Shown: positions 1 to 64,000 of the stretch, one piece after another
Layout: every line of letters begins with the position of its first letter
How positions within the stretch are numbered: position 1 is the stretch's first letter
Assembly: GCA_032622095.1 (NCBI GenBank)
Contig: CP136069.1
Span: 2,513,462 to 2,577,461, forward strand
Length of the DNA stretch: 64,000 nucleotides
Source of the DNA: Siphonodentalium dalli
Lineage: Eukaryota > Mollusca > Scaphopoda > Gadilida > Siphonodentaliidae
Direction: 5' to 3'
Program-made: the position numbers and the translations under genes
Notes under the pieces: generated by a model
Told to the model about the DNA's origin: nothing
Databases searched by the model: none
The model's input: the letters and a program-made list of their open reading frames with translations, nothing else

Positions 1-1107
1 CTCGTCTATGCTAGCGTTCATTAATATAGATGTCAGATCTTCATATGTGGTACTTATTTTATTTTGTGTATTTGTTATGTCCGTAGAACTAGATGTTAGT
101 GGGGTTTCATTGCCATGCATTTGTGAATAAAGTTTACTCACGGCGGTTGGATCAATTCGTTCATTGAATGAGTCGCACTTTTGTTTGTCCCAATTTCGGA
201 TTACAGTTCGTCTTGTCGGTTTGTGGGTAACATTGTATCTTTTGAGTATGCGCTTGTTCGTGTTGACAATAGGTCTCGCGGTCGGATTATTGGTGCGGAT
301 TATGTTGATACCGAATGTCAAGGCTGAGTGGATGTCGGAGAACAAACAGTTATAATGGTTGACCTGGAAATTTACTATACTGTCGGTGACTTTTGGACTG
401 CATACTAGATAATCAATGACACTGTTGTTTGTCGTCGTGTATCTCGCGTTTGTATAGATGTCGTCTTTCCTGCCATTTAAAATAAGTATACCAATATCAT
501 TACAAAGTTGGGTGAATTTGGCCCCGGATGTATTTGCAGTAGTATCAGGGTTGTACCTTTTGGGGTGGGCTGATTTAACTGAGTGCTCTGTGATTAGTCT
601 TTCTGCGTGCGTACTATCATCCAGTGTGCCGGTTCTCGAATTAAAATCGCCTACTATAATGACATTATCGAATAAAATATATTTGTCCATTATTGAAATG
701 TGTGTATAATCGAAAATGTTTTCATTATGGTATTTTGATGTTTCACAGGGTACATAAACGTTTCCAATGGCGTAAGAGTGTCCTTTCTCGTTCTGGTATT
801 TGCACCAGAGAATGGTTTCACATTCGTCATTTATGAGGGTGAAATGTTCCGTGTATGCGTTTTTAATAGCTATACACAGTCCGCCTGATCTGCGTTTCAT
901 TGTCGTTTTTGATCTGTTTTTGAAGCCAAGGATATGGAAATTTGGTATTGAAATCGAGACTATATCGATGTTGTCTGTTTTTGTTTCTTGGAACATTATT
1001 ATGTCGAAGTTTGTTATATAGCTCAGGAATTCTGGATCATTTAGCCTGGATGATAGTCCACATACATTTAGGGACAGTACTTTAAGGTGGAACCCTCCCG
1101 GGCACAC
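1..1107 (-). CDS. Non-LTR retrotransposon endonuclease domain, partial at window edge
   Basis: Reading the minus strand from about 1107 to base 1 gives an open frame without stops that runs off the left edge. It matches an apurinic-endonuclease (EEP) domain of a LINE-type ORF2: LNVCGL near the start, FQETKTD with the catalytic Glu, RSGGLC, then GDFNSRTG, then SVIDYLVCSP and SDIHSAL near 150-250 on the plus coordinates. These correspond to the metal-binding and catalytic motifs that nick target DNA for target-primed reverse transcription. The first Met lies well inside the domain, so the start is unresolved. The frame is preceded by a TAG at 1108-1110. The reverse transcriptase would lie beyond the left edge. 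The clade cannot be fixed without it. Confidence 0.8.
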   Translation of the reverse strand, partial: MCPGGFHLKVLSLNVCGLSSRLNDPEFLSYITNFDIIMFQETKTDNIDIVSISIPNFHILGFKNRSKTTMKRRSGGLCIAIKNAYTEHFTLINDECETILWCKYQNEKGHSYAIGNVYVPCETSKYHNENIFDYTHISIMDKYILFDNVIIVGDFNSRTGTLDDSTHAERLITEHSVKSAHPKRYNPDTTANTSGAKFTQLCNDIGILILNGRKDDIYTNARYTTTNNSVIDYLVCSPKVTDSIVNFQVNHYNCLFSDIHSALTFGINIIRTNNPTARPIVNTNKRILKRYNVTHKPTRRTVIRNWDKQKCDSFNERIDPTAVSKLYSQMHGNETPLTSSSTDITNTQNKISTTYEDLTSILMNASIDE

Positions 1108-1332
1108 CTACCCCGAGTCAGCCTGCTGCCTGTCACCCAACGGTTGATCTATATCAATCTGGTTATCAGGCAGAGGGTTGCCTCCCGGGTCAGGATGTGT
1201 CCGTGTTGGCTCCGTCAGCGCGGGGTCCGCTTGGGTACGATTGGGAGGGGGAGGGTGTTGGGGTGATGGAAAGCGAGGCTGTCCAGAGGGGGTGTTGTGT
1301 GGAGGTATATTTGTGACTGCTTTATTCTTCAT
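1108..1332 (-). CDS. Proline-rich segment in frame with the endonuclease
   Basis: A 74-residue frame beginning at an ATG (1332) and rich in Pro, Thr, Gln and Asn ends at TAG 1108-1110. It is in exactly the same frame as the endonuclease that follows without a gap. It is probably the N-terminal linker of the same ORF2, or the tail of ORF1, cut off by one nonsense codon. No domain is recognised. The alternative is that it is non-coding; the composition (low-complexity Pro-rich, no hydrophobic core) is not decisive. Confidence 0.4.
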   Translation of the reverse strand: MKNKAVTNIPPHNTPSGQPRFPSPQHPPPPNRTQADPALTEPTRTHPDPGGNPLPDNQIDIDQPLGDRQQADSG

Positions 1333-1806
1333 TATAATATATGGGGGTATGACACTAGATTATGTAATTAAAAATCTAACTCCACATTATAATACAAATG
1401 AAGCCTCCTCCCATGGAGCCAAGACAATAAGCTGTTTGATGATTGGAGTTTTGTCAGAAATTATTAATTATTCTAGCAGTTCTTGGTTCAGAAAGGGACA
1501 ACAAAGAACATAATATTTTCAATCTCCCAAATGTATTTATAATCCATTGTTTTTTTCATCTCTTAATAATTGCTCAGATTCCGCAAACAATGAAGATGAT
1601 GTGGAATTCAAGATTTTTAGCCAGATAGATCCAGAGAAAAACTTAGTTGAAAATTTCTTGCCATATTGGGCTGTATTTATGCATTTCCATCTAAAAGCAT
1701 ATTGATTTAGGTCTACGCTTATGTTGGTTTGTGGGCCGATCTCTGCATGAGCTACACATATAGTGCAGCGGCCAAATCGAAAAAGAGCTCTAGTTTTCGA
1801 GTTACC
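1333..1806. other. No gene recognised
   Basis: AT-rich sequence between the retrotransposon fragment and the foldback element. It holds short overlapping open frames on both strands with no recognisable motif. It may contain the 5' region of the endonuclease element. Confidence 0.4.
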
Positions 1807-3190
1807 CCTACCCACGGTAGAACAAGTTAAAACTAACTTTATTTAAAGGAGAAATATATACTCTTTACGAAAATCATAGTGAAAAGTAACGGAATTGGTG
1901 GTGGCTATTCTCAAATTGACGATGAACGATACCCACCAGTGACTTTTCCCAGAAATTAACGATTTTGGTAAAGTGAGCCCTGCGGCTATGTCCTAAGTTA
2001 TTTGCCCACATTATTGGTGTTGAAATGACTACAGCATACCATATTTGTACCTGATATGCAAGAAGTGTTGGTTAATTTGGATTTTCGTGCCATTTGGAGC
2101 CGAAACATTTATTTTTTATTGAAAAATCACTCTTTTTCAAAATAATTATATTTTTCGAACATTATCATTCAAACGTATATTGCAATAATATTGAAATATT
2201 TAGTCCATATGGTGTAGTAGTTATCTGTCAAGCATATGAAGAAAGAAGTTAACAAAAACTTTGAACGGTTTGCGAGATATTGGATTTTAGCTACCCCTCC
2301 CCCAAACACGTTTTTGGTCGAAAAAAATACATATTTTTGATAATGTCATTACAAACATTTTTGAATTGATCTGAATGGGAACCAATATGAAACTCCAGAT
2401 AACTACTGAGCTGAGCCATATGAATTATATAGTTGGTCACGTATTGTTTATAACAAAGGTTTTAGTACTTAACATCGATGTTAATGCATGCAAAATTAAC
2501 TGTTATCAATAAAATAATTGTTGTTGTTGTAACTGGGGGTCTGAAGGCATGAACACATCTGTAATCGATTAAACGGCATCTCTGGACAACACTTTCAGTA
2601 CAAGATTCATATTGGGTCCCATTCAGATCAATTCGAAAATGTTTGTAATGTCATTATCAAAAATATGTATTTTTTTCGACCATGAACGTGTTTGGGGGAG
2701 GGGTAGCTAAAATCCAATATCTCGCAAACCGTTCAAAGTTTTTGTTAACTTCTTTCTTCATATGCTTGACAGATAACTACTACACCATATGGACTAAATA
2801 TTTCAATATTATTGCAATATCCGTTTGAATGATAATGTTCCAAAAATATAATTTCTTTGAAAAAGAGCTATTTTACAACAAAAAATAAATGTTTCGGCTC
2901 CAAATGGCACGAAAATCCAAATTAACCAACACTTCTTGTATATCAGGTACAGATATGGTATGCTGTAGTCATTTTAACGCCTACAATGTGGGCTAATAAC
3001 TTAGGACATAGCCGCAGGGCTCACTTTACCAAAATCGTTAATTTCTGGGAAAAGTCACTGGTGGGTATCGTTCATCGTCGATTTCAGAATAGCCACCACC
3101 AATTCCGTTATTTTTCACTATCATTTTCGTCTACAGTATATATTTCTCCTTTAAAAAAAGTTGGTTTTAACTTGTTCTACCGTGGGTATG
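1807..3190. mobile_element. Large foldback (inverted-repeat) element
   Basis: Two arms of about 585 bp are near-perfect reverse complements: about 1807-2392 and about 2606-3190, around a 215-bp loop. The outer ends read CTACCCACGGTAG on the left and its complement on the right; the inner ends read GAACCAATATGAA and its near complement. Arm divergence is only a few percent (for example CTCTTTACG against CTGTAGACG). No coding frame spans the arms. The length and symmetry fit a foldback or long-TIR non-autonomous DNA element. A clean target duplication was not found; TTACCC and GTACCC flank the ends imperfectly. Confidence 0.75.
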
Positions 3191-3225
3191 GGTACCCGAC
3201 CACTTTTGGCGTTTGGCCGCTGTAC

Positions 3226-5990
3226 TAATATAATAATAGAATGCTTTGACCTTGTAAGCCTTGCATTCTACTATATATGGGAGGCTCCCATGTGACTCGC
3301 ATAAAAATAGAATGCACTAGCCTAATAATATTTACATTGACCTTGTAAGCCAAGCATTCTCTTATATATTTGAGTCTCCCATATGGAGACTCGCATATAT
3401 AATGGAATGCTTTGGCCTAACACCTTGACATTGTAAGCCATGCATTCTATATATATGTGAGGCATTTCAAACAATATTTACATGTTACATTGAACGTGTA
3501 AACCAGTGCATTCTCTTATATATGCGAGGCTCCCTATGGGAGACTCGCATATATAATAGAATGCATGGCCAAACAATATTTACATTGACATTGTAAGCCA
3601 GTGCATTCTCTTATATATGCCAGGCTCCCATATGGAGACTCACATATATAATGGAACGCATTGGCCTAACATTATTTACAATGACATTGAAAGACAGTGC
3701 ATTCTCTTATATATGCGAAGTAACCTATGGGAGCCTTACATATATAAGAGAAAGCACTCTCGATCCATGCTAACCTTAGATTGCCACCCTGATAACTCCT
3801 CGACTTGATCCTTTAGCGATATCATCTCTCGATCCATGCTTACCTTAGATTGCCACCCTGATAACTCCTCGACTTGATCCTTTAGTGATATCATCTCTCG
3901 ATCCATGCTTACCTTAGATTACCACCCTGATAACTCCTCGACTTGATCCTTTAGCGATATCATCTCTCGATCCATACTAACCTTAGATTGCCACCCTGAT
4001 AACTCCTCGACTTGATCCTTTAGCGATATCATCTCTCGATCCATACTTACCTTAGATTGCCACCCTGATAACTCCTCGACTTGATCCTTTAGCGATATCA
4101 TCTCTCGATCCATACTTACCTTAGATTGCCACCCTGGTAACTCCTCGACTTGATCCTTTAGCGATATCATCTCTCGATCCATACTTACCTTAGATTGCCA
4201 CCCTGATAACTCCTCGACTTGATCCTTTAGCGATATCATCTCTCGATCCATACTTACCTTAGATTGCCACCCTGATAACTCCTCGACTTGATCCTTTAGT
4301 GATATCATCTCTCGATCCATACTTACCTTAGATTGTCACCCTGATAACTCCTCGACTTGATCCTTTAGTGATATCATCTCTCGATCCATGGTTACCTTAG
4401 ATTGCAAACAACATTTACATTGACCTTGTAAGACAGTTCATTCTCACATATATTTGAGTCTCCCATATGGAGACCTGCATATATAAGAGAATGCATTGGC
4501 CTAACAATATTTACACTGACCTTGTAAGCCAGTGCATTCTCTTATATACCCCATAGAGAGCCTCAAATATATAAGAGAATGCATTGGCCTAACAATATTT
4601 ACATTGACATTGTAAGAGAGTGCATTCTCTTATATATTTGAGTCTCCCATATGGAGACCTGCATATATAATAGAATGCATTGGCCTAACAATATTTACAT
4701 GTTACATTGACCTTGTAAACCAGTGCATTCTCTTAGATATGCGAGGCTCCCTATGGGAGACCATGTAGGCCAGTAAATGCTCTTATATATGCGAGGCTCC
4801 CTATGGGAGACTCACATATACAATATAATACATTGACCTCATTGACCTGTTGACCTAACAATATTTACATTGACATTTTAAGCCATTGCATTCTCTTATA
4901 TATGCGGGGCTTCCATATGGAGACTCACATATATAATGGAACGCATTGGCCTAACATTATTTACCTTGACATTGTAAGCCAGTGCATTCTCTTATATATG
5001 TGAGGCTCCCTCTGGGAGACCTTGTAAGCCAGTAAATTCTCTTATATATACGAGGCTCCTTTTTGGAGACTCACATACCGTATACAATATAATGCATTGG
5101 CCTAACAATATTTACATTGACCTTGTAAGCCAGAGCATTCTCTTATATATTTGAGTCTCCCATATGGAAACTCGCATATATAATAGAATGCTTTGCCCTA
5201 ACAATAATTACATTGACCTTGTAAGCCAGTGCATTCTCTTATATATGCGAAGCTCCCTATGGAAAACTCGCATATATAAGAGAATGCATTACCTAACAAT
5301 ATTTTAAATTGACCTTGTTAGTCAGCAATCATGCAAGGCTCCCTATGGGAGACTCACATATACAATAGAATGCATTGGCCTAACACTATTTACATTGACC
5401 TTGTATTCTCTTATATATGCGAGGCGCCATATGGGAGATTCACATATACAAGAGACTTCATTGGCCTAACAATATTTACATTGACCTTGTAAGCCAGGTC
5501 ATTCTCTTATATATACGGGGCTTCCATATGGAGAATCGCATATATAATGGAATGCATTGGCCTAACAGTATTTACCTTGACAGTGTAAGCCAGTGCATTC
5601 TCTTATATATGTGAGGCTCCCTATGGGAGACCTTGTAAGCCAGTATATTTTCTTATATATGCGAGGCTCCCTATGGGAGACTCACATATACAATAGAATG
5701 TATTGGCCTAACAATTGACCTTGTAAGTCAGTGCATTCTCTTATATATTTGAGTCTCCCATATGGAGCCTCGAATATATAATAGAATGCATTGACCTAAC
5801 AATATTTAAATTGACCTTGTAAGCAAGCAATCTCTCTTATATATTTGAGGATGAATTGGACTAACAATATGTACATTGACCTGGTCAGCGAGACCATTCT
5901 CTTATATGCAAGGCTCCCAGTGAAAGCCATGCATTCTCTCCCTATGGGAGACTCGCATATAAAATAAAATGCATGGCACAGGGTTTTTAA
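3226..5990. repeat. Tandem array of hairpin units
   Basis: About 20 or more degenerate units of roughly 100-135 bp. Each holds an inverted repeat with arms TGCATTCTCTTATATATGCG and its complement around a CTCCCTATGGGAG centre, joined by a spacer of the type CATTGGCCTAACAATATTTA. Unit length and arm integrity vary, so the array is old or evolving by indels. The hairpin arm is the one found inside family B MITEs elsewhere in the window. Short open frames in the array (such as 5417-5614) are by-products of the repeat. Confidence 0.85.
3757..4405 (-). repeat. 69-bp minisatellite with an open 23-aa repeat frame
   Basis: Nine or so near-identical 69-bp units interrupt the hairpin array. The length is a multiple of three, and the minus strand encodes a 23-residue repeat containing MDREMISLKDQVEEL and GWQSKVS; it is hydrophilic and heptad-like. 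Two point changes create stops: TAA at about 3919 and TGA in the copy near 4337. Each unit also carries CTAAGGTAAGTATG on the minus strand, a strong match to a 5' splice donor (AAG|GTAAGT). It could derive from a coding exon end that was amplified; it could also be chance. Confidence 0.8.
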
Positions 5991-6330
5991 TGCTGCACCA
6001 GCGCAACTCCCGTCATCAGTGGGTTAAAATCATAAAACTTAGCCACATTTAACTACTGTATATCTAAGTTTTTTACCCTGTGCCAATGCATTCTCTTATA
6101 TATGCGAGTGCAAGAATGTAAGATTTTTTTTTTAAATGGTAAAAAAATAAACAATTGTTAAAGAATTTTGTAATGATAAAAATATGTCATTCTTTAACAA
6201 TTTTAAATTAAAAAAATTCTTACATTTTAATAACAATTATAAAAAATAATATGGATTGTTAGGCCTATGGTCGACTCGCATATATAAGAGAATGCATTGG
6301 CACAGGGTAAAAAAAACTGTAAAACAGGCC
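5975..6330. repeat. Decayed family-B-like hairpin module
   Basis: Ends with the GCACAGGG / CCCTGTGCC boxes seen in family B, followed by an AT-rich core containing GTTAAAGAATTTTG and its complement, and a right hairpin arm ending at about 6305. It links the array on its left to the dispersed family B elements. Confidence 0.55.
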
Positions 6331-6570
6331 GCCTAAAGTACATGTATATGTATAATTAATGTTGACTTCTTTTCGGTCCAAATGGATAATATATCCATCA
6401 CTGAATGTTATATTATCTGACAGCTGTACCTAAACATATAAACATATAAACATATATTGTGACTATTGGGCCTGGTTATCGCAGGGCAGTTGACTGAAAA
6501 TAAATTGTTATAGTTGAATAATGTTAAATAGCCAAAGGGTACAATTTGGTAATTAGATAAGTGTCATGTA

Positions 6571-6710
6571 CAGTAATGCCCTAAGTAATCGACCCCTTAA
6601 CCACTGCAGAATTTCCGATGAATGGCAACAAGCCATATTTCCGACTAAATCCTGAAAAGTTACCCATAATTCTGCAGTGGTTAAGGAGTCGATTACTTAG
6701 GGCATTACTG
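6571..6710. mobile_element. Family D MITE (Tc1/mariner-like), 140 bp
   Basis: Terminal inverted repeats CAGTAATGCCCTAAGTAATC and its complement, flanked on both sides by TA (6569-6570 and 6711-6712). TA target duplication and a CAGT start fit Tc1/mariner-type ends. It is almost entirely palindromic with a short core (GGCAACAAGCCATATTTCCG). No transposase. Confidence 0.75.
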
Positions 6711-6712
6711 TA

Positions 6713-7286
6713 TGTTGCATACAGAATATATTGGTTTAAACAATATTTTATTTCTTCCCAAAATTATATAATTATAAAACATGACGCACGAATAGAAGGC
6801 TAGAAGGGAGGAAGAGGATTTGACAACAAACATCAGATGCTTATATAGAGCCATCTCCTCAGACAGGAATAGATTACATATAGTGGTCAGTGAGAAGTGG
6901 AAGTCAAGATTAAGTGAGAGGAAGAGATACAGAGCATGATAAGAAGATTAATGAACTGATGGATTAGAGTTGGGTGAGAAGTTGAGAACAGAGGGGAAAA
7001 AAGCACATATATTTACAATGATCACTACCCTTATGCATGTTATTGTTTTACATAGGAAAATTTAAAACTATTTGTGTCGAGTGGAGTCAATAGTTTGCCA
7101 GTACCTTAATATGGCTTTTTTATAATTTTATTTATTTGTTTTTGGATCGAGTTATTGAAATTATTGCTACGTTGTTAGCTATATACATGTATATGATTTA
7201 TTGCTATATCATTTTTTGTTTGTGTGTCTGAAGACTATCAAATTCGAGCAGCTACTTATTGTGAATATCAGAAATACAATTGGCGA
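6713..7286. other. No gene recognised
   Basis: Non-repetitive AT-rich sequence. It includes purine-rich AGAGAGGAAGAG stretches around 6800-6990, but no supported frame or RNA gene. Confidence 0.4.
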
Positions 7287-7980
7287 CTAACGAAATCGAT
7301 TGCTTGTTAGTATAAATGTTTGAGTTGCCTCAAATATGGCATTATTAAGTCTTTTGGGAAATGAAATAGATCCCTTAAGTAAAATATCAGATCTCCACAA
7401 ATTTTGTGCTAGTACTGAGAAAATTTCTATTCGTATTGTCGAGTATCTGGGACAATATAGTAAGAAGTGGTCGGCAGTCTCGACTTCCCCACATGAGCAT
7501 TTATCAGATTCGTTTAAATGGTTGCGACTGAGATCATCATTGAGGTTACTGCATCCTAGTCGAAGTTGCGTGTGAATTAACTGGGCTTTGCGGCATTTGC
7601 TATAGCTATAATGGCGAACATTCTTTTGTCTTAGGCGCAGATTGGTATTCAATTTGTATTTGAAATTTTCTAGAGTTTCTGAGTTTTTCAGGTGATCAGA
7701 TAATTTATTCCACTGGCGTGTTGTCGCGGGCAAGAATGATCGTTGATATGATGATGTGTCCGAAAAAGGGGGTCTTAAGTCAGTTCTCCGAAAGTCATTA
7801 CGCCACCGTAGTGTGGTGTTTATTGCTTTTGGTTTTTTTGTATCGCATGGGCGATCGATAATTCACTGGGTGATTGTACATTCGGCAAACCTCGTCAGAT
7901 TCCGTCACCGTTTCATCGTACCGATAATTACGAGAGTACAACTAAGATTGGCACATGTGTTTACGTCACCGGTGTAATTG
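7287..7980 (-). pseudogene. C-terminal fragment of a non-LTR retrotransposon ORF2
   Basis: The intact stretch 7733-7287 (148 aa) has ATTRQWNKL near its start and a Cys/His cluster CSCGEVETADHFLLYCPRY, the zinc-binding-like tail common after the RT domain in several LINE clades. The frame continues upstream (to about 7980) with related sequence but contains in-frame stops. It ends at a natural-looking stop at 7287. Only the C-terminal tail is kept; RT and endonuclease are missing, as expected from 5' truncation. Confidence 0.7.
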
Positions 7981-7997
7981 TGGGGACATGCTTCTAT

Positions 7998-8760
7998 TAT
8001 GAAGGTTTGCTATCCCGAAGGTCCGCTATTCCGAAGGTTCTCTATTCCGAAGGTTTTTGTTATTTTTAGGTTAATTCTATATTTTAAAGTATTGAGACTA
8101 ATTTGAGAGGGTTCATTTTCACAAAGATTCTTTATATGGAGTGTGCGCTCACATCCGAACTGATCATGCGCGCACACCGATACAGATACAGGAGGAAATA
8201 ACTTAACTTAGAACATTAAATGTGATTTTGTTTTGTTTTCGCTGGTTTTCTTGAGATTTTATGTCATTACGTGGGCCCATACCTTTGAATTCTTGGCATA
8301 TACTATGAATGTTGTGGTATATATGGACCCTCCCGCATTGGGACATGACATAGGTTCAGTTGACTTAAGTGGTGTTCTGTGTGTGCTCCAATTTGGAGTT
8401 CATTATTTTAAGGGCCAAGTTTAGAATTTTATGGGTCCATACCTTTGAACTCTGGGCATATAATATGAATATTGGGGGCATGGCTCTATTCCGAAGGTTC
8501 ACTATCCCGAAGGTCCACTATTCCGAAATTTCTCTGAATGTTCGCTATTCCGAAGGTTCACCAATCCGAAGGTTCGTTATTCCGAAGGTTCTGTGTTCCA
8601 AAGATTTTTTTTATTTTAAGGTTAATTCTATATTCTAAAGTAACGAGAGGGTTCATTATCACGAAGATTCTTTTTATGAAGGAAATAACGTAAAACATTA
8701 AATGTGATTTTGTTTTGTTTTCGAGGGTTTTCTTGAGTTTAATGTCATTACGTATGACCT
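7998..8760. repeat. CCGAAGGTTCGCTATT short repeats within a local duplication
   Basis: Two clusters (about 7998-8060 and 8490-8620) of a 16-18 bp degenerate unit CTATTCCGAAGGTTCG. The sequence after each cluster (TTAGGTTAATTCTATATT, then AGAGGGTTCATT, then AACATTAAATGTGATTTTGT) is repeated, so a segment of about 500 bp is duplicated in tandem. No gene seen. Confidence 0.7.
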
Positions 8761-9200
8761 TATTTCTCATTACATATTCACGCCAAGGAGCCCACACATT
8801 TGCTATGTTACGATGCGATTTAATGTGATTATGTGTGACCTAATATCTCAATAATCTGAGGCAAGAGTACGCCTGCTAAAGGCGAATTATAACAGTTGGG
8901 GGTATAACGCTCAATACATACTGGAGGCTATAACAAACTGCGCAGTAGAATATCGCTGAATGGACGAGTATGAGATGAGCCTAAATGCAATTGTGACTTT
9001 GTTTAAAGGCCCACTTAATTTTCGAGTCATTAATTTTTTATAGTATATACGGTTTTAATAACAATTTATGCCATAAAATTTGAATAAACTACTATAATTC
9101 ATCACCATTTGAAAGGCAGAATACTTCTATCTCCTAGTTTGAAACACCTTCAAAATACCGCGTCGTATATCTAGCAATTAGCAACCAACATGTCCTCCTC
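8761..9200. other. No gene recognised
   Basis: Unique-looking AT-rich sequence with no supported frame. Confidence 0.4.
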
Positions 9201-9214
9201 GGCTTTCCATAGAT

Positions 9215-9790
9215 TTCAACGTAATTTGATACCTATGGGTATTTGTGTCCGGGAAGTGTTTTGAACGGGTCAAATCGTGACCCCGACCTGACCTTGACCT
9301 TTAAAACTGTCAATGCAAGGTCAATTTGGGTAAAACGGACAAATTTCGGCGAAATTTGATACTAGGGATACTTTGGTCTGAGGAGAGTTTTGAACGGGTC
9401 AAATCGTGACCTCGGCCTGACCTTGACCTTCAATATGGCCAATCAAAGGTCAACTCGGATAAAACGGATAGATTTCGACGAAATTTGATACCTATGGGTA
9501 CTTTTGTCGGGGGGGGGGGGGGGTGTTTTGGACGGGTCAAATCATGACTCTGACCTTACCTTGACCTTCAAAATTGTTAATTAAAGGTCAAGTTGGGTAA
9601 AACGGACGGATTTCGACGAAATTTGATACCTATGGGTAGTTTTCTACGGGTGGGGGTGTTTTGGACTGGACAAATCATGACCCTGACCTGACCTTGACTT
9701 TCGAAATAGTCAATTGAAGGTCAAATCGCACCTTTCATCGGAAAGCAGATGTGAAACAGCCCGGGTGAAGTCGGGCCTATCAGCTTGTGT
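9215..9790. repeat. About 125-bp tandem repeat, Helitron-associated type
   Basis: Four to five degenerate units built on ATTTCGACGAAATTTGATAC, TTTTGGACGGGTCAAATC and CTGACCTTGACCTTC. The same unit occurs inside the Helitron-like copy at 24724-25042. The right end CCCGGGTGAAGTCGGGC (about 9760-9777) resembles the 3' hairpin of that element. A G(13) run lies at about 9510. This is probably the internal and 3' part of a related non-autonomous element. Confidence 0.65.
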
Positions 9791-9892
9791 AATAAAGAAG
9801 ACAGTTTGATGAAAGTAATGTATGCCACGAGAAACGGGAAAACTTGAAATATGGAAGTACGCAAATTTCCCGCATAAAATTTGAAAGCTAGT

Positions 9893-10660
9893 TTATAGAA
9901 TAATTGTATTATTATTTATATTTATGGCTAATAATACGATCTTGGTGGCGTTACCATTTCTGACTATGGTTTTCTTGTATATGTCAGCCCATGGGTGTTT
10001 ATGATTAACAGTGTTGTAAAGATATGCTGGCGAATTGCGATAGAACATCTTATAGAATTGATGTAGTTCTCCTTTCACTTAACATTTCCCAACCAAGGTC
10101 TGCCAATATATTAATGCTGTTTATGCTTCTAGTTCCTCCCGTTGCTATTCTAGCAGCTTCAAATTGGATTTTTCTGTTAGATCACTTTCTGCTTGCGTGC
10201 AGTTGTCCCATACGGGTGAGGCATATTCCAAGACTGGTCTTATATAAGCAAAATATATTCTCTCTATATTCATACGGTCCAGGTAGTATTTAAATTTTCT
10301 TAGGTGGTTCACTCGTTTCCAGGCCCTGTCTATAATGTCACTTATATGAGCATCCCATGAGCCATGATTGTTAAACATTACCTCATTTACGTCCTCGTTC
10401 AACATATGGAGTCGGGGATGATCAGGGGGGTCAGTTTTACGCGATATCAAGAGGGTCTCAGTTTTTGTCGGGTTAAATTTCACAAGCCATTCTTGTGACC
10501 AGGGTGCCAATCGTTCAATATCACCGTTTATTAATTCGGCCGCCAATGTAGGGTCTTCAACTGTTAAAAATATGGATGTATCATCTGCAAACAAGCGTAT
10601 GTGACCGTTAACATTTTGCGTTATATCATTAATGTAGATAAGAAAAAAGAATATATTGTA
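9893..10660 (-). pseudogene. Non-LTR reverse transcriptase fragment, frameshifted
   Basis: The minus frame 10741-10145 contains the RT palm motif RLFADDTSIFL (YXDD-type box as FADD), the thumb-like stretch LAPWSQEWLVKFNPTKTE, and HISDIIDRAWKRVNHLRKFK and RPVLEYASPVWD further on; this is jockey/CR1-like. The first 25 or so residues come from a family C MITE arm fused in. The frame breaks near 10145 and continues in other frames to about 9893 (YKMFYRNSPAYLYN), so at least two frameshifts are present. The upstream RT fingers and endonuclease are missing. Not functional. Confidence 0.75.
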
Positions 10661-11120
10661 TGTCCGCAACCTACAAATAGTGTGTCTGTCATTTGCATAA
10701 TGATGTCCCCAGAGGGTGAGTTTAGTGATACTAGCCAACACAGCGGGCTCGCATCACCAAATTCACCCTCCGGGGACCTCATTCTGCTTATGCATCATCT
10801 TCTGGAAAGTATCTATAGTCTCAAATTAACATTGTTTTTAGTTACTTTTTCCCTTGTAAGTTTCTACATGTACATGTATATCCCCTAATTTGCGGAAGAT
10901 AAAATGCATAACCGAGGTTACTAATGGGTGAACATCATCAACTTCAACTGGGGAACTTCAATCTGATCCCAGGTTTCCCGTGGCAGTTGAGACCAAAGAA
11001 GAATGAGGTTCCCATGGGTGAATTTGGTTATGATAGCCTAATGGATATCGTCACTAAATTCACCCTCTGGGGACCTCATTCTCCAAATGACAGACACACT
11101 ATTTGCTGGCTTGTATGTTT
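10661..11120. repeat. Family C repeat arms, compound copy
   Basis: GTGTCTGTCATTTGCATAAT, the inverted pair GAGGTTCCC/CCAGAGGGTGA..TTCACCCTC..GGGACCTCATTCT, then ATCTTCTGGAAAGT and AACATCATCAACTTCAACTG, then a second inverted pair at about 11015-11110. This arrangement recurs at 33000, 35405, 38800, 53778 and 61595. The left arm truncates the RT pseudogene at about 10660. Confidence 0.65.
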
Positions 11121-11593
11121 GCATAGTATAGTAAACTTGAATCGAAATATCACCCATATAGAACCCCACATAGACTGGAGCAGACGACACTCCATAGTGC
11201 ATGCTTCCACCTGCATGAGGTTCTCTGTGGGTTAAATATCATCGATGAGTTCAGATAACCTGGTAGAGAAACCACTGCTTTTCGGCATTTAATTTAAGGG
11301 GATGGTAACACCAATAGCCATTTCCACGTCTCCACATACACCTGGGGTTCAGATACAGGTCGTCTGATATCCATGTCTCCACATATACCTGGGGTTCAGA
11401 TACAGGTCGTCTGATATACATATAAAGTGGTGATCATCGGATGAGGGATGTGGTCTGTAGTGTGCGCCGAATGACATAGTCATACAAAGAGTAAATTCCA
11501 AGATGGCAACTGCATGGCGGCCATGTTTTTCAACAACATTCGGTCAAAATATGAGACTCACATCGTGAGAAAACCACAAAGATCCATATATAT
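11025..11593. repeat. Segmental duplication, copy 1
   Basis: 11025-11142 and 11428-11593 match 13833-14116 almost base for base. Copy 1 carries an extra 285 bp (about 11143-11427) that includes a family A hairpin core (GCAGACGACACTCC) and two direct copies of CACATATACCTGGGGTTCAG. The right half is the AAGATGGC-type interspersed repeat. Confidence 0.75.
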
Positions 11594-11897
11594 ATATATA
11601 TCTTTAATTGTCCTCCATATGTGAAGAGTTATTGAATACAGAACATATACACACAGAAACATGGACACAAATATGTCAACATATATATAAGTACAAGTTT
11701 ATACAAAACAAAGTTACATCACAAGGAATGGAATAACATACAGTCGCTACTCATTCGTGTATTATGCATTTAGGCACACGTACACAAGTCCACCCATACC
11801 AACATATGCACCCTCTCTCTCAGTTTCTCCCTTCTCATTCGATCTCTCTCTCTCTCTCTCTATCTCTATCTCTGTGATATCTCTCCCTCTTTCTTTT

Positions 11898-11992
<95 letters not shown>

Positions 11993-12140
11993 CTCACTCT
12001 CGAGTTTCTGTCGCACACGCATCCACACTCTTTAACATATAAACATATTTAAAAGTATTTCAATATGCCTTGTCGATTACAGTCACTTGGAAGCTATATT
12101 TATTATATATTGCTCATGTTTAATAAGATGTAATTGTCAA
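11594..12140. repeat. Microsatellites (TA)n and (TC)n
   Basis: A short (TA) run near 11587-11602 and a pure (TC/CT) tract of about 90 bp at 11901-11990, with shorter CT-rich runs from 11815. The Ser/Leu or Arg/Glu open frames across it are repeat artefacts. The flanks show no gene. Confidence 0.9.
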
Positions 12141-13057
12141 TCAATTTCTTAACAAGGCCAAGCAATACCATAGCTTGAGACTTGATTTGGCGAAAAAGTG
12201 TACTGCAAATGGTAATGAACAATTTCCCATTTCTACTAAAGAAGATGGTATATTCCCCAGAAATATGGATAGCTGCTTTGCCCCTGTCAACTCGTCCATA
12301 TACATTAAAGCATCTATTCCGAACGTGTTAATGATATCGTACCAAATATTATTCCTTGTATTCGATATGGAAGTGCAGTTTATTGTGGTATGTTCTATAA
12401 TGCATTGATATTGCGTATTACATAGTAGACAAAGCCCGTTATCTTTATATGCGGTGTGAGCGATAAGTCTAGCAATCATAAGAAATGTAAATTTTTCATC
12501 TGGATAAAGCCTGCATGTTTGCCACAGTAACGAGGAATTGAGTTATTGAGTTTGGTTTGTGTAAGTCCATATTGTGCCAGATCACTATTTGATTCAATAC
12601 TCTTTCTCCACTCAAGTGCATTTATAGTGTTAATCTCAGTTTTTACGATATTCTTCCAGTATGATTTGGTGGGAAACGTGCTTTCGAGCGTATAGCGTTC
12701 TAGGTACTCATATAAGTTATACCTCTTTAGAACTGTAGAAATATCTGCCATGAAGGATTGTGGGTGAGAAATTCCAAGAATATGACTATGAAGCCGCACT
12801 AGGAACACGGATTTAGCGGTCTTATTTGTATTTAGTCTACATAATGTTGCTAGTAAGCTTAATTTCCTTTTATCAATATAGGATTCAAGCCCACCGCACC
12901 CCAGAAGCCCCTGTACGATGCAAGTTCTGGTTTGTTGTGGGAATCCTTGAATATGTTTTAGGCAAAATCTATGTGCTCTCTCCGTGTATGCATGAGAAAC
13001 ATTAGATATATTCCAGAGCAGTAGATTGTTGACGAGCGGTCGAAAGTTTAAAATCAA
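12141..13057 (-). pseudogene. C-terminal region of a LINE-like ORF2, frameshifted
   Basis: Frame 13057-12476 has HRFCLKHIQGFPQQTRT, LLGCGGLESYIDKRKLSLLA and LCRLNT, the post-RT region of a LINE-type protein. It stops at TGA (12476-12478), which overlaps an ATG of the next frame (12479-12141). That frame holds the downstream Cys/His cluster CLLCNTQYQC..EHTTINC. The two frames are parts of one protein separated by a single shift. The RT domain is absent. It lies between the two copies of the duplication at 11025 and 13833. Confidence 0.7.
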
Positions 13058-13832
13058 GAATCACCGGAATTTGGATTGCAGGCAACTGTAATTAGGGTAC
13101 AACTGGCCAATCGTTGGAGCTAATAATACGGCTGTGTAAGGTCGGGAGGGTTTCTGTGGTGTTGGTGGTAGAATTTTGTTGCTCTACGCTCGTTTTGGCT
13201 GCGGTGGTACTACTGCCGGTACTGGGGAACTGATAGATGACATAGATCGTTTTGTTATGTCATTTACCTTTTTTTTTAGTTCTGTAGTTGTTTTAGCAGA
13301 TAGTCCCGACATTCATGTATTTTTTATTCGTGGCCGTTGATTTGTGTTATTTTTTGACAACATGGGCGACAAATCGCCTGGCCAATCTAAAAAATAATTC
13401 GTTCCGAGTCCAAGAGATCCACAGACATTTTTTATAATTTCAAGAAGATCTGTGTGTTAGTTATTGTACAAATTATTTTGGATCCCGGAAGCTAGCTGTT
13501 TCCCGTTATTGTCAGTACAACAACCGCCGAACGAAAAGTCACAAACCCTGCAACTATTAATTCCGATTCTTAGAATCGGCTTCACATGGTTGAAGCGGCC
13601 ATGACGGCACTGGCACGTGACCATGTTTACGCCTGTCAATCAACTAATTTCAGATTTATATTTAGTGCGATGTGACGTAATTTGGGGGAAGCCCACAACC
13701 GTTCAGAAATGAAAAGTTGATGGGAATGCAATAGACTCAGTATCAGTATGAATCTGAGTGTATGTTTACATAGACTGTTCACTACCGTACAGAGCCTTAG
13801 GGAGGACGATGGACTTGTAGATACTGAAATAC
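13058..13832. other. No gene recognised
   Basis: Mostly unique sequence. A minus frame at 13639-13457 contains several Cys residues but no recognisable domain. It may include more of the LINE 5' side. Confidence 0.35.
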
Positions 13833-14116
13833 TGAATTTGGTTATGATAGCCTAATGGATATCGTCACTAAATTCACCCTCTGTGGACCTCATTCTCCAA
13901 ATGACAGACACACTATTTGCTGGCTTGTATGTTTGCATAGTATAGTAAACTTGATGGTGATCATCGGATGAGGGATGTGGTCTGTAGTGTGCGCCGAATG
14001 ACATAGTCATACAAAGAGTAAATTCCAAGATGGCAACTGCATGGCGGCCATGTTTTTCAACAACATTCGGTCAAAATATGAGACTCACATCGTGAGAAAA
14101 CCACAAAGATCCATAT
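13833..14116. repeat. Segmental duplication, copy 2
   Basis: Near-identical to 11025-11142 joined to 11428-11593; it lacks the extra 285 bp of copy 1. The two copies flank the CT microsatellite and the LINE remnant, about 2.2 kb. Confidence 0.75.
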
Positions 14117-14494
14117 GAAGTTTGGTGATGATTGGTTTGTGGTCTGTAGGGTGTGCCAAGGATTTAGTCATGCAAAGAGTAAAATCCAAGATGGCTGCCG
14201 GTGGCCATGTTTTTCATTGAAAATCGTTCAAACTCCATCCCGTCTACAGTTGATCACAATCATGCCTGCAAAATTTAAAAGTGATCCGGCCATAAATACG
14301 GGCTGTAGGGTGTGTCGGTGGATTCAAATTTGAAATCCAAGATGGCTGCTGGTGACCATGTTTTGCATCAAAATTCGGAATAAATATCTATAGGTCACCC
14401 TGAAGCTACATAAGAAGTTTGGTGAAGATCAAATGAGGGATGCGGCCTGTAGGGCGTCCCAAAGGAAATTGTTGATGCACACAAGCCAACCCAT
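14117..14494. repeat. AAGATGGCTGC interspersed repeat, left part
   Basis: Repeated blocks: TCCAAGATGGCTGCCGGTGG, CCATGTTTTTCATT, CGGGCTGTAGGGTGTG, GAAGTTTGGTGAAGATC. It recurs at 31850-32000, 32750-32985 and 36330-37020. It is interrupted at 14494 by the element below and resumes at 17582 with CATGGCAATAACTTTAC. Confidence 0.75.
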
Positions 14495-16148
14495 GAGGGT
14501 GACGACCCCCCTTTTCGTACGCCGGATGCGGGGTCTGTTATGGCGTATTCCGGATGCCAGACCACCGTACGCCGGATGCCGTCAGGCACATATATCGGAT
14601 GCCGGATGCTTCCATTGATAATTTTTCTTGACGTTAAACAGCAAAAACACAACGAAATTACGTCCGCTAATTTATATTTCTTTGCTCGGACACTCTATTT
14701 CCCACAATTTAGCTAATTATACGTCTCGTTATCACATCTGACATATCTAAATAGTGATAATTAATATTTAGTACCTACTGTTAAAATAAATCGCAATGCT
14801 GATCTGCGATATCGGTTTGTTATATTATCCGATAGAATTGTCGCCCATCTGATGTCTGCTTGGCAATAATTTTGAATATGTAATTAATTTTTAATAAATT
14901 TTGAAAAATGTATTTAGAAGCCTGCATGCGACTTCAATTTAATAACACCATTAAAACTTCAACGGAGAAGACAATCTAAGTACAATCAGGGCGGTGTTGA
15001 CAAAAGAATATGCCCTGGCCTTGGCGAATGGCGAATGGGTTAAGACACTCGGAGTCTCGAACTACAGGTTCAAAGTTGCACTGAAGAGGCTTGAAAAAGA
15101 TCCCGAGTCTCCAAATGGAAGATTTTTTACAGGCGGAGACGGAGAAAGAGTGGCATGGACATATGTACTGTATCGACATGGAATGCAGGGAGGCGACAAG
15201 TGCCAAATATTTACAAGTTCACGGATATGAAATAATATGCTACAAAATATAATTGGGCGGGACCATGAGTGCCCGTGCCTCACAAATGCTTCAATAATTA
15301 ATCACTGATCAAATTGCATGATATTGCGAGTGTGTGGTGTGACATGATGAGGTGTTTGTAAACATGAATTATTATAATCTTAACTCCTAGAGTTATGTGA
15401 AATCATAACATTGTTAGATTTATTATACTATACTGCACATGTATAATGCTATACGTTTGTTAAAGGTACTCAATCCGAATAAACGCTCGCAAATTACTAT
15501 TTCCTTGGCTTCGGGGGGGGGGGGGGGTAAAACATATTTGATTCGAGTCGAGGAACCCATCCATCACAGCTCAGAGTGATCAAATATCGATGTTTGAAAT
15601 CTATTATTTTAGGTGGCCCAATAGACAGTCAACGAGAAGAATTCCATTGACCAAATTGCGGGTAAAGATGGATAACTCTAAAATCAAGTGGCTTTTTGTG
15701 TTAGATATTTGACAAACCGGCAAAATTTCGTTGAACAAAATGTTGATAAATAACAGGTTTTGCAGGGTTTTGTGGAATTTTATACTATAGTTGATTGTGC
15801 TTTTCGTTATATTTGGGCAATTATTAGATTATGATAACTGAAGCGGCATTTCAAAACATGTTGTCGTTTTTGTTGGAATGTGATGATATGGAGACCCTCT
15901 GATTGAGTACCTTTAATTTGAAATATTAAATATTAAAAAGATGTTAGTTTTCTATTTGCGTGTCCCTGGTGTTCAATACTACCGTGTACGACCATGAACG
16001 GTCACCCAAGATTTGCTATATATTAATATGTGGTTTCCGCACGTATGCCACTTCAACTTCTCCTCATTCAGTATATTATACCACTCCTGTCATTTGGAAC
16101 ATGGTCTATGCCTTTCACCCCACCCAATACGCCCTATCATGTCATTAT

Positions 16149-16394
16149 AACTCGCGGCCATATTAGATCCACCATGCATGCAGGTCCGGTTCCATGGTAT
16201 CAGAGATTCTTCCATGCAGTCCCGGTTTTATTGCTACAGATCAAAGTTCTGGCCGGGAGTAGCATTTCCATATGTGGAGCTTTTGAATATTCATGACTTC
16301 CATTTATGTCATATATGGAAATGCTACTCCAAAACTTTGAACTGTAGCAGTAAAACCACGGAACCGGACCTGGTGGATCCAATATGGCCGCGAG
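16149..16394. mobile_element. Palindromic MITE of about 245 bp
   Basis: The inverted ends ACTCGCGGCCATATTAGATC and its near complement (GATCCAATATGGCCGCGAGT) are followed inward by GGTCCGGTTCC/GGAACCGGACC and CATTTCCATAT/ATATGGAAATG. Nested within the 14495-17581 element. No clear target duplication. Confidence 0.65.
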
Positions 16395-16588
16395 TAAGTT
16401 AGATAGGGCGTATATATATATATGTATGATATGAGATCATACATTTAGTAAAAAGTTTAATCTTTCCGTAAAGCTGCTAAATCAAATCATTACTAGTCAA
16501 TACGGAGACTAATTCCAATACCTAATGCCAACGTTCACTTCGTTCCCGAGTCTGTTTTCAATAAATTTAATCAAATAGTATTCCGGAT

Positions 16589-17485
16589 GGGTCGGGGTCG
16601 ATTCGGTCCAGGGCTGTTTCGGCCGGGCTTGTTCGGCCGGGCTTGTTCGGCCCATGGTTTGGGCCGAACAGTCTCACCTAAAAATGTTTTTATCAGTAGG
16701 ATATTTGGATGTTTATATATATTTTTCTTTTGTATGTTATTTTATTATTATAATAAAGCGTTTAATATTTTGATTAAAGTGTATAAAAGGGTAGCATTGC
16801 TCTAGTTTATATTATATATATTGATCTTATGATTTGATTTAATATTCTTACAGGTCTGTGATTTGTCTGTGAGAAAGATGATAATAAAGTTGTAGATATA
16901 TGTTACTATATAGATTGTATCTACCTTTTTACACTCAGAACGGCTTCTGGCATGTTTGTTTGGGCAAGATAAAACGGTGATTGATCTGAGTTGAGAATCA
17001 CTCAGTTGGTGAGTTGAAACTTGTTCATGCAATCACAACAAGAGTATAAATCTTTATAAATAAATAATGTATTGACTGATTTTTCCATGTTTTATCTTGT
17101 TTTTAATCATTAAATAACCAGATGTTTTATCATGTAAACTGTATATATTTACTGTTTTAACTTGTTTTTAATCAATAAATGTTCATAACTTTCATCATAT
17201 ATTCACGTTATTGTTCGAATTTGTTGCAGTGTTAATTACTATGTGTGTATACCCATTACTATTGTTGCGAATAAAACGTTAATTGCAAACATAAATCTCC
17301 ATTGTCATCAAAAGACCGGTCCCAAATCAAAGGCAAATAACATGCCGTCCAATTAACACCCACACTACCTAATTACCCGAATTGAATAGGGGCCGAACAA
17401 GCCCGGCCGAACAAGCCCGGCCGAAAGAGCCCTGGACCGAAAAGTCGAAGACCGAAAGAGCCCTGGACCGAATCGACCCGCTCCC
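16589..17485. mobile_element. 897-bp nested TIR element, 8-bp target duplication
   Basis: Flanked by perfect TTCCGGAT duplications (16581-16588 and 17486-17493). The left end reads GGGTCGGGGTCGATTCGGTC; the complement of the right end is GGGAGCGGGTCGATTCGGTC. Subterminal GGCCGGGCTTGTTCGGCC boxes occur in inverted orientation near both ends. An 8-bp duplication suggests hAT, P or Merlin type. No coding capacity. It landed in one of the GCCGGATGCC boxes of the outer element, so it is younger. Confidence 0.8.
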
Positions 17486-17866
17486 TTCCGGATGCCGCCT
17501 CTCTGTTATGGCGTATTCCGGATGCCGGGGTCCATTTTAAGCCGGATGCCGGATGCCAGGGGGAGGGGGGTCGTCACCCTCACCCATGGCAATAACTTTA
17601 CAAAAAAGTTGAGCTAAAAATACAAAAAACAAATTGCATACGCTTTTGAATGGCGATCATCCATACCAAATCAATTCAGATCCAATAACCCATGGCTGAC
17701 ATATCTGTGCGATGGACAAAAACAAGAGTTCCAGATAAACAAAGAAGGATAACTCTAACACCATAATTTGCCCCACTTTTGAAAGCAGTCATGGTGGCGA
17801 ACCTACACACCAAATTTCATTCCGATAACCCATGGCTGAGATAAATACCCAAACTGCAGTAATGCC

Positions 17867-17977
17867 CTAAATAATCGACTCCTTAACCACAGCAGAATTA
17901 TGGGTAACTTTTCAGGATTTAGACGGAAATGTGGCTTGTTGCTGTGGTTAAGGAGTCGATTATTTAGGGCATTACTA
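17867..17977. mobile_element. Family D MITE, short copy
   Basis: CAGTAATGCCCTAAATAATC and its complement (GATTATTTAGGGCATTACT) as ends; the core is reduced to GGAAATGTGGCTTGTTGC. The left flank is TG rather than TA, the right ATAT. Confidence 0.7.
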
Positions 17978-17979
17978 TA

Positions 17980-18599
17980 TATGGTGTTAGGGGCTACATG
18001 GTTTGCAAGCTTATTAAAGCTGAAAATACGCAGATATATATAGAGAGGTCCTTCTGAAAGCTAGTATATCGACGACATACCTTTCTAGTTTATCGTACAA
18101 GATGATGCTCAGATCCCACATGTAGCATCTGCATTATACCATAAGCTTTACCACGAATGAAACTCGCCAAGAATAAGGATAAGAATACCCAGCTTTCGAG
18201 ACAAACACGTGAGCTGGACACCGGCATATGTATTGTTTGAAAGATTCCGATTAGTGGGACCCTTCTACACAGAAGTGCAGAAAACTGTGTTGGTGTGAGC
18301 GAGATAGATTAATCTGACGAAGAGACGGAAACTGGTCCAGATAATTCTGAATGTGGTAAATCAGAGTAAGCTCAGTTACTGTTGTTTTGATTCTTGGAAG
18401 TCATAATATTACTATTAGGCGCACCTATATATGGTTGAGGCCAGTATGGGCGCTTAGTGGAAAATGAGTTTCGAAATGCCACATCGCGATTATTAATTGT
18501 GGGTTTTCATCCTTCCAAAAGGCTACGACTTATGTTGGAACTTAGCTTTGATGGCATTTGATCGTAATTTTAATAAACGTAAAAGTAAAAAGTAAAAAG
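17980..18599. other. No gene recognised; probable left flank or terminal part of the Polinton fragment
   Basis: Unique-looking AT-rich sequence. Three near repeats of AAAAGTAAAAAGT lie at about 18580-18600. A 700-bp-scale terminal inverted repeat would be expected for a Polinton, but its partner is not in the window, so the left boundary is not fixed. Confidence 0.35.
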
Positions 18600-18676
18600 T
18601 CATTTGACATTCAACTGTTGAAGAGTAAAGATGGCGAAAAAAAACTCCACTGATTAAAAAATATGGTAGTTTTGTA

Positions 18677-18973
18677 ATGGCTATGAATCAGGCACCAACT
18701 CATTTTCGGAAAAAAATGATAAAAGATGCCCCAAAGAGAGTGATTGATTGCATGTCAGAATGCTGTAAAAATATTTTAAAAGGCAATGTAAAACTAACAG
18801 AAGCTCAGAAGCGCAAACTTCGTCCGAGGTGTAGACACCTCAGAGAACTTGCAAGTAAATCAACAACTTTGAAACGAAAAAAACAAATTTTAAACCAGAA
18901 AGGAGGTTTTTTACCACTTCTTATGCTAGCACCGTTACTTGGTAAAGCAATCGCTGGAATACTTCGCGGTTAA
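18677..18973 (+). CDS. Small basic core-like protein (pX-like)
   Basis: 98 residues starting at a true ATG. The N-terminal two thirds are highly basic (Lys/Arg-rich around residues 12-72), with three Cys near 24-31. The C-terminal part is GGFLPLLMLAPLLG-type, a Gly-Gly followed by a hydrophobic, probably membrane-active or amphipathic tail. Basic body plus GGF-hydrophobic tail is the layout of adenovirus core protein X and of the similar small protein in adintoviruses. A DNA-condensing virion role is inferred from that layout, not shown. It is the first gene of the cluster, 36 bp before the next frame. A short upstream ATG frame (18631) ends after eight codons. Confidence 0.6.
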   Translation: MAMNQAPTHFRKKMIKDAPKRVIDCMSECCKNILKGNVKLTEAQKRKLRPRCRHLRELASKSTTLKRKKQILNQKGGFLPLLMLAPLLGKAIAGILRG

Positions 18974-19009
18974 ACATGAAGAAAATGGTCGCTGCATGTT
19001 CCCTTCAAA

Positions 19010-19831
19010 ATGTTGGATGACATTAAAAAATGGAGAATGAGTCTAACTAATCCGAAATTACCACCTAATCCTGAAATTAAGAATGTTTCAAAACTAAGCA
19101 GAGAATTGAATTCAGTTTCTGATCAAAATTTGTCAGAATCTGAGAAGGTTCAATTATATGGTACAACTTTACACAAATTGAAAACTTCTCAAAAATCAGT
19201 TAGAGCTATTTCAACCCCGAAAACAGAACAACCATTTAATCATCATCATAGGGATGTGATAGAAAGTATTCCGTTGAAGATGAGAAAAAAAGCTGAACAA
19301 CTTTTACAACTGATTTCAAAACATCCACAAATGAAGTTTGATGAACATGGCCAATTAAAATATGGTGAAAAAGTTATTAGAGGATCAAATATTGTTGATC
19401 TCCTCAATGATATTGTACGACAAAGAAAAGGTTTCGAACCAACAGGTTGGCAAACCTTTTCACAAGGATTGAGCGAGCTTAATGTACCTCAAGATTTTGT
19501 AGGGAATAGAAACCGCTGGCTTTGGATTAAAAAACATTTGAAAGATGATTCAGATGATGATTTTGAAACTCCGGTACAAAGCATAACACCAAAACGATTT
19601 GATTCTCAACGATTCACACCAATGAAAGGTATAAAAGCAAGACATTCAAAAACTAAAATAGCAGATAGGTTGACACCAAAGGGTATTAAAACAGAAAAAA
19701 ACACAATGGGATCCATACTAGATGAGCAGTTATCTAAAATTTTCTATAATCCGAAGAAAGTTGGAAGTTATGGCGGTGTAAAGAAGCTTTTTGATGAAGC
19801 GAAAAAGCAAAATAAAAAATTAAACTCATAG
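19010..19831 (+). CDS. Conserved Polinton accessory ORF, ending in integrase N-terminal sequence
   Basis: 273 residues from an ATG. A Lys/Glu-rich N-terminus is followed by a central conserved block (residues about 85-185) with SIPLKMRKKAEQLLQLI, RGSNIVDLLNDIVRQRK, PTGWQTFSQGLSELN and FVGNRNRWLWIKKHL. An Asp-rich and Thr/Pro linker follows, then FYNPKKVGSYGGVKKLF. That last block normally sits directly before the integrase core in this family. The TAG at 19829-19831 is reached just after an A-rich stretch; the integrase continues in the -1 frame. The function of the central block is unknown to me. Confidence 0.65.
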   Translation: MLDDIKKWRMSLTNPKLPPNPEIKNVSKLSRELNSVSDQNLSESEKVQLYGTTLHKLKTSQKSVRAISTPKTEQPFNHHHRDVIESIPLKMRKKAEQLLQLISKHPQMKFDEHGQLKYGEKVIRGSNIVDLLNDIVRQRKGFEPTGWQTFSQGLSELNVPQDFVGNRNRWLWIKKHLKDDSDDDFETPVQSITPKRFDSQRFTPMKGIKARHSKTKIADRLTPKGIKTEKNTMGSILDEQLSKIFYNPKKVGSYGGVKKLFDEAKKQNKKLNS

Positions 19832-19833
19832 AT

Positions 19834-20766
19834 GTGAAGAAATGGTTGCAAGGTCAGTCGACATATACTTTACACAAACCAATAATTCGAAAATTCCAAC
19901 GTAGAAAGACTATTGTGGCTGGGATTGATATTCAATGGCAGGCAGATTTAGCTGATCTTCAGAATTTGAAAAAACATAATCTCGTATGTGGAAGATATCT
20001 GTTGTGTGTGATAGACGTTTTTTCAGAATTTGCGTGGGTAGTGCCAATCCACGATCAATCTGGACAAACTTTGATCGAATCATTCAGGAAAATTTTGAAA
20101 TCTTCAAAACGTAAACCAAAATCGTTTCAAGCTGATAAAGGTTCTGAATTCAAAAATGAAAAGTTTTTGAAATTTCTGCGATCAGAAAACATTCATTTCT
20201 TCACAACTGAGAATCCAGAGACTAAAGCAAGTATTGTCGAACGATTTCAAAGAACTTTAAAAACTCGTATGTGGAAGTATTTCACACACAATAAAACTTC
20301 AAGATATATTGATGTTTTACAGCCCCTAGTTGATTCTTACAACAATAGTTATCACCGCAGCATAAAATCGAAACCGTCGGCAGTTACTTTGAAAACTGAA
20401 GCTGAAATTTCCAAAAATCTATATGGAACAGGGAATAAAAAAGGAAAATCTACACTGAAAGTGGGTGACTTGGTTCGTATCAACAAAACCAAAAGAACAT
20501 TTGAAAAGGGTTATTTACCAAACTGGACTCGTGAAATTTTCAAAGTTGATAAAATTTGTAAAACTAATCCAGTAACATACAAAGTTTCTGATCTTGATGG
20601 TGAAGAGATTGATGGATCATTCTACAAACATGAAATCCAGCATATAAAAGACAATAAGGTGTATGAAATAGAATCAGTTATTGATAAAAGAACGAGAAGA
20701 GTAGGTGGTAAAACAGTAAAAGAAATTAAAGTTCATTGGCTTGGAAAATCATTCAGATTCAATTAA
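19834..20766 (+). CDS. Retrovirus-type integrase (Polinton, F54H12.3-like)
   Basis: 310 codons open after a stop at 19813. No ATG lies near the start (nominal first codon GTG), so expression by frameshift from the preceding ORF, or a lost start, is likely. Catalytic triad in order: Asp38 in WQADLAD, Asp101 in QADKGSEF, Glu136 in ASIVERF (34 residues between the last two), the DDE core of rve integrases. HKPIIRKFQRRK before it and HRSIKSKPSAV after it are typical. The C-terminal LKVGDLVRI..YLPNWTREIFKV resembles an SH3-like fold, then a chromodomain-like start (EIKVHWLGK) is cut short. The enzyme would join element ends to host DNA in the nucleus. The catalytic residues are intact. Confidence 0.85.
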   Translation: MKKWLQGQSTYTLHKPIIRKFQRRKTIVAGIDIQWQADLADLQNLKKHNLVCGRYLLCVIDVFSEFAWVVPIHDQSGQTLIESFRKILKSSKRKPKSFQADKGSEFKNEKFLKFLRSENIHFFTTENPETKASIVERFQRTLKTRMWKYFTHNKTSRYIDVLQPLVDSYNNSYHRSIKSKPSAVTLKTEAEISKNLYGTGNKKGKSTLKVGDLVRINKTKRTFEKGYLPNWTREIFKVDKICKTNPVTYKVSDLDGEEIDGSFYKHEIQHIKDNKVYEIESVIDKRTRRVGGKTVKEIKVHWLGKSFRFN

Positions 20767-20995
20767 TCTCGATGAACCGTCACAATTTAAGTTCTGTGGT
20801 GAAAAAGTTGCTAAGAACCAAGTCACCTACTTTACGCAGATAATTATTATTTATATCATAATAATTACATCTATTGTACACATTAGTATCCAGAGCGCAA
20901 ACAAAGAATTGTGGCTTATTCTTCTAAGTAGTTCTCTAGGTTATATTCTACCAACACCTGGACTGAAATTATTGAAAAATACTGAGAAAAAATGA
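20741..20995 (+). CDS. Small membrane protein of the Polinton cluster
   Basis: Open frame overlapping the 3' end of the integrase in another frame, with no ATG; the nominal first codon is TTG. Its first 15 residues may be the displaced end of the integrase chromodomain. It carries a strong hydrophobic segment QIIIIYIIIITSIVHI and a second, weaker one LWLILLSSSLGYIL. The TGA (20993-20995) overlaps the ATG of the next gene as ATGA. Function unknown; small membrane proteins at this position are common in the family. Confidence 0.45.
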   Translation: MENHSDSINLDEPSQFKFCGEKVAKNQVTYFTQIIIIYIIIITSIVHISIQSANKELWLILLSSSLGYILPTPGLKLLKNTEKK

Positions 20996-21824
20996 ATTCA
21001 TTCTACATAACTCTCATGAGTGATAGTTCAATGTCACTTTACCCAGCCAACTCACAATGTTGTTTCACAGTGAAATTACCAAAAACCATACATATTGATA
21101 AAGAGCTTTGGGAAGTTGCAATGGTTGAACTAATTGTAACATCAGAAACATACAACATTATTGGAGATGCCTGCAAAATAAAAATAAAAACTTCTGTTCC
21201 AAGAATTTTACAATATTTGAATAAGATACCAATGAGTGATGTAGTAATTTCAAAACCAGAAAATGGTTAGGAATTAAAAATACCAGAAGGAGCATATTCT
21301 GGTGGAGCACATTTGACAGATACAATTCAAGGTGTAATTGATAGTACAGTAATCAGAATGATTCCAGAACTGGAATTCGAAATCGGATATTCCAAAGCAC
21401 AACAACGAGTTAAAATTTCAACCAATAGTTATACCAAAGTAGGTCTTGTACTCCCCAAAGCTCTTTTGGATAAACTTGGTTACAGAACAGAATCAAACAC
21501 TGTCACATTTGCTACTCCTTCGATAACATTTCCATATGGAGTTGATTTAAATTGTTTGTTTATTCTGACATTGCTGATTATACAATTCTTAGTGATGTTG
21601 AAGCACCGATATTACGAGTGACATCATTCGAGAGTAAAAGAATACATGATGGTAAACATATTAAGCATGAATTCAAAAACTTACATTATGTACCAATATC
21701 AACGTCTAGCTTTGATACCATAAATGTATATATAACTGGTGATACTGGCAAACCAATTCAGTTTATTGGTGGAAAGTCTATGGTAAAGTTGCAATTCCGA
21801 CGCCGAAGTAATTTGTATTTATGA
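20992..21824 (+). pseudogene. Minor capsid (penton-like) protein, broken
   Basis: Starts at ATG 20992 with MNSFYITLMSDSSMSLYPAN, the typical N-terminus of the Polinton single-jelly-roll minor capsid protein, which would form the capsid vertices. The frame is interrupted by TAG at 21268-21270; the same frame remains open to 21621. The C-terminal part (YSDIADYTIL, APILRV, then GKSMVKLQFRR) continues in a different frame from about 21552 to the TGA at 21824, so a small indel lies at about 21540-21560. Total span 833 bp fits a protein of about 275 residues. Two independent lesions argue that it is not functional. Confidence 0.75.
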
Positions 21825-22201
21825 TGATCCCCGTGTATAGAGGCGTATCTAGACAGTATGGAAATGGAATTGGTTCACTACTCAAATCTGCAATGAGAAC
21901 AGTAATACCGTTTCTAAAACCTATTGGTCAGATTGCTAAACAACAAGTATTCAAGCATGGACTTGCTGCAGTCGAAGATATCATTCATCGTGGTAAAAGT
22001 CCAAAAGAAGTATTTTTGAAACAAGGTAAAGAAGCATTGAAATCTTTTGGAAGGGAAACAATAAAGAAAATATCAACACCAAATGGCATAAATAGATCAT
22101 CGCGACCTTTGAAAAATCATTCTTGTCGCAAACGAGTTAGAAGTAAGTCCATTAAAACGCCTGTAAAGAAATCAAAACGATCTCTCGATATATTTGATTA
22201 A
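21821..22201 (+). CDS. Small basic virion protein, pVI-like
   Basis: 126 residues from an ATG overlapping the previous stop (ATGA). The N-terminus is VYRGVSRQYGNGIGSLLKS, followed by an amphipathic or hydrophobic helix region (RTVIPFLKPIGQIAKQQV) and GLAAVEDIIHRGKSPKEVFL. The C-terminal 35 residues are Lys/Arg-rich. An amphipathic N-terminus and basic tail between penton-like and hexon-like genes match the adintovirus protein compared with adenovirus pVI, an internal capsid and membrane-disrupting component. The assignment rests on position and layout. The frame is intact; it ends 2 bp before the next ATG. Confidence 0.5.
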   Translation: MMIPVYRGVSRQYGNGIGSLLKSAMRTVIPFLKPIGQIAKQQVFKHGLAAVEDIIHRGKSPKEVFLKQGKEALKSFGRETIKKISTPNGINRSSRPLKNHSCRKRVRSKSIKTPVKKSKRSLDIFD

Positions 22202-22203
22202 TC

Positions 22204-23352
22204 ATGATGATGCAAAATGGATCATGCGAATGCAGCAAGTTCGAGTTAGATGCTTCTGACGTTCCACCAACAATGACAACGATGTTGGAATCACAATGGA
22301 TAGAACATCACCCGATTAGCTCTTTGAATAATTCCGCACCGATAGAATTTGTAATTCCGCCTCAAACTGAAAAATGGACAGATGTAAATCAATCATATTT
22401 GTACCTGAAATTCAAAATCACAAAAGCAGATGGAACAAACTTGGTTGATGGTACTGATGAAATTGCGCCTATTAACAACTTTTTCCATAGTATGTTCAGT
22501 AGTATCGATATTTACCTAAATAACAAACTTGTAACGGCAAACGGAGACACCTATCCTTATCGAGCCTACATGGAAAATCTCTTGGCTTATTCTGGTGAAT
22601 GTAAAGAAAATCAACTTGCCGCATTAGAAATGTGGTACCCCGACACCGCTAAGCAGTTCACCGAAAACACTAAAGCTGGGGGTAATGATGGATTGAAATC
22701 TCGCCAAGCAATCATAGCAGGTAGTAAAACGGTAGAATTGTGTGGTCGTTTACACACAGATATATTTCTACAAGAGAAATACTTACCAAATGGAATTGAG
22801 ATAAGAATTCGTCTCAATAGAGCGAATCCAAAATTCTCTTTAATTGGTCAGGCCAACGGAAAAATAGTATTTGAAACGGCAGTTTTCAATGTTCGTACAA
22901 TTACGCTGATGCCAGTAGTAGCAAATAACTTGAACCAAACAATAATACAGAAAAATATGAAAATACCGATTAGAAGAGTTGAAGTAAAAACATTCACTAT
23001 TGGTGCAGGGCTTAGATCAAAAATTGAAGATCACCTTTTTCAAGGACAATTGCCAAAGAGACTTTTCATAAGCTTGGTATCAAACAAAGATATGAATGGC
23101 GATATTGAAACGAACCCATTTCATTTCCAACACTTCAATCTGAGAAAACTTGAAGTTAGTCAGGACGGACATACCATCCATAAGCATGCAGTCATGATGG
23201 CAAACATCCATACCAAATTACGTTCATATCTGATAACCCATGTAGACCCATCACTGAGATATATGCTCGGACAGATGGACGTACAGATGGCAGTGTTTGC
23301 GCTGGACCGAAAAAATCGTCTGGCCAAAAAAGTGGCCAAATGTAATTTTTAG
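22204..23352 (+). CDS. Major capsid (hexon-like) protein, 3'-truncated and fused to a repeat
   Basis: 382 codons from ATG. Residues 1 to about 327 match the double-jelly-roll major capsid protein of Polintons (F54H12.2-like): VPPTMTTMLESQWIEHHPIS, then IEFVIPPQTEKWTDVNQSYL, NNFFHSMFSSIDIYLNN, ELCGRLHTDIFLQEKYLPNG and VEVKTFTIGAG. From about 23190 the sequence becomes a dispersed repeat (CATGATGGCAAACATCCATA, compare 17785 and 40215), so the last 55 residues to TAG 23352 are not capsid sequence. The protein would lack its C-terminal part. No stop or frameshift is seen in the retained part. Confidence 0.8.
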   Translation: MMMQNGSCECSKFELDASDVPPTMTTMLESQWIEHHPISSLNNSAPIEFVIPPQTEKWTDVNQSYLYLKFKITKADGTNLVDGTDEIAPINNFFHSMFSSIDIYLNNKLVTANGDTYPYRAYMENLLAYSGECKENQLAALEMWYPDTAKQFTENTKAGGNDGLKSRQAIIAGSKTVELCGRLHTDIFLQEKYLPNGIEIRIRLNRANPKFSLIGQANGKIVFETAVFNVRTITLMPVVANNLNQTIIQKNMKIPIRRVEVKTFTIGAGLRSKIEDHLFQGQLPKRLFISLVSNKDMNGDIETNPFHFQHFNLRKLEVSQDGHTIHKHAVMMANIHTKLRSYLITHVDPSLRYMLGQMDVQMAVFALDRKNRLAKKVAKCNF

Positions 23353-23655
23353 TGGCCAAATAAAACAAAAATGGCCAATCTTTTTTGGCCAAATTAAATC
23401 CTCACAATTGATGACTAAATTATATTTTTTAAATATATAACTCTCTGACTCTGTCGTGTCGCTGACACCATGTTCGCCAACTAATCAAGCAATGGGGTGT
23501 GTTAGTTGTCATCGCTATTTTCGCCGAAATAAAACAACAGTTATGTTGCTTATTATCTTAAGGTGTTGAATACCTATTGTTGTATTAATAGCCTTCATGG
23601 TGTAAAGCCCAGTTGTTGTTATAAGACGGGAGGCAGTTTATGACACATTACGTAA
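23190..23655. repeat. Repeat fragment replacing the element's right side
   Basis: ACATCCATACCAAATTACG and GACGGACGTACAG blocks are shared with 17785-17850 and with the 40110-41060 array. A run of TGGCCAAA words follows (23320-23395), and then unique AT-rich sequence with no gene. Confidence 0.6.
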
Positions 23656-23779
23656 TTGACACGCCATCGCTGGAACATCGATTGTAGGACAATGCATTTA
23701 CGTATTTCATCAGTGCTGAGATTAAGGTTTTTGATGATTAGTAATCGCCTTAAGTGTACAACCATCACCATCCATAACT

Positions 23780-24120
23780 ATGTTGAAAATTATACCCTTA
23801 TGGACTTCTTTTCCAGAACTATACGGCCGAATGGGTTCATATTTGGTGTGGATGTTCCCTAGGGGACTAACATTCAGATTTGTTCAAATGAGGTGACTGG
23901 GTCAAACAGTTGCGAAGCCAGGGCCATAACTCTTTTCCCTCCATAGTGATTCTTTTGAACATCTTCTCAAATACCATCAGGCCAAATGGGTTCATATTTG
24001 GTATGAAGGATCCTTGGTTGACCGGGGTTCAGATTTGTTCAAATGAGGTCACTGGGTAAAATGTGGGCAGCGCCAGGGACATAACTCCAAAAAATATTAT
24101 TTTTGTTTTGTATTAAACTC
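23780..24120. repeat. GGGTTCATATTTGGTATGAA interspersed repeat
   Basis: Units of about 150 bp containing GGGTTCATATTTGGT, TTCAGATTTGTTCAAATGAG and CCAGGG.CATAACTC. Two units here, several more at 25300-26190. Confidence 0.65.
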
Positions 24121-24136
24121 CATGGTCAACTATATA

Positions 24137-24723
24137 TCTACTATATATTTTGGAACTTCTGTTTGTTGTTTGTTTGTCTGTTAGCCATGGCCGGGAAAAC
24201 TGCCGGACGGATTGAGCCCAAACTTCCTACCTGAGGGTAAAATCACAGATGAAGTGTCATCACACCGCTTCTGAGAACGTCAGAGCACTCCTTCTCCATT
24301 CCCCCGCCACCGCAATGGGAATTCATGGGTTAATCGCGTGATAGTTAAAGAGCGTTCGTATCCTCATGTCGTTGATAAAGAGCGTATGTGTGTAATGTGA
24401 TTCTTACGTCTGGGTCTGTAAGACTGTATCCAGACATGAGCGTGTTGTGTGACGTACTTAGGGCTTTCCACCCGAGGTGATCTTCACCTTGAAACGGGTA
24501 CCCACAAACTTACCTCTTTTAGGGACGGGTACCATCACGGGACGGGTACCATCATTTCTCTTGATTAAAAAGGCAGAATTAACTTAAATTAAATAAAAAA
24601 ATTAACGGATTTGATTCTTATGTCTGTTCGTACTTAGGGGTTCCTATGAATGGGGGAGATTTTCATCGGGTCAGTTTTTCCGCCCGAGGTGACCTTCACC
24701 TTGAAACGGGTACCCACAAATGA
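24137..24723 (+). mobile_element. Helitron-like 5' end fragment
   Basis: Begins TCTACTATATATTTTGGAAC after an A, followed by TGTTTGTCTGTTAGCCATGG and GGGAAAACTGCCGGACGGAT. The same 5' segment starts the next copy at 24724. No CTAG 3' terminus of its own was found. It includes two direct copies of CTTCACCTTGAAACGGGTAC (about 24483 and 24697). Confidence 0.5.
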
Positions 24724-25042
24724 TCTAATATATATTTTGGGACTTCTGTCTGTTTGTTTGTCTGTTAGCTATGGCCGGGAAAACTGCTGGACGGATTTCG
24801 ACGAAATTTGATACCTACGGGTAATTTTGTCCGGGGAGTGTTTTGGACGGGTCCTATCGTTACCCCGACCTTCAAAATGGTCAATTCAATGTCAAATCTG
24901 GTAAAACTGACGATTTCGACGAAATTTGATACCTAGGGATACTTTTGTCCGGGGAGTGTTTTGGACGGGTCAAATAGTGACTTCGACCTTCAAAGTGGTC
25001 AATGCAAGGTCAAACCCCGGACGAAGTCGGGTCACCTGCTAG
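24724..25042 (+). mobile_element. Non-autonomous Helitron-like element, 319 bp
   Basis: The 5' end is TCTAATATATATTTTGGGAC. Internal ATTTCGACGAAATTTGATAC units are shared with 9215-9790. The 3' end has the hairpin CCCGGACGAAGTCGGG (about 25016-25031), then 11 nt and CTAG followed by T. TC start, a 3' hairpin about 10 nt before CTRR, insertion before T and no TIR are Helitron hallmarks. No Rep/helicase gene. Confidence 0.65.
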
Positions 25043-25300
25043 TATATATATATTTGTGCCCCTGGCCCTTTATTCAAGTTCACTGCTTCTGCCACCCTGG
25101 TCCCAAAAATAATATTTACTAAAATTCTTAACAGAGAATCATTATTAAGAACCATTGACTTTGGCTCTAACTGTATGCATGTATGCCTACACATGTCAAG
25201 TGAAATCTGACATTTGTATAAACATTCCCTGGAGATCTGCTAGAGGTCATTAATTCCCTATTACAACAACAATTTATCTCATGTTTAACACATTTATCAG
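25043..25300. other. No gene recognised
   Basis: A (TA) run after the Helitron end, then unique sequence with no supported feature. Confidence 0.35.
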
Positions 25301-26190
25301 GGTCACCAGGTCAAGTAGGTGCAAGGCCAGTACATTACTCTTTTTCTCCATAGTAATTCATGATATGTCGTCTATGCAATAATCAAATGGCCTATTTGCT
25401 TATATTTGGTATGAAATTACCTTGGGTGACAGATTTGTGAAAATGTGATCACAAAGTTCAATAAGGGCAGAGCCACAGACATAACTATTTCACCACATAG
25501 TAATTCTTAAAATATGTTTGCAAGAGCCAAGAACTAGTTGGCTTATTTAGCATGGAATGTTCTTGTTTGACTGCAATTCAGATTTTTTTTTAATGGAGTC
25601 ACCTGGTCAAATATGGGTCAAGCGAAGGACAGTTTCACTCTTAATATGCTTCCTTCATTAGTATGAAGGGTTCTTTGGTGTCTGGGATTAAAATATATTC
25701 AGATGGGGTCACCACTCACCAGGTCAAATTTATTCAGATGGGGGTCACCAGGTTAAATAGGGTGGGACCAGGGACATAACTGTATGTCTCTATAGTAATT
25801 CTTAAAATGTCTTCTCAAATGCCCACAAACAGAAATAATGAATTTCAAAGCAAATAAAACCAATATCTTATACCTATTATGTTCTTAAGTGGCCACTGAA
25901 GACATAGCAAAACTCAAATTTCTTGTATCTGTGAAAAAAATGACAAAAAGTGGATTTTAAAAAATGGTCTGGCCGCAGGGGGCCCACCCCCCCCCCCAGG
26001 CCCTATATGTTGCAAATTTTTTCTGACCCCCCCCCGATGGGGTCACCAGGTTAAATAGGGTGGGACCAGGGACATAACTATATGTCTCTATAGTAATTCT
26101 TAAAATGTCTTCTCAAGAGAGGTTGGACTATTTAGCTTTCATATACTTGGAGGATCCTTTAGTGACTGAGATTCAGATTTGTCAACATGT
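25300..26190. repeat. GGGTTCATATTTGGTATGAA interspersed repeat, several units
   Basis: Repeated GGTCACCAGGTTAAATAGG, GGGACATAACTATATGTCTC and TAGTAATTCTTAAAATGTCT at about 25740-25820 and 26035-26115, plus older units from 25300. A C(13) run lies near 25986. Confidence 0.65.
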
Positions 26191-27232
26191 TAAGAAATGA
26201 CGGGGCTATGGGGCGTTAACACTTTTGTGTCTAATAAAATCATTGAAATACCAAATTCATTAAAACATCTACCTTGGAACCACCTGACTGATTGGTCTGA
26301 CATACATGTATGGTGTTTTGGGTCCATGGATAATTGGGCTTCAAACATGTCTAAATGGTTTAATAAAAAGGTGCTTGTGAGATTGGATATTTCAAACAAT
26401 TGAGAAAGTTTGAGATGTTGGTTGTGAAATACCAACCTAAGACTTGGGAGTCTGGAGGGGACTTGTTGAGCTGGAGGAGGGGGGTGATCAGTAGTGTATA
26501 GTTGGTAATTTCAAGGTGGATATTCACCCATCTACATACATGAAGCCTCTCTAGCCACATATCCTGTTTAGATCTACTTCTTTTAAAGTTATTATGAAAA
26601 GTTCTGACTGTTGTGGTCTCCAGAGTCCCAGTCTTATCAGTCTTTGCAGTCTGTTGGCGACGCCACAGTCATTGACTGTCTTGTTTGAAAAATCGTATAG
26701 CATATGCTTGATGCTGCCATCATACCATGTAATATATAATTATCCTAGTTTATTACCATTTTCCTTGTTTCTCGTCATGTTTGCGATCGCCTCGGCCATT
26801 TTGAATGCGTGGTACTTATCAACCGAAACCGTGTGATTCCCCACCGTGAATTTGCCATGAAATCACGACATGGTAAAGTAATTATATATAGTTCAGGGGT
26901 ACTAAAACTAAGATTCAATTCAACAAAGATAGGTTTTTGTAATGCTATATTTTATTGTGATTTAGTTCAAGGAACCAATCACTGTTTACTACAATGTAAT
27001 ATCACAGATTTATAAAAAACACGATTTCAACATAATCAATTTAACAAAACAGAAAAATACCACACCATATCACACATAGACATTATCATGATTTGTGAAC
27101 CCATTTGTCTTATAAATATATAGCTGTATATGTATTTTTAATTAGATTTGATTTATGGTAGATAATACAGGTTATTTTAGCAGTTCAGTGATAAGATGAA
27201 TAAAAGTCGTGCATTATTAATAAAGCTATGCC
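26191..27232. other. No gene recognised
   Basis: Non-repetitive sequence with short frames on both strands (for example 26197-26403) that lack recognisable domains and splice context. Confidence 0.35.
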
Positions 27233-27484
27233 CAAGCCTTGAAATAGTGTGTCTGTCATTTGCAGAATGAGGTCCCCAGAGGGTGAATTTAGTAATGCTA
27301 CCCCGCATAGTGGGCTAGCATCACCAAATTAACCCTCTGGGAACCTCATTCTGCTGAGGTGTAAGCAGAATGAGGTCCCCAGAGGGTGAATTTGGTGATG
27401 CTAGCCCGCTATGCGGGGTAGCATCACTGAATTCACCCTCTGGGGACCTCATTCTGCAAATGACAGACACTATTTCAAGGCTTG
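27233..27484. mobile_element. Family C MITE with perfect 8-bp target duplication
   Basis: Flanked by GCTATGCC (27225-27232 and 27485-27492). The ends CAAGCCTTGAAATAGTGTGT and its near complement are followed inward by GTCTGTCATTTGCAGAATGA. It contains two inverted modules (GAGGTCCCCAGAGGGTGAAT and complement) joined by GCTGAGGTGTAAGCAGAATG. This copy defines the family's ends. An 8-bp duplication fits hAT-like mobilisation. Confidence 0.85.
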
Positions 27485-27589
27485 GCTATGCCAAAGGAAA
27501 ACATGTTTGTTTTGTTTTTTATCATCAAGCCATGTTCTGTGTAAATCCCTTCCAAGTCTGGGGCTTCCTAAAATTTTACGAAAACCCTG

Positions 27590-27760
27590 CGCCAATGCAT
27601 TCTCTTATATAAGCTAGATTCCCATAGGTAGCCTCACATATATAAGAGAATACATTGGTCTAACAATATTTACCTTGACCTTGTAAGTGCATTCTCTTAC
27701 ATAAGTGAGGCTCCCTATGGGAGACTCGCATACACAAGAGAATGCACTGGCACCGGATCA
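27590..27760. repeat. Hairpin repeat fragment
   Basis: Two degenerate hairpin units of the type in the 3226-5990 array (GCGCCAATGCATTCTCTTAT and GTGAGGCTCCCTATGGGAGA). Confidence 0.7.
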
Positions 27761-28074
27761 TTAATGCTGCATCTGTGCAGCTCCCATCATCAAATAATTG
27801 AATGTAACCCACATGGCTATATGGGGCGACTCATGGGTTAATTATGCCATGTGCTGTGTATATACATGTTGTGTTTTTTGCTCATAGGGCATGACATTGT
27901 TACCATACCCAACCTCCAATGAGAAAGTGACCCCATGCTGCAGCGATATTGTATAAACACAATGCTGCAGCGACCCCATGCTGCAGTGAAATCATATAAA
28001 CGCAATGAGAAAGCAACACAGTGGTGATCGAAATCATATGAGGATTCCATACTGACAATATTCATCAACTCCTA

Positions 28075-28237
28075 CAGTAATGCCCTAAATAATCAACTCC
28101 TTAACCACAGCAGAATTATGGGTAATTTAGTCGGAAATATGGCTTGCAATGACAACAAGCCATATTTCCAACTAAATCCTGAAAAATTACCCATAATTCT
28201 GCTGTGGTTAAGGAGTCGATTATTTAGTGCATTACTG
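28075..28237. mobile_element. Family D MITE, 163 bp
   Basis: TA-flanked (28073-28074, 28238-28239); ends CAGTAATGCCCTAAATAATC and near complement; palindromic core with GGCTTG and CAAGCC. Confidence 0.75.
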
Positions 28238-28452
28238 TAGTTCGTCTACTGGTTTATGTTTCCATTATCGTATACAAACAACTATTCATGTCTGTTGTTG
28301 CATATCTGATGATACACATGGTATATATACCTGTGGCCAGTGTGGGAAATACCCAATGATATTATAACATCAAATACCTGTTGGCTAACGTAATTACCTT
28401 CTTACCTGTCGACATTGGCTATATGACGTGGTGCTATTGGGAAAAGGGTTAA

Positions 28453-28834
28453 CCCTTTACCCAACAGAAGGGCCCTGTGCCAATGCATTCTCTTATATAT
28501 GCGAGTCGACCATAGGTCGCCTCGCATATATAAGAGAATGCATTGGCTTAACACATTAAAAATTATAAAATTGTTAAAGAATGTAAGAAAAAATGGTAAA
28601 AAGTGTTAAAAAAAGATTTGTTTTAGGCCAATGCATTCTCTTATATATGCGAGGCGACCTATGGTCGACTCGCATATATAAGAGAATGCATTGGCACAGG
28701 GCATAACTGTAACTATCACAATGTGGTCAAGGAGCCGGTTCCAATGATATCCATATGTGTATGGTTATATTGAGACAGACCGAAGATATTTTAGGCTGTT
28801 GAAACTTTATTTGGCCGGTTTGTTGGGTAAAGGG
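28453..28834 (+). mobile_element. Family B MITE, TTAA-flanked, full-length
   Basis: TTAA at 28449-28452 and 28835-28838. The ends are CCCTTTACCCAACA and its complement TGTTGGGTAAAGGG. Inside are two hairpins with arms CCAATGCATTCTCTTATATA, separated by an AT-rich spacer (AAATTGTTAAAGAATGTAAG), and then a unique-type right half (ATGTGGTCAAGGAGCCGGTT, TTATTTGGCCGG). TTAA target and CCC start are piggyBac-type features. No transposase. Confidence 0.8.
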
Positions 28835-28839
28835 TTAAG

Positions 28840-29157
28840 CGTGATTCTCGCCTAATGCTGATGTTGTAGGTGCAAAAATTATTATTTTACATCTATTTTC
28901 TCCAATTTAGAAGAATCTTGTAAAAAATTGGTATTTGAATAGCGTCGAAACTGCGTGAGAGTGAGGCAAAACTGTGGGAACTTGCGCACATACAACATGT
29001 ATTCAATGTGTGTAATATACAACCTTTATACATCTCATCACTTGTGTGTACATTTTAATACATGATACTTTAGCAGTCATCGTGATGTATACATGAATTA
29101 TATTTACATGATGACGAAACATGAGAGTGGTTATCGCTATGATTTCATGACCCGTAC
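28840..29157. other. No gene recognised
   Basis: AT-rich sequence with no supported feature. Confidence 0.35.
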
Positions 29158-29393
29158 GAAGACTGCAGCAGACGACACTCCATAGTGCATGCTTCCATCT
29201 GTGTGGGGCTCCCTGTGGGTTAAACATTAAACTTTATATATCGCCTCGTTATTATCCCTTTCATGACCCTTAGAGAACCCCACAAAGACTGCAGCAGACG
29301 ACACTCCATAGTGCATGCTTCCATCTGTGTGGGGCTCCCTGTGGGTTAAACATTAAACTTTATATATCGCCTCGTTATTATCCCTTTCATGAT
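29158..29393. repeat. Two direct copies of a family A derived unit
   Basis: GACTGCAGCAGACGACACTC to TATTATCCCTTTCATGA occurs twice (from about 29159 and 29287), nearly identical. Each holds the family A core and right end GGGGCTCCCTGTGGGTTAAA. Confidence 0.7.
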
Positions 29394-29427
29394 GGGAGCT
29401 AACTCTGCTGGTGAAGCATTAAATATC

Positions 29428-29767
29428 ACTCGCCAGCATGTTCTCTCATATATACGTGTCTCCCACTCGCCAGCATGTTCTCTCATATATACGTGTCTCC
29501 CATAGGCAGCATGTTCTCTCATATATACGTGTCTCCCACTCGCCAGCATGTTCTCTCATATATACGTGTCTCCCACTCGCCAGCATGTTCTCTCATATAT
29601 ACGTGTCTCCCACTCGCCAGCATGTTCTCTCATATATACGTGTCTCCCATAGGCAGCATGTTCTCTCATATATACGTGTCTCCCACTCGCCAGCATGTTC
29701 TCTCATATATACGTGTCTCCCACTCGCCAGCATGTTCTCTCATATATACGTGTCTCCCATAGGCAGC
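29428..29767. repeat. 37-bp minisatellite
   Basis: About nine copies of a unit starting ACTCGCCAGCATGTTCTCTC and ending ATATATACGTGTCTCCC; two interspersed shorter variants use ATAGGCAGC. The unit is one half of the array hairpin (TTCTCTCATATATACG). Open frames of 95-155 codons across it are repeat artefacts. Confidence 0.9.
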
Positions 29768-30142
29768 CTTGCATATGTAAGAGAATGCACTGGCTTACAA
29801 GGTCAAGGTATATATTGTTACATGGGAGACTCGCATGTACCGGTATACGAGAATACATTGGTACAGAGTTTTCAAAAAATTTCAGGAAGCTCAAGTCATG
29901 GTTAAAGAACTCTACCGTGGCTACGAGATCCACATTCGGCAATATTGTAAATGACAAATATGGGACCACAATGGAAATTTGTGAAATAACTTTGGCAATT
30001 GATTTAGACGTAACATTCATAAGATTATGAGAATTGAAATATCGGCACAAAAGGTCATGACACATGTGTTATGGATAACCACCATTTCATTTCCTAGTAC
30101 ATGGATAATCATTTCTCCATCTGGCTTTAAGTGTTTAACCCT

Positions 30143-30519
30143 GTTTAGCCCTGTGCCAATGCATTCTCTTATATATGCGAGTCGACCTATGGTCGACTCG
30201 CATATATAAGAGAATGCATTGGCTTAACACATTAAAAATTATAAAATTGTTAAAGAATGCAAGAAAAAATGGTAAAAAGTGTTAAAAAAAGATTTTTTTT
30301 AGGCCAATGCATTCTCTTATATATGCGAGGCGACCTATGGTCGACTCGCATGTATAAGAGAATGCATTGGCACAGGGCATAACTGTAACTATCACAATGT
30401 GGTCAAGGAGCCGGTTCCATGATATCCATATTTGTATGGTTCTATTGAGACAGACCGAAGATATTTTAGGCTGTTGAAGCTTTATTTGGCCGGTTTTGGC
30501 CGCTTTGTTGGGTAAAGGG
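30143..30519 (+). mobile_element. Family B MITE, left end damaged
   Basis: CCCTGTTTAGCCCTGTGCC replaces the normal left terminus after TTAA. The two hairpins and the right half are intact, ending TTGGGTAAAGGG then TTAA (30520-30523). The first hairpin here has a fully symmetric GAGTCGACCTATGGTCGACT centre. Confidence 0.75.
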
Positions 30520-30541
30520 TTAAAGTGTATAGATGCAAATA

Positions 30542-30747
30542 CAGTAATGCCATAAATAATCGACTCCTTAACCACAGCAGAATTATGAGTCATTTTTCAG
30601 GATTTAGTCGGAAATATGGCTTGTTGCCATTCATCAAAAAGCTGAGAGCTTTCCGATGAATGCAACAAGCCATATTTCCAACTAAATTCTGAAAAGTTAC
30701 CCATAATTCTGCTGTGGTTAAGGAGTCGATTATTTAGGGCATTACTG
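30542..30747. mobile_element. Family D MITE, 206 bp
   Basis: TA-flanked; the longest palindromic copy in the window, with GGCAACAAGCC-type arms meeting at AAAGCTGAGAGCTTT. Confidence 0.75.
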
Positions 30748-30786
30748 TAACTCATCGATAACAATGTGAGATCAACTGTTCTTTAA

Positions 30787-30910
30787 CCCTTTCAGTGCCA
30801 AGTCCGATTTTTGTATCAACCCATATTTCCTTGATCATTTTTCAAATTTATTGATTATAATAATGTGATACATTGCGGAAAGAGCTCTAAGAGCTCTTTC
30901 CGTGAAAGGG
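30787..30910. mobile_element. Family E MITE, TTAA-flanked, 124 bp
   Basis: TTAA at 30783-30786 and 30911-30914. Starts CCCTTTCAGTGCCAAGTCCG; the right end GTGAAAGGG matches only partly. The centre is GAAAGAGCTCTAAGAGCTCT. Related sequence lies at 54494, 58556 and 60257. Confidence 0.65.
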
Positions 30911-30984
30911 TTAAAGGAAAATGGTATCCATTCGGGGACCGGGCAATTGAATGTCAAACTTCAGAAAAAAGAATTTATCATGTG

Positions 30985-31600
30985 ACATCAGCTTGGATCA
31001 TAGCAACAAACCCTTAGTGAGCCTCCCATAGACTGAAGCAGACGACACTCAGCAGTGCATGCATGCTTCCATCTGTGTGAGGTGCCATAAGGGTGTATGA
31101 TGACTGAGTAGTTATCACATCAGCTTGGATCATAGAAATAAACCCCATTGTGAGCCTCTCATAGACTGAAGCAGACGACACTCAGCAGTGCATGCATGCT
31201 TCCATCTGTGTGAGGCACCCTAAGGGTAGTTATCACATCAGCTTGGATCATAGAAATAAACCCCATTGTGAGCCTCTCATAGACTGAAGCAGACGACACT
31301 CAGCAGTGCATGCATGCTTCCATCTGTGTGAGGCACCCTAAGGGTAGTTATCACATCAGCTTGGATCATAGAAATAAACCCCATTGTGAGCCTCTCATAG
31401 ACAGAAGCAGACGACACTCTGCAGTCCATGCTTCCATCTGTGCGAGGAACCCTAAGGGTGTATGATGACTGAGTAATTATCACATCAGCTTGGATCATAG
31501 AAACAAACCCATAGAGAACCCCTCATAGATAAAAGCAGACAACACTCAGTGCATGCTTCCATCTGTGTGAGGTGCCCTATGGGATACACATCACATCAGC
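30985..31600. repeat. 118-bp tandem array derived from family A
   Basis: About five units beginning ATCACATCAGCTTGGATCAT. Each contains the complete family A body (GAGCCTCTCATAGACTGAAG, GCAGACGACACTC, TGAGGCACCCTAAGGG). Spacing is 118 bp between the best copies (31115, 31233, 31351). Confidence 0.8.
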
Positions 31601-31622
31601 TTTGATCATGGATTGTTTCTTC

Positions 31623-31744
31623 TTAGATCTGTGTTTTGCTCCTTTTCATTGACGTGAACTCTCCAAATGACCGATATGGATGTGCACACACTTCCAGCGA
31701 ACGTGTCGTATCGCCGTATGTATTACCAAAGTTGTACCGTCTCT
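31623..31744 (-). CDS. Candidate terminal exon of a UPF0605/FAM166-like host gene
   Basis: On the minus strand an acceptor CATTTATATTTCAG precedes 31744. The exon encodes RRYNFGNTYGDTTRSLEV followed by about 20 residues and stops at TAA 31623-31625. FGNTYG..T is the repeated core of the UPF0605/FAM166 (CIMIP2) family and is also present in the exon at 50241-50014 (KFGNTYKED). The exon begins at the second base of a codon. The exon at 46060-45826 ends with two bases of a codon, so the two cannot be joined directly and at least one exon is missing. No polyadenylation signal is evident; a family A array lies just downstream. Confidence 0.4.
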
Positions 31745-31849
31745 CTGAAATATAAATGAACACATATTCACAAGAGTTGTACGATGGGTGCTGCATTACA
31801 ATGATGTTGTGCGACGGGTGCTGCGTTACGGTGCCATATAGAACCATGG

Positions 31850-32000
31850 GCAGGACAGAACAAATCTGTAGGGTGTGTCAAAGGATCAGTCATTCAAAGA
31901 GTAAAATCCAAGATGGCTGCCGGCGGCCATATTTTTCATTAAAAATCGTTCAAATTTGATAGCTCCCATCTACAGGTGATCGCAATCGTGCCTGCAAAAT
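31850..32000. repeat. AAGATGGCTGC interspersed repeat fragment
   Basis: CTGTAGGGTGTGTCAAAGGA, TCCAAGATGGCTGCCGGCGG and CAGGTGATCGCAATCGTGCC match 14145-14270. Confidence 0.7.
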
Positions 32001-32749
32001 TAAAACGAGAGGCCGATCACGATCGGCAGATGTTTAACCCATACCTTAGCAATAGCGATTAGCTATAACTGATAATTTTAATAGTCAAAGATATGATCAC
32101 AGTAATACATATATCAGTACCTAACTTAAAATCAAAAGCTCAAATAATTTCAGCAGGTTGTTTATCTTTACCTTCATACAACCACCCCCTAGAGCTCTGT
32201 AACATATGTCATCACTCAATAACAGATTTCGCTTGGAATGACATCTATTAAAGGTACTCTCATATACTCTGGATATTGGATGTTCACATGGCAATTTATT
32301 GATGTCATTGTATTACAATAAAATCTTCATATTTTCAAAAACAGGACATCACACCTAATTAATGGTATACAACAAAAACAAATTAGTGTCAATGACAAAT
32401 TTGTTTTTTAATTAAATAATTTTTTTTATTATTATAAAAGTTTTAAAATATTTTTTGCGTGTTAAATTGAGCACGGAAATTCAATTGAAAAAGTTAAAAA
32501 AAAATTGAAATTACAAATTTAAAACAAAAAAGGGTTAAATATAGTCGGATCAAACCCATATTCGAACTCGATCTGTATTTTCGGCTGAGAAATTCATACA
32601 CAAAATTTGGTTCCAATCAAATATAAAATGTTCGAGTTATCGCACCATGCGTAAAGTGTCTACAGACAGACAGACAGACAGACGGACGGACTAACGACGA
32701 GTGGTCAATCCGGACAACGACACTATGTTTACCATACTATGGTATGGGT
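32001..32749. other. No gene recognised
   Basis: AT-rich insert-like segment between two parts of the AAGATGGC repeat, with a short (CAGA) run near 32665-32685 and TACCATACTATGGTATGGTA-like palindromic sequence near 32730-32750. No frame supported. Confidence 0.4.
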
Positions 32750-32995
32750 AAACATAAAAATGAACCGGCCATAAATACGGGCTGTAGGGTGTGCCAATGA
32801 ATTCAAAATTAAAGATGGCTGCTGGTGGCATTGAAATTCGAAAAAACTTTAATAGTTCCCATCGATAGGTCACCCTGAAGCTACATATAAAGTTTGGTGA
32901 AGATCGGATAAGGGATGCGGCCTGTAAGGTGTGCCGAAGGAAATTGTTGACGGACGCCAACCCATGTCAATAGCTCAAACTTTCCTTTGTAAACA
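32750..32995. repeat. AAGATGGCTGC interspersed repeat, right part
   Basis: CCGGCCATAAATACGGGCTG to AAATTGTTGACGGACGCCAA CCCATGTCAATAGCTC, matching 14280-14470 and 36900-37000; the apparent 90-codon frame here is repeat sequence. Confidence 0.7.
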
Positions 32996-32999
32996 AGCC

Positions 33000-33427
33000 T
33001 GCAAATAGCATGTCTGTCATTTGCAGAATGAGGTCCCCAGAGGGTGAATTTAGTGACACTATCCTGTATAGCGGGCTAGCATCACTAAATTCACCCTCTG
33101 GGGACCTCATTCTGCTTAGGCCCTCAACTGCTATAGTTGACCTAGAATCAAATTGATGTTCCCCAGTTGAAGTTGGTGATGTTCACCCATTCCAGGGCAC
33201 CTCGATTATGCATTTTATCTGCTGCAAATTAGGGGATATAGAAACTTCCCAAAAGGGAAAACTAAAAACAATGTTAAATTGATACTGTAGATACTTCCCA
33301 GAAGATGAGGCCTAAGCAAATAGCGTGCCTGTCATTTGCAGAATGAGGTCTCCAGAGGGTGAATTTGGTGATGCTAGCCCTCTGGGGACCTCATTCTGCA
33401 AATGACAGACACGCTATTTGCAGGCTT
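33000..33427. mobile_element. Family C MITE, long compound form
   Basis: Ends CAAGCCTGCAAATAGCATGT and its complement (CTATTTGCAGGCTTG at 33411-33425). The internal order is: inverted module, CTTAGGCC, body (CCCAGTTGAAGTTGGTGATG, CACCTCGATTATGCATTTTA), GCCTAAGC, inverted module. The flanks do not show a clean duplication. Confidence 0.75.
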
Positions 33428-33484
33428 GACTGAAGCTTGTTTGTAAAGTTGAGCTAAAAACACTAAGATTACTAAGAATAATGA

Positions 33485-33600
33485 CACGGCGAGAGCTTTC
33501 CGATGAATGGCAACAAGCCATATTTCCGACTAAATCCTGAAAAATTACCAATAATTCTGCTGTGGTTAAGTGGTCAATTACTTTGGGAATTACTTTAACA
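33485..33600. repeat. Family D fragment
   Basis: GAGAGCTTTCCGATGAATGG to AATTACCAATAATTCTGCTG, ending in a degenerate GGGAATTACTTTAA; the left arm is missing. Confidence 0.6.
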
Positions 33601-33660
33601 TCTGTAACTGTACGTCCCAGTAACCAGTTTGGCTTTTATGGGACGGCGGAGAGAGCGCAT

Positions 33661-35373
33661 TTATTTTTCTCTCCTAGTGAGTGCCGCTTTGAATGTTTCT
33701 ATATCTGCGGCGTTGACCGTGTCGTCGTCAAGCTTATACCAGTCCAGAATGGTGCGCAGGAATAAGGAATACTTGAACTGGTCTGAGTTTGTTTGAATCG
33801 GTTGGAATGATTGTTTGTTGTTGGTCTCAGACTTTTCCACAATGTTGGTATAGACACAGTCTTCGTATTTCTTAGCCTTGATCTTCCTTTTCGATGGGTT
33901 AGTTTTTTTCAGGTAGTTATCGGGCGATATTGCGGGGGCCGACCCCTGAACCACTTTGTAAAATAGGGCCAGGCGTTTATTTCTGCGACACTCTTCTAGA
34001 GGTGGAAGTTCCAGATTTTTGAGAATTCTGGTGACGCAGCCCTTATCTCGTGAGGTGTAATCTCTGGTGATGAACCGTGCTGATTTTCTTTGCACCTTTT
34101 CCAGCATTGATGAATACTTAGCAGTGTGCGGGTCCCAGATTGTTGCGGAGTATTCTGTAATTGGTTTTACCAGAGCAATGTATGCTGTTTTTCTGCATTT
34201 TTCTGGGCAGTGTTGGAGGTTCCTCTTCAAGAAGCCGAGGGTGGAGTTTGCCTTCTTTGTGATGTTGTTTATATGTACGTCCCACTTGAGGTTGGACGCC
34301 GAGATAGGGATTTGTGGGTACTTCCGCGAGGATTTGGCCGCCCAGTGTATAGAATTTCTGGGTTTTCTGTTGGATGCTCATTATGTAGCATTTGCTGGTG
34401 TTGAACCGCATCCCCCACTTCTTTGCCCATTCTTCTAGGTTATTCAGATCGTTCTGTAGTATGTTGTGATCTTCGTAATTGTTGATAGGCCGATAGAGTA
34501 GGCAGTCGTCGGCGAAGAGTCGGACTTGCGATTTAACTGTGCTGGGAAGGTCGTTTATGTGGCACAGAAAAAGCAGCGGTCCTAATACAGTACCTTGGGG
34601 TACTCCTGACTGCACATCAACTTCTCTTGAGAACTCCCCTTCAAGCATGACTCTCATGGATCGTCTGGTTAAGAATGATGTTAGCCAACTATGTATTTGA
34701 CCATCGATGCCGTATGTTGTCATTTTGTGAAGAAGCTTGTTGTGGGGCACCGTGTCAAACGCCTTTGAAAAGTCGAGTATGGCTACGTCAACCTGCTTTC
34801 CGTTGTCGTATTTTTGAAGTAGGTCGTGGAGTGTGACTGCCAATTGTGTCTCGCATGAGTATCCAGTTCTGAAGCCATGATTTAGTGATGTTAGGATGTT
34901 ATTCTGCTCAAGATGTTTCATGATGTGGCGACATATGATATGTTCCAGAATTTTACAAGGGACTGATGTTAGGGATACCGGTCTGTAGTTTTCTGCCAGG
35001 TGCCTGTCTCCTTTTTTGTAGATACTTGATACGTTTGCCTTCAGCCAATCTTGGGGGAGTTTTCCGGTGTCTAGGGAGAGCTTGAAGATGAGTCTGAGAG
35101 CTGGTGCTAGTTCCTTTGCGCATGTCTTGAGTACTCGGTTGGGTATGCCGTCGGGTCCCGAGGCTTTGTTGGTCTTGAGTCTGTGTAGTAGGACTTCTAT
35201 GCCTTTGATATCCAGCTCGATGTTGCTGATGCTGTCATACTTCTTATCCGGTGGTGTTATGTCCGTCTGATTCAGTGGTTCTTCCTTGGTGAATACGGAC
35301 TGGAATTGTCGGATGAGTATTTCGGCTTTGCCTTTGGCGTCATCTATTAAGGTCCCTCTATGTGTCATTATTC
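33661..35373 (-). pseudogene. 5'-truncated non-LTR retrotransposon (reverse transcriptase), frameshifted
   Basis: The minus frame from about 35373 to 34118 holds a nearly complete RT domain: NKASGPDGIPNRVLK, ENYRPVSLTSVPCKILEHII, GFRTGYSCETQL, ILDFSKAFDTVPH (catalytic Asp), SGVPQGTVLGPLLF, RLFADDCLLYRP (catalytic Asp pair) and WGMRFNTSKC. After YLGV (about 34300) the frame shifts, and the thumb/C-terminal part continues in another frame to 33661 (LVKPITEYSATIWDPHT, LPPLEECRRNKRLALFYKVV). The clade is CR1/jockey-like. The endonuclease is absent: the RT begins in linker sequence, and a family C end with GCTCAACTTTACAAACAAGCC abuts it at about 35385. The 3' untranslated part runs to about 33605. 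All RT motifs are intact, so the copy is fairly young. Confidence 0.85.
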
Positions 35374-35404
35374 TTTGTAATTTTAGTGTTTTTAGCTCAA
35401 CTTT

Positions 35405-35822
35405 ACAAACAAGCCTGCAAATAGCGTGCCTGTCATTTGCAGAATGAGGTCCCCAGAGCATCACCAAATTCACCCTCTGGAGACCTCATTCTGCTTAGGC
35501 CTCATCTTCTGGGAAGTTTCTATAGTATCAAATTAAAATTGTTTTTAGTTACGTTTTCCAATCTGGGAAGTTTCTATATCCCCTAATTTGCAGAAGGTAG
35601 AATCCATAATCGAGGTGCCCTATGGGTGATCATCACCAACTTCAACTGGGGAACTTCAATCTGATCCTAGATCTACCATAGCAGTTGAGGGCCTAAGCAG
35701 AATGAGGTCCCCAGAGAGTGAGTTTAGTGATGCTAGCCCGCTATGCGGGATAGCGTCACTAAATTCACCCTCTGGAGACCTCATTCTGCAAATGACAGAC
35801 ACGCTATTTGCAGGCTTGGCTA
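35405..35822. mobile_element. Family C MITE, long compound form
   Basis: Same organisation as 33000-33427. The first inverted module is internally deleted (GGTCCCCAGAGCATCACCAA), the second is complete; ends at CTATTTGCAGGCTTG (about 35806-35820). Confidence 0.75.
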
Positions 35823-35917
35823 AGCATTCCTGTCTCAACTCAAATTCCCGAAAATCTTTAATCTACATGAACATTCTTCTTGTCCGATTTCATTTAATCA
35901 ATTTAATTCATTAAACA

Positions 35918-36325
35918 TCCATTACCCTGAAGGGAGCCCCACACATATATAGAAGCATATAGAAGAGTGTCGTCTGCTCATGTTTGTCTGGGGCTCTGTA
36001 TGGGTGAAATTATAAAATTGTTAAAGAATACAAGAAAAAATTATTAAAATTGTAAAAAATTGTTAGGCCAATGCATTCTCTTATATATGCGAGGCGACCT
36101 ATGGTCAACTCGCATATATAAGAGAATGCATTGGCACAGGGTAAAAAAAGTTATTGAAATGTATGGCCATCATGAATTGATCTTATTTGTCTTGTATGTT
36201 TCTATAATATTTGACGAAAATGAAAGTGTCAATGACACTGCAGCTCAACTTGGAAAGGGAATAATTTCATGTGTTACAGTCAATGGAGTGATTAGGAATG
36301 TGGAAAGTTGAAAGGTTAGTTATGA
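35918..36325 (+). repeat. Long-range direct duplication, copy 1
   Basis: Matches 62390-62806 nearly base for base. It includes a family A variant (CCCTGAAGGGAGCCCC to GGGGCTCTGTATGGG), an AT spacer, an array-type hairpin, and a 163-bp tail (AAAAAAGTTATTGAAATG to GGAATGTGGAAAGTTGA). The tail reads as an open frame in both copies (GHHELILFVLYVSIIFDE). No domain recognised. Confidence 0.75.
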
Positions 36326-36329
36326 AAAG

Positions 36330-37020
36330 AGTAACATCCAAGATGGCCACTGGCAGCAATGTTTTTTTGCCGATTGACCCCAAAATGACTCGTTCCCATT
36401 TACATGTCAATGTTAACTTCCACGACAAATTTCATGATGATCAGACCAACACTCCAGCCTGTAGTCTGTGCTAATGGAATGAATTTTGAAATCCAAGATG
36501 GCTGCTGGTGGCCATGTTTTTTTGGCCGAATTACCCCAAAATGACTCGTTCCCATCTACATGTCAATGTCAACAGCCATGACAAATTTCATAATGATCCG
36601 ACCAAAGGTACGACCTGTAGCCCGCGCCAAAGGATTTAGTCATGCAAAGAGTAAAATCCAAGATGGCATCCATGTTTTTTGGCCAAACGACCCCAGAATT
36701 ACTCGTTCCCATCTACATGTCAATATTAACATCCATGACAAATTTCATAATGATCAGACAAACAGTACGACCTGTAGCCCGTTCTAATGGATTGAATTTT
36801 GAAATCCAAGATGGCTGATAGCGAACGACCCCCAAAAGACTCGTTCCCATCTACATGTCAATGTCAACAGCTATGCCAAATGTTATAATGATCCGACCAA
36901 AGGTACGTCCTGTAGCCCATGCTAAAGGAAATTGTTGACAAATCACACATGCACACACACACTGACAACGGATACCAAGCCATGCATGGCAATAGCTCCA
37001 ACTTTACAAAGTAAAGTTGA
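36330..37020. repeat. AAGATGGCTGC interspersed repeat, about 150-bp units
   Basis: Four units with TCCAAGATGGC, TTTTTTGGCC, CCCAAAATGACTCGTTCCCA, TCTACATGTCAATGTCAACA and AATTTCATAATGATC. The right end CATGGCAATAGCTCCAACTT is followed by TACAAAGTAAAGTTGAGCTA. Confidence 0.75.
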
Positions 37021-37392
37021 GCTAAAAAGTTGTTAATGTCGCTGAATTTTTTATTATGGTGGTTTAAATCGATGTTCGATGCGATGTGAAATCTTCACCC
37101 CGATTCGATTTGATGTTCGATTTGACGAAAAAATCATGATGTTGATTGCATATTATTATATATAGGCACGATGACTTACGTGGGCAGTATCCGGTATATT
37201 TAGGAATCATTCCGTCATTATGATAGAGTCGTTGGCTAAAACCCGGAGCACTTTTACTGAATGATACACCCCTGAAAATAAATTATAAGCAATTATTATG
37301 AAGCGAGAGAGAGAGAGAGAGAGATATCATTTATTTACGTGACATGTGTATGCATAATACAAAATAATGAGAACAATACAATAAACACACAT
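37021..37392. other. No gene recognised
   Basis: Includes GATGTTCGAT-type short repeats near 37070-37130 and a (GA) run near 37307-37324. Confidence 0.4.
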
Positions 37393-38600
37393 CTATAAGG
37401 CCTATATGTCATGCTTAATATAATATTAAAACACCCGGCCTATAAGGCCTATATGTCATGCTTAATATAATATTAAAACACCCGGTCTATAAGGCCTATA
37501 TGTCATGCTTAATATAATATTAAAACACCCGGCCTATAAGGCCTATATGTCATGCTTAATATAATATTAAAACACCCGGTATATAAGGCCTATATGTCAT
37601 GCTTAATATAATATTAAAACACCCGGCCTATAAGGCATATATGTCTTGCTTAATATAATATTAAAACACCCGGCCTATAAGGCCTATATGTCATGCTTAA
37701 TATAATATTAAAACGCCCGGCCTATAAGGCCTATATGTCATGCTTAATATAATATTAAAACACCCGGTCTATAAGGCCTATATGTCATGCTTAATATAAT
37801 ATTAAAACACCCAGTCTATAAGGCCTATATGTCATGCTTAATATAATATTAAAACACCCGGCATATAAGGCCTATATGTCATGCTTAATATAATATTAAA
37901 ACACCCGGCCTATAAGGCCTATATGTCATGCTTAATATAATATTAAAACACCCGGTCTATAAGGGCTATATGTCATGCTTAATATAATATTAAAACACCC
38001 GGCCTATAAGGCCTATATGTCATGCTTAATATAATATTAAAACATCCGGCCTATAAGGCCTATATGTCATGCTTAATATAATTTTAAAACACCCGGCCTA
38101 TAAGGCCTATATGTCATGCTTAATATAATATTAAAACACCCGGCCTATAAGGCCTATATGTCATGCTTAATATAATATTAAAACACTCGGCCTATAAGGC
38201 CTATATGTCATGCTTAATATAATATTAAAACACCCGGCCTATAAGGCATATATGGCATGCTTAATATAATATTAAAACACCGGCCTATAAGGCCTATGTC
38301 ATGCTTAATATAATATTAAAACACCTGGCCTATAAGGCCTATATGTCATGCTTAATATAATATTAAAACACCCGGCCTATAAGGCCTATATGTCATGCTT
38401 AATATAATATTAAAACACCCGGCCTATAAGGCCTATATGTCATGCTTAATATAATATTAAAACACCCGGCCTATAAGGCCTATATGTCATGCTTAATATA
38501 ATATTAAAACACCCGGTCTATAAGGCCTATATGTCATGCTTAATATAATATTAAAACACCCGGCCTATAAGGCCTATATGTCATGCTTAATATAATATTT
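37393..38600. repeat. 47-bp satellite, about 26 copies
   Basis: The unit starts CGGCCTATAAGGCCTATATG, then TCATGCTTAATATAATATTA, then AAACACC. Copies differ by single substitutions (CGGTC/CGGCC, one AGGGC) and rare short deletions (38280). High homogeneity suggests recent amplification. No open frame or RNA signal. Confidence 0.95.
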
Positions 38601-38678
38601 TCGCATACGTATAAGGAATATTTTATGTATCGATTCCTGCTAAATTATGAGTTCAAGTCTGAATTTAGTGATATTTAA

Positions 38679-38757
38679 CCCACAGAGAGCCTCATGCAGG
38701 TGGAAGCATGCACTACAGAGTGTCGTCTGCTCCAGTCTATGTGGGGCTCTCTATGGG
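38679..38757. mobile_element. Family A MITE
   Basis: TTAA at 38675-38678, ends CCCACAGAGAGCC and GGGGCTCTCTATGGG, core GCATGCACTACAGAGTGTCG. The right TTAA has decayed. Confidence 0.75.
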
Positions 38758-38799
38758 TGATATTTTGATTTAAGTTTACTATACTATGCAAACATACAA

Positions 38800-39165
38800 G
38801 CCTCAAATAGTGTGTCTGTCATTGGCAGAATGAGGTCCCCAGAGGGTGAATTTAGAGACGCTATAAATCCCCCATCTGGGGACCTCATTCTGCTTAAGCC
38901 TCATCACTATAGGAGACGTAGACTCAGCTTAAAGTTACCAAATGGTGAATATTGTGATGTACACCCATTGGGAACCTCGATTATGCAATGTGTCATCTGC
39001 CAATTTGGGGATATAGAGAAACTAAACTAAAAAAGAAATAGAATCTATGTGAAGAAGTTTCTATAGAAATTTTATAATAAAGAAACGTTCCAGAGAAGAT
39101 GAGGCCTAAGCAGAATGAGGTCCCCAGAGGGTGAATTTAGTGATGCTAGCCCATTATGAATGATA
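38800..39165. mobile_element. Family C MITE, compound, right end lost
   Basis: Starts CAAGCCTCAAATAGTGTGTC; body with ACTAAACTAAAAAAGAAATA in place of the 33-kb type; the second module ends abruptly at TGATGCTAGCCCATTATGAA. Confidence 0.65.
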
Positions 39166-39224
39166 CACCCCTGAAACTAAAATATGAGGCCAGGTATAGG
39201 GTATATATAGGTATATACTATCTG

Positions 39225-39655
39225 AGACTCGAGGCGATATATAAATAAGAAGTGTTGTCTGCTCTAGTCTATGTGGGGCTCTCTATGGGTTATAAGACAG
39301 TTAATAGGTACAGCTATGCTCTAATTAATGAACCCCCTTTAACGAGGTTGACATGTTGTTTTTGTTGAGATATCATCATGTGTTCTGTGCAAAAGTTTCA
39401 TTATTTTCAATGAAAGGGGAATAACTCTATATCTTAAGATATAGAGTAAGATATAGAGTTATTCCCATTCCATTGAAAATACATTCTGTTGCATATATAA
39501 GAATATACATTGGCCTAACAATATTTACCTTGAGCTTGTAAGCTAGTGCATTTTCTTATATATGCGAGGCTCCCTATAGGAGACTCGCATATATAAGAGA
39601 ATGCACTGGCACATGATATTTAATGCTGCACCAGTCAATATATAAATTTTAATGT
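39225..39655. repeat. Mixed repeat fragments
   Basis: A family A right half (39258-39295); a GCTATGCTCTAATTAATGAA end (about 39313, compare the complement at 43725-43765); a perfect palindrome built from GGAATAACTCTATATCTTA at 39418-39472; and one array-type hairpin at 39530-39625. Confidence 0.6.
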
Positions 39656-39659
39656 TTAA

Positions 39660-39738
39660 CCCATGGGGAGCCTCACACAGATGGAAGCATGCACTGTGGA
39701 GTGTCGTCTGCTCTAGTCTATGTGGGGCTCTCTATGGG
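39660..39738. mobile_element. Family A MITE
   Basis: TTAA at 39656-39659; ends CCCATGGGGAGCC and GGGGCTCTCTATGGG; right flank TTAT. Confidence 0.75.
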
Positions 39739-40109
39739 TTATAAGACAGTCAATAGTAATTATCAATGGACCCCCTTTAACAAGGTTGACATGCAGTATT
39801 ACCGTGGTGCAGTATCGCTGTCAAGTGGTTAACCGCGGTACTGAAACTACGAAATACCGCAGACCACCGCATGGTTGTATTTGTAAGGGTGTAATTGTGT
39901 AAGTAGTATACAGTGTAATCATGTAAGTGACTAATGGGACATCGTAATTTCAGTACCTTTTACGCAGCTCTCAAATGGTGAATTCATTAGTAATATACAT
40001 TGCAGAAATATACAGGTAACGTCATATATATAACAAGAGATGGACTGTCGTCCGATGCATACCCCCTCGTGGTATACCGCCTAGTGTGAGCATATCTATA
40101 ACTTATGAT
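39739..40109. other. No gene; GCGGT-rich repeat piece and unique sequence
   Basis: 39780-39880 carries TTACCGTGGTGCAGTATCGC and ACCGCGGTACTG, related to 43515-43765. The rest shows nothing recognisable. Confidence 0.4.
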
Positions 40110-41060
40110 GGCTATACTCAGACAGATGGACCCAAATATCAGCATTTTCATATAAACAAAGATGAATAACTATAGAACAAAAAACCAAAACAAACATTTG
40201 AATGTGCCATTAAATGTCCTCATTGTGGTGAACATCCATACAAAATTTCATTGAGATCCTAACATTACTGTTCAAGTTATGAGCTGAACAGACATCGGAT
40301 GGACCAAACAGCCAACATTTCCAGATAAACAAAGATGAATAACTCTAGAATGGAAAAGCGGAACAGAACAATGGAACCCTCTATTGAATGTCCTCATAGT
40401 AGTGAACATCCATACCAAATTCCATTGAGATCCCAGCAAAACTGTTGAAGTTACGACATGAACAGACACCAGACGGATCAAAAAGCCAACATTTCCAGAT
40501 AAACAAAGATGTATAACTCTAGAATGGAAAATCTGAACAAAACGATGTAACACTCTATTGAATGCCCTCATAGCAGTGAATATCCATACAAAATTTCATT
40601 AAGATTCGAGCACTACTGTTCAAGTTATGACATGAACAGACACAGGACGGACAAAAAATCCAACATTTCAAGATAAACAAAGATGAATAACTCTAGAATG
40701 GAAAATCCGAACAAAACAATGGAACCCTCTATTTAATCTCCTCATAGTTGTGAACATCCATACCAAATTTCGTTGAGATCCCAGCACAGCTGTTGATGTT
40801 ACGACATGAACAGACACAAGACTGACCAAAAAGCCACCATTTCCAGATGAACAAAGATGAATAACTCTAGAATGGAAAATCAGAACAAAACGATGGTACC
40901 CTCTATTTAATGTCCTCATAGTAGTGAACATCCATACCTCAATTCATTGAGATCCGAGCACTACTGTTCAAGTTATGACATGAACAGACATCAGACGGAC
41001 GTATGCACGTACGCACGGACAGGTGCAAAACAGTATACCCCACTTTTTAAAAAAAGGGGG
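40110..41060. repeat. 175-180-bp tandem array
   Basis: About five units of CCAGATAAACAAAGATGAAT, AACTCTAGAATGGAAAATC, GTGAACATCCATACCAAATT, CATTGAGATCC and TATGACATGAACAGACA. The end is ATACCCCACTTTTTAAAAAA followed by GGGGGTATAATT. Minus-strand frames here (87-99 codons) are repeat artefacts. Confidence 0.85.
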
Positions 41061-41434
41061 TATAATTATATATACATGTATATATGGTCGGAAACTAAAG
41101 CAGGTAGGTGACTTGATCGGCAAGTGAGCTGACTTGATCGGCATTTTAAAAATTCAAACATGAAATTATGCAATAATTAAAATTCTCTATTATTTTATAT
41201 AATTATTTATATAGATTACAAACAGCATGAGGTTATTATTAACATTCATAAAAGCTTCATATTTAGTCGAATACAATGTTGAGAGGCATTCACATTCCAT
41301 ATATAGACGTCATACCATAAACAACCGAAAATGCTAGTGGGGCCCACTGTTTGTTACAAATTGAAACTCCACAGACACAACTGTCGCATGGGGGTTCCCC
41401 TGGGAATTCCCTCAAGTCGTGACCTCTTTAAACA
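41061..41434. other. No gene recognised
   Basis: AT-rich unique sequence. Confidence 0.35.
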
Positions 41435-41438
41435 TTAA

Positions 41439-41483
41439 CCCTGTGCCATAGGTCGCCTCGCATATATAAGAGAATGCATTGGC
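41439..41483 (+). repeat. Family B remnant, internally deleted
   Basis: After TTAA, CCCTGTGCCATAGGTCGCCT and one hairpin arm only; it ends directly at the TTAA of the next copy. Confidence 0.6.
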
Positions 41484-41487
41484 TTAA

Positions 41488-41879
41488 CCCTTTAGCCAAC
41501 AGAAGGGCCCTGTGCCAATGCATTCTCTTATATATGCGAGTCGACCATAGGTCGCCTCGCATATATAAGAGAATGCATTGGCTTAACACATTAAAAATTA
41601 TAAAATTGTTAAAGAATGTAAGATAAAATGGTAAAAAGTGTTAAAAAAAGATTTTTTTTAGGCCAATGCCTTCTCTTATATATGCGAGGCGACCTATGGT
41701 CGACTCGCATATATAAGAGAATGCATTGGCACAGGGTATAACTGTAACTATCACAATGTGGTCAAGGAGCCGGTTCCAATGATATCCATATTTGTATGGT
41801 TTTATTGAGACAGACCCAAGATAATTTAGGCTGTTGAAGCTTTATTTGGCCGGTTTTGGCCGGTTTGTTGGGTAAAGGG
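41488..41879 (+). mobile_element. Family B MITE, TTAA-flanked
   Basis: TTAA at 41484-41487 and 41880-41883; left end CCCTTTAGCCAACAG, right end TTGGGTAAAGGG; two hairpins and full right half. Confidence 0.8.
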
Positions 41880-41883
41880 TTAA

Positions 41884-42176
41884 CACATTAAAAATTATAA
41901 AATTGTTAAAGAATGTAAGAAAAAATGGTAAAAAATAAAAAAAAATTATTTTTTTTAGGCCAATGCATTCTCTTATATATGCGAGGCGACCTATGGTCGA
42001 CTCGCATATATAAGAGAATGCATTGGCACAGGGCATAACTGTAACTATCACAATGTGGTCAAGGAGCCGGTTCCAATGATATCCATATTTGTATGGTTCT
42101 ATTGAGACAGACCGAAGATATTTTAGGCTGTTGAAGCATTATTTGGCCGGTTTTGGCCGGTTTGTTGGGTAAAGGG
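41884..42176 (+). mobile_element. Family B partial copy sharing the TTAA of its neighbour
   Basis: Starts inside the AT spacer (CACATTAAAAATTATAAAAT) immediately after the shared TTAA. It carries one hairpin and the right half to GGGTAAAGGG, then TTAA 42177-42180. Looks like a tandem duplication between family members. Confidence 0.7.
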
Positions 42177-42180
42177 TTAA

Positions 42181-42576
42181 CCTATCGATCATATTGCAAT
42201 TGAAAATGAGACAAACTAAGTCAGTTGTACCAGCAGCTGTATATGGCAGGGTTACTTTCGTAACTTTAAATTATGTTTACATTTGATGTAACGTTTCGAA
42301 TTTAAAGAAAAATGATATTAGAAAGCACAATGTCATTTGATATTGAATATATTCATGTACACAGGTTGGGGTTTGTATAATGCTCATTTCCGAGCTTTAA
42401 AAAACATCATTCTGATGTGACATCATCCAGTAGAAATTACAAGTTCCAAACACGTGCAGTTAACTATGTCACAACAATAGATACACCTAACTATCTTAGT
42501 AAAGCGCAGGTCAATATAACTTGTTGTAAGTAGATTGTTTAGTATAAAAATCAGGTCCAGCAATGACCTAATAATC
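42181..42576. other. No gene recognised
   Basis: AT-rich unique sequence with no supported feature. Confidence 0.35.
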
Positions 42577-42800
42577 GACAGAACACCCATATGGTGCCCC
42601 TCACAGACGACAGTCAGTAATAGATCATTCTATCTGTGTGGGGCTCTCTATGGGGGTTAGCCATATATAGTAGAGATTCATAGGATGATATACAGTAATG
42701 CCCTAAGTAATCGACTCCATAACCACAGCAGAAATATGGGTAACTTTTCAGGATTTAGTTGGAAATATGGCTTGTTGCCATTAATTGGAAAGCTCTCGCC
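42577..42800. repeat. Inverted duplication of 51840-52080
   Basis: A family A variant (ACCCATATGGTGCCCCTC to GGGGCTCTCTATGGGGG), a 40-bp linker (TATATAGTAGAGATTCATAG) and a family D left arm (from 42693) occur here. The same order occurs reverse-complemented at 52080-51840. Only one arm of D is kept. Confidence 0.75.
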
Positions 42801-43514
42801 TGTACATCAAAGGGATTATATGACAGTTGTTGAATGGGGGGGGGGTCTAACATGCACATGCTCATGCAGTGAGTCAGGTTAAGGACACACACTGTTTACA
42901 GTACATCGTGACCTACTATCATTCTTATATACATGTATGTCGAGTTCTCAAATACTAATAAATATTTTCTGATAAATATTCTTTAAACATGTGGGACAGA
43001 GAATAATATAAAGACACACTGTGAGGTGGTGTGTTTAGTTCTTTATACCGGATTTTATTATCGCATTGGAGTTGCATGTAGTTTGTGCCGCCATATTTGA
43101 AAATGAATTTGAAGATTCTCCGTCTCTCTGTGGTCACGTTTATTCTGCAAAATTCCGCTGAAAACTCACTATCCAAATATTCTAGTTAGTTTATTTACGA
43201 GCAGACTTGGAAGTATATGTGAATATAGATCCGAACATATTATCACCTATTTGCAATTGCCGTTTTCCGATAAGTGGCAACTTCAAAGGAATTATGCGGG
43301 GACGTCAACCATAGCGATTGAAGACATTAGTACTCTAAAAAAAATTTAGTTTTATGCAAGGAATGAATGTAAAAGTCAGTTTCTTAATATATTAATGCAA
43401 ATTATAGGCAACTTGAACAAGAAAGATAGAAAATCGCTATTATATCATACACAGCATTTAGTCTTCAAAAGCAACAGTGAAAATAATTCTTATCGGCAGA
43501 TTTTTCGATCGCAG
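42801..43514. other. No gene confirmed
   Basis: G(9) run near 42838. On the minus strand around 43177-43055 there is GAGTTTTCAG, then an ATGGCGGCACAAAC start and a weak GTATAAAG donor. This could be a small first exon but has no domain or partner to support it. Confidence 0.3.
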
Positions 43515-43765
43515 TTGACACGGTAAATAACCGCAGTGTGAGGCGGTCGCAGAAAATACTACTGAGATGTACGACGGTAACAGACTAGATTACCGCGGTG
43601 GACTTCCATCACGACTGCGGCCAGATACCGCGCGTTACCACAGGTACACCGCGAATTGACGCAGTGCAACCGCTTGACCGAAGTCTAGTGGTGGTATGAC
43701 CGTGGTCATTACTGGCCCATAACCTCGTTAAAGGGGTCGATTAATTAGAGCATAGCAGTAAATAC
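43515..43765. repeat. CCGCGGT-rich repeat with TIR-like end
   Basis: Repeated ACCGCGGTGGAC, ACCGCGAATTGACGCAGTGC and CCGTGGTCAT words. The right end is TTAATTAGAGCATAGCAGTA, whose complement is seen at 39313. A partial copy lies at 39780-39880. Confidence 0.5.
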
Positions 43766-43799
43766 TATCTGAGACTCGAGGAAGTAGATATATTAATGT

Positions 43800-43921
43800 T
43801 AATAATATAGTGTGTCTGACATTTGCAGAATGAGGTCCCCAGGGGGTGAATTTAGTATCGCTATCCCACACAGTGGGATAGCATCACCAGATTCATCCTC
43901 TGGGGACCTCATTGTGCTCAG
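43800..43921. repeat. Family C MITE, left part, interrupted
   Basis: GTGTGTCTGACATTTGCAGA and the first inverted module, ending CTCATTGTGCTCAG. The body resumes at 44768 (GGACATCTTCTGGCAAGTAT), as in the uninterrupted copy at 10785. Confidence 0.75.
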
Positions 43922-44759
43922 TAGAGCCCGAAGCCGCCATCGTACGCCGCCGCCGCCAGCCATATTGGCCACAAGCCGCCGCCAGCCATATTATTTCTAA
44001 CGCCAGCCACATTTAAAAATCTCCGCCGCCGGAATTGTAAAATGGCTGAGCCATGTGCATGGGCTTATATGTCAAGCACAACTGTACTGTGAATCGCAAA
44101 GAACTAAACCGCATTGCCTAATATTGGCATACTCGCATGGTTGTTATATTATCAGAACACCTGGCCCCTTAATGTGGAATAGACTATCCCAATGCATGCT
44201 TTCATATAACTGAATGGGCGCATCCATTCGGTATTGAAAGGGTTAAAATATAAATTGTTTATATCGACAACACCCAGTCTCAGACATCATTGGCATTTGT
44301 CAATATATACACATAAGAATAGAAAATAGTTTGAAATAGTATATATCATTACTATCCGGTTCATCATTCAATGATGCATGCATATATCGCAAGATGGCAG
44401 TGATGATAGCAGTCTGAAGTCGACAGAAGTCCCAATGTAACTACTTATACCAATTAGATGGGAAACTACATAGTATATCCATGCCAGTCCTTCGTGAATT
44501 TCGCCGTAATGGAAAAACCCAACATCAAAAGATTACGTGTGGTCTGGAATTCTACGGGTTCACCACAAGTTTACGCTATCTTAACCGATAACAGTGGATT
44601 AGGAACATTTCGGAAACGGAAATACGCTGAATGATAACATCTCAGCCGGCTGAGCCGCCATATTTCGTCAGCCACGAACGTCGTGACTGAGCCGGCTTAG
44701 CTAGCTAACCAGCCACGAAAATCGGTTGAGCCAGCTATTTGTCGTGGCTTCGGGGTCTA
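43922..44759. mobile_element. 838-bp hAT-like element with perfect 8-bp target duplication
   Basis: Flanked by GTGCTCAG (43914-43921 and 44760-44767). Ends TAGAGCCCGAAGCC and, complemented, TAGACCCCGAAGCC. Subterminal repeats rich in CCGCCGCC/CAGCCATATT on the left and CAGCCACGA/GAGCCGGC on the right. No coding frame. Short TAG-start TIR with an 8-bp duplication fits hAT. It split a family C MITE, so it is younger. Confidence 0.8.
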
Positions 44760-44865
44760 GTGCTCAGGGACATCTTCTGGCAAGTATCTATGGTCTCAAA
44801 TTAACAATGATTTCAGTTAGAATTTTCCTCTAAACACTTCCCTGAATAAATAGGGTTCCTTATGC

Positions 44866-45600
44866 CCTTTTATTGTCCCCCGAAATTTTCGGAGGACTAT
44901 TGTAATCAGCCGCGTCCGTCCGTCCATCTGGAGTTATAACTCCAGTAATGATTATCCGATTTGATTTAAACTTGCTATGTACATGTAGGTGTCTCAACCA
45001 AGAACACAGGTGCTCTGCAATTCTGGGTTTGATCCGATGTTCTTTTATGGAGTTATTTCCCTTTTTTCAACTTTTTTTACTTAGAAAATTTCTCACTTGT
45101 TCAGTTTCCGGATGATATCTCAAGTTTGGATCCTTTAATTGCAAATACCATTTTTATGTGGATCAGTCATATCAAGATACAGGTTGAGTTCGAATTTGAC
45201 TTTTTCGACTTAAGTTTGGACTGTTCAATTGAAAATTCCTTTTTTTTCGTGATTCAATGATATCAAAATACAGGTCAAGTTCGAATTTGAGTTTGAGCCG
45301 ATGATTTTTCTCAGAGTTATGGGCCTTTCGACCTTTTTTTATTATAATTTTCTGTATGAGGGTACCTTCATGGTGTAATCAACTCCTCCAACAGTTTTGA
45401 TCGTAGATATTTGAAACTTCAGAGTACTGTTACCCACATATTGGAGATGTGCAACATGTACATGTATATAGATGACGGAAAATTATTTCTTTACGGAATT
45501 ATTAACCCTTTCGACTTAGAACATTTCAACATTTTATTTTAAATTTCTTTAACAAAGCGGCGTCGACTTGCCACGTTTTCGGGGGACACTGTGGTTGGCT
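44866..45600. repeat. Interspersed repeat with TCCCCCGAAA ends
   Basis: Begins TTGTCCCCCGAAATTTTCGG and ends CACGTTTTCGGGGGACA, giving inverted CCCCCGAAA ends. Inside, GAGTTCGAATTTGAC/GTCAAGTTCGAATTTGAG units repeat. No gene seen. Confidence 0.55.
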
Positions 45601-45720
45601 GACCTTTTATTTATCTGTCGTCTGCTTTTATCACCTTTACATCCCTCCAAATCAGAAATAGACCATTCCAATGTATAATTTTATAACTGAATGGGAGAAT
45701 TCATTTAGTATAAAAGGGAT

Positions 45721-45850
45721 TAAACTACTCACTTGCTGCCCCCTGGTGGTTAAACTACTCACTTGCTGCCCCCTGGTGGTTTGGGTACTACTCACTTGCT
45801 GCCCCCTGGTGGTTAAACTACTCACTTGCTGCCCCCTGGTGGTTTGGGTG
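45721..45850 (-). repeat. Four tandem copies of an exon end with its 5' splice donor
   Basis: Four units of 30-33 bp (ACTACTCACTTGCTGCCCCC plus TGGTGGT). On the minus strand each reads ACCACCAGGGGGCAGCAA|GTGAGT, with a good donor. The most upstream copy is the end of the exon at 46060-45826; the other three lie in the intron. Use of a later donor would read a TGA just after the first. Confidence 0.8.
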
Positions 45851-46060
45851 CTAATTTCCCGCTGGCCTCCATCTCTATCTGGGACGGCTGTCTCCCGGAC
45901 AGGAGATCTTTATGTCTCTGTGTTTCTCGGTAAAAGGTGTCGAGTCCACTCTCCGTGGTGTCATGGTAACGACGACCCAAACCCAATTCTGTCGTATTTA
46001 TCCTTGGAATGTAACCCTGGTAACCGGGTATCGGTGGTTCCAATGACGTCCTCTTGTCTT
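45826..46060 (-). CDS. Internal exon of a UPF0605/FAM166-like host gene
   Basis: Acceptor CTCAATTTATTCAG precedes 46060 and donor AA|GTGAGT follows 45826. The 235-bp exon is open and encodes EPPIPGYQGYIPRINTTELG, GRRYHDTTESGLDTFYRETQ and a C-terminal KPPGGS. IPGY.GYIPR followed by a Gly/Tyr-rich block is the UPF0605/FAM166 (CIMIP2) signature; known members line the inside of ciliary and sperm doublet microtubules. It starts at codon position 2, compatible with the exon at 50241-50014, and ends with two bases of a codon. Which paralogue is not decided. Confidence 0.6.
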
Positions 46061-46199
46061 CTGAATAAATTGAGAGGCAAAAATGATATCAGTTTTATTC
46101 ACTGAATTGGGCTATCAATGGGGAATTAATATCAGTTTTATTTTGGGCTCACAATGGGGAATTAACTTATCAACATAAGTTTAACCCTTTCATAACTGG

Positions 46200-46440
46200 A
46201 GCTTCCTGAAATTTGCGAAAACCCTGTGCCAATGTTGAATGCATTCTCGCATATATGCGAGTCTACCATAGGGAGTCTGGCATATATAAGTGAATATATT
46301 GGCCTAAATTATTTATCATGATCTTGAATCTCTTATAATATGCGAAGCTCCCTATGGGAGGGTTTCATATATAAGAGAATGCACTGGCACAGGATCTATA
46401 ATGCTGCACCAGCACAGCTCCGATCACAATTGGCAAGGGA
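46200..46440. repeat. Degenerate hairpin array units
   Basis: CCTGTGCCAATG, CATATATGCGAGTCTACCAT and GCGAAGCTCCCTATGGGAGG, then ATAATGCTGCACCAGCACAG, as in 5990-6020 and 27750-27785. Confidence 0.6.
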
Positions 46441-46579
46441 GGGCTTGTAAATAAATAAACACTTCTAAACAATATAATATTGTATTGAGGCTTTTGTAAA
46501 GCTAAAGTGGGTGAAAGACGAGTTACACAAGGTTAAAATACCATTGTCATAAACCAAATAACATCCAAATACATGGAAA
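46441..46579. other. Short unique spacer
   Basis: No gene; the first degenerate satellite copy begins near 46530. Confidence 0.35.
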
Positions 46580-47462
46580 AATATGAAGGTTCAAATACCA
46601 TTGTCAACTCAAAATACATTCAAAATTTAATATCAAGGTTCAAATACCATTGTCAACTCAAAATACATTCAAAATTTAATATCAAGGTTCAAATACCATT
46701 GTCAACTCAAAATACATTCAAAATTTAATATGAAGGTTCAAATACCATTGTCAACTCAAAATACATTAAAAATTTAATATCAAGGTTCAAATACCATCGT
46801 CAACTCAAAATACATTCAAAATTTAATATCAAGGTTCAAATACCATTGTCAACTCAAAATACATTCAAAATTTAATATGAAGGTTCAAATACCATCGTCA
46901 ACTCAAAATACATTCAAAATTTAATATGAAGGTTCAAATACCATTGTCAACTCAAAATACATTCAAAATTTAATATCAAGGTTCAAATACCATTGTCAAC
47001 TCAAAATACATTCAAAATTTAATATCAAGGTTCAAATACCATTGTCAACTCAAAATACATTCAAAATTTAATATCAAGGTTCAAATACCATCGTCAACTC
47101 AAAATACATTCAAAATTTAATATGAAGGTTCAAATACCATTGTCAACTCAAAATACATTCAAAATTTAATATGAAGGTTCAAATACCATCGTCAACTCAA
47201 AATACATTCAAAATTTAATATGAAGGTTCAAATACCATTGTCAACTCAAAATACATTCAAAATTTAATATGAAGGTTCAAATACCATTGTCAACTCAAAA
47301 TACATTCAAAATTTAATATGAAGGTTCAAATACCATTGTCAACTCAAAATACATTCAAAATTTAATATCAAGGTTCAAATACCATCGTCAACTCAAAATA
47401 CATTAAAAATTTAATATCAAGGTTCAAATACCATTGTCAACTCAAAATACATTCAAAATTTA
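46580..47462. repeat. 49-bp satellite, about 18 copies
   Basis: Unit AAGGTTCAAATACCATTGTC, then AACTCAAAATACATTCAAAA, then TTTAATATC. Variants are limited to T/C in CATTG/CATCG, C/G before AAGG and C/A in ATTCAA. The variants recur in a patterned order, suggesting higher-order duplication of blocks. Confidence 0.95.
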
Positions 47463-47527
47463 AATTATTAAAATCCGCAGTGCAGAAAAGGGGAAGTAAT
47501 ATTCTGTCAGAAGAAACAAATGAATAA

Positions 47528-48950
47528 ACAAATACACATCAATCCAAAAGGGATAACCCTTTACCCAACAAACCGGCCAAAACCGATAATAATATTACAT
47601 GGATAGACAAATACACATCAATCCAAAAGGGATAACCCTTTACCCAACAAACCGGCCAAAACCGATAATAATATTACATGGATAGACAAATACACATCAA
47701 TCCAAAAGGGATAACCCTTTACCCAACAAACCGGCCAAAACCGATAATAATATTACATGGATAGACAAATACACATCAATCCAAAAGGGATAACCCTTTA
47801 CCCAACAAACCGGCCAAAACCGATAATAATATTACATGGATAGACAAATACACATCAATCCAAAAGGGATAACCCTTTACCCAACAAACCGGCCAAAACC
47901 GATAATAATATTACATGGATAGACAAATACACATCAATCCAAAAGGGATAACCCTTTACCCAACAAACCGGCCAAAACCGATAATAATATTACATGGATA
48001 GACAAATACACATCAATCCAAAAGGGATAACCCTTTACCCAACAAACCGGCCAAAACCGATAATAATATTACATGGATAGACAAATACACATCAATCCAA
48101 AAGGGATAACCCTTTACCCAACAAACCGGCCAAAACCGATAATAATATTACATGGATAGACAAATACACATCAATCCAAAAGGGATAACCCTTTACCCAA
48201 CAAACCGGCCAAAACCGATAATAATATTACATGGATAGACAAATACACATCAATCCAAAAGGGATAACCCTTTACCCAACAAACCGGCCAAAACCGATAA
48301 TAATATTACATGGATAGACAAATACACATCAATCCAAAAGGGATAACCCTTTACCCAACAAACCGGCCAAAACCGATAATAATATTACATGGATAGACAA
48401 ATACACATCAATCCAAAAGGGATAACCCTTTACCCAACAAACCGGCCAAAACCGATAATAATATTACATGGATAGACAAATACACATCAATCCAAAAGGG
48501 ATAACCCTTTACCCAACAAACCGGCCAAAACCGATAATAATATTACATGGATAGACAAATACACATCAATCCAAAAGGGATAACCCTTTACCCAACAAAC
48601 CGGCCAAAACCGATAATAATATTACATGGATAGACAAATACACATCAATCCAAAAGGGATAACCCTTTACCCAACAAACCGGCCAAAACCGATAATAATA
48701 TTACATGGATAGACAAATACACATCAATCCAAAAGGGATAACCCTTTACCCAACAAACCGGCCAAAACCGATAATAATATTACATGGATAGACAAATACA
48801 CATCAATCCAAAAGGGATAACCCTTTACCCAACAAACCGGTTAAAACCGATAATAATATTACATGTATAGACAAATACACATCAATCCAAAAGGGATAAC
48901 CCTTTACCCAACAAACCGGCCAAAACCGATAATAATATTACATGTATATA
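47528..48950. repeat. 79-bp satellite derived from a family B end, about 18 copies
   Basis: The unit contains AAATACACATCAATCCAAAA, GGGATAACCCTTTACCCAAC and AAACCGGCCAAAACCG, then ATAATAATATTACATGGATA. The middle is the terminus and subterminal GGCC boxes of family B. Copies are almost identical over 1.4 kb; only the last two differ (TTAAAACCG, CATGTATAG). It stops at TATAGTTATAACCCTAACCC and next to a reverse family B copy. Confidence 0.95.
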
Positions 48951-48974
48951 GTTATAACCCTAACCCTAAGAAAC

Positions 48975-49363
48975 AAATGAATAGACAAATACACATCAAT
49001 CCAAAACAAACCGGCCAAAACCGGCCAAATAAAGCTTCAACAGCCTAAAATATCTTCGGTCTGTCTCAATAGAACCATACAAATATGGATATCATTGGAA
49101 CCGGCTCCTTGACCACATTGTGATAGTTACAGTTATGCCCTGTGCCAATGCATTCTCTTATATATGCGAGTCGACCATAGGTCGCCTCGCATATATAAGA
49201 GAATGCATTGGCCTAAAAAAAATAATTCTTACATTCTTTAACAATTTTATAATTTTATAATGTGTTAAGCCAATGCATTCTCTTATATATGCGAGGCGAC
49301 CTATGGTCGACTCGCATATATAAGAGAATGCATTGGCACAGGGCCCTTCTGTTGGGTAAAGGG
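48975..49363 (-). mobile_element. Family B MITE, reverse orientation, left end fused to the satellite
   Basis: CAATCCAAAACAAACCGGCC replaces the normal terminus: the first 17 bp are deleted and the satellite flank is joined. Hairpins and opposite end are normal, finishing CTGTTGGGTAAAGGG then TTAA 49364-49367. Confidence 0.75.
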
Positions 49364-49367
49364 TTAA

Positions 49368-49433
49368 CCCACAGGGAGCCTCACACAGATGGAAGCATGC
49401 CCAGAGAATGAGGGGTCTCTAAAGGTTAAACCA
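49368..49433. mobile_element. Family A MITE, deleted, abutting family B
   Basis: CCCACAGGGAGCCTCACACA starts immediately after the TTAA that ends the family B copy; the centre is deleted (GCATGCCCAGAGAATG); end GGGGTCTCTAAAGG then TTAA. Confidence 0.65.
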
Positions 49434-49512
49434 GAATCATGGGCTTGATAGGAGGTGTGTCACGTTACATGTTCATCTTATGGTAGATATTTACAGAAAG
49501 TTTACTGTTTAA

Positions 49513-49591
49513 CCCAGAGTGAGCCTCACACAGATAGAAGCATACACTACAGAGTGTCGTCTGCTCCAGTCTATGTGGGGCTCTCTATGGG
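49513..49591. mobile_element. Family A MITE, 79 bp
   Basis: TTAA at 49509-49512 and 49592-49595; ends CCCAGAGTGAGCC and GGGGCTCTCTATGGG. The right TTAA is also the left TTAA of the next element. Confidence 0.8.
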
Positions 49592-49595
49592 TTAA

Positions 49596-49997
49596 CCCTT
49601 TACCCAACAAACCGGCCAAAACCGGCCAAATAAAGCTTCAACAGCCTAAAATATCTTCGGTCTGTCTCAATAGAACCATACAAATATGGATATCATTGGA
49701 ACCGGCTCCTTGACCACATTGTGATAGTTACAGTTATACCCTGTGCCAATGCATTCTCTTATATATGCGAGTCGACCATAGGTCGCCTCGCATATATAAG
49801 AGAATGCATTGGCCTAAAAAAAAATCTTTTTTTAACACTTTTTACCATTTTTTCTTACATTCTTTAACAATTTTATAATTTTTAATGTGTTAAGCCAATG
49901 CATTCTCTTATATATGCGAGGCGACCTATGGTCGACTCGCATATATAAGAGAATGCATTGGCACAGGGTAAAAAAAAACGTTCTGTTGGGTAAAGGG
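49596..49997 (-). mobile_element. Family B MITE, full-length, reverse
   Basis: CCCTTTACCCAACAAACCGG start shared through TTAA 49592-49595 with a family A copy; two hairpins with AT spacer; end TGTTGGGTAAAGGG followed by TTTAA. Confidence 0.8.
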
Positions 49998-50013
49998 TTT
50001 AAACCAGACTTAC

Positions 50014-50241
50014 CTAGGAGCATGGGCTGTATAGGATGTGTGTCACGATACATGTTCATCTTGTCTCGGACAAAGGGGTCGGTGTACACTGCTTTCAGCC
50101 TCGGGTAGTTGCCGGACTGTCGTCGGAGGTCGCATATTTTAGTGTCATGCATCGACGTGTTGTTATTGAATTCATCAATACATACGTCACAATCTTCTTT
50201 GTATGTGTTACCAAATTTAAACGACATTCGAGGTACATACC
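50014..50241 (-). CDS. Internal exon of a UPF0605/FAM166-like host gene
   Basis: Minus-strand acceptor TTTTATTTTGTAG before 50241 and strong donor CTAG|GTAAGT after 50014 bound a 228-bp open exon. It encodes GYVPRMSFKFGNTYKEDCDV, then CIDEFNNNTSMHDTKICDLR, YPRLKAVYTDPFVRDKMNMY and a C-terminal QPMLL. GYVPR followed by FGNTY is the repeated core of the UPF0605/FAM166 (CIMIP2) family, also in the exon at 46060. Both ends are phase 1, so it can splice to 46060 without breaking the frame. Three Cys are present. The upstream exon with the usual IPGY start was not found. A family B MITE lies 16 bp into the downstream intron. Confidence 0.55.
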
Positions 50242-50549
50242 CTACAAAATAAAAATTACAAAATAAAAAAAAATTCAAGGAACATACCCTACAAAATAAA
50301 TATTTAAGAAATAAATAAATTGCGAATCAGTGTGAATAGTAAAATTTGACCACAAAGAATATTTGATTGTCTGGCAATGCGAAACAGAGTCTTACAATCT
50401 GTTTCTGTGATCTGTCTGTATCTGTATCTGTAGTTGTTACATCCTAGTGACCAAGGCTGGCTTTTACAGGACGGGATCGAGTAGATCCATAATTTTTCCA
50501 GGAAGTTTTTTTTGACGAACCCGTGACTTCTTCGCCACGGTAGGGATCT
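50242..50549. other. Probable intron sequence
   Basis: AT-rich; contains AACATACCCTACAAAATAAA twice (50238 and 50281), so the acceptor region is partly duplicated. A CTGTATCTGTATCTGT run lies near 50405-50430. Confidence 0.4.
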
Positions 50550-50831
50550 TTAACGTGCGCACATTGTTGCACATGGGACAGCCATTAGCGTCGGCTCCCG
50601 ATCCGACAGTGTGCCAAGTGTAGTGTCATCCCTGGTCATGACATTACGAGAGGAGCAGATGTACGAAGTTAGTCCAGTACGCATTTTTTCAAATTTTGTC
50701 TGAGACTCTTTGGCTTCTGGAATCTTTCTCAGATCACTGATCGTGGCATCGATGATTGATTTGTGATGGGAATATACTGGGAATGCAGATGGCGACAAAA
50801 CCACTACATAATAGCCCAGTTTTAAAGACAT
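50550..50831 (-). CDS. Uncharacterised 93-codon open frame
   Basis: Starts at ATG 50831 (SLKLGYYVVVLSPSAFPVYS), then KSIIDATISDLRKIPEAKES, and ends TAA 50550. Its 5' 80 bp (50805-50880) is duplicated at 51055-51135, where the frame stops after a few codons. The 3' part (about 50500-50650) resembles a dispersed sequence with AGGGATCTTTAACGTGCGCA that I believe is common in marine invertebrate genomes. It could be an upstream exon of the neighbouring gene, but no splice evidence supports this. Confidence 0.25.
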   Translation of the reverse strand: MSLKLGYYVVVLSPSAFPVYSHHKSIIDATISDLRKIPEAKESQTKFEKMRTGLTSYICSSRNVMTRDDTTLGTLSDREPTLMAVPCATMCAR

Positions 50832-51135
50832 ATTATGTACTTGTTCGGGTGCGTGAAACTGATAAGATAGTATTCAGGTGCTACATGTATGCCGACTTCA
50901 GGAATGTAATATCGCCGAAAATCTGAAGCAAATCAACCATACCACTCCATAGGTAACATACCACTCCATAGGTAACATACCACTCCATAGGTAACATACC
51001 ACTCCATAGGTAACATACCACTCCATAGGTATTATTTCTTTTGTAAAATCAACCCGCTACATAATAGCCCAGTTTTAAAGACATATTATGTACTTGTTCG
51101 GGTGCGTGAAACTGATAAGTTAGTATTCAGGCGCT
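50805..51135. repeat. Local duplication with a 19-bp tandem repeat
   Basis: About 80 bp at 50805-50880 recurs at 51055-51135 (AATAGCCCAGTTTTAAAGAC, GGGTGCGTGAAACTGATAAG). Between them lie five copies of CCACTCCATAGGTAACATA at about 50941-51030. Confidence 0.85.
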
Positions 51136-51407
51136 ATCAGAATGTAACATTCTACTAACATCGCCGTTAATTTGAAGCAAATCGACCGTACCAATCCAGA
51201 GAAAACATCGTCAGAACTATATATGCTCAATTGTAAATATTTACTACTCGATTCGGGATACATCTATTGGCAATAAACTAACGAAAACGATTTCGCCATC
51301 GAGTGTCACTGCATTTAATTCATATATAAGAATGACGGTGTGTGTTGTATATTTGGATATACTATTTGTAAAAAATACTCCAAAATTCTCCATTTCTATT
51401 TGATAAC

Positions 51408-51661
51408 CAAGCCTTGAAATAGTGTGTCTGTCATTTGCAGAATGAGGTCCCCAGAGGGTGAATTTAGTGATGCTACCCCGCATAGCGGGCTAGCATCACC
51501 AAATTCACCCTCTGGGGACCTCATTCTGCTTACAACTCAGCAGATTGTGGTTCCCAGAGGGTGAATTTGGTGATGCTAGCCCGCTATGCGTGGTAGCATC
51601 ACTAAATTCACCCTCTGGGGACCTCATTCTGCAAATGACAGACACCCTATTTCAAGGCTTG
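51408..51661. mobile_element. Family C MITE, short form
   Basis: Same size and layout as 27233-27484; ends CAAGCCTTGAAATAG and complement. Flanks TTGATAAC and TTGACAAT agree at 6 of 8 positions, a decayed duplication. Confidence 0.8.
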
Positions 51662-51799
51662 TTGACAATACCGGACTGTTCCACATCACTTTAATATGCT
51701 TGCTATGATTTTCCATAAAACAATCTTCTCTTCAAACAGTAACGTCAAACATGACATCACTATTGAACAGCGACTCAGGGAAAAACATGGGCACATGTA

Positions 51800-51957
51800 C
51801 AGTAACGCTCTAAATAATCGACCCCTTAACCATATCAGAATTATGGGTACCCGAGAGCTTTCCGATGAATGGCAACAAGCCATATTTCCGACTAAATCCT
51901 GAAAAGTTACCCATAATTCTGTTGTGGTTAAGGAGTCGATTACTTAGGGCATTACTG
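51800..51957. mobile_element. Family D MITE, 158 bp
   Basis: TA-flanked, ends CAGTAACGCTCTAAATAATC and GATTACTTAGGGCATTACTG; followed by a linker and a family A copy, the block that is inverted at 42577. Confidence 0.75.
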
Positions 51958-51993
51958 TATATCATCCTATGAATCTCTACTATATATGGCTAA

Positions 51994-52074
51994 CCCCCAT
52001 AGAGAGCCCCACACAGATAGAATGATCTATTACTGACTGTCGTCTGCTCGTGTCTGTGAGGGGCACCATATGGG
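51994..52074. mobile_element. Family A MITE variant
   Basis: CCCCCATAGAGAGCCCCACA start after CTAA; end GGGGCACCATATGGG; core CTGACTGTCGTCTGCTC. Confidence 0.7.
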
Positions 52075-52233
52075 TGTTCTGTATTTCCCACTGGGAATGG
52101 GGCCCCATTTCATTGTCTAAACTATCCCTGGCAGCTAAACGGTATATATACCGGTATGTATTTATTATAATGTTAAGTCATCTTGAGATAATGAGGCCCC
52201 AACAGTAATTAAATCAAGAATGATCAGACTTAA

Positions 52234-52472
52234 CCCTTTACCCAACAGAAGGGCCCTGTGCCAATGCATTCTCTTATATATGCGAGTCGACCATAGGTCG
52301 CCTCGCATATATAAGAGAATGCATTGGCTTAACACTGTAACTATCACAATGTGGTCAAGGAGCCGGTTCCAATGATATCCATATTTGTATGGTTCTATTG
52401 AGACAGACCGAAGATATTTTAGGCTGTTGAAGCTTTATTTGGCCGGTTTTGGCCGGTTTGTTGGGTAAAGGG
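52234..52472 (+). mobile_element. Family B MITE, short form with one hairpin
   Basis: TTAA at 52230-52233 and 52473-52476; perfect ends; AT spacer and second hairpin are deleted between TTAACA and CTGTAACTATCAC. 239 bp. Confidence 0.8.
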
Positions 52473-52521
52473 TTAAAAGTAAATGTACAGTACTTATAAC
52501 ATTAAATGTACAGTACTTATA

Positions 52522-53381
52522 CAGGGTTTCCGCTATACCGGCAGGGGGTCCCCTTGACGGCCCCGTTCCCCTCGCCAAGTTTTCCCCTCCTGCCATACCC
52601 CAGGACATACTGCATGTCTATAAAGGTATAAAGATGTTTAAAACTTCTGAATTTTGTTGGAACAGTACTGAGGAATTTTAAAAGGTGAATTTATTTTATA
52701 TCTTGTGAGTGTACACACTAACGCGTTGTTATACAGAAAATTGAAACAGGAAGTGATCGGAACTGACATTGCTAGAAGCTATGCCTTTGAGGCTGGTTAG
52801 TTACGTTGCGGTTAGTACTGGTTATGTTATGCAAAAGAGCAGTAATTTAATCGTACCTGTCATGTTTTATACCGCAAAATATACTGTTCACTTTGTAATA
52901 GAGCGAGAGAGAAATGTGGGAGTAGCCGCACCAGGCATCAAGGCATCTTACCACTGCCCACAAAGAATACTCATAGGCCAGATATGTAATCAGCCTTCTA
53001 TATTTACACTGCAGCTGCTAAAATATATTCCGATTACGTTATGCATCCGAAATATCTGCTGGGTCTTCCACAGTGAGTATTCTAACATTAACGAGCACGT
53101 TTAACTCGGGATCCAAATTACTGGTGTTCTATACTTCGTAAATTAATTTATATCTAATAAATTTACTAGTTTTAAAGTTACAGGTACATGTATAAGGTTT
53201 GATAGCTTGGCACTTGGGCAGAAATGGAACAAAACAATCTGCCATTTCTACTCTCACATGATTCTTTTTGGCCGATATAAAGAAAGTAGTTCAACCAGTG
53301 CTAAAACAGGCGACTTTTACCCAGATTTTTCCCCTTGACGGCTACCGGCCCCCATTCCCCTACCCCCTAGCGGAAACCCTG
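52522..53381. mobile_element. 860-bp hAT-like element
   Basis: Ends CAGGGTTTCCGCTA and its complement TAGCGGAAACCCTG. Subterminal CCCCTTGACGG and CCCCATTCCCCT words lie near both ends. Flanked by ACTTATA (52515-52521 and 53382-53388), 7 bp visible of an expected 8. CAGGG start with an 8-bp-class duplication fits hAT. A 111-codon plus frame (52769-53104) has no recognisable domain. It inserted into a 26-bp tandem repeat. Confidence 0.75.
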
Positions 53382-53510
53382 ACTTATAATAACATTAAAT
53401 GTACCGTACTTATAATAACATTACATGTACCGTACTTATAATAACATTACATGTACCGTACTTATAATAACATTACATGTACCGTACTTATAATAACATT
53501 ACATGTAAGT
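53382..53510. repeat. 26-bp tandem repeat
   Basis: Unit ATAATAACATTACATGTACC then GTACTT, four to five copies; one or two more lie left of the hAT-like insertion (52480-52521). The following 53510-53700 holds three copies of ACTAATGTTAAGTCATTTGG-type sequence. Confidence 0.8.
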
Positions 53511-53777
53511 CATTTTGAGATAATAAGCTCCACAAAATTCATTCTATTCATTAAATCATGCAGACTACTGATAACTAATGTTAAGTCATTTGGAGACAAT
53601 AAACATCATTCTGGTACATTCTATTCATTAAGTCGTGCATACAGGTCATGCGGACTACTGATAACTAATGTTAAGTCATTTGGAGATAATTAACTACATC
53701 ATTCTATGAGTTAAATCATGCATGGTGGTTAGAATAATACATGTACAAGGTATAACAGTAAGTTCTCTGGTGATCAA

Positions 53778-54215
53778 GTCTGAGTTTAGTGTGCCTGTCA
53801 TTTGCAGAATGAGGTCCCCAGAGGGTGAATTTAGTGACACTATCCCACATAGCGGGCTAGCATCAGTAAATTCACCCTCTGGGGACCTCATTCTGCTTCG
53901 TCCTCATTTTCTTTGGAAGTTTCTTTCTTATCAAATTTCTATAGAAACTTCTTCACAAACATGTAGATTCTATTTCTTTTTTAGTTTAGTTTCTCTATGC
54001 TGTATCCCCAAATTAGCAGACGACACATTGTATAAACAAAGTTCGCAATGGGTGTACATCCCAACATTCACTACTTGGGAACTTCAATATGAGGCCATGC
54101 ATAATGAGGTCCACAGAGAGTGAATTTGGTGATGCTAGCCCACTTTGCAGGATAACGTCTCTAAATTCACCCTCTCGGGACCTCATTCTGCAAATGACAG
54201 GCACACTAAACTCAG
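53778..54215. mobile_element. Family C MITE, compound, variant ends
   Basis: CAAGTCTGAGTTTAGTGTGC at the left and GCACACTAAACTCAGATTCT at the right replace the usual ends. Two inverted modules and the AGAAACTTCTTCACAAACAT/AGCAGACGACACATTG body are present. Confidence 0.65.
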
Positions 54216-54489
54216 ATTCTCTCGAGAATATAAGCTCAATACATTCCTTCTATTTTTTATGGCAAGTATTGATTCCGGCAGTTTTCACTGTTACCACAAC
54301 AAAGCCTTAGGTATGGTGTTTTATCTATTAATGGTGAAATCAATCATGCTGCTTTCTTAACCATATTTATCATGGTAGACATTTAACAATGAAGAGTCTA
54401 GGTGTTGTATAGTCTAATAGATGTGTGGACTCTAGTGGGTGTTCAGATCGGTAAATAGTTGCCGGACGGTAAATAGCTGCAAGCTGGCA
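54216..54489. other. No gene recognised
   Basis: Unique sequence without supported features. Confidence 0.35.
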
Positions 54490-54493
54490 TTAA

Positions 54494-54745
54494 CCCTTTC
54501 AGTGCCAGGGGCCGATCTCATCGGCCCTAATTTATGGTCTGTAAAATCGCCCTAAAAAAATTTAAAAAAATAAAAACATTTTGTTTGGGGTGAATTTGTT
54601 TGGGTATCCTTAAGCATGCTATGGCGAATTTAAAAACTGGATAAAACCTTAGGGGCATGTTATAACTCAAAACTATCACCAAGTCTTCATAGTAATAAGT
54701 TTGATGCCCATGAAAAACGTAAGATTCCCTGGCACTAAACCTACA
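54494..54745. mobile_element. Family E MITE copy
   Basis: TTAA at 54490-54493 followed by CCCTTTCAGTGCCAGGGGCC; a matching complement GATTCCCTGGCACTAAA lies near 54723-54739. AT-rich middle. Confidence 0.55.
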
Positions 54746-55323
54746 AAATAAGTCTGTTAAAGAATATAAGAAAAAAATATTAAAATTGTAAAAAATTCTA
54801 AAAAATAATAACAAACTAGAGGTGTGACTGTCCCAATGGGACTACGGATACCCCCCTGTTTTTAAAATACTAAGATGTTTCACATGTCAGTAAACATTTA
54901 GTTAAAATAATAAAATAACAGTTCCCATTGCAGGTGTACAACCATAACCCTAATCTTAAACCTATTGACCGAAAAATGTAGGAATAAAAGCTTGGACAAA
55001 ATTATGTATGTTGGGCTATTTTGTTTACAAAATGTGTAATTACTAAACCGGAACAAATACTCCAGACTATATATATTTTACTCTAGCTATACCGGTATGT
55101 TTTGGTTTGACAAAACTATAGTGACCTTTGAACTTCCCATAATTCTCTTCGATAGTGATCTTTGAACTTCCCATAATTCTCTTCGATAGCCCATAATACT
55201 AACGTCTGGTATAAAAGCTTTTCGCGCCCATTTGTATTTACTCGAATTCGAATCTCTCGACATACCACTTCGATCATTTTTACTCGACAAATTCTTCGAC
55301 ATATTACTCAGAATAATTAAAGT
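54746..55323. other. Left flank of the DIRS-like element
   Basis: 54960-55010 carries GACCGAAAAATGTAGGAATA, the repeat that resumes at 58017, so the retroelement sits inside an older repeat. A 29-bp direct repeat GAACTTCCCATAATTCTCTT lies at about 55129 and 55165. Any DIRS terminal repeat could not be delimited. Confidence 0.4.
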
Positions 55324-56526
55324 ATGTGTGAAGAACGGAACAAACGTTCAGATCCAATCGACTATAAGAAGCTCAGCGAGACGGGAGAAAGCGTGAAGAA
55401 GAAGAAAACTTATCCCAGCAGAGGGCTATCTCAGCCCAATGGAGTTGGACATGAAATCGAAGATGTACATTCCCCGCTGGATAACGAAAGTACCGGTAGC
55501 GACGACGATTATGACGAAGAGGAGTTGGAGATGATCTTGGAAATAAAGCAAAACAATGAAAAAACGAAAGAGGTTCTTGAGGAGAAAAGAAACGGCAGGG
55601 AAGTTAGACTACAACAGGAGCTGATGAAATCTAGGAAAGAGCTCACAGAAGCAGAAAAAGCACCGAGTCTGAGAACAGGTAAAAAGAGTAATATTATTGA
55701 TTTAGATCAGTTAAGAAAAGACGAAGTGATCAGAAAGAAAGTTGCATCGAAATTAAAAAATCTCAATTTGGGCCTCGATTTCGAAGACTTTAATTATGAA
55801 GGGGACAGTGAAAGTGAGTTAGAATCTGACAATTGCGAAGTTCGAAGACTTGGAACCAAAAAATCAAAGAATGGTTCTGGACTATCTGGTTTGGAGGCTA
55901 AGTCCTCATCAACCATATTATACCCTCAGCTATGTCCCCAGTCAGTACTGCAGCTCGAATATGTCAACAAAGAAATCAAGTTTCAGGAATTGACATTCAA
56001 TCAGTTGGTAGCTGGAGAGCTGGAGATCATTCTACGTTTAGAAAATAGCAAGGAGAAGAGAGGGCGGTTGATGTTCTTGCGTAAACTTGCTTACTATTAT
56101 GACATTTATGAATGGCGATCACTGTTAGATTTTTACGCTGCATTCATTCGCAAGATAGAGTATGGCCAGGCCAAATGGGGAGATGATACCTCATTATTAG
56201 AAACTCCATTGCTGGTAGGCCATACTAGATCGAGGTTAATGAATGCAAGAGGTGTCACAAAAGGGGGCAGTTCATTCGGAAACTCTGGTAAAAACCTCAA
56301 CAACCCTCCAAATCTGGGTAATGCTAACACTAGTAACAGGGAGTGGTTTTGTCCAGAATTTCAACGACTGAAGTGCCCAAAGAAGTCGCCTCATTTGAGA
56401 GTTGTGCAAGGTCAAATGAGGCACGTTCAGCACATTTGTGCCACATGTCTAGATAAAGATAAAACATGTGTTCCTCATCCAGAATCAAGCACGGCTTGTC
56501 CTCACCAAGTAAATCCTAATTCATGA
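55324..56526 (+). CDS. DIRS-like retroelement Gag
   Basis: 400 residues from ATG to TGA (56524-56526). Charged, low-complexity N-terminal half with an acidic block (SDDDYDEEELEM) and Lys/Glu-rich coiled-coil-like region (residues about 70-115). The middle domain has LCPQSVLQLEY, TFNQLVAGELEIIL and LMFLRKLAYYYDIYEWRSLL. The C-terminal Cys/His cluster has C343, C351, H357, H370, C372, C375, C382, H385 and C392 in WFCPEFQRLKCPKKSPHL to TACPHQ, the putative zinc-binding tail of DIRS-type Gag proteins. It would package the RNA template. The frame is intact, and the RT follows in the same frame. Confidence 0.7.
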   Translation: MCEERNKRSDPIDYKKLSETGESVKKKKTYPSRGLSQPNGVGHEIEDVHSPLDNESTGSDDDYDEEELEMILEIKQNNEKTKEVLEEKRNGREVRLQQELMKSRKELTEAEKAPSLRTGKKSNIIDLDQLRKDEVIRKKVASKLKNLNLGLDFEDFNYEGDSESELESDNCEVRRLGTKKSKNGSGLSGLEAKSSSTILYPQLCPQSVLQLEYVNKEIKFQELTFNQLVAGELEIILRLENSKEKRGRLMFLRKLAYYYDIYEWRSLLDFYAAFIRKIEYGQAKWGDDTSLLETPLLVGHTRSRLMNARGVTKGGSSFGNSGKNLNNPPNLGNANTSNREWFCPEFQRLKCPKKSPHLRVVQGQMRHVQHICATCLDKDKTCVPHPESSTACPHQVNPNS

Positions 56527-57567
56527 CTCGTCAAAGTGTCTCAGAATGAATTAGTTAAAACAATTAAAACTTGGGAAGTCAACGATCTTGATTCTGGAAG
56601 GAACACTGCCGTTTCTATTGATAACATTGAAAGTAGAGTATCATCTGATATAAACAGTCATATTGTTGCTCATGGTGAAATGAAACAAGTACTAGTAACT
56701 TGGGAGAAATTGGTTATTGACCAAAACCAGCAAGTTCGACTTTCTGGATTACCTAATTATCTAGGATGTAAAATTCCAGTTTATTCTAAACTGAATTTGA
56801 AATTTTTTAAAGAGATGTTAGTAGAATATGACAACAAAAACCTTTGCCAATTTCTAGAATATGGTTTTCCCATAGGTGTTTCTTCTCATGAAGAGAAATC
56901 CACTAACGTCAGTTGTACTAATCATGGAGGAGCTAGAGAGTTTCCTGCTGATATAGGGAAATACATTGAAACTGAAATGTCTTACAAATCAGTGTTAGGT
57001 CCATTCCAAAATATTCCTTTTGATTACGCCTGTTTGTCTCCATTAAATTCAGTGCCAAAGAGAAATAGCACAGACCGCCGTGTTATTTTAGATCTTAGTT
57101 TCCCCGAAGGCAATAGTGTTAATGATCTGATTCCAAAAAACACTTATTTGGGAGAAAATTATAAACTGACTTATCCATCTGTAGACTCTTTGGTACATAT
57201 TGTAAAACAATGTGGCAGAGGTTCCTTCTTATTCATCAGGGATCTTAAACGTTGTTATAGACAAATTCCCATAGATGTGGGTGATATTAATATGTTAGGA
57301 TATAAATGGCAAGGGCAAATTTATTTTGACAGAGTTCTTCCAATGGGACTCAGAAGTAGCGCCTTAGCTTGTCAGTCTTTAACTGACTCTCTTACTTATA
57401 TGATGAATAAGGCTGGATTCAATTTAATTAATTATTTGGATGATCTAGCCGGGTGCCAGTCTGGACAGAAGGAATCGCAAGATGCATATGTATATTTGAA
57501 GCAATTATTGGACAATTGTGGTCTAGAAGAAGCACCAAATAAAACTTGCCCCCCTTTTCTTACTTAA
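56527..57567 (+). CDS. DIRS-like reverse transcriptase, 3'-truncated
   Basis: Open in the same frame as Gag directly after its TGA. No ATG occurs until about residue 49 of the frame counted from 56536. RT motifs in order: LSPLNSVPKRNSTDRRVILD, SFLFIRDLKRCYRQIPID (catalytic Asp), LPMGLRSSALACQ and LINYLDDLAG (YLDD box, residues 300-303). GFPIGV and FPADIGKYIETEM upstream are typical of DIRS/Ngaro-type RT. It ends at 57567 soon after GLEEAPNKTCPPF. RNase H, methyltransferase-like domain and tyrosine recombinase are missing, so the element cannot act alone. Confidence 0.8.
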   Translation, partial: LVKVSQNELVKTIKTWEVNDLDSGRNTAVSIDNIESRVSSDINSHIVAHGEMKQVLVTWEKLVIDQNQQVRLSGLPNYLGCKIPVYSKLNLKFFKEMLVEYDNKNLCQFLEYGFPIGVSSHEEKSTNVSCTNHGGAREFPADIGKYIETEMSYKSVLGPFQNIPFDYACLSPLNSVPKRNSTDRRVILDLSFPEGNSVNDLIPKNTYLGENYKLTYPSVDSLVHIVKQCGRGSFLFIRDLKRCYRQIPIDVGDINMLGYKWQGQIYFDRVLPMGLRSSALACQSLTDSLTYMMNKAGFNLINYLDDLAGCQSGQKESQDAYVYLKQLLDNCGLEEAPNKTCPPFLT

Positions 57568-57885
57568 ATAGAATTAATATTTAACGCGTTTAGCGTACAA
57601 TTATGGTTATTTCTTGAGATCTTGATTCTTTTATGATTACTAAATTTTGCATAAATTATATATTTTATTTATGTGCCGGCAGATGTCGCAGAAATCATCA
57701 TTATTTCATGTGTAAAAGGTAGAGTGCAAGCATGAGTAGGGGAGAAAGGTGAGAGATAGGTTCATTATTGTTCACATGTTTAATTTATGGGAGATCAGAT
57801 CTCAATAAATAATATTATGGCAATTTCGCCTTTTGTCATAATTTCCATATTTGGTGGTTCCAGTTTAATAATGGTGAAGGGAATA
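57568..57885. other. No gene recognised
   Basis: AT-rich sequence after the RT break; no RNase H or recombinase motif was found in any frame. Confidence 0.45.
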
Positions 57886-58450
57886 AGTAATTGCGAACAA
57901 ATTTCTAAGTCGAAAAAGGGGAATAACTCCACACAAAAAATGTCAGACAGGCGTCATAATCGCAGGTGCACAGGTTCCCATGGTACTAAATATCAGTGCC
58001 AAGATTAAAAAACATTGACCGAAAAATGTAGGAATAAAAGCTCGGACAAAATTATGCATGTTGCAAAAAAAGTTTCTAAGTCAAAAAAGGGGGATAACTC
58101 CACCAAAAAATGTCGGACAGACATCATAATCGTAGGTGCACAAGTTCCCATGGTACTAAATATCTGTGCCATGTTTTTTTTTAAATTGACCGAAAAATGT
58201 AGGAATAAAAGCTCGGACAAAAGTATACATGTTGTGAAAAATTTCAGTCGAAAAAGGGGGGATAACTAAAAAAATAAAAGTCCGACACACGTCATAATCG
58301 CAGGTGCACAGGTTCCCATGGTGGTTGATGTCTGTGCTAAGTTTCACGGAAATTGATCAAAAAACAACTGAGAAAAACTCTGGACAAATTTGTGTCCACG
58401 GACGGACGACAGACAAGCTGACTCCAGTATACCCCCCCTAACTTCGTTGC
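57886..58450. repeat. About 135-bp tandem repeat with GGGGATAACTCCAC
   Basis: Three to four units of GACCGAAAAATGTAGGAATA, AAAGCTCGGACAAAATTATG, AAAAAGGGGGATAACTCCAC, GTCGGACAGACATCATAATC and CAGGTTCCCATGG. The end is ACTCCAGTATACCCCCCCTA followed by ACTTCGTTGCGGGGGAAATA. Confidence 0.75.
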
Positions 58451-58477
58451 GGGGGAAATAATGATGAAAAATTGTTA

Positions 58478-58553
58478 GGCTAATGCATTCTCTTATATAT
58501 GCGAGGCGACCTATGGTCGACTCGCATATATAAGAGAATGCATTGGCACAGGG
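58478..58553. repeat. Single array-type hairpin
   Basis: TAGGCTAATGCATTCTCTTA arms around GGCGACCTATGGTCGAC, ending GCACAGGG. Confidence 0.75.
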
Positions 58554-58555
58554 TA

Positions 58556-60300
58556 TATGGGTTGATACAAAAATCGGACTTGGCACTGAAAGGGTTAAGC
58601 TGTTTTCAGTGGGTATATCTGAAAATTCTTGGTAAAAACGGTATTTCTTTGATCTTGGAAGAATTATTTTTATGCTTAGGCCAAAGAAAATTAAATGTTT
58701 GGTTTGGGTTACAAGACGAAAAAAAATAGGGTCAGTAGGTAGACCAGGGTAGACTTGAAATTATATTTTTTTAATAAATTTTTTTTTATTTTAACATATC
58801 TTTGTGTGACCCACATTATGTGAGTAAAGGGGGATGCCCAATAGCAGAAGAGTCCACGAAGCTATGTACGTATATGTGTATGTGTGTGTATATGTGTGTA
58901 TATATGTGTGTATATATATGTATGTGCATGTATGTGTATATGCATATGCATGTATGTGTAGATATATATATGTATATTAGGCCAAAAAAAAAAAAGGTTT
59001 TGGTTCTCAGGCCCCGCCGCATTGAATAAAAAGGGCCGCATTAGGCCTTTTTATTGCAATGCCTGATGTTATGACAAAAAAACTTACGAGTAAAAAAAAT
59101 TTGAAAAAAAAAAAAAAAAAAAAAATTTTTTTTAATTTTATCAACATGTCCATAGCAGATATGTGTTGAATATTAGTGTGCATTGAGCTCTAACATGTAA
59201 TGTGTTAATAAGTGACTTGCAGGCTGACAACATGAAGTAGATGACTACAATTAAGAAAATGATTAGCTGATCCTCATGCTCTTCTTACAATTAGTCATTG
59301 TGAACAACTTACACTAATTGTAACTTTATACAATCGAAAGGCACGGGACTAAATTCAGGATCACATATTTGAATGGGGAGGTATCAGTTTTTAGACAACA
59401 ATAACAGTAGTTAATGTCAGGGGCATTATATATTGTTAGGTAATCCCAGTCATACACTTGTAGTACAATGTCATTTTTATACAAGACTAAATGAGTTTAT
59501 ATGCATAACAGTTCCCTCTACCTTTCTGGTTATTACTAGACAGAGGAAGGTATCTTTGTCCATGCTTACTATGCGCAGAAAAAAATAAAAAATAAAAATA
59601 AAACCCTCCCTCCCTCATTGATTTGAAACAAAAATTGCCCGAGAACCAAAACACTTTTTTTTTTTGGCCTTAATGTAATTAAATTAATTCTTATTATGAA
59701 ACATAAATCATCACATAAAATTTGTATGTGTTCTTTGGGTTTCTGCTATCTTTTCTGTTCCTATTCTTTATGACTATATATCAGAAACTGCCGTTACAGC
59801 AGGGTGCTCTGCCTATCATTAGCGTATGTCAGCTTCAGGTGGGCAAGACATGGTACCTCTATTCATGGACTATTCTGCTATTGGGCATCCCCCCTTTACT
59901 CACATAATGTGGGTCACACAAAGAGACAAGACGAAAAAAAATAGGGCCAGTAGGTAGGCTTGAAATTTTATTTTTTTAATTATTTATTTTTTTATTTTAA
60001 CATATTCTTATTACTTTTGATGTGCGTATCTTATTTGACATAAAACTACTTTTTATTATTTTTGTATATATTTTAATATTACACGGTACTTTTACTAAGA
60101 AATAAACTTATTCTGGGGTGCTGAAATGTGTTTTATGAAATTTTTGGAGAAATAATTCAAAAGATTTTCTTGAAAACCATGAAAAAAACTTTAGGTCGGG
60201 GGTTTAAATTAGGGTCGGTAGGGAAACCCAAACCACAAATATTTTTTTTTTTTGCCTTAACCCTTTCAGTGCCAAGTCCGATTTTTGTATCAACCCATAT
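58556..60300. repeat. Nested inverted repeats, up to four levels
   Basis: Level 1: 58556-58597 and 60257-60300 are reverse complements of about 40 bp (GATACAAAAATCGGACTTGG), opposing family E ends. Level 2: AGGCCAAAGAAAATTAAATG (58678) against the complement of AACCACAAATATTTTTTTTT (60230-60256). Level 3: TCTTTGTGTGACCCACATTA (about 58798) against its complement ending about 59924, arms of about 48 bp. Level 4: AGGCCAAAAAAAAAAAAGGT (58979) against its complement near 59673. ACAAGACGAAAAAAAATAGG occurs on both sides of level 3 (58714 and 59928). Contains TG/TA microsatellite at 58870-58975 and a poly-A tract near 59105-59130. No gene. Confidence 0.75.
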
Positions 60301-60590
60301 TTCCTTGATCATTTTTCAAATTTATCGATTATAATAATGTGATACATTGATGGAAAGAGCTCTGAGAAATATGGCTTGTTGTCATTCATTGGAAAGGTCT
60401 CAGTGTCAGGACTGGATGTATATGCAGTTGTTTCGTCAGCAAAAGACAGCTTTGACACGATTTTTGAAAAAATATAAATTAAATTGGCATGGTCATAATA
60501 GTCTAACAGAATTTTGTACAATGCATATACAATGTACAGTACATGTAGCCTATCATGTGCGACATATCATGTCAGTCATGTCAGGGAGAC

Positions 60591-61029
60591 CAAGAGACAG
60601 ATTGGCGACAGATGTTTTGAGCATTTACGGGAGATTTTATAGACGATGTTTCAGTACAGGTTATAAATAAATTTTCCAAAAAGTACGCAACCCAGACATT
60701 TTACATGTATGTTACTAGGACAAACGTCACCACATTGACTACTTTCACATCGGTAACATCTATAACCCTTTACCCAACAGAAGGGCCCTGTGCCAATGCA
60801 TTCTCTTATATATGCGAGTCGACCATAGGTCGCCTCGCATATATAAGAGAATGCATTGGCTTAACACATTAAAAATTATAAAATTGTTAAAGAATGTAAG
60901 AAAAAATGGTAAAAAAAGATTTTTTTTAGGCCAATGCATTCTCTTATATATGCAAGGCGACCTATGGTCGACTCGTATATATAAGAGAATGCATTGGCAC
61001 AGGGCATAACTGTAACTATCACAATGTGG
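60591..61029 (+). repeat. 439-bp tandem duplication, copy 1
   Basis: From TCAGGGAGACCAAGAGACAG to ACTATCACAATGTGG. It contains TTATAAATAAATTTTCCAAA and a family B copy from 60766 that stops at ATGTGG, where the second copy begins. Confidence 0.85.
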
Positions 61030-61571
61030 TCAGGGAGACCAAGAGACAGATTGGCGACAGATGTTTTGAGCATTTACAGGAGATTTTATAGACGATGTTT
61101 CAGTACAGGTTATAAATAAATTTTCCAAAAAGTACGCAACCCAGACATTTTACATGTATGTTACTAGGACAAACGTCACCACGTTGACTACTTTCACATC
61201 GGTAACATCTATAACCCTTTACCCAACAGAAGGGCCCTGTGCCAATGCATTCTCTTATATATGCGAGTCGACCATAGGCTTAACACATTAAAAGTTATAA
61301 AATTGTTAAAGAATGTAAGAAAAAATGGTAAAAAGTGTTAAAAAAAGTGTTAGGCCAATGCATTCTCTTATATATGCGAGGCGACATATGGTCGACTCGC
61401 ATATATAAGAGAATGCATTGGCACAGGGCATAACTGTAACCATCACAATGTGGTCAATGAGCCGGTTCCAATGATATCCATATTTGTATGGTTTTATTGA
61501 GACAGACCGAAGATATTTTAGGCTGTTGAAGCTTTATTTGGCCGGTTTTGGCCGGTTTGTTGGGTAAAGGG
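61030..61571 (+). repeat. Tandem duplication, copy 2, with a family B copy
   Basis: Repeats 60591 onward with few differences (ACGGGAG/ACAGGAG). Its family B copy (61215-61571) has a deletion in the first hairpin (CCATAGGCTTAACACATT) and runs to the normal right end, TTAA 61572-61575. Confidence 0.8.
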
Positions 61572-61594
61572 TTAACAGTCAACTATTGTCTGCA

Positions 61595-62260
61595 TAGTGG
61601 GCTAGCATCACTAAATTCACCCTCTGGGGACCTCATTCTGCTTCGTCCTCATCTTCTCTGGAAAGTTTCTTTATTATCAAATTTCTATAGAAACTTCTTA
61701 ACATACGAATACGGTAGATTCTATTTCTTTTTTAGTTTAGTTTCTCTGTATCCCCAAATTGGCAGATGACACATTGCATAATCGAGGTTCCCAATTGGTG
61801 TACATCACCATATTCACCATTTGAGAACTTAAATCTGAGTCTATGTCTCCCATAGCATATGAGGCCATGCAGAATGAGGTCCCCAGAGAGTTAATTTAGT
61901 GATGCTAGCCCGCTAGATGTGATAAAGTCACTAAATTCACCGTCTGGGAACCTAATTCCGCAAATGAAAAGCACACTATTTCACATGCTTGGTCAGTAAT
62001 GTAAGACATCCGTCTCAAACCTCACTGATAAAGTTTAATGTTTAACCCACAGGGAGCCTCACACAGATAGAAGCATGCACTGTGGAGTGTCGTCTGCTGT
62101 AGTCTATGTGGGGCTCTCTAAGGGTTAGACACACTAAACTCATATGAGCTTCTACATTTGTGTACTATGTTGATAAATGCTGTGATGGCCGAAACCTTTC
62201 TTGACTTTCTTAATCTTCTATATGTTAGTGCAAGGTTTAAAGTCTGATTTTTATCCTGTG
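61595..62260 (+). repeat. Family C right part plus family A: duplication copy 1
   Basis: A family C body and right module (to about 61995) with ends changed to GCACACTATTTCACATGCTT, then a family A MITE (62046-62124, TTAA 62042-62045). 61795-62240 is repeated at 62805-63250. Confidence 0.75.
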
Positions 62261-62261
62261 C

Positions 62262-62335
62262 CAATGCATTCTCTTATATATGCGAGTCGACCATAGGTCG
62301 CCTCGCATATATAAGAGAATGAATTGGCCTAACAA
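62262..62335. repeat. Single array-type hairpin
   Basis: CTGTGCCAATGCATTCTCTT arms around GAGTCGACCATAGGTCGCCT. Confidence 0.75.
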
Positions 62336-62389
62336 TTCTGTATCATTTTTTAAAATAAATTTTTCTTACAATTTTTAGGACGTAAAATA

Positions 62390-62806
62390 AAATACATCCA
62401 TTACCCTGCAGGGAGCCCCACACATATATAGAAGCATATAGAAGAGTGTCGTCTGCTCATGTTTGTCTGGAGCTCTGTATAGGTGAAATTATAAAATTGT
62501 TAAAGAATACAAGAAAAAATTAATAAAATTGTAAAAAAAAATTAGGCCAATGCATTCTCTTATATATACGAGGCGACCTATGGTCGACTTGCATATATAA
62601 GAGAATGCATTGGCACAGGGTAAAAAAAGTTATTAAAATGTATGGCCATCATGAATTGATCTTATTTGTCTTGTATGTTTCTATAATATTTGACGAAAAT
62701 CAAAGTGTCAATGACACTGCAGCTCAACTTGGAAAGGGAATAATTTCATGTGTTACAGTCAATGGAGTGATTAGGAATGTGGAAAGTTGAAAGGTTAGTT
62801 ATGAAT
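62390..62806 (+). repeat. Long-range direct duplication, copy 2
   Basis: Matches 35918-36325, including the family A variant, hairpin and the 163-bp tail with its open frame (62628-62790). Inserted between the two copies of the 61795/62805 duplication. Confidence 0.75.
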
Positions 62807-63255
62807 GGGTGTACATCACCATATTCACCATTTGAGAACTTAAATCTGAGTCTATGTCTCCCATAGCATATGAGGCCATTTAGAATGAGGTCCCCAGAGA
62901 GTTAATTTAGTGATGCTAGCCCGCTAGATGTGATAGTCATTAAATTCACCGTCAGGGAACCTCATTCCGCAAATGAAAAGCACACTATTTCACATGCTTG
63001 GTCAGTAATGTAAGACATCCATCTCAAACCTCACTGATAAAGTTTAATGTTTAACCCACAGGGAGCCTCACACAGATAGAAGCGTGCACTGTGGAGTGTC
63101 GTCTGCTGTAGTCTATGTGGGGCTCTCTAAGGGTTAGACACACTAAACTCATATGAGCTTCTACATTTGTGTACTATGTTGATAAATGCTGTGATGGCCG
63201 AAACCTTTCTTGACTTTTTTTAATCTTCTCTATGTTAGTGCAAGGTTTAAAAGTA
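62805..63255 (+). repeat. Duplication copy 2 with a family A MITE
   Basis: Repeats 61795-62240 with few differences; family A element 63055-63133 with TTAA 63051-63054 on the left and TTAG on the right. Confidence 0.8.
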
Positions 63256-63600
63256 AATTTATATTTGCTCAGCGTTATTTAATTTTAAAACCTACACAAT
63301 TTTCACACCCAAATAGGAAAAACGAAAATACTTTCACTTTGATTCAAACTATTGAAATCTAGTCTTATTCCTAATAATTGGTCAACATACCAGACTTCAT
63401 TCATAACGAGTTTAATAATATCTGTCATGTTCTTCCTTTCATTCACTGTTTACTCATGCATTGTTCCCCCAATAAAGGGTCGGCTGCTCGTGCATTATCC
63501 CTCCATTATCCAATGAATAGGTGAAGAAACAGCGGGAACCATAGAGGGTTGTATGCTCTGGTCGTTGTATGGCCAACAATACTATAAGTTTGTTTTGTGT
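63256..63600. other. No gene recognised
   Basis: AT-rich unique sequence. Confidence 0.35.
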
Positions 63601-63606
63601 GTCTAA

Positions 63607-63683
63607 CCCACAGGGAGCCTCACAGAGATGGAAGCATGCACTGCTAAGTGTCGTCTGCTCTGTCTGTTTGGGGGCTCACAATG
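63607..63683. mobile_element. Family A MITE
   Basis: Left flank CTAA; starts CCCACAGGGAGCCTCACAGA, ends GGGGGCTCACAATGGG; core GCATGCACTGCTAAGTGTCG. Confidence 0.7.
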
Positions 63684-64000
63684 GGTAAAAGGAACGTTTT
63701 GCTCTGTGGTGAGAATAAACATGAGTCCAGATATATTTTTGTACTATACACACTAATATATAAGCTACTGTACGTGGATAATAACTCTAATTAGCCTAAT
63801 TGAACTTTTGAAATTCTTCTCTAAAGATTCAATGGATATACGCCGGTATCTATCAGTGTCAGATGCAATGAAGGGATGAATTATTTTTATTGAACTGATA
63901 ACGGTAGCTACACGTTTTCAGGATGCATTATTTTTATTGAACTGATACCAGTGTAGTTGCCGTTCGGCCATGGTGTACTTGCGTTCGGCCGCAGTGTACT
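63684..64000. other. No gene recognised
   Basis: Ends with two direct copies of TTATTTTTATTGAACTGATA (63881 and 63928) and GTTCGGCC words at the window edge. Confidence 0.35.

Follow-up and report, generated by a model that had tools for sequence, protein, structure and literature searches.

The window analysed here, i.e. the whole stretch of 64,000 nucleotides, contains nine plus-strand frames of 84-382 codons lying consecutively at 18677-23352 (open reading frame list). What kind of element do they belong to, and how much of it is left? The sequence-only reading recognized a Polinton/adintovirus-type element that had kept its integrase and its virion gene block, and left open whether it was a truncated copy or a reduced derivative. 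Our analysis indicates that 18632..23187 (+) is very probably an endogenous DNA virus of an animal genome, namely a Polinton/Maverick copy that is truncated and decaying. It is an ordinary fragment of a common virus-like element, of a known kind, and it matters little by itself.

Gene content and order

Within 18601-23187, plus-strand stop-free runs of at least 90 codons sum to 1565 codons; in 200 shuffles that preserve dinucleotides the sum averages 55 and never exceeds 385. The longest stop-free run on the minus strand of 17601-24000 is 85 codons. The frames are real; the penton gene lies in pieces, and the p273 frame ends in sequence matching the integrase start.

Reference loci were obtained by searching genome contigs with the alignment of the major capsid protein (MCP). 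Of 44 candidate stretches, five loci (L001-L005) were confirmed; all five lie in bacterial MAGs, and we infer that they are host DNA inside these MAGs. L001, from the MAG of an Escarpia tubeworm symbiont and likely a host-contaminant contig, carries on one strand polymerase B (PolB), ATPase, pX, p273, an integrase with a chromodomain, a membrane protein, penton, pVI, MCP and protease. PolB, integrase and chromodomain of L001 are clearly supported in Pfam. Its ATPase passes narrowly (Adeno_IVa2, 22.0 bits for a cut-off of 21), as does an RNA_helicase model, its protease falls just under (Peptidase_C5, 19.6 for a cut-off of 21.3), and its penton, pVI, MCP, pX and p273 frames lie under every Pfam cut-off. 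L002, from a Bathymodiolus symbiont MAG, is a broken copy with the gene order of L001. In L003, a membrane-protein frame that is L001-like by eye comes first, followed by penton, pVI and then MCP; L004 matches penton and MCP, and L005 is more distant (MCP 24% identity) with a different gene order. Two observations concern these loci themselves. A second integrase remnant, perhaps of a nested or tandem copy, lies at 4430-5258 of L002 beside the main Polinton copy; positions 1174-10069 of L005, on a contig labelled as a Rickettsiaceae MAG, hold frames for MCP, a chromodomain integrase, a penton-like protein and, by eye, a pVI-like protein, in rearranged order. No relative was confirmed among viral contigs, where the candidate stretches numbered 1 for the MCP, 155 for the MCP alignment, 600 for the L001 polymerase and 23 for the integrase alignment.

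The features of the window element are as follows.

18632..23187, plus strand: Polinton/Maverick remnant, middle gene block truncated on both sides; L001-protein matches at 18635-23178 in the order of L001, matches of L001-L005 stop-free runs to 23232
18629..18973, plus strand: pX-like core protein, start displaced; L001 pX E 9e-11 from 18635, L002 46.5% E 1.9e-14
19010..19726, plus strand: p273, conserved; L001 28% E 3e-21
19727..19789, plus strand: first part of the integrase, in the p273 frame and out of the main integrase frame; L001 integrase residues 7-27, 48%, E 0.005
19816..20766, plus strand: main frame of the rve integrase; Pfam rve, L001 integrase 43% E 6e-80
20771..20995, plus strand: small membrane protein, start unrecognizable; L002 8520-9014, 41% E 0.001, the L001 frame at E 0.92
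20992..21824, plus strand: broken gene of the penton (minor capsid protein); matched by the L003 penton frame at 21001-21216 (E 1.2e-8) and at 21546-21806 (E 7e-13)
21821..22201, plus strand: pVI-like small protein; L001 24.8% E 2.6e-07, L003 E 2.8e-7
22204..23187, plus strand: MCP of the double jelly-roll family (fold predicted), truncated at about codon 325-328 of about 432; 389 relatives, L001 40% E 8e-77, match ending at 23178
23188..23242, plus strand: right breakpoint, where a dispersed repeat follows the MCP stub; 80% identical to 17785-17834 over 55 bp

From about 18630 to 23187 the window thus aligns pX, the probably helical p273, rve integrase, small membrane protein, penton, pVI-like protein and MCP. 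The same seven genes stand in the same order in L001, between PolB plus packaging ATPase and an adenovirus-type protease, which bears out the proposed Polinton-type origin. A host gene cluster with introns was rejected, since the frames adjoin as in L001 and are explained without introns.

The pX-like and pVI-like proteins suggested earlier are matched by the L001 frames in the pX and pVI positions. Homology to pX starts at 18635, ahead of the first ATG in this frame (18677), hence the displaced start, and the Pfam model Adeno_PX matches the frame under its cut-off (E 0.056). No lesion was seen in the pVI-like frame of 126 codons; it gave no Pfam match at E<=10 and no match to a capsid-protein profile was found, so that of the two frames for which capsid profiles had been anticipated only the 382-codon one lived up to the expectation (389 relatives and the predicted double jelly-roll fold of one of them). 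The 273-codon frame has three relatives among 874 candidates, and its 3' end continues in frame into integrase-like sequence. Its structure is predicted as helical with low confidence (mean pLDDT 58.5, pTM 0.29), a model too poor for a fold search.

Integrase and capsid genes

Among the nine plus-strand frames, the integrase alone reaches a Pfam cut-off. The rve domain (PF00665) is matched at E 2.5e-10, with 40.9 bits for a cut-off of 32.6, and the residues D, D and E encoded at nucleotides 19945, 20134 and 20239 are identical in 11 of 11 rows of the integrase alignment (A6, built without the p273 frame). An rve integrase with its DDE triad, as expected of a Polinton, does therefore lie beside capsid genes, as had been claimed, in a frame that is incomplete at both ends. 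Aligned with P0122, one of the 120 relatives listed and 67% identical, the main frame covers residues 44-352 of 361; it lacks about 43 N-terminal residues as well as the chromodomain end. No Chromo match is listed for this frame at E<=10 (Pfam), the frame ending inside the chromodomain region; both rve and Chromo occur in 101 of the 120 listed relatives (manual count). The relatives number 3899 among 4903 candidates. Solved retroviral integrases match the frame at E 2e-07 and weaker in a search of solved structures, and a PHROGs search returned transposase matches.

The claim that the virion block is kept is not supported, the penton gene being interrupted by a stop and a frameshift and the MCP gene being truncated. 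The penton pieces 20992-21270 and 21313-21621 belong to one frame split by the stop at 21268-21270, and the piece 21552-21824 is in a different frame, which places a frameshift before it. L001 penton matches this last piece only (E 7.7e-11), and the middle piece, with no match of its own, is assigned by position and frame. The pieces match the penton-position frames of L001 and L003, so that for a protein characterized by a single jelly-roll the assignment is made from sequence.

Of 1747 candidates, 389 are relatives of the 382-codon frame at E<=1e-3. The named ones among the 120 listed come from Mercenaria, Saccostrea and Ostrea, all 'F54H12.2-like', together with one protein of a Thiodiazotropha MAG; 75 of the 120 are 425-475 residues long. 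The intact relative P0002, to which the MCP stub is identical at 222 of 326 residues, is predicted to be a double jelly-roll by structure modelling and fold comparison. The 382-codon frame is accordingly capsid-related and belongs to a family predicted to be that of the double jelly-roll MCPs, the fold being predicted at the level of the family through P0002 and the copy in the window being truncated. The stub lacks the last ~104 of ~432 residues, among them, by comparison with P0002, the final strands of the modelled fold (after residue ~390). By our reading, the last ~54 codons of the frame are not MCP. Compared with solved structures, the MCP sequence gave chance-level matches only; P0002 had no match in the phage collection, and PHROGs returned nothing for P0002 or for the L001 penton frame. 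No Polinton or adintovirus label appears among the 50 VIA-align matches listed for the P0002 fold, which excludes nothing.

The bivalve 'F54H12.2-like' proteins of Mercenaria, Ostrea and Saccostrea are close relatives of the MCP frame and carry a worm gene name. We read them as Polinton-type capsid genes. They should not be taken for host genes, because the family has a predicted double jelly-roll capsid fold and is found in elements with Polinton gene order; the Mercenaria 'F54H12.2-like' model P0110 also matches the pX and p273 regions. In a partial literature search, judged by titles, no paper was found that links 'F54H12.2' to a Polinton capsid, and we make no claim that the link is unpublished.

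Ends, missing genes and rival readings

The left end of the remnant lies near the pX start and is placed by the end of homology alone. The right end lies inside the MCP gene, at about codon 325-328, where the dispersed repeat begins. The match of this repeat is short; it is also 82.6% identical to 17650-17694 and has shorter matches in an array near 40.4-40.8 kb. The MCP matches of L001 and L002 both end at 23178. Several of the 120 listed MCPs align past the junction, the furthest to 23307, aided by a short identity ('LRSYL') in sequence that resembles the repeat; we take this as chance, the exact right breakpoint being uncertain. In the MCP alignment (A3) the window row had been cut beforehand at codon 328, so that its last aligned pair, 328/326, is no independent boundary. 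The MCP tail of ~100 residues was not found 3' of the junction (tblastn, window), nor was it detected elsewhere in the window, where two far matches occur at 3779 and 60235 (E 0.03 and 0.066).

Significant tblastn matches of the ten L001 proteins are confined to 18635-23178 of the window. Elsewhere PolB and ATPase gave one match each (E 0.31 and 0.23) and the protease none listed at E<=1, these queries being distant annelid-contaminant proteins that very decayed remnants may escape. The noted absence of PolB, ATPase and protease from the window holds to that extent. Outside 18635-23232, the stop-free runs of L001-L005 gave 21 short matches of 12-49 residues (E 0.003 to 0.05), which are taken as chance.

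A complete Polinton would integrate by its own rve integrase and copy its DNA by its own polymerase B; its ATPase would package this DNA into capsids built of penton and double jelly-roll MCP, which its protease would mature. This is the general model of such elements, in part after PMC4028283 and PMC11071308, and not a result from the window. The window copy keeps the middle gene block alone; it has very probably lost both ends, and its remaining genes are accumulating a stop and frameshifts. It is expected to form no virion and to have no mobility of its own. With its penton, integrase and capsid genes broken and its replication genes lost, the remnant is probably inactive. Gene content, gene order, the lesions and the repeat at the right end are observed directly. 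We infer the cause of the truncation, the inactivity and, solely from the nearest named relatives, a host that would probably be a bivalve.

Of the two alternatives set out initially, the ends near the pX start and inside MCP speak for the truncated copy. A reduced, non-autonomous capsid-and-integrase derivative, having lost its replication genes and depending on full-length Polintons in its cell for spread, copying and packaging, is very unlikely. The DDE triad and the greater part of the MCP frame have indeed been preserved, with 67-68% identity to relatives, and helper elements could plausibly exist, Mavericks being frequent in molluscs: they were present in all mollusc genomes analysed in one survey (PMC10294476). 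Yet both ends are abrupt, the right one within a gene, and in the relative L001 the missing genes flank the block on either side. With penton and MCP both broken, and the integrase too, an element reduced to a complete set of virion genes is disfavoured. Nor do any of the 25 inverted pairs listed, out of 47 in 12000-30000, fit as terminal inverted repeats at the ends of the remnant.

Slightly less probable still is a host-domesticated block in which virus genes would be under selection, e.g. for antiviral defence. It would account for the lesion-free pVI-like frame and the length of the open frames, but at least four genes of the remnant carry lesions. As small a chance is left to a (nearly) intact element whose apparent damage would consist of sequencing or assembly errors; the small number of lesions in otherwise long frames would fit this, but such errors account poorly for a dispersed repeat at a partial MCP and for the failure to detect PolB, ATPase or protease on either side in the window. 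The truncated, decaying Polinton copy is therefore retained.

Classification and surroundings

The gene set described for Polintons comprises PolB, integrase, ATPase, protease, MCP and penton (PMC4028283, PMC11071308). Like Polintons/Mavericks (class Polintoviricetes), the remnant has on one strand an rve integrase, a gene of the putative double jelly-roll MCP family and genes in the penton and pVI positions; its relative L001 has PolB, ATPase and protease as well. Unlike intact Polintons, it has no detected PolB, ATPase, protease or terminal repeats in the window, and its genes are broken. It is filed as a Polinton-derived fragment and not as an intact Polinton, because protein-primed PolB, packaging ATPase and Ulp1/adenain-type protease were undetected in the window.

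Adintoviruses are defined by an OTU-bearing PolB, a BLAST-recognizable hexon and a chromodomain integrase (PMC11071296). The chromodomain integrase family of the relatives and the pX/pVI-like small proteins are adintovirus-like. In contrast, the PolB of L001 has no listed OTU match at E<=1 (Pfam), and the window frame, ending inside the region, has no listed match to the C-terminal chromodomain that L001 and L005 possess. The nearest comparison for the hexon is the sole adintovirus-labelled capsid in the BFVD list, 9% identical, in a list of structures and not of BLASTp matches. Of the initial double label, Polinton stands; none of the three defining adintovirus features was demonstrated in the window, where neither PolB nor a Chromo match was detected, and adintovirus in the strict published sense is at most a candidate label. 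In the Mercenaria genome table, whose rows are cited here apart from their column heads, the Maverick rows read 1.69%, 7,091, 31,368,848 and 1.93%, 6,453, 34,529,082 (PMC8905726).

The AT-rich window abounds in satellites and dispersed repeats, and neither a tRNA nor an Rfam scan returned a match in it. Reverse-transcriptase frames at 34118-35473 (-), 56536-57567 (+) and 10145-10741 (-) are retroelement remnants (RVT_1 E 4.8e-36, 1.5e-10 and 0.005, the last under the cut-off). Satellite arrays at 37393-38599, 46580-47463 and 47520-48948 have units of 47, 49 and 79 bp with 96-99% matches. Left of the Polinton remnant, 17852-17983 is a short, MITE-like inverted-repeat element with further copies near 6.6, 28.1, 30.6, 33.5, 42.7 and 51.9 kb. 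The inverted repeats 17852/28153 were rejected as element termini, since their arms belong to the dispersed repeat. A hairpin-type repeat around ATGCATTCTCTTATATATGCGAGG recurs at 3485-5850, 27585-28702, 41583-42181 and elsewhere, both singly and in tandem, with near-perfect inverted arms.
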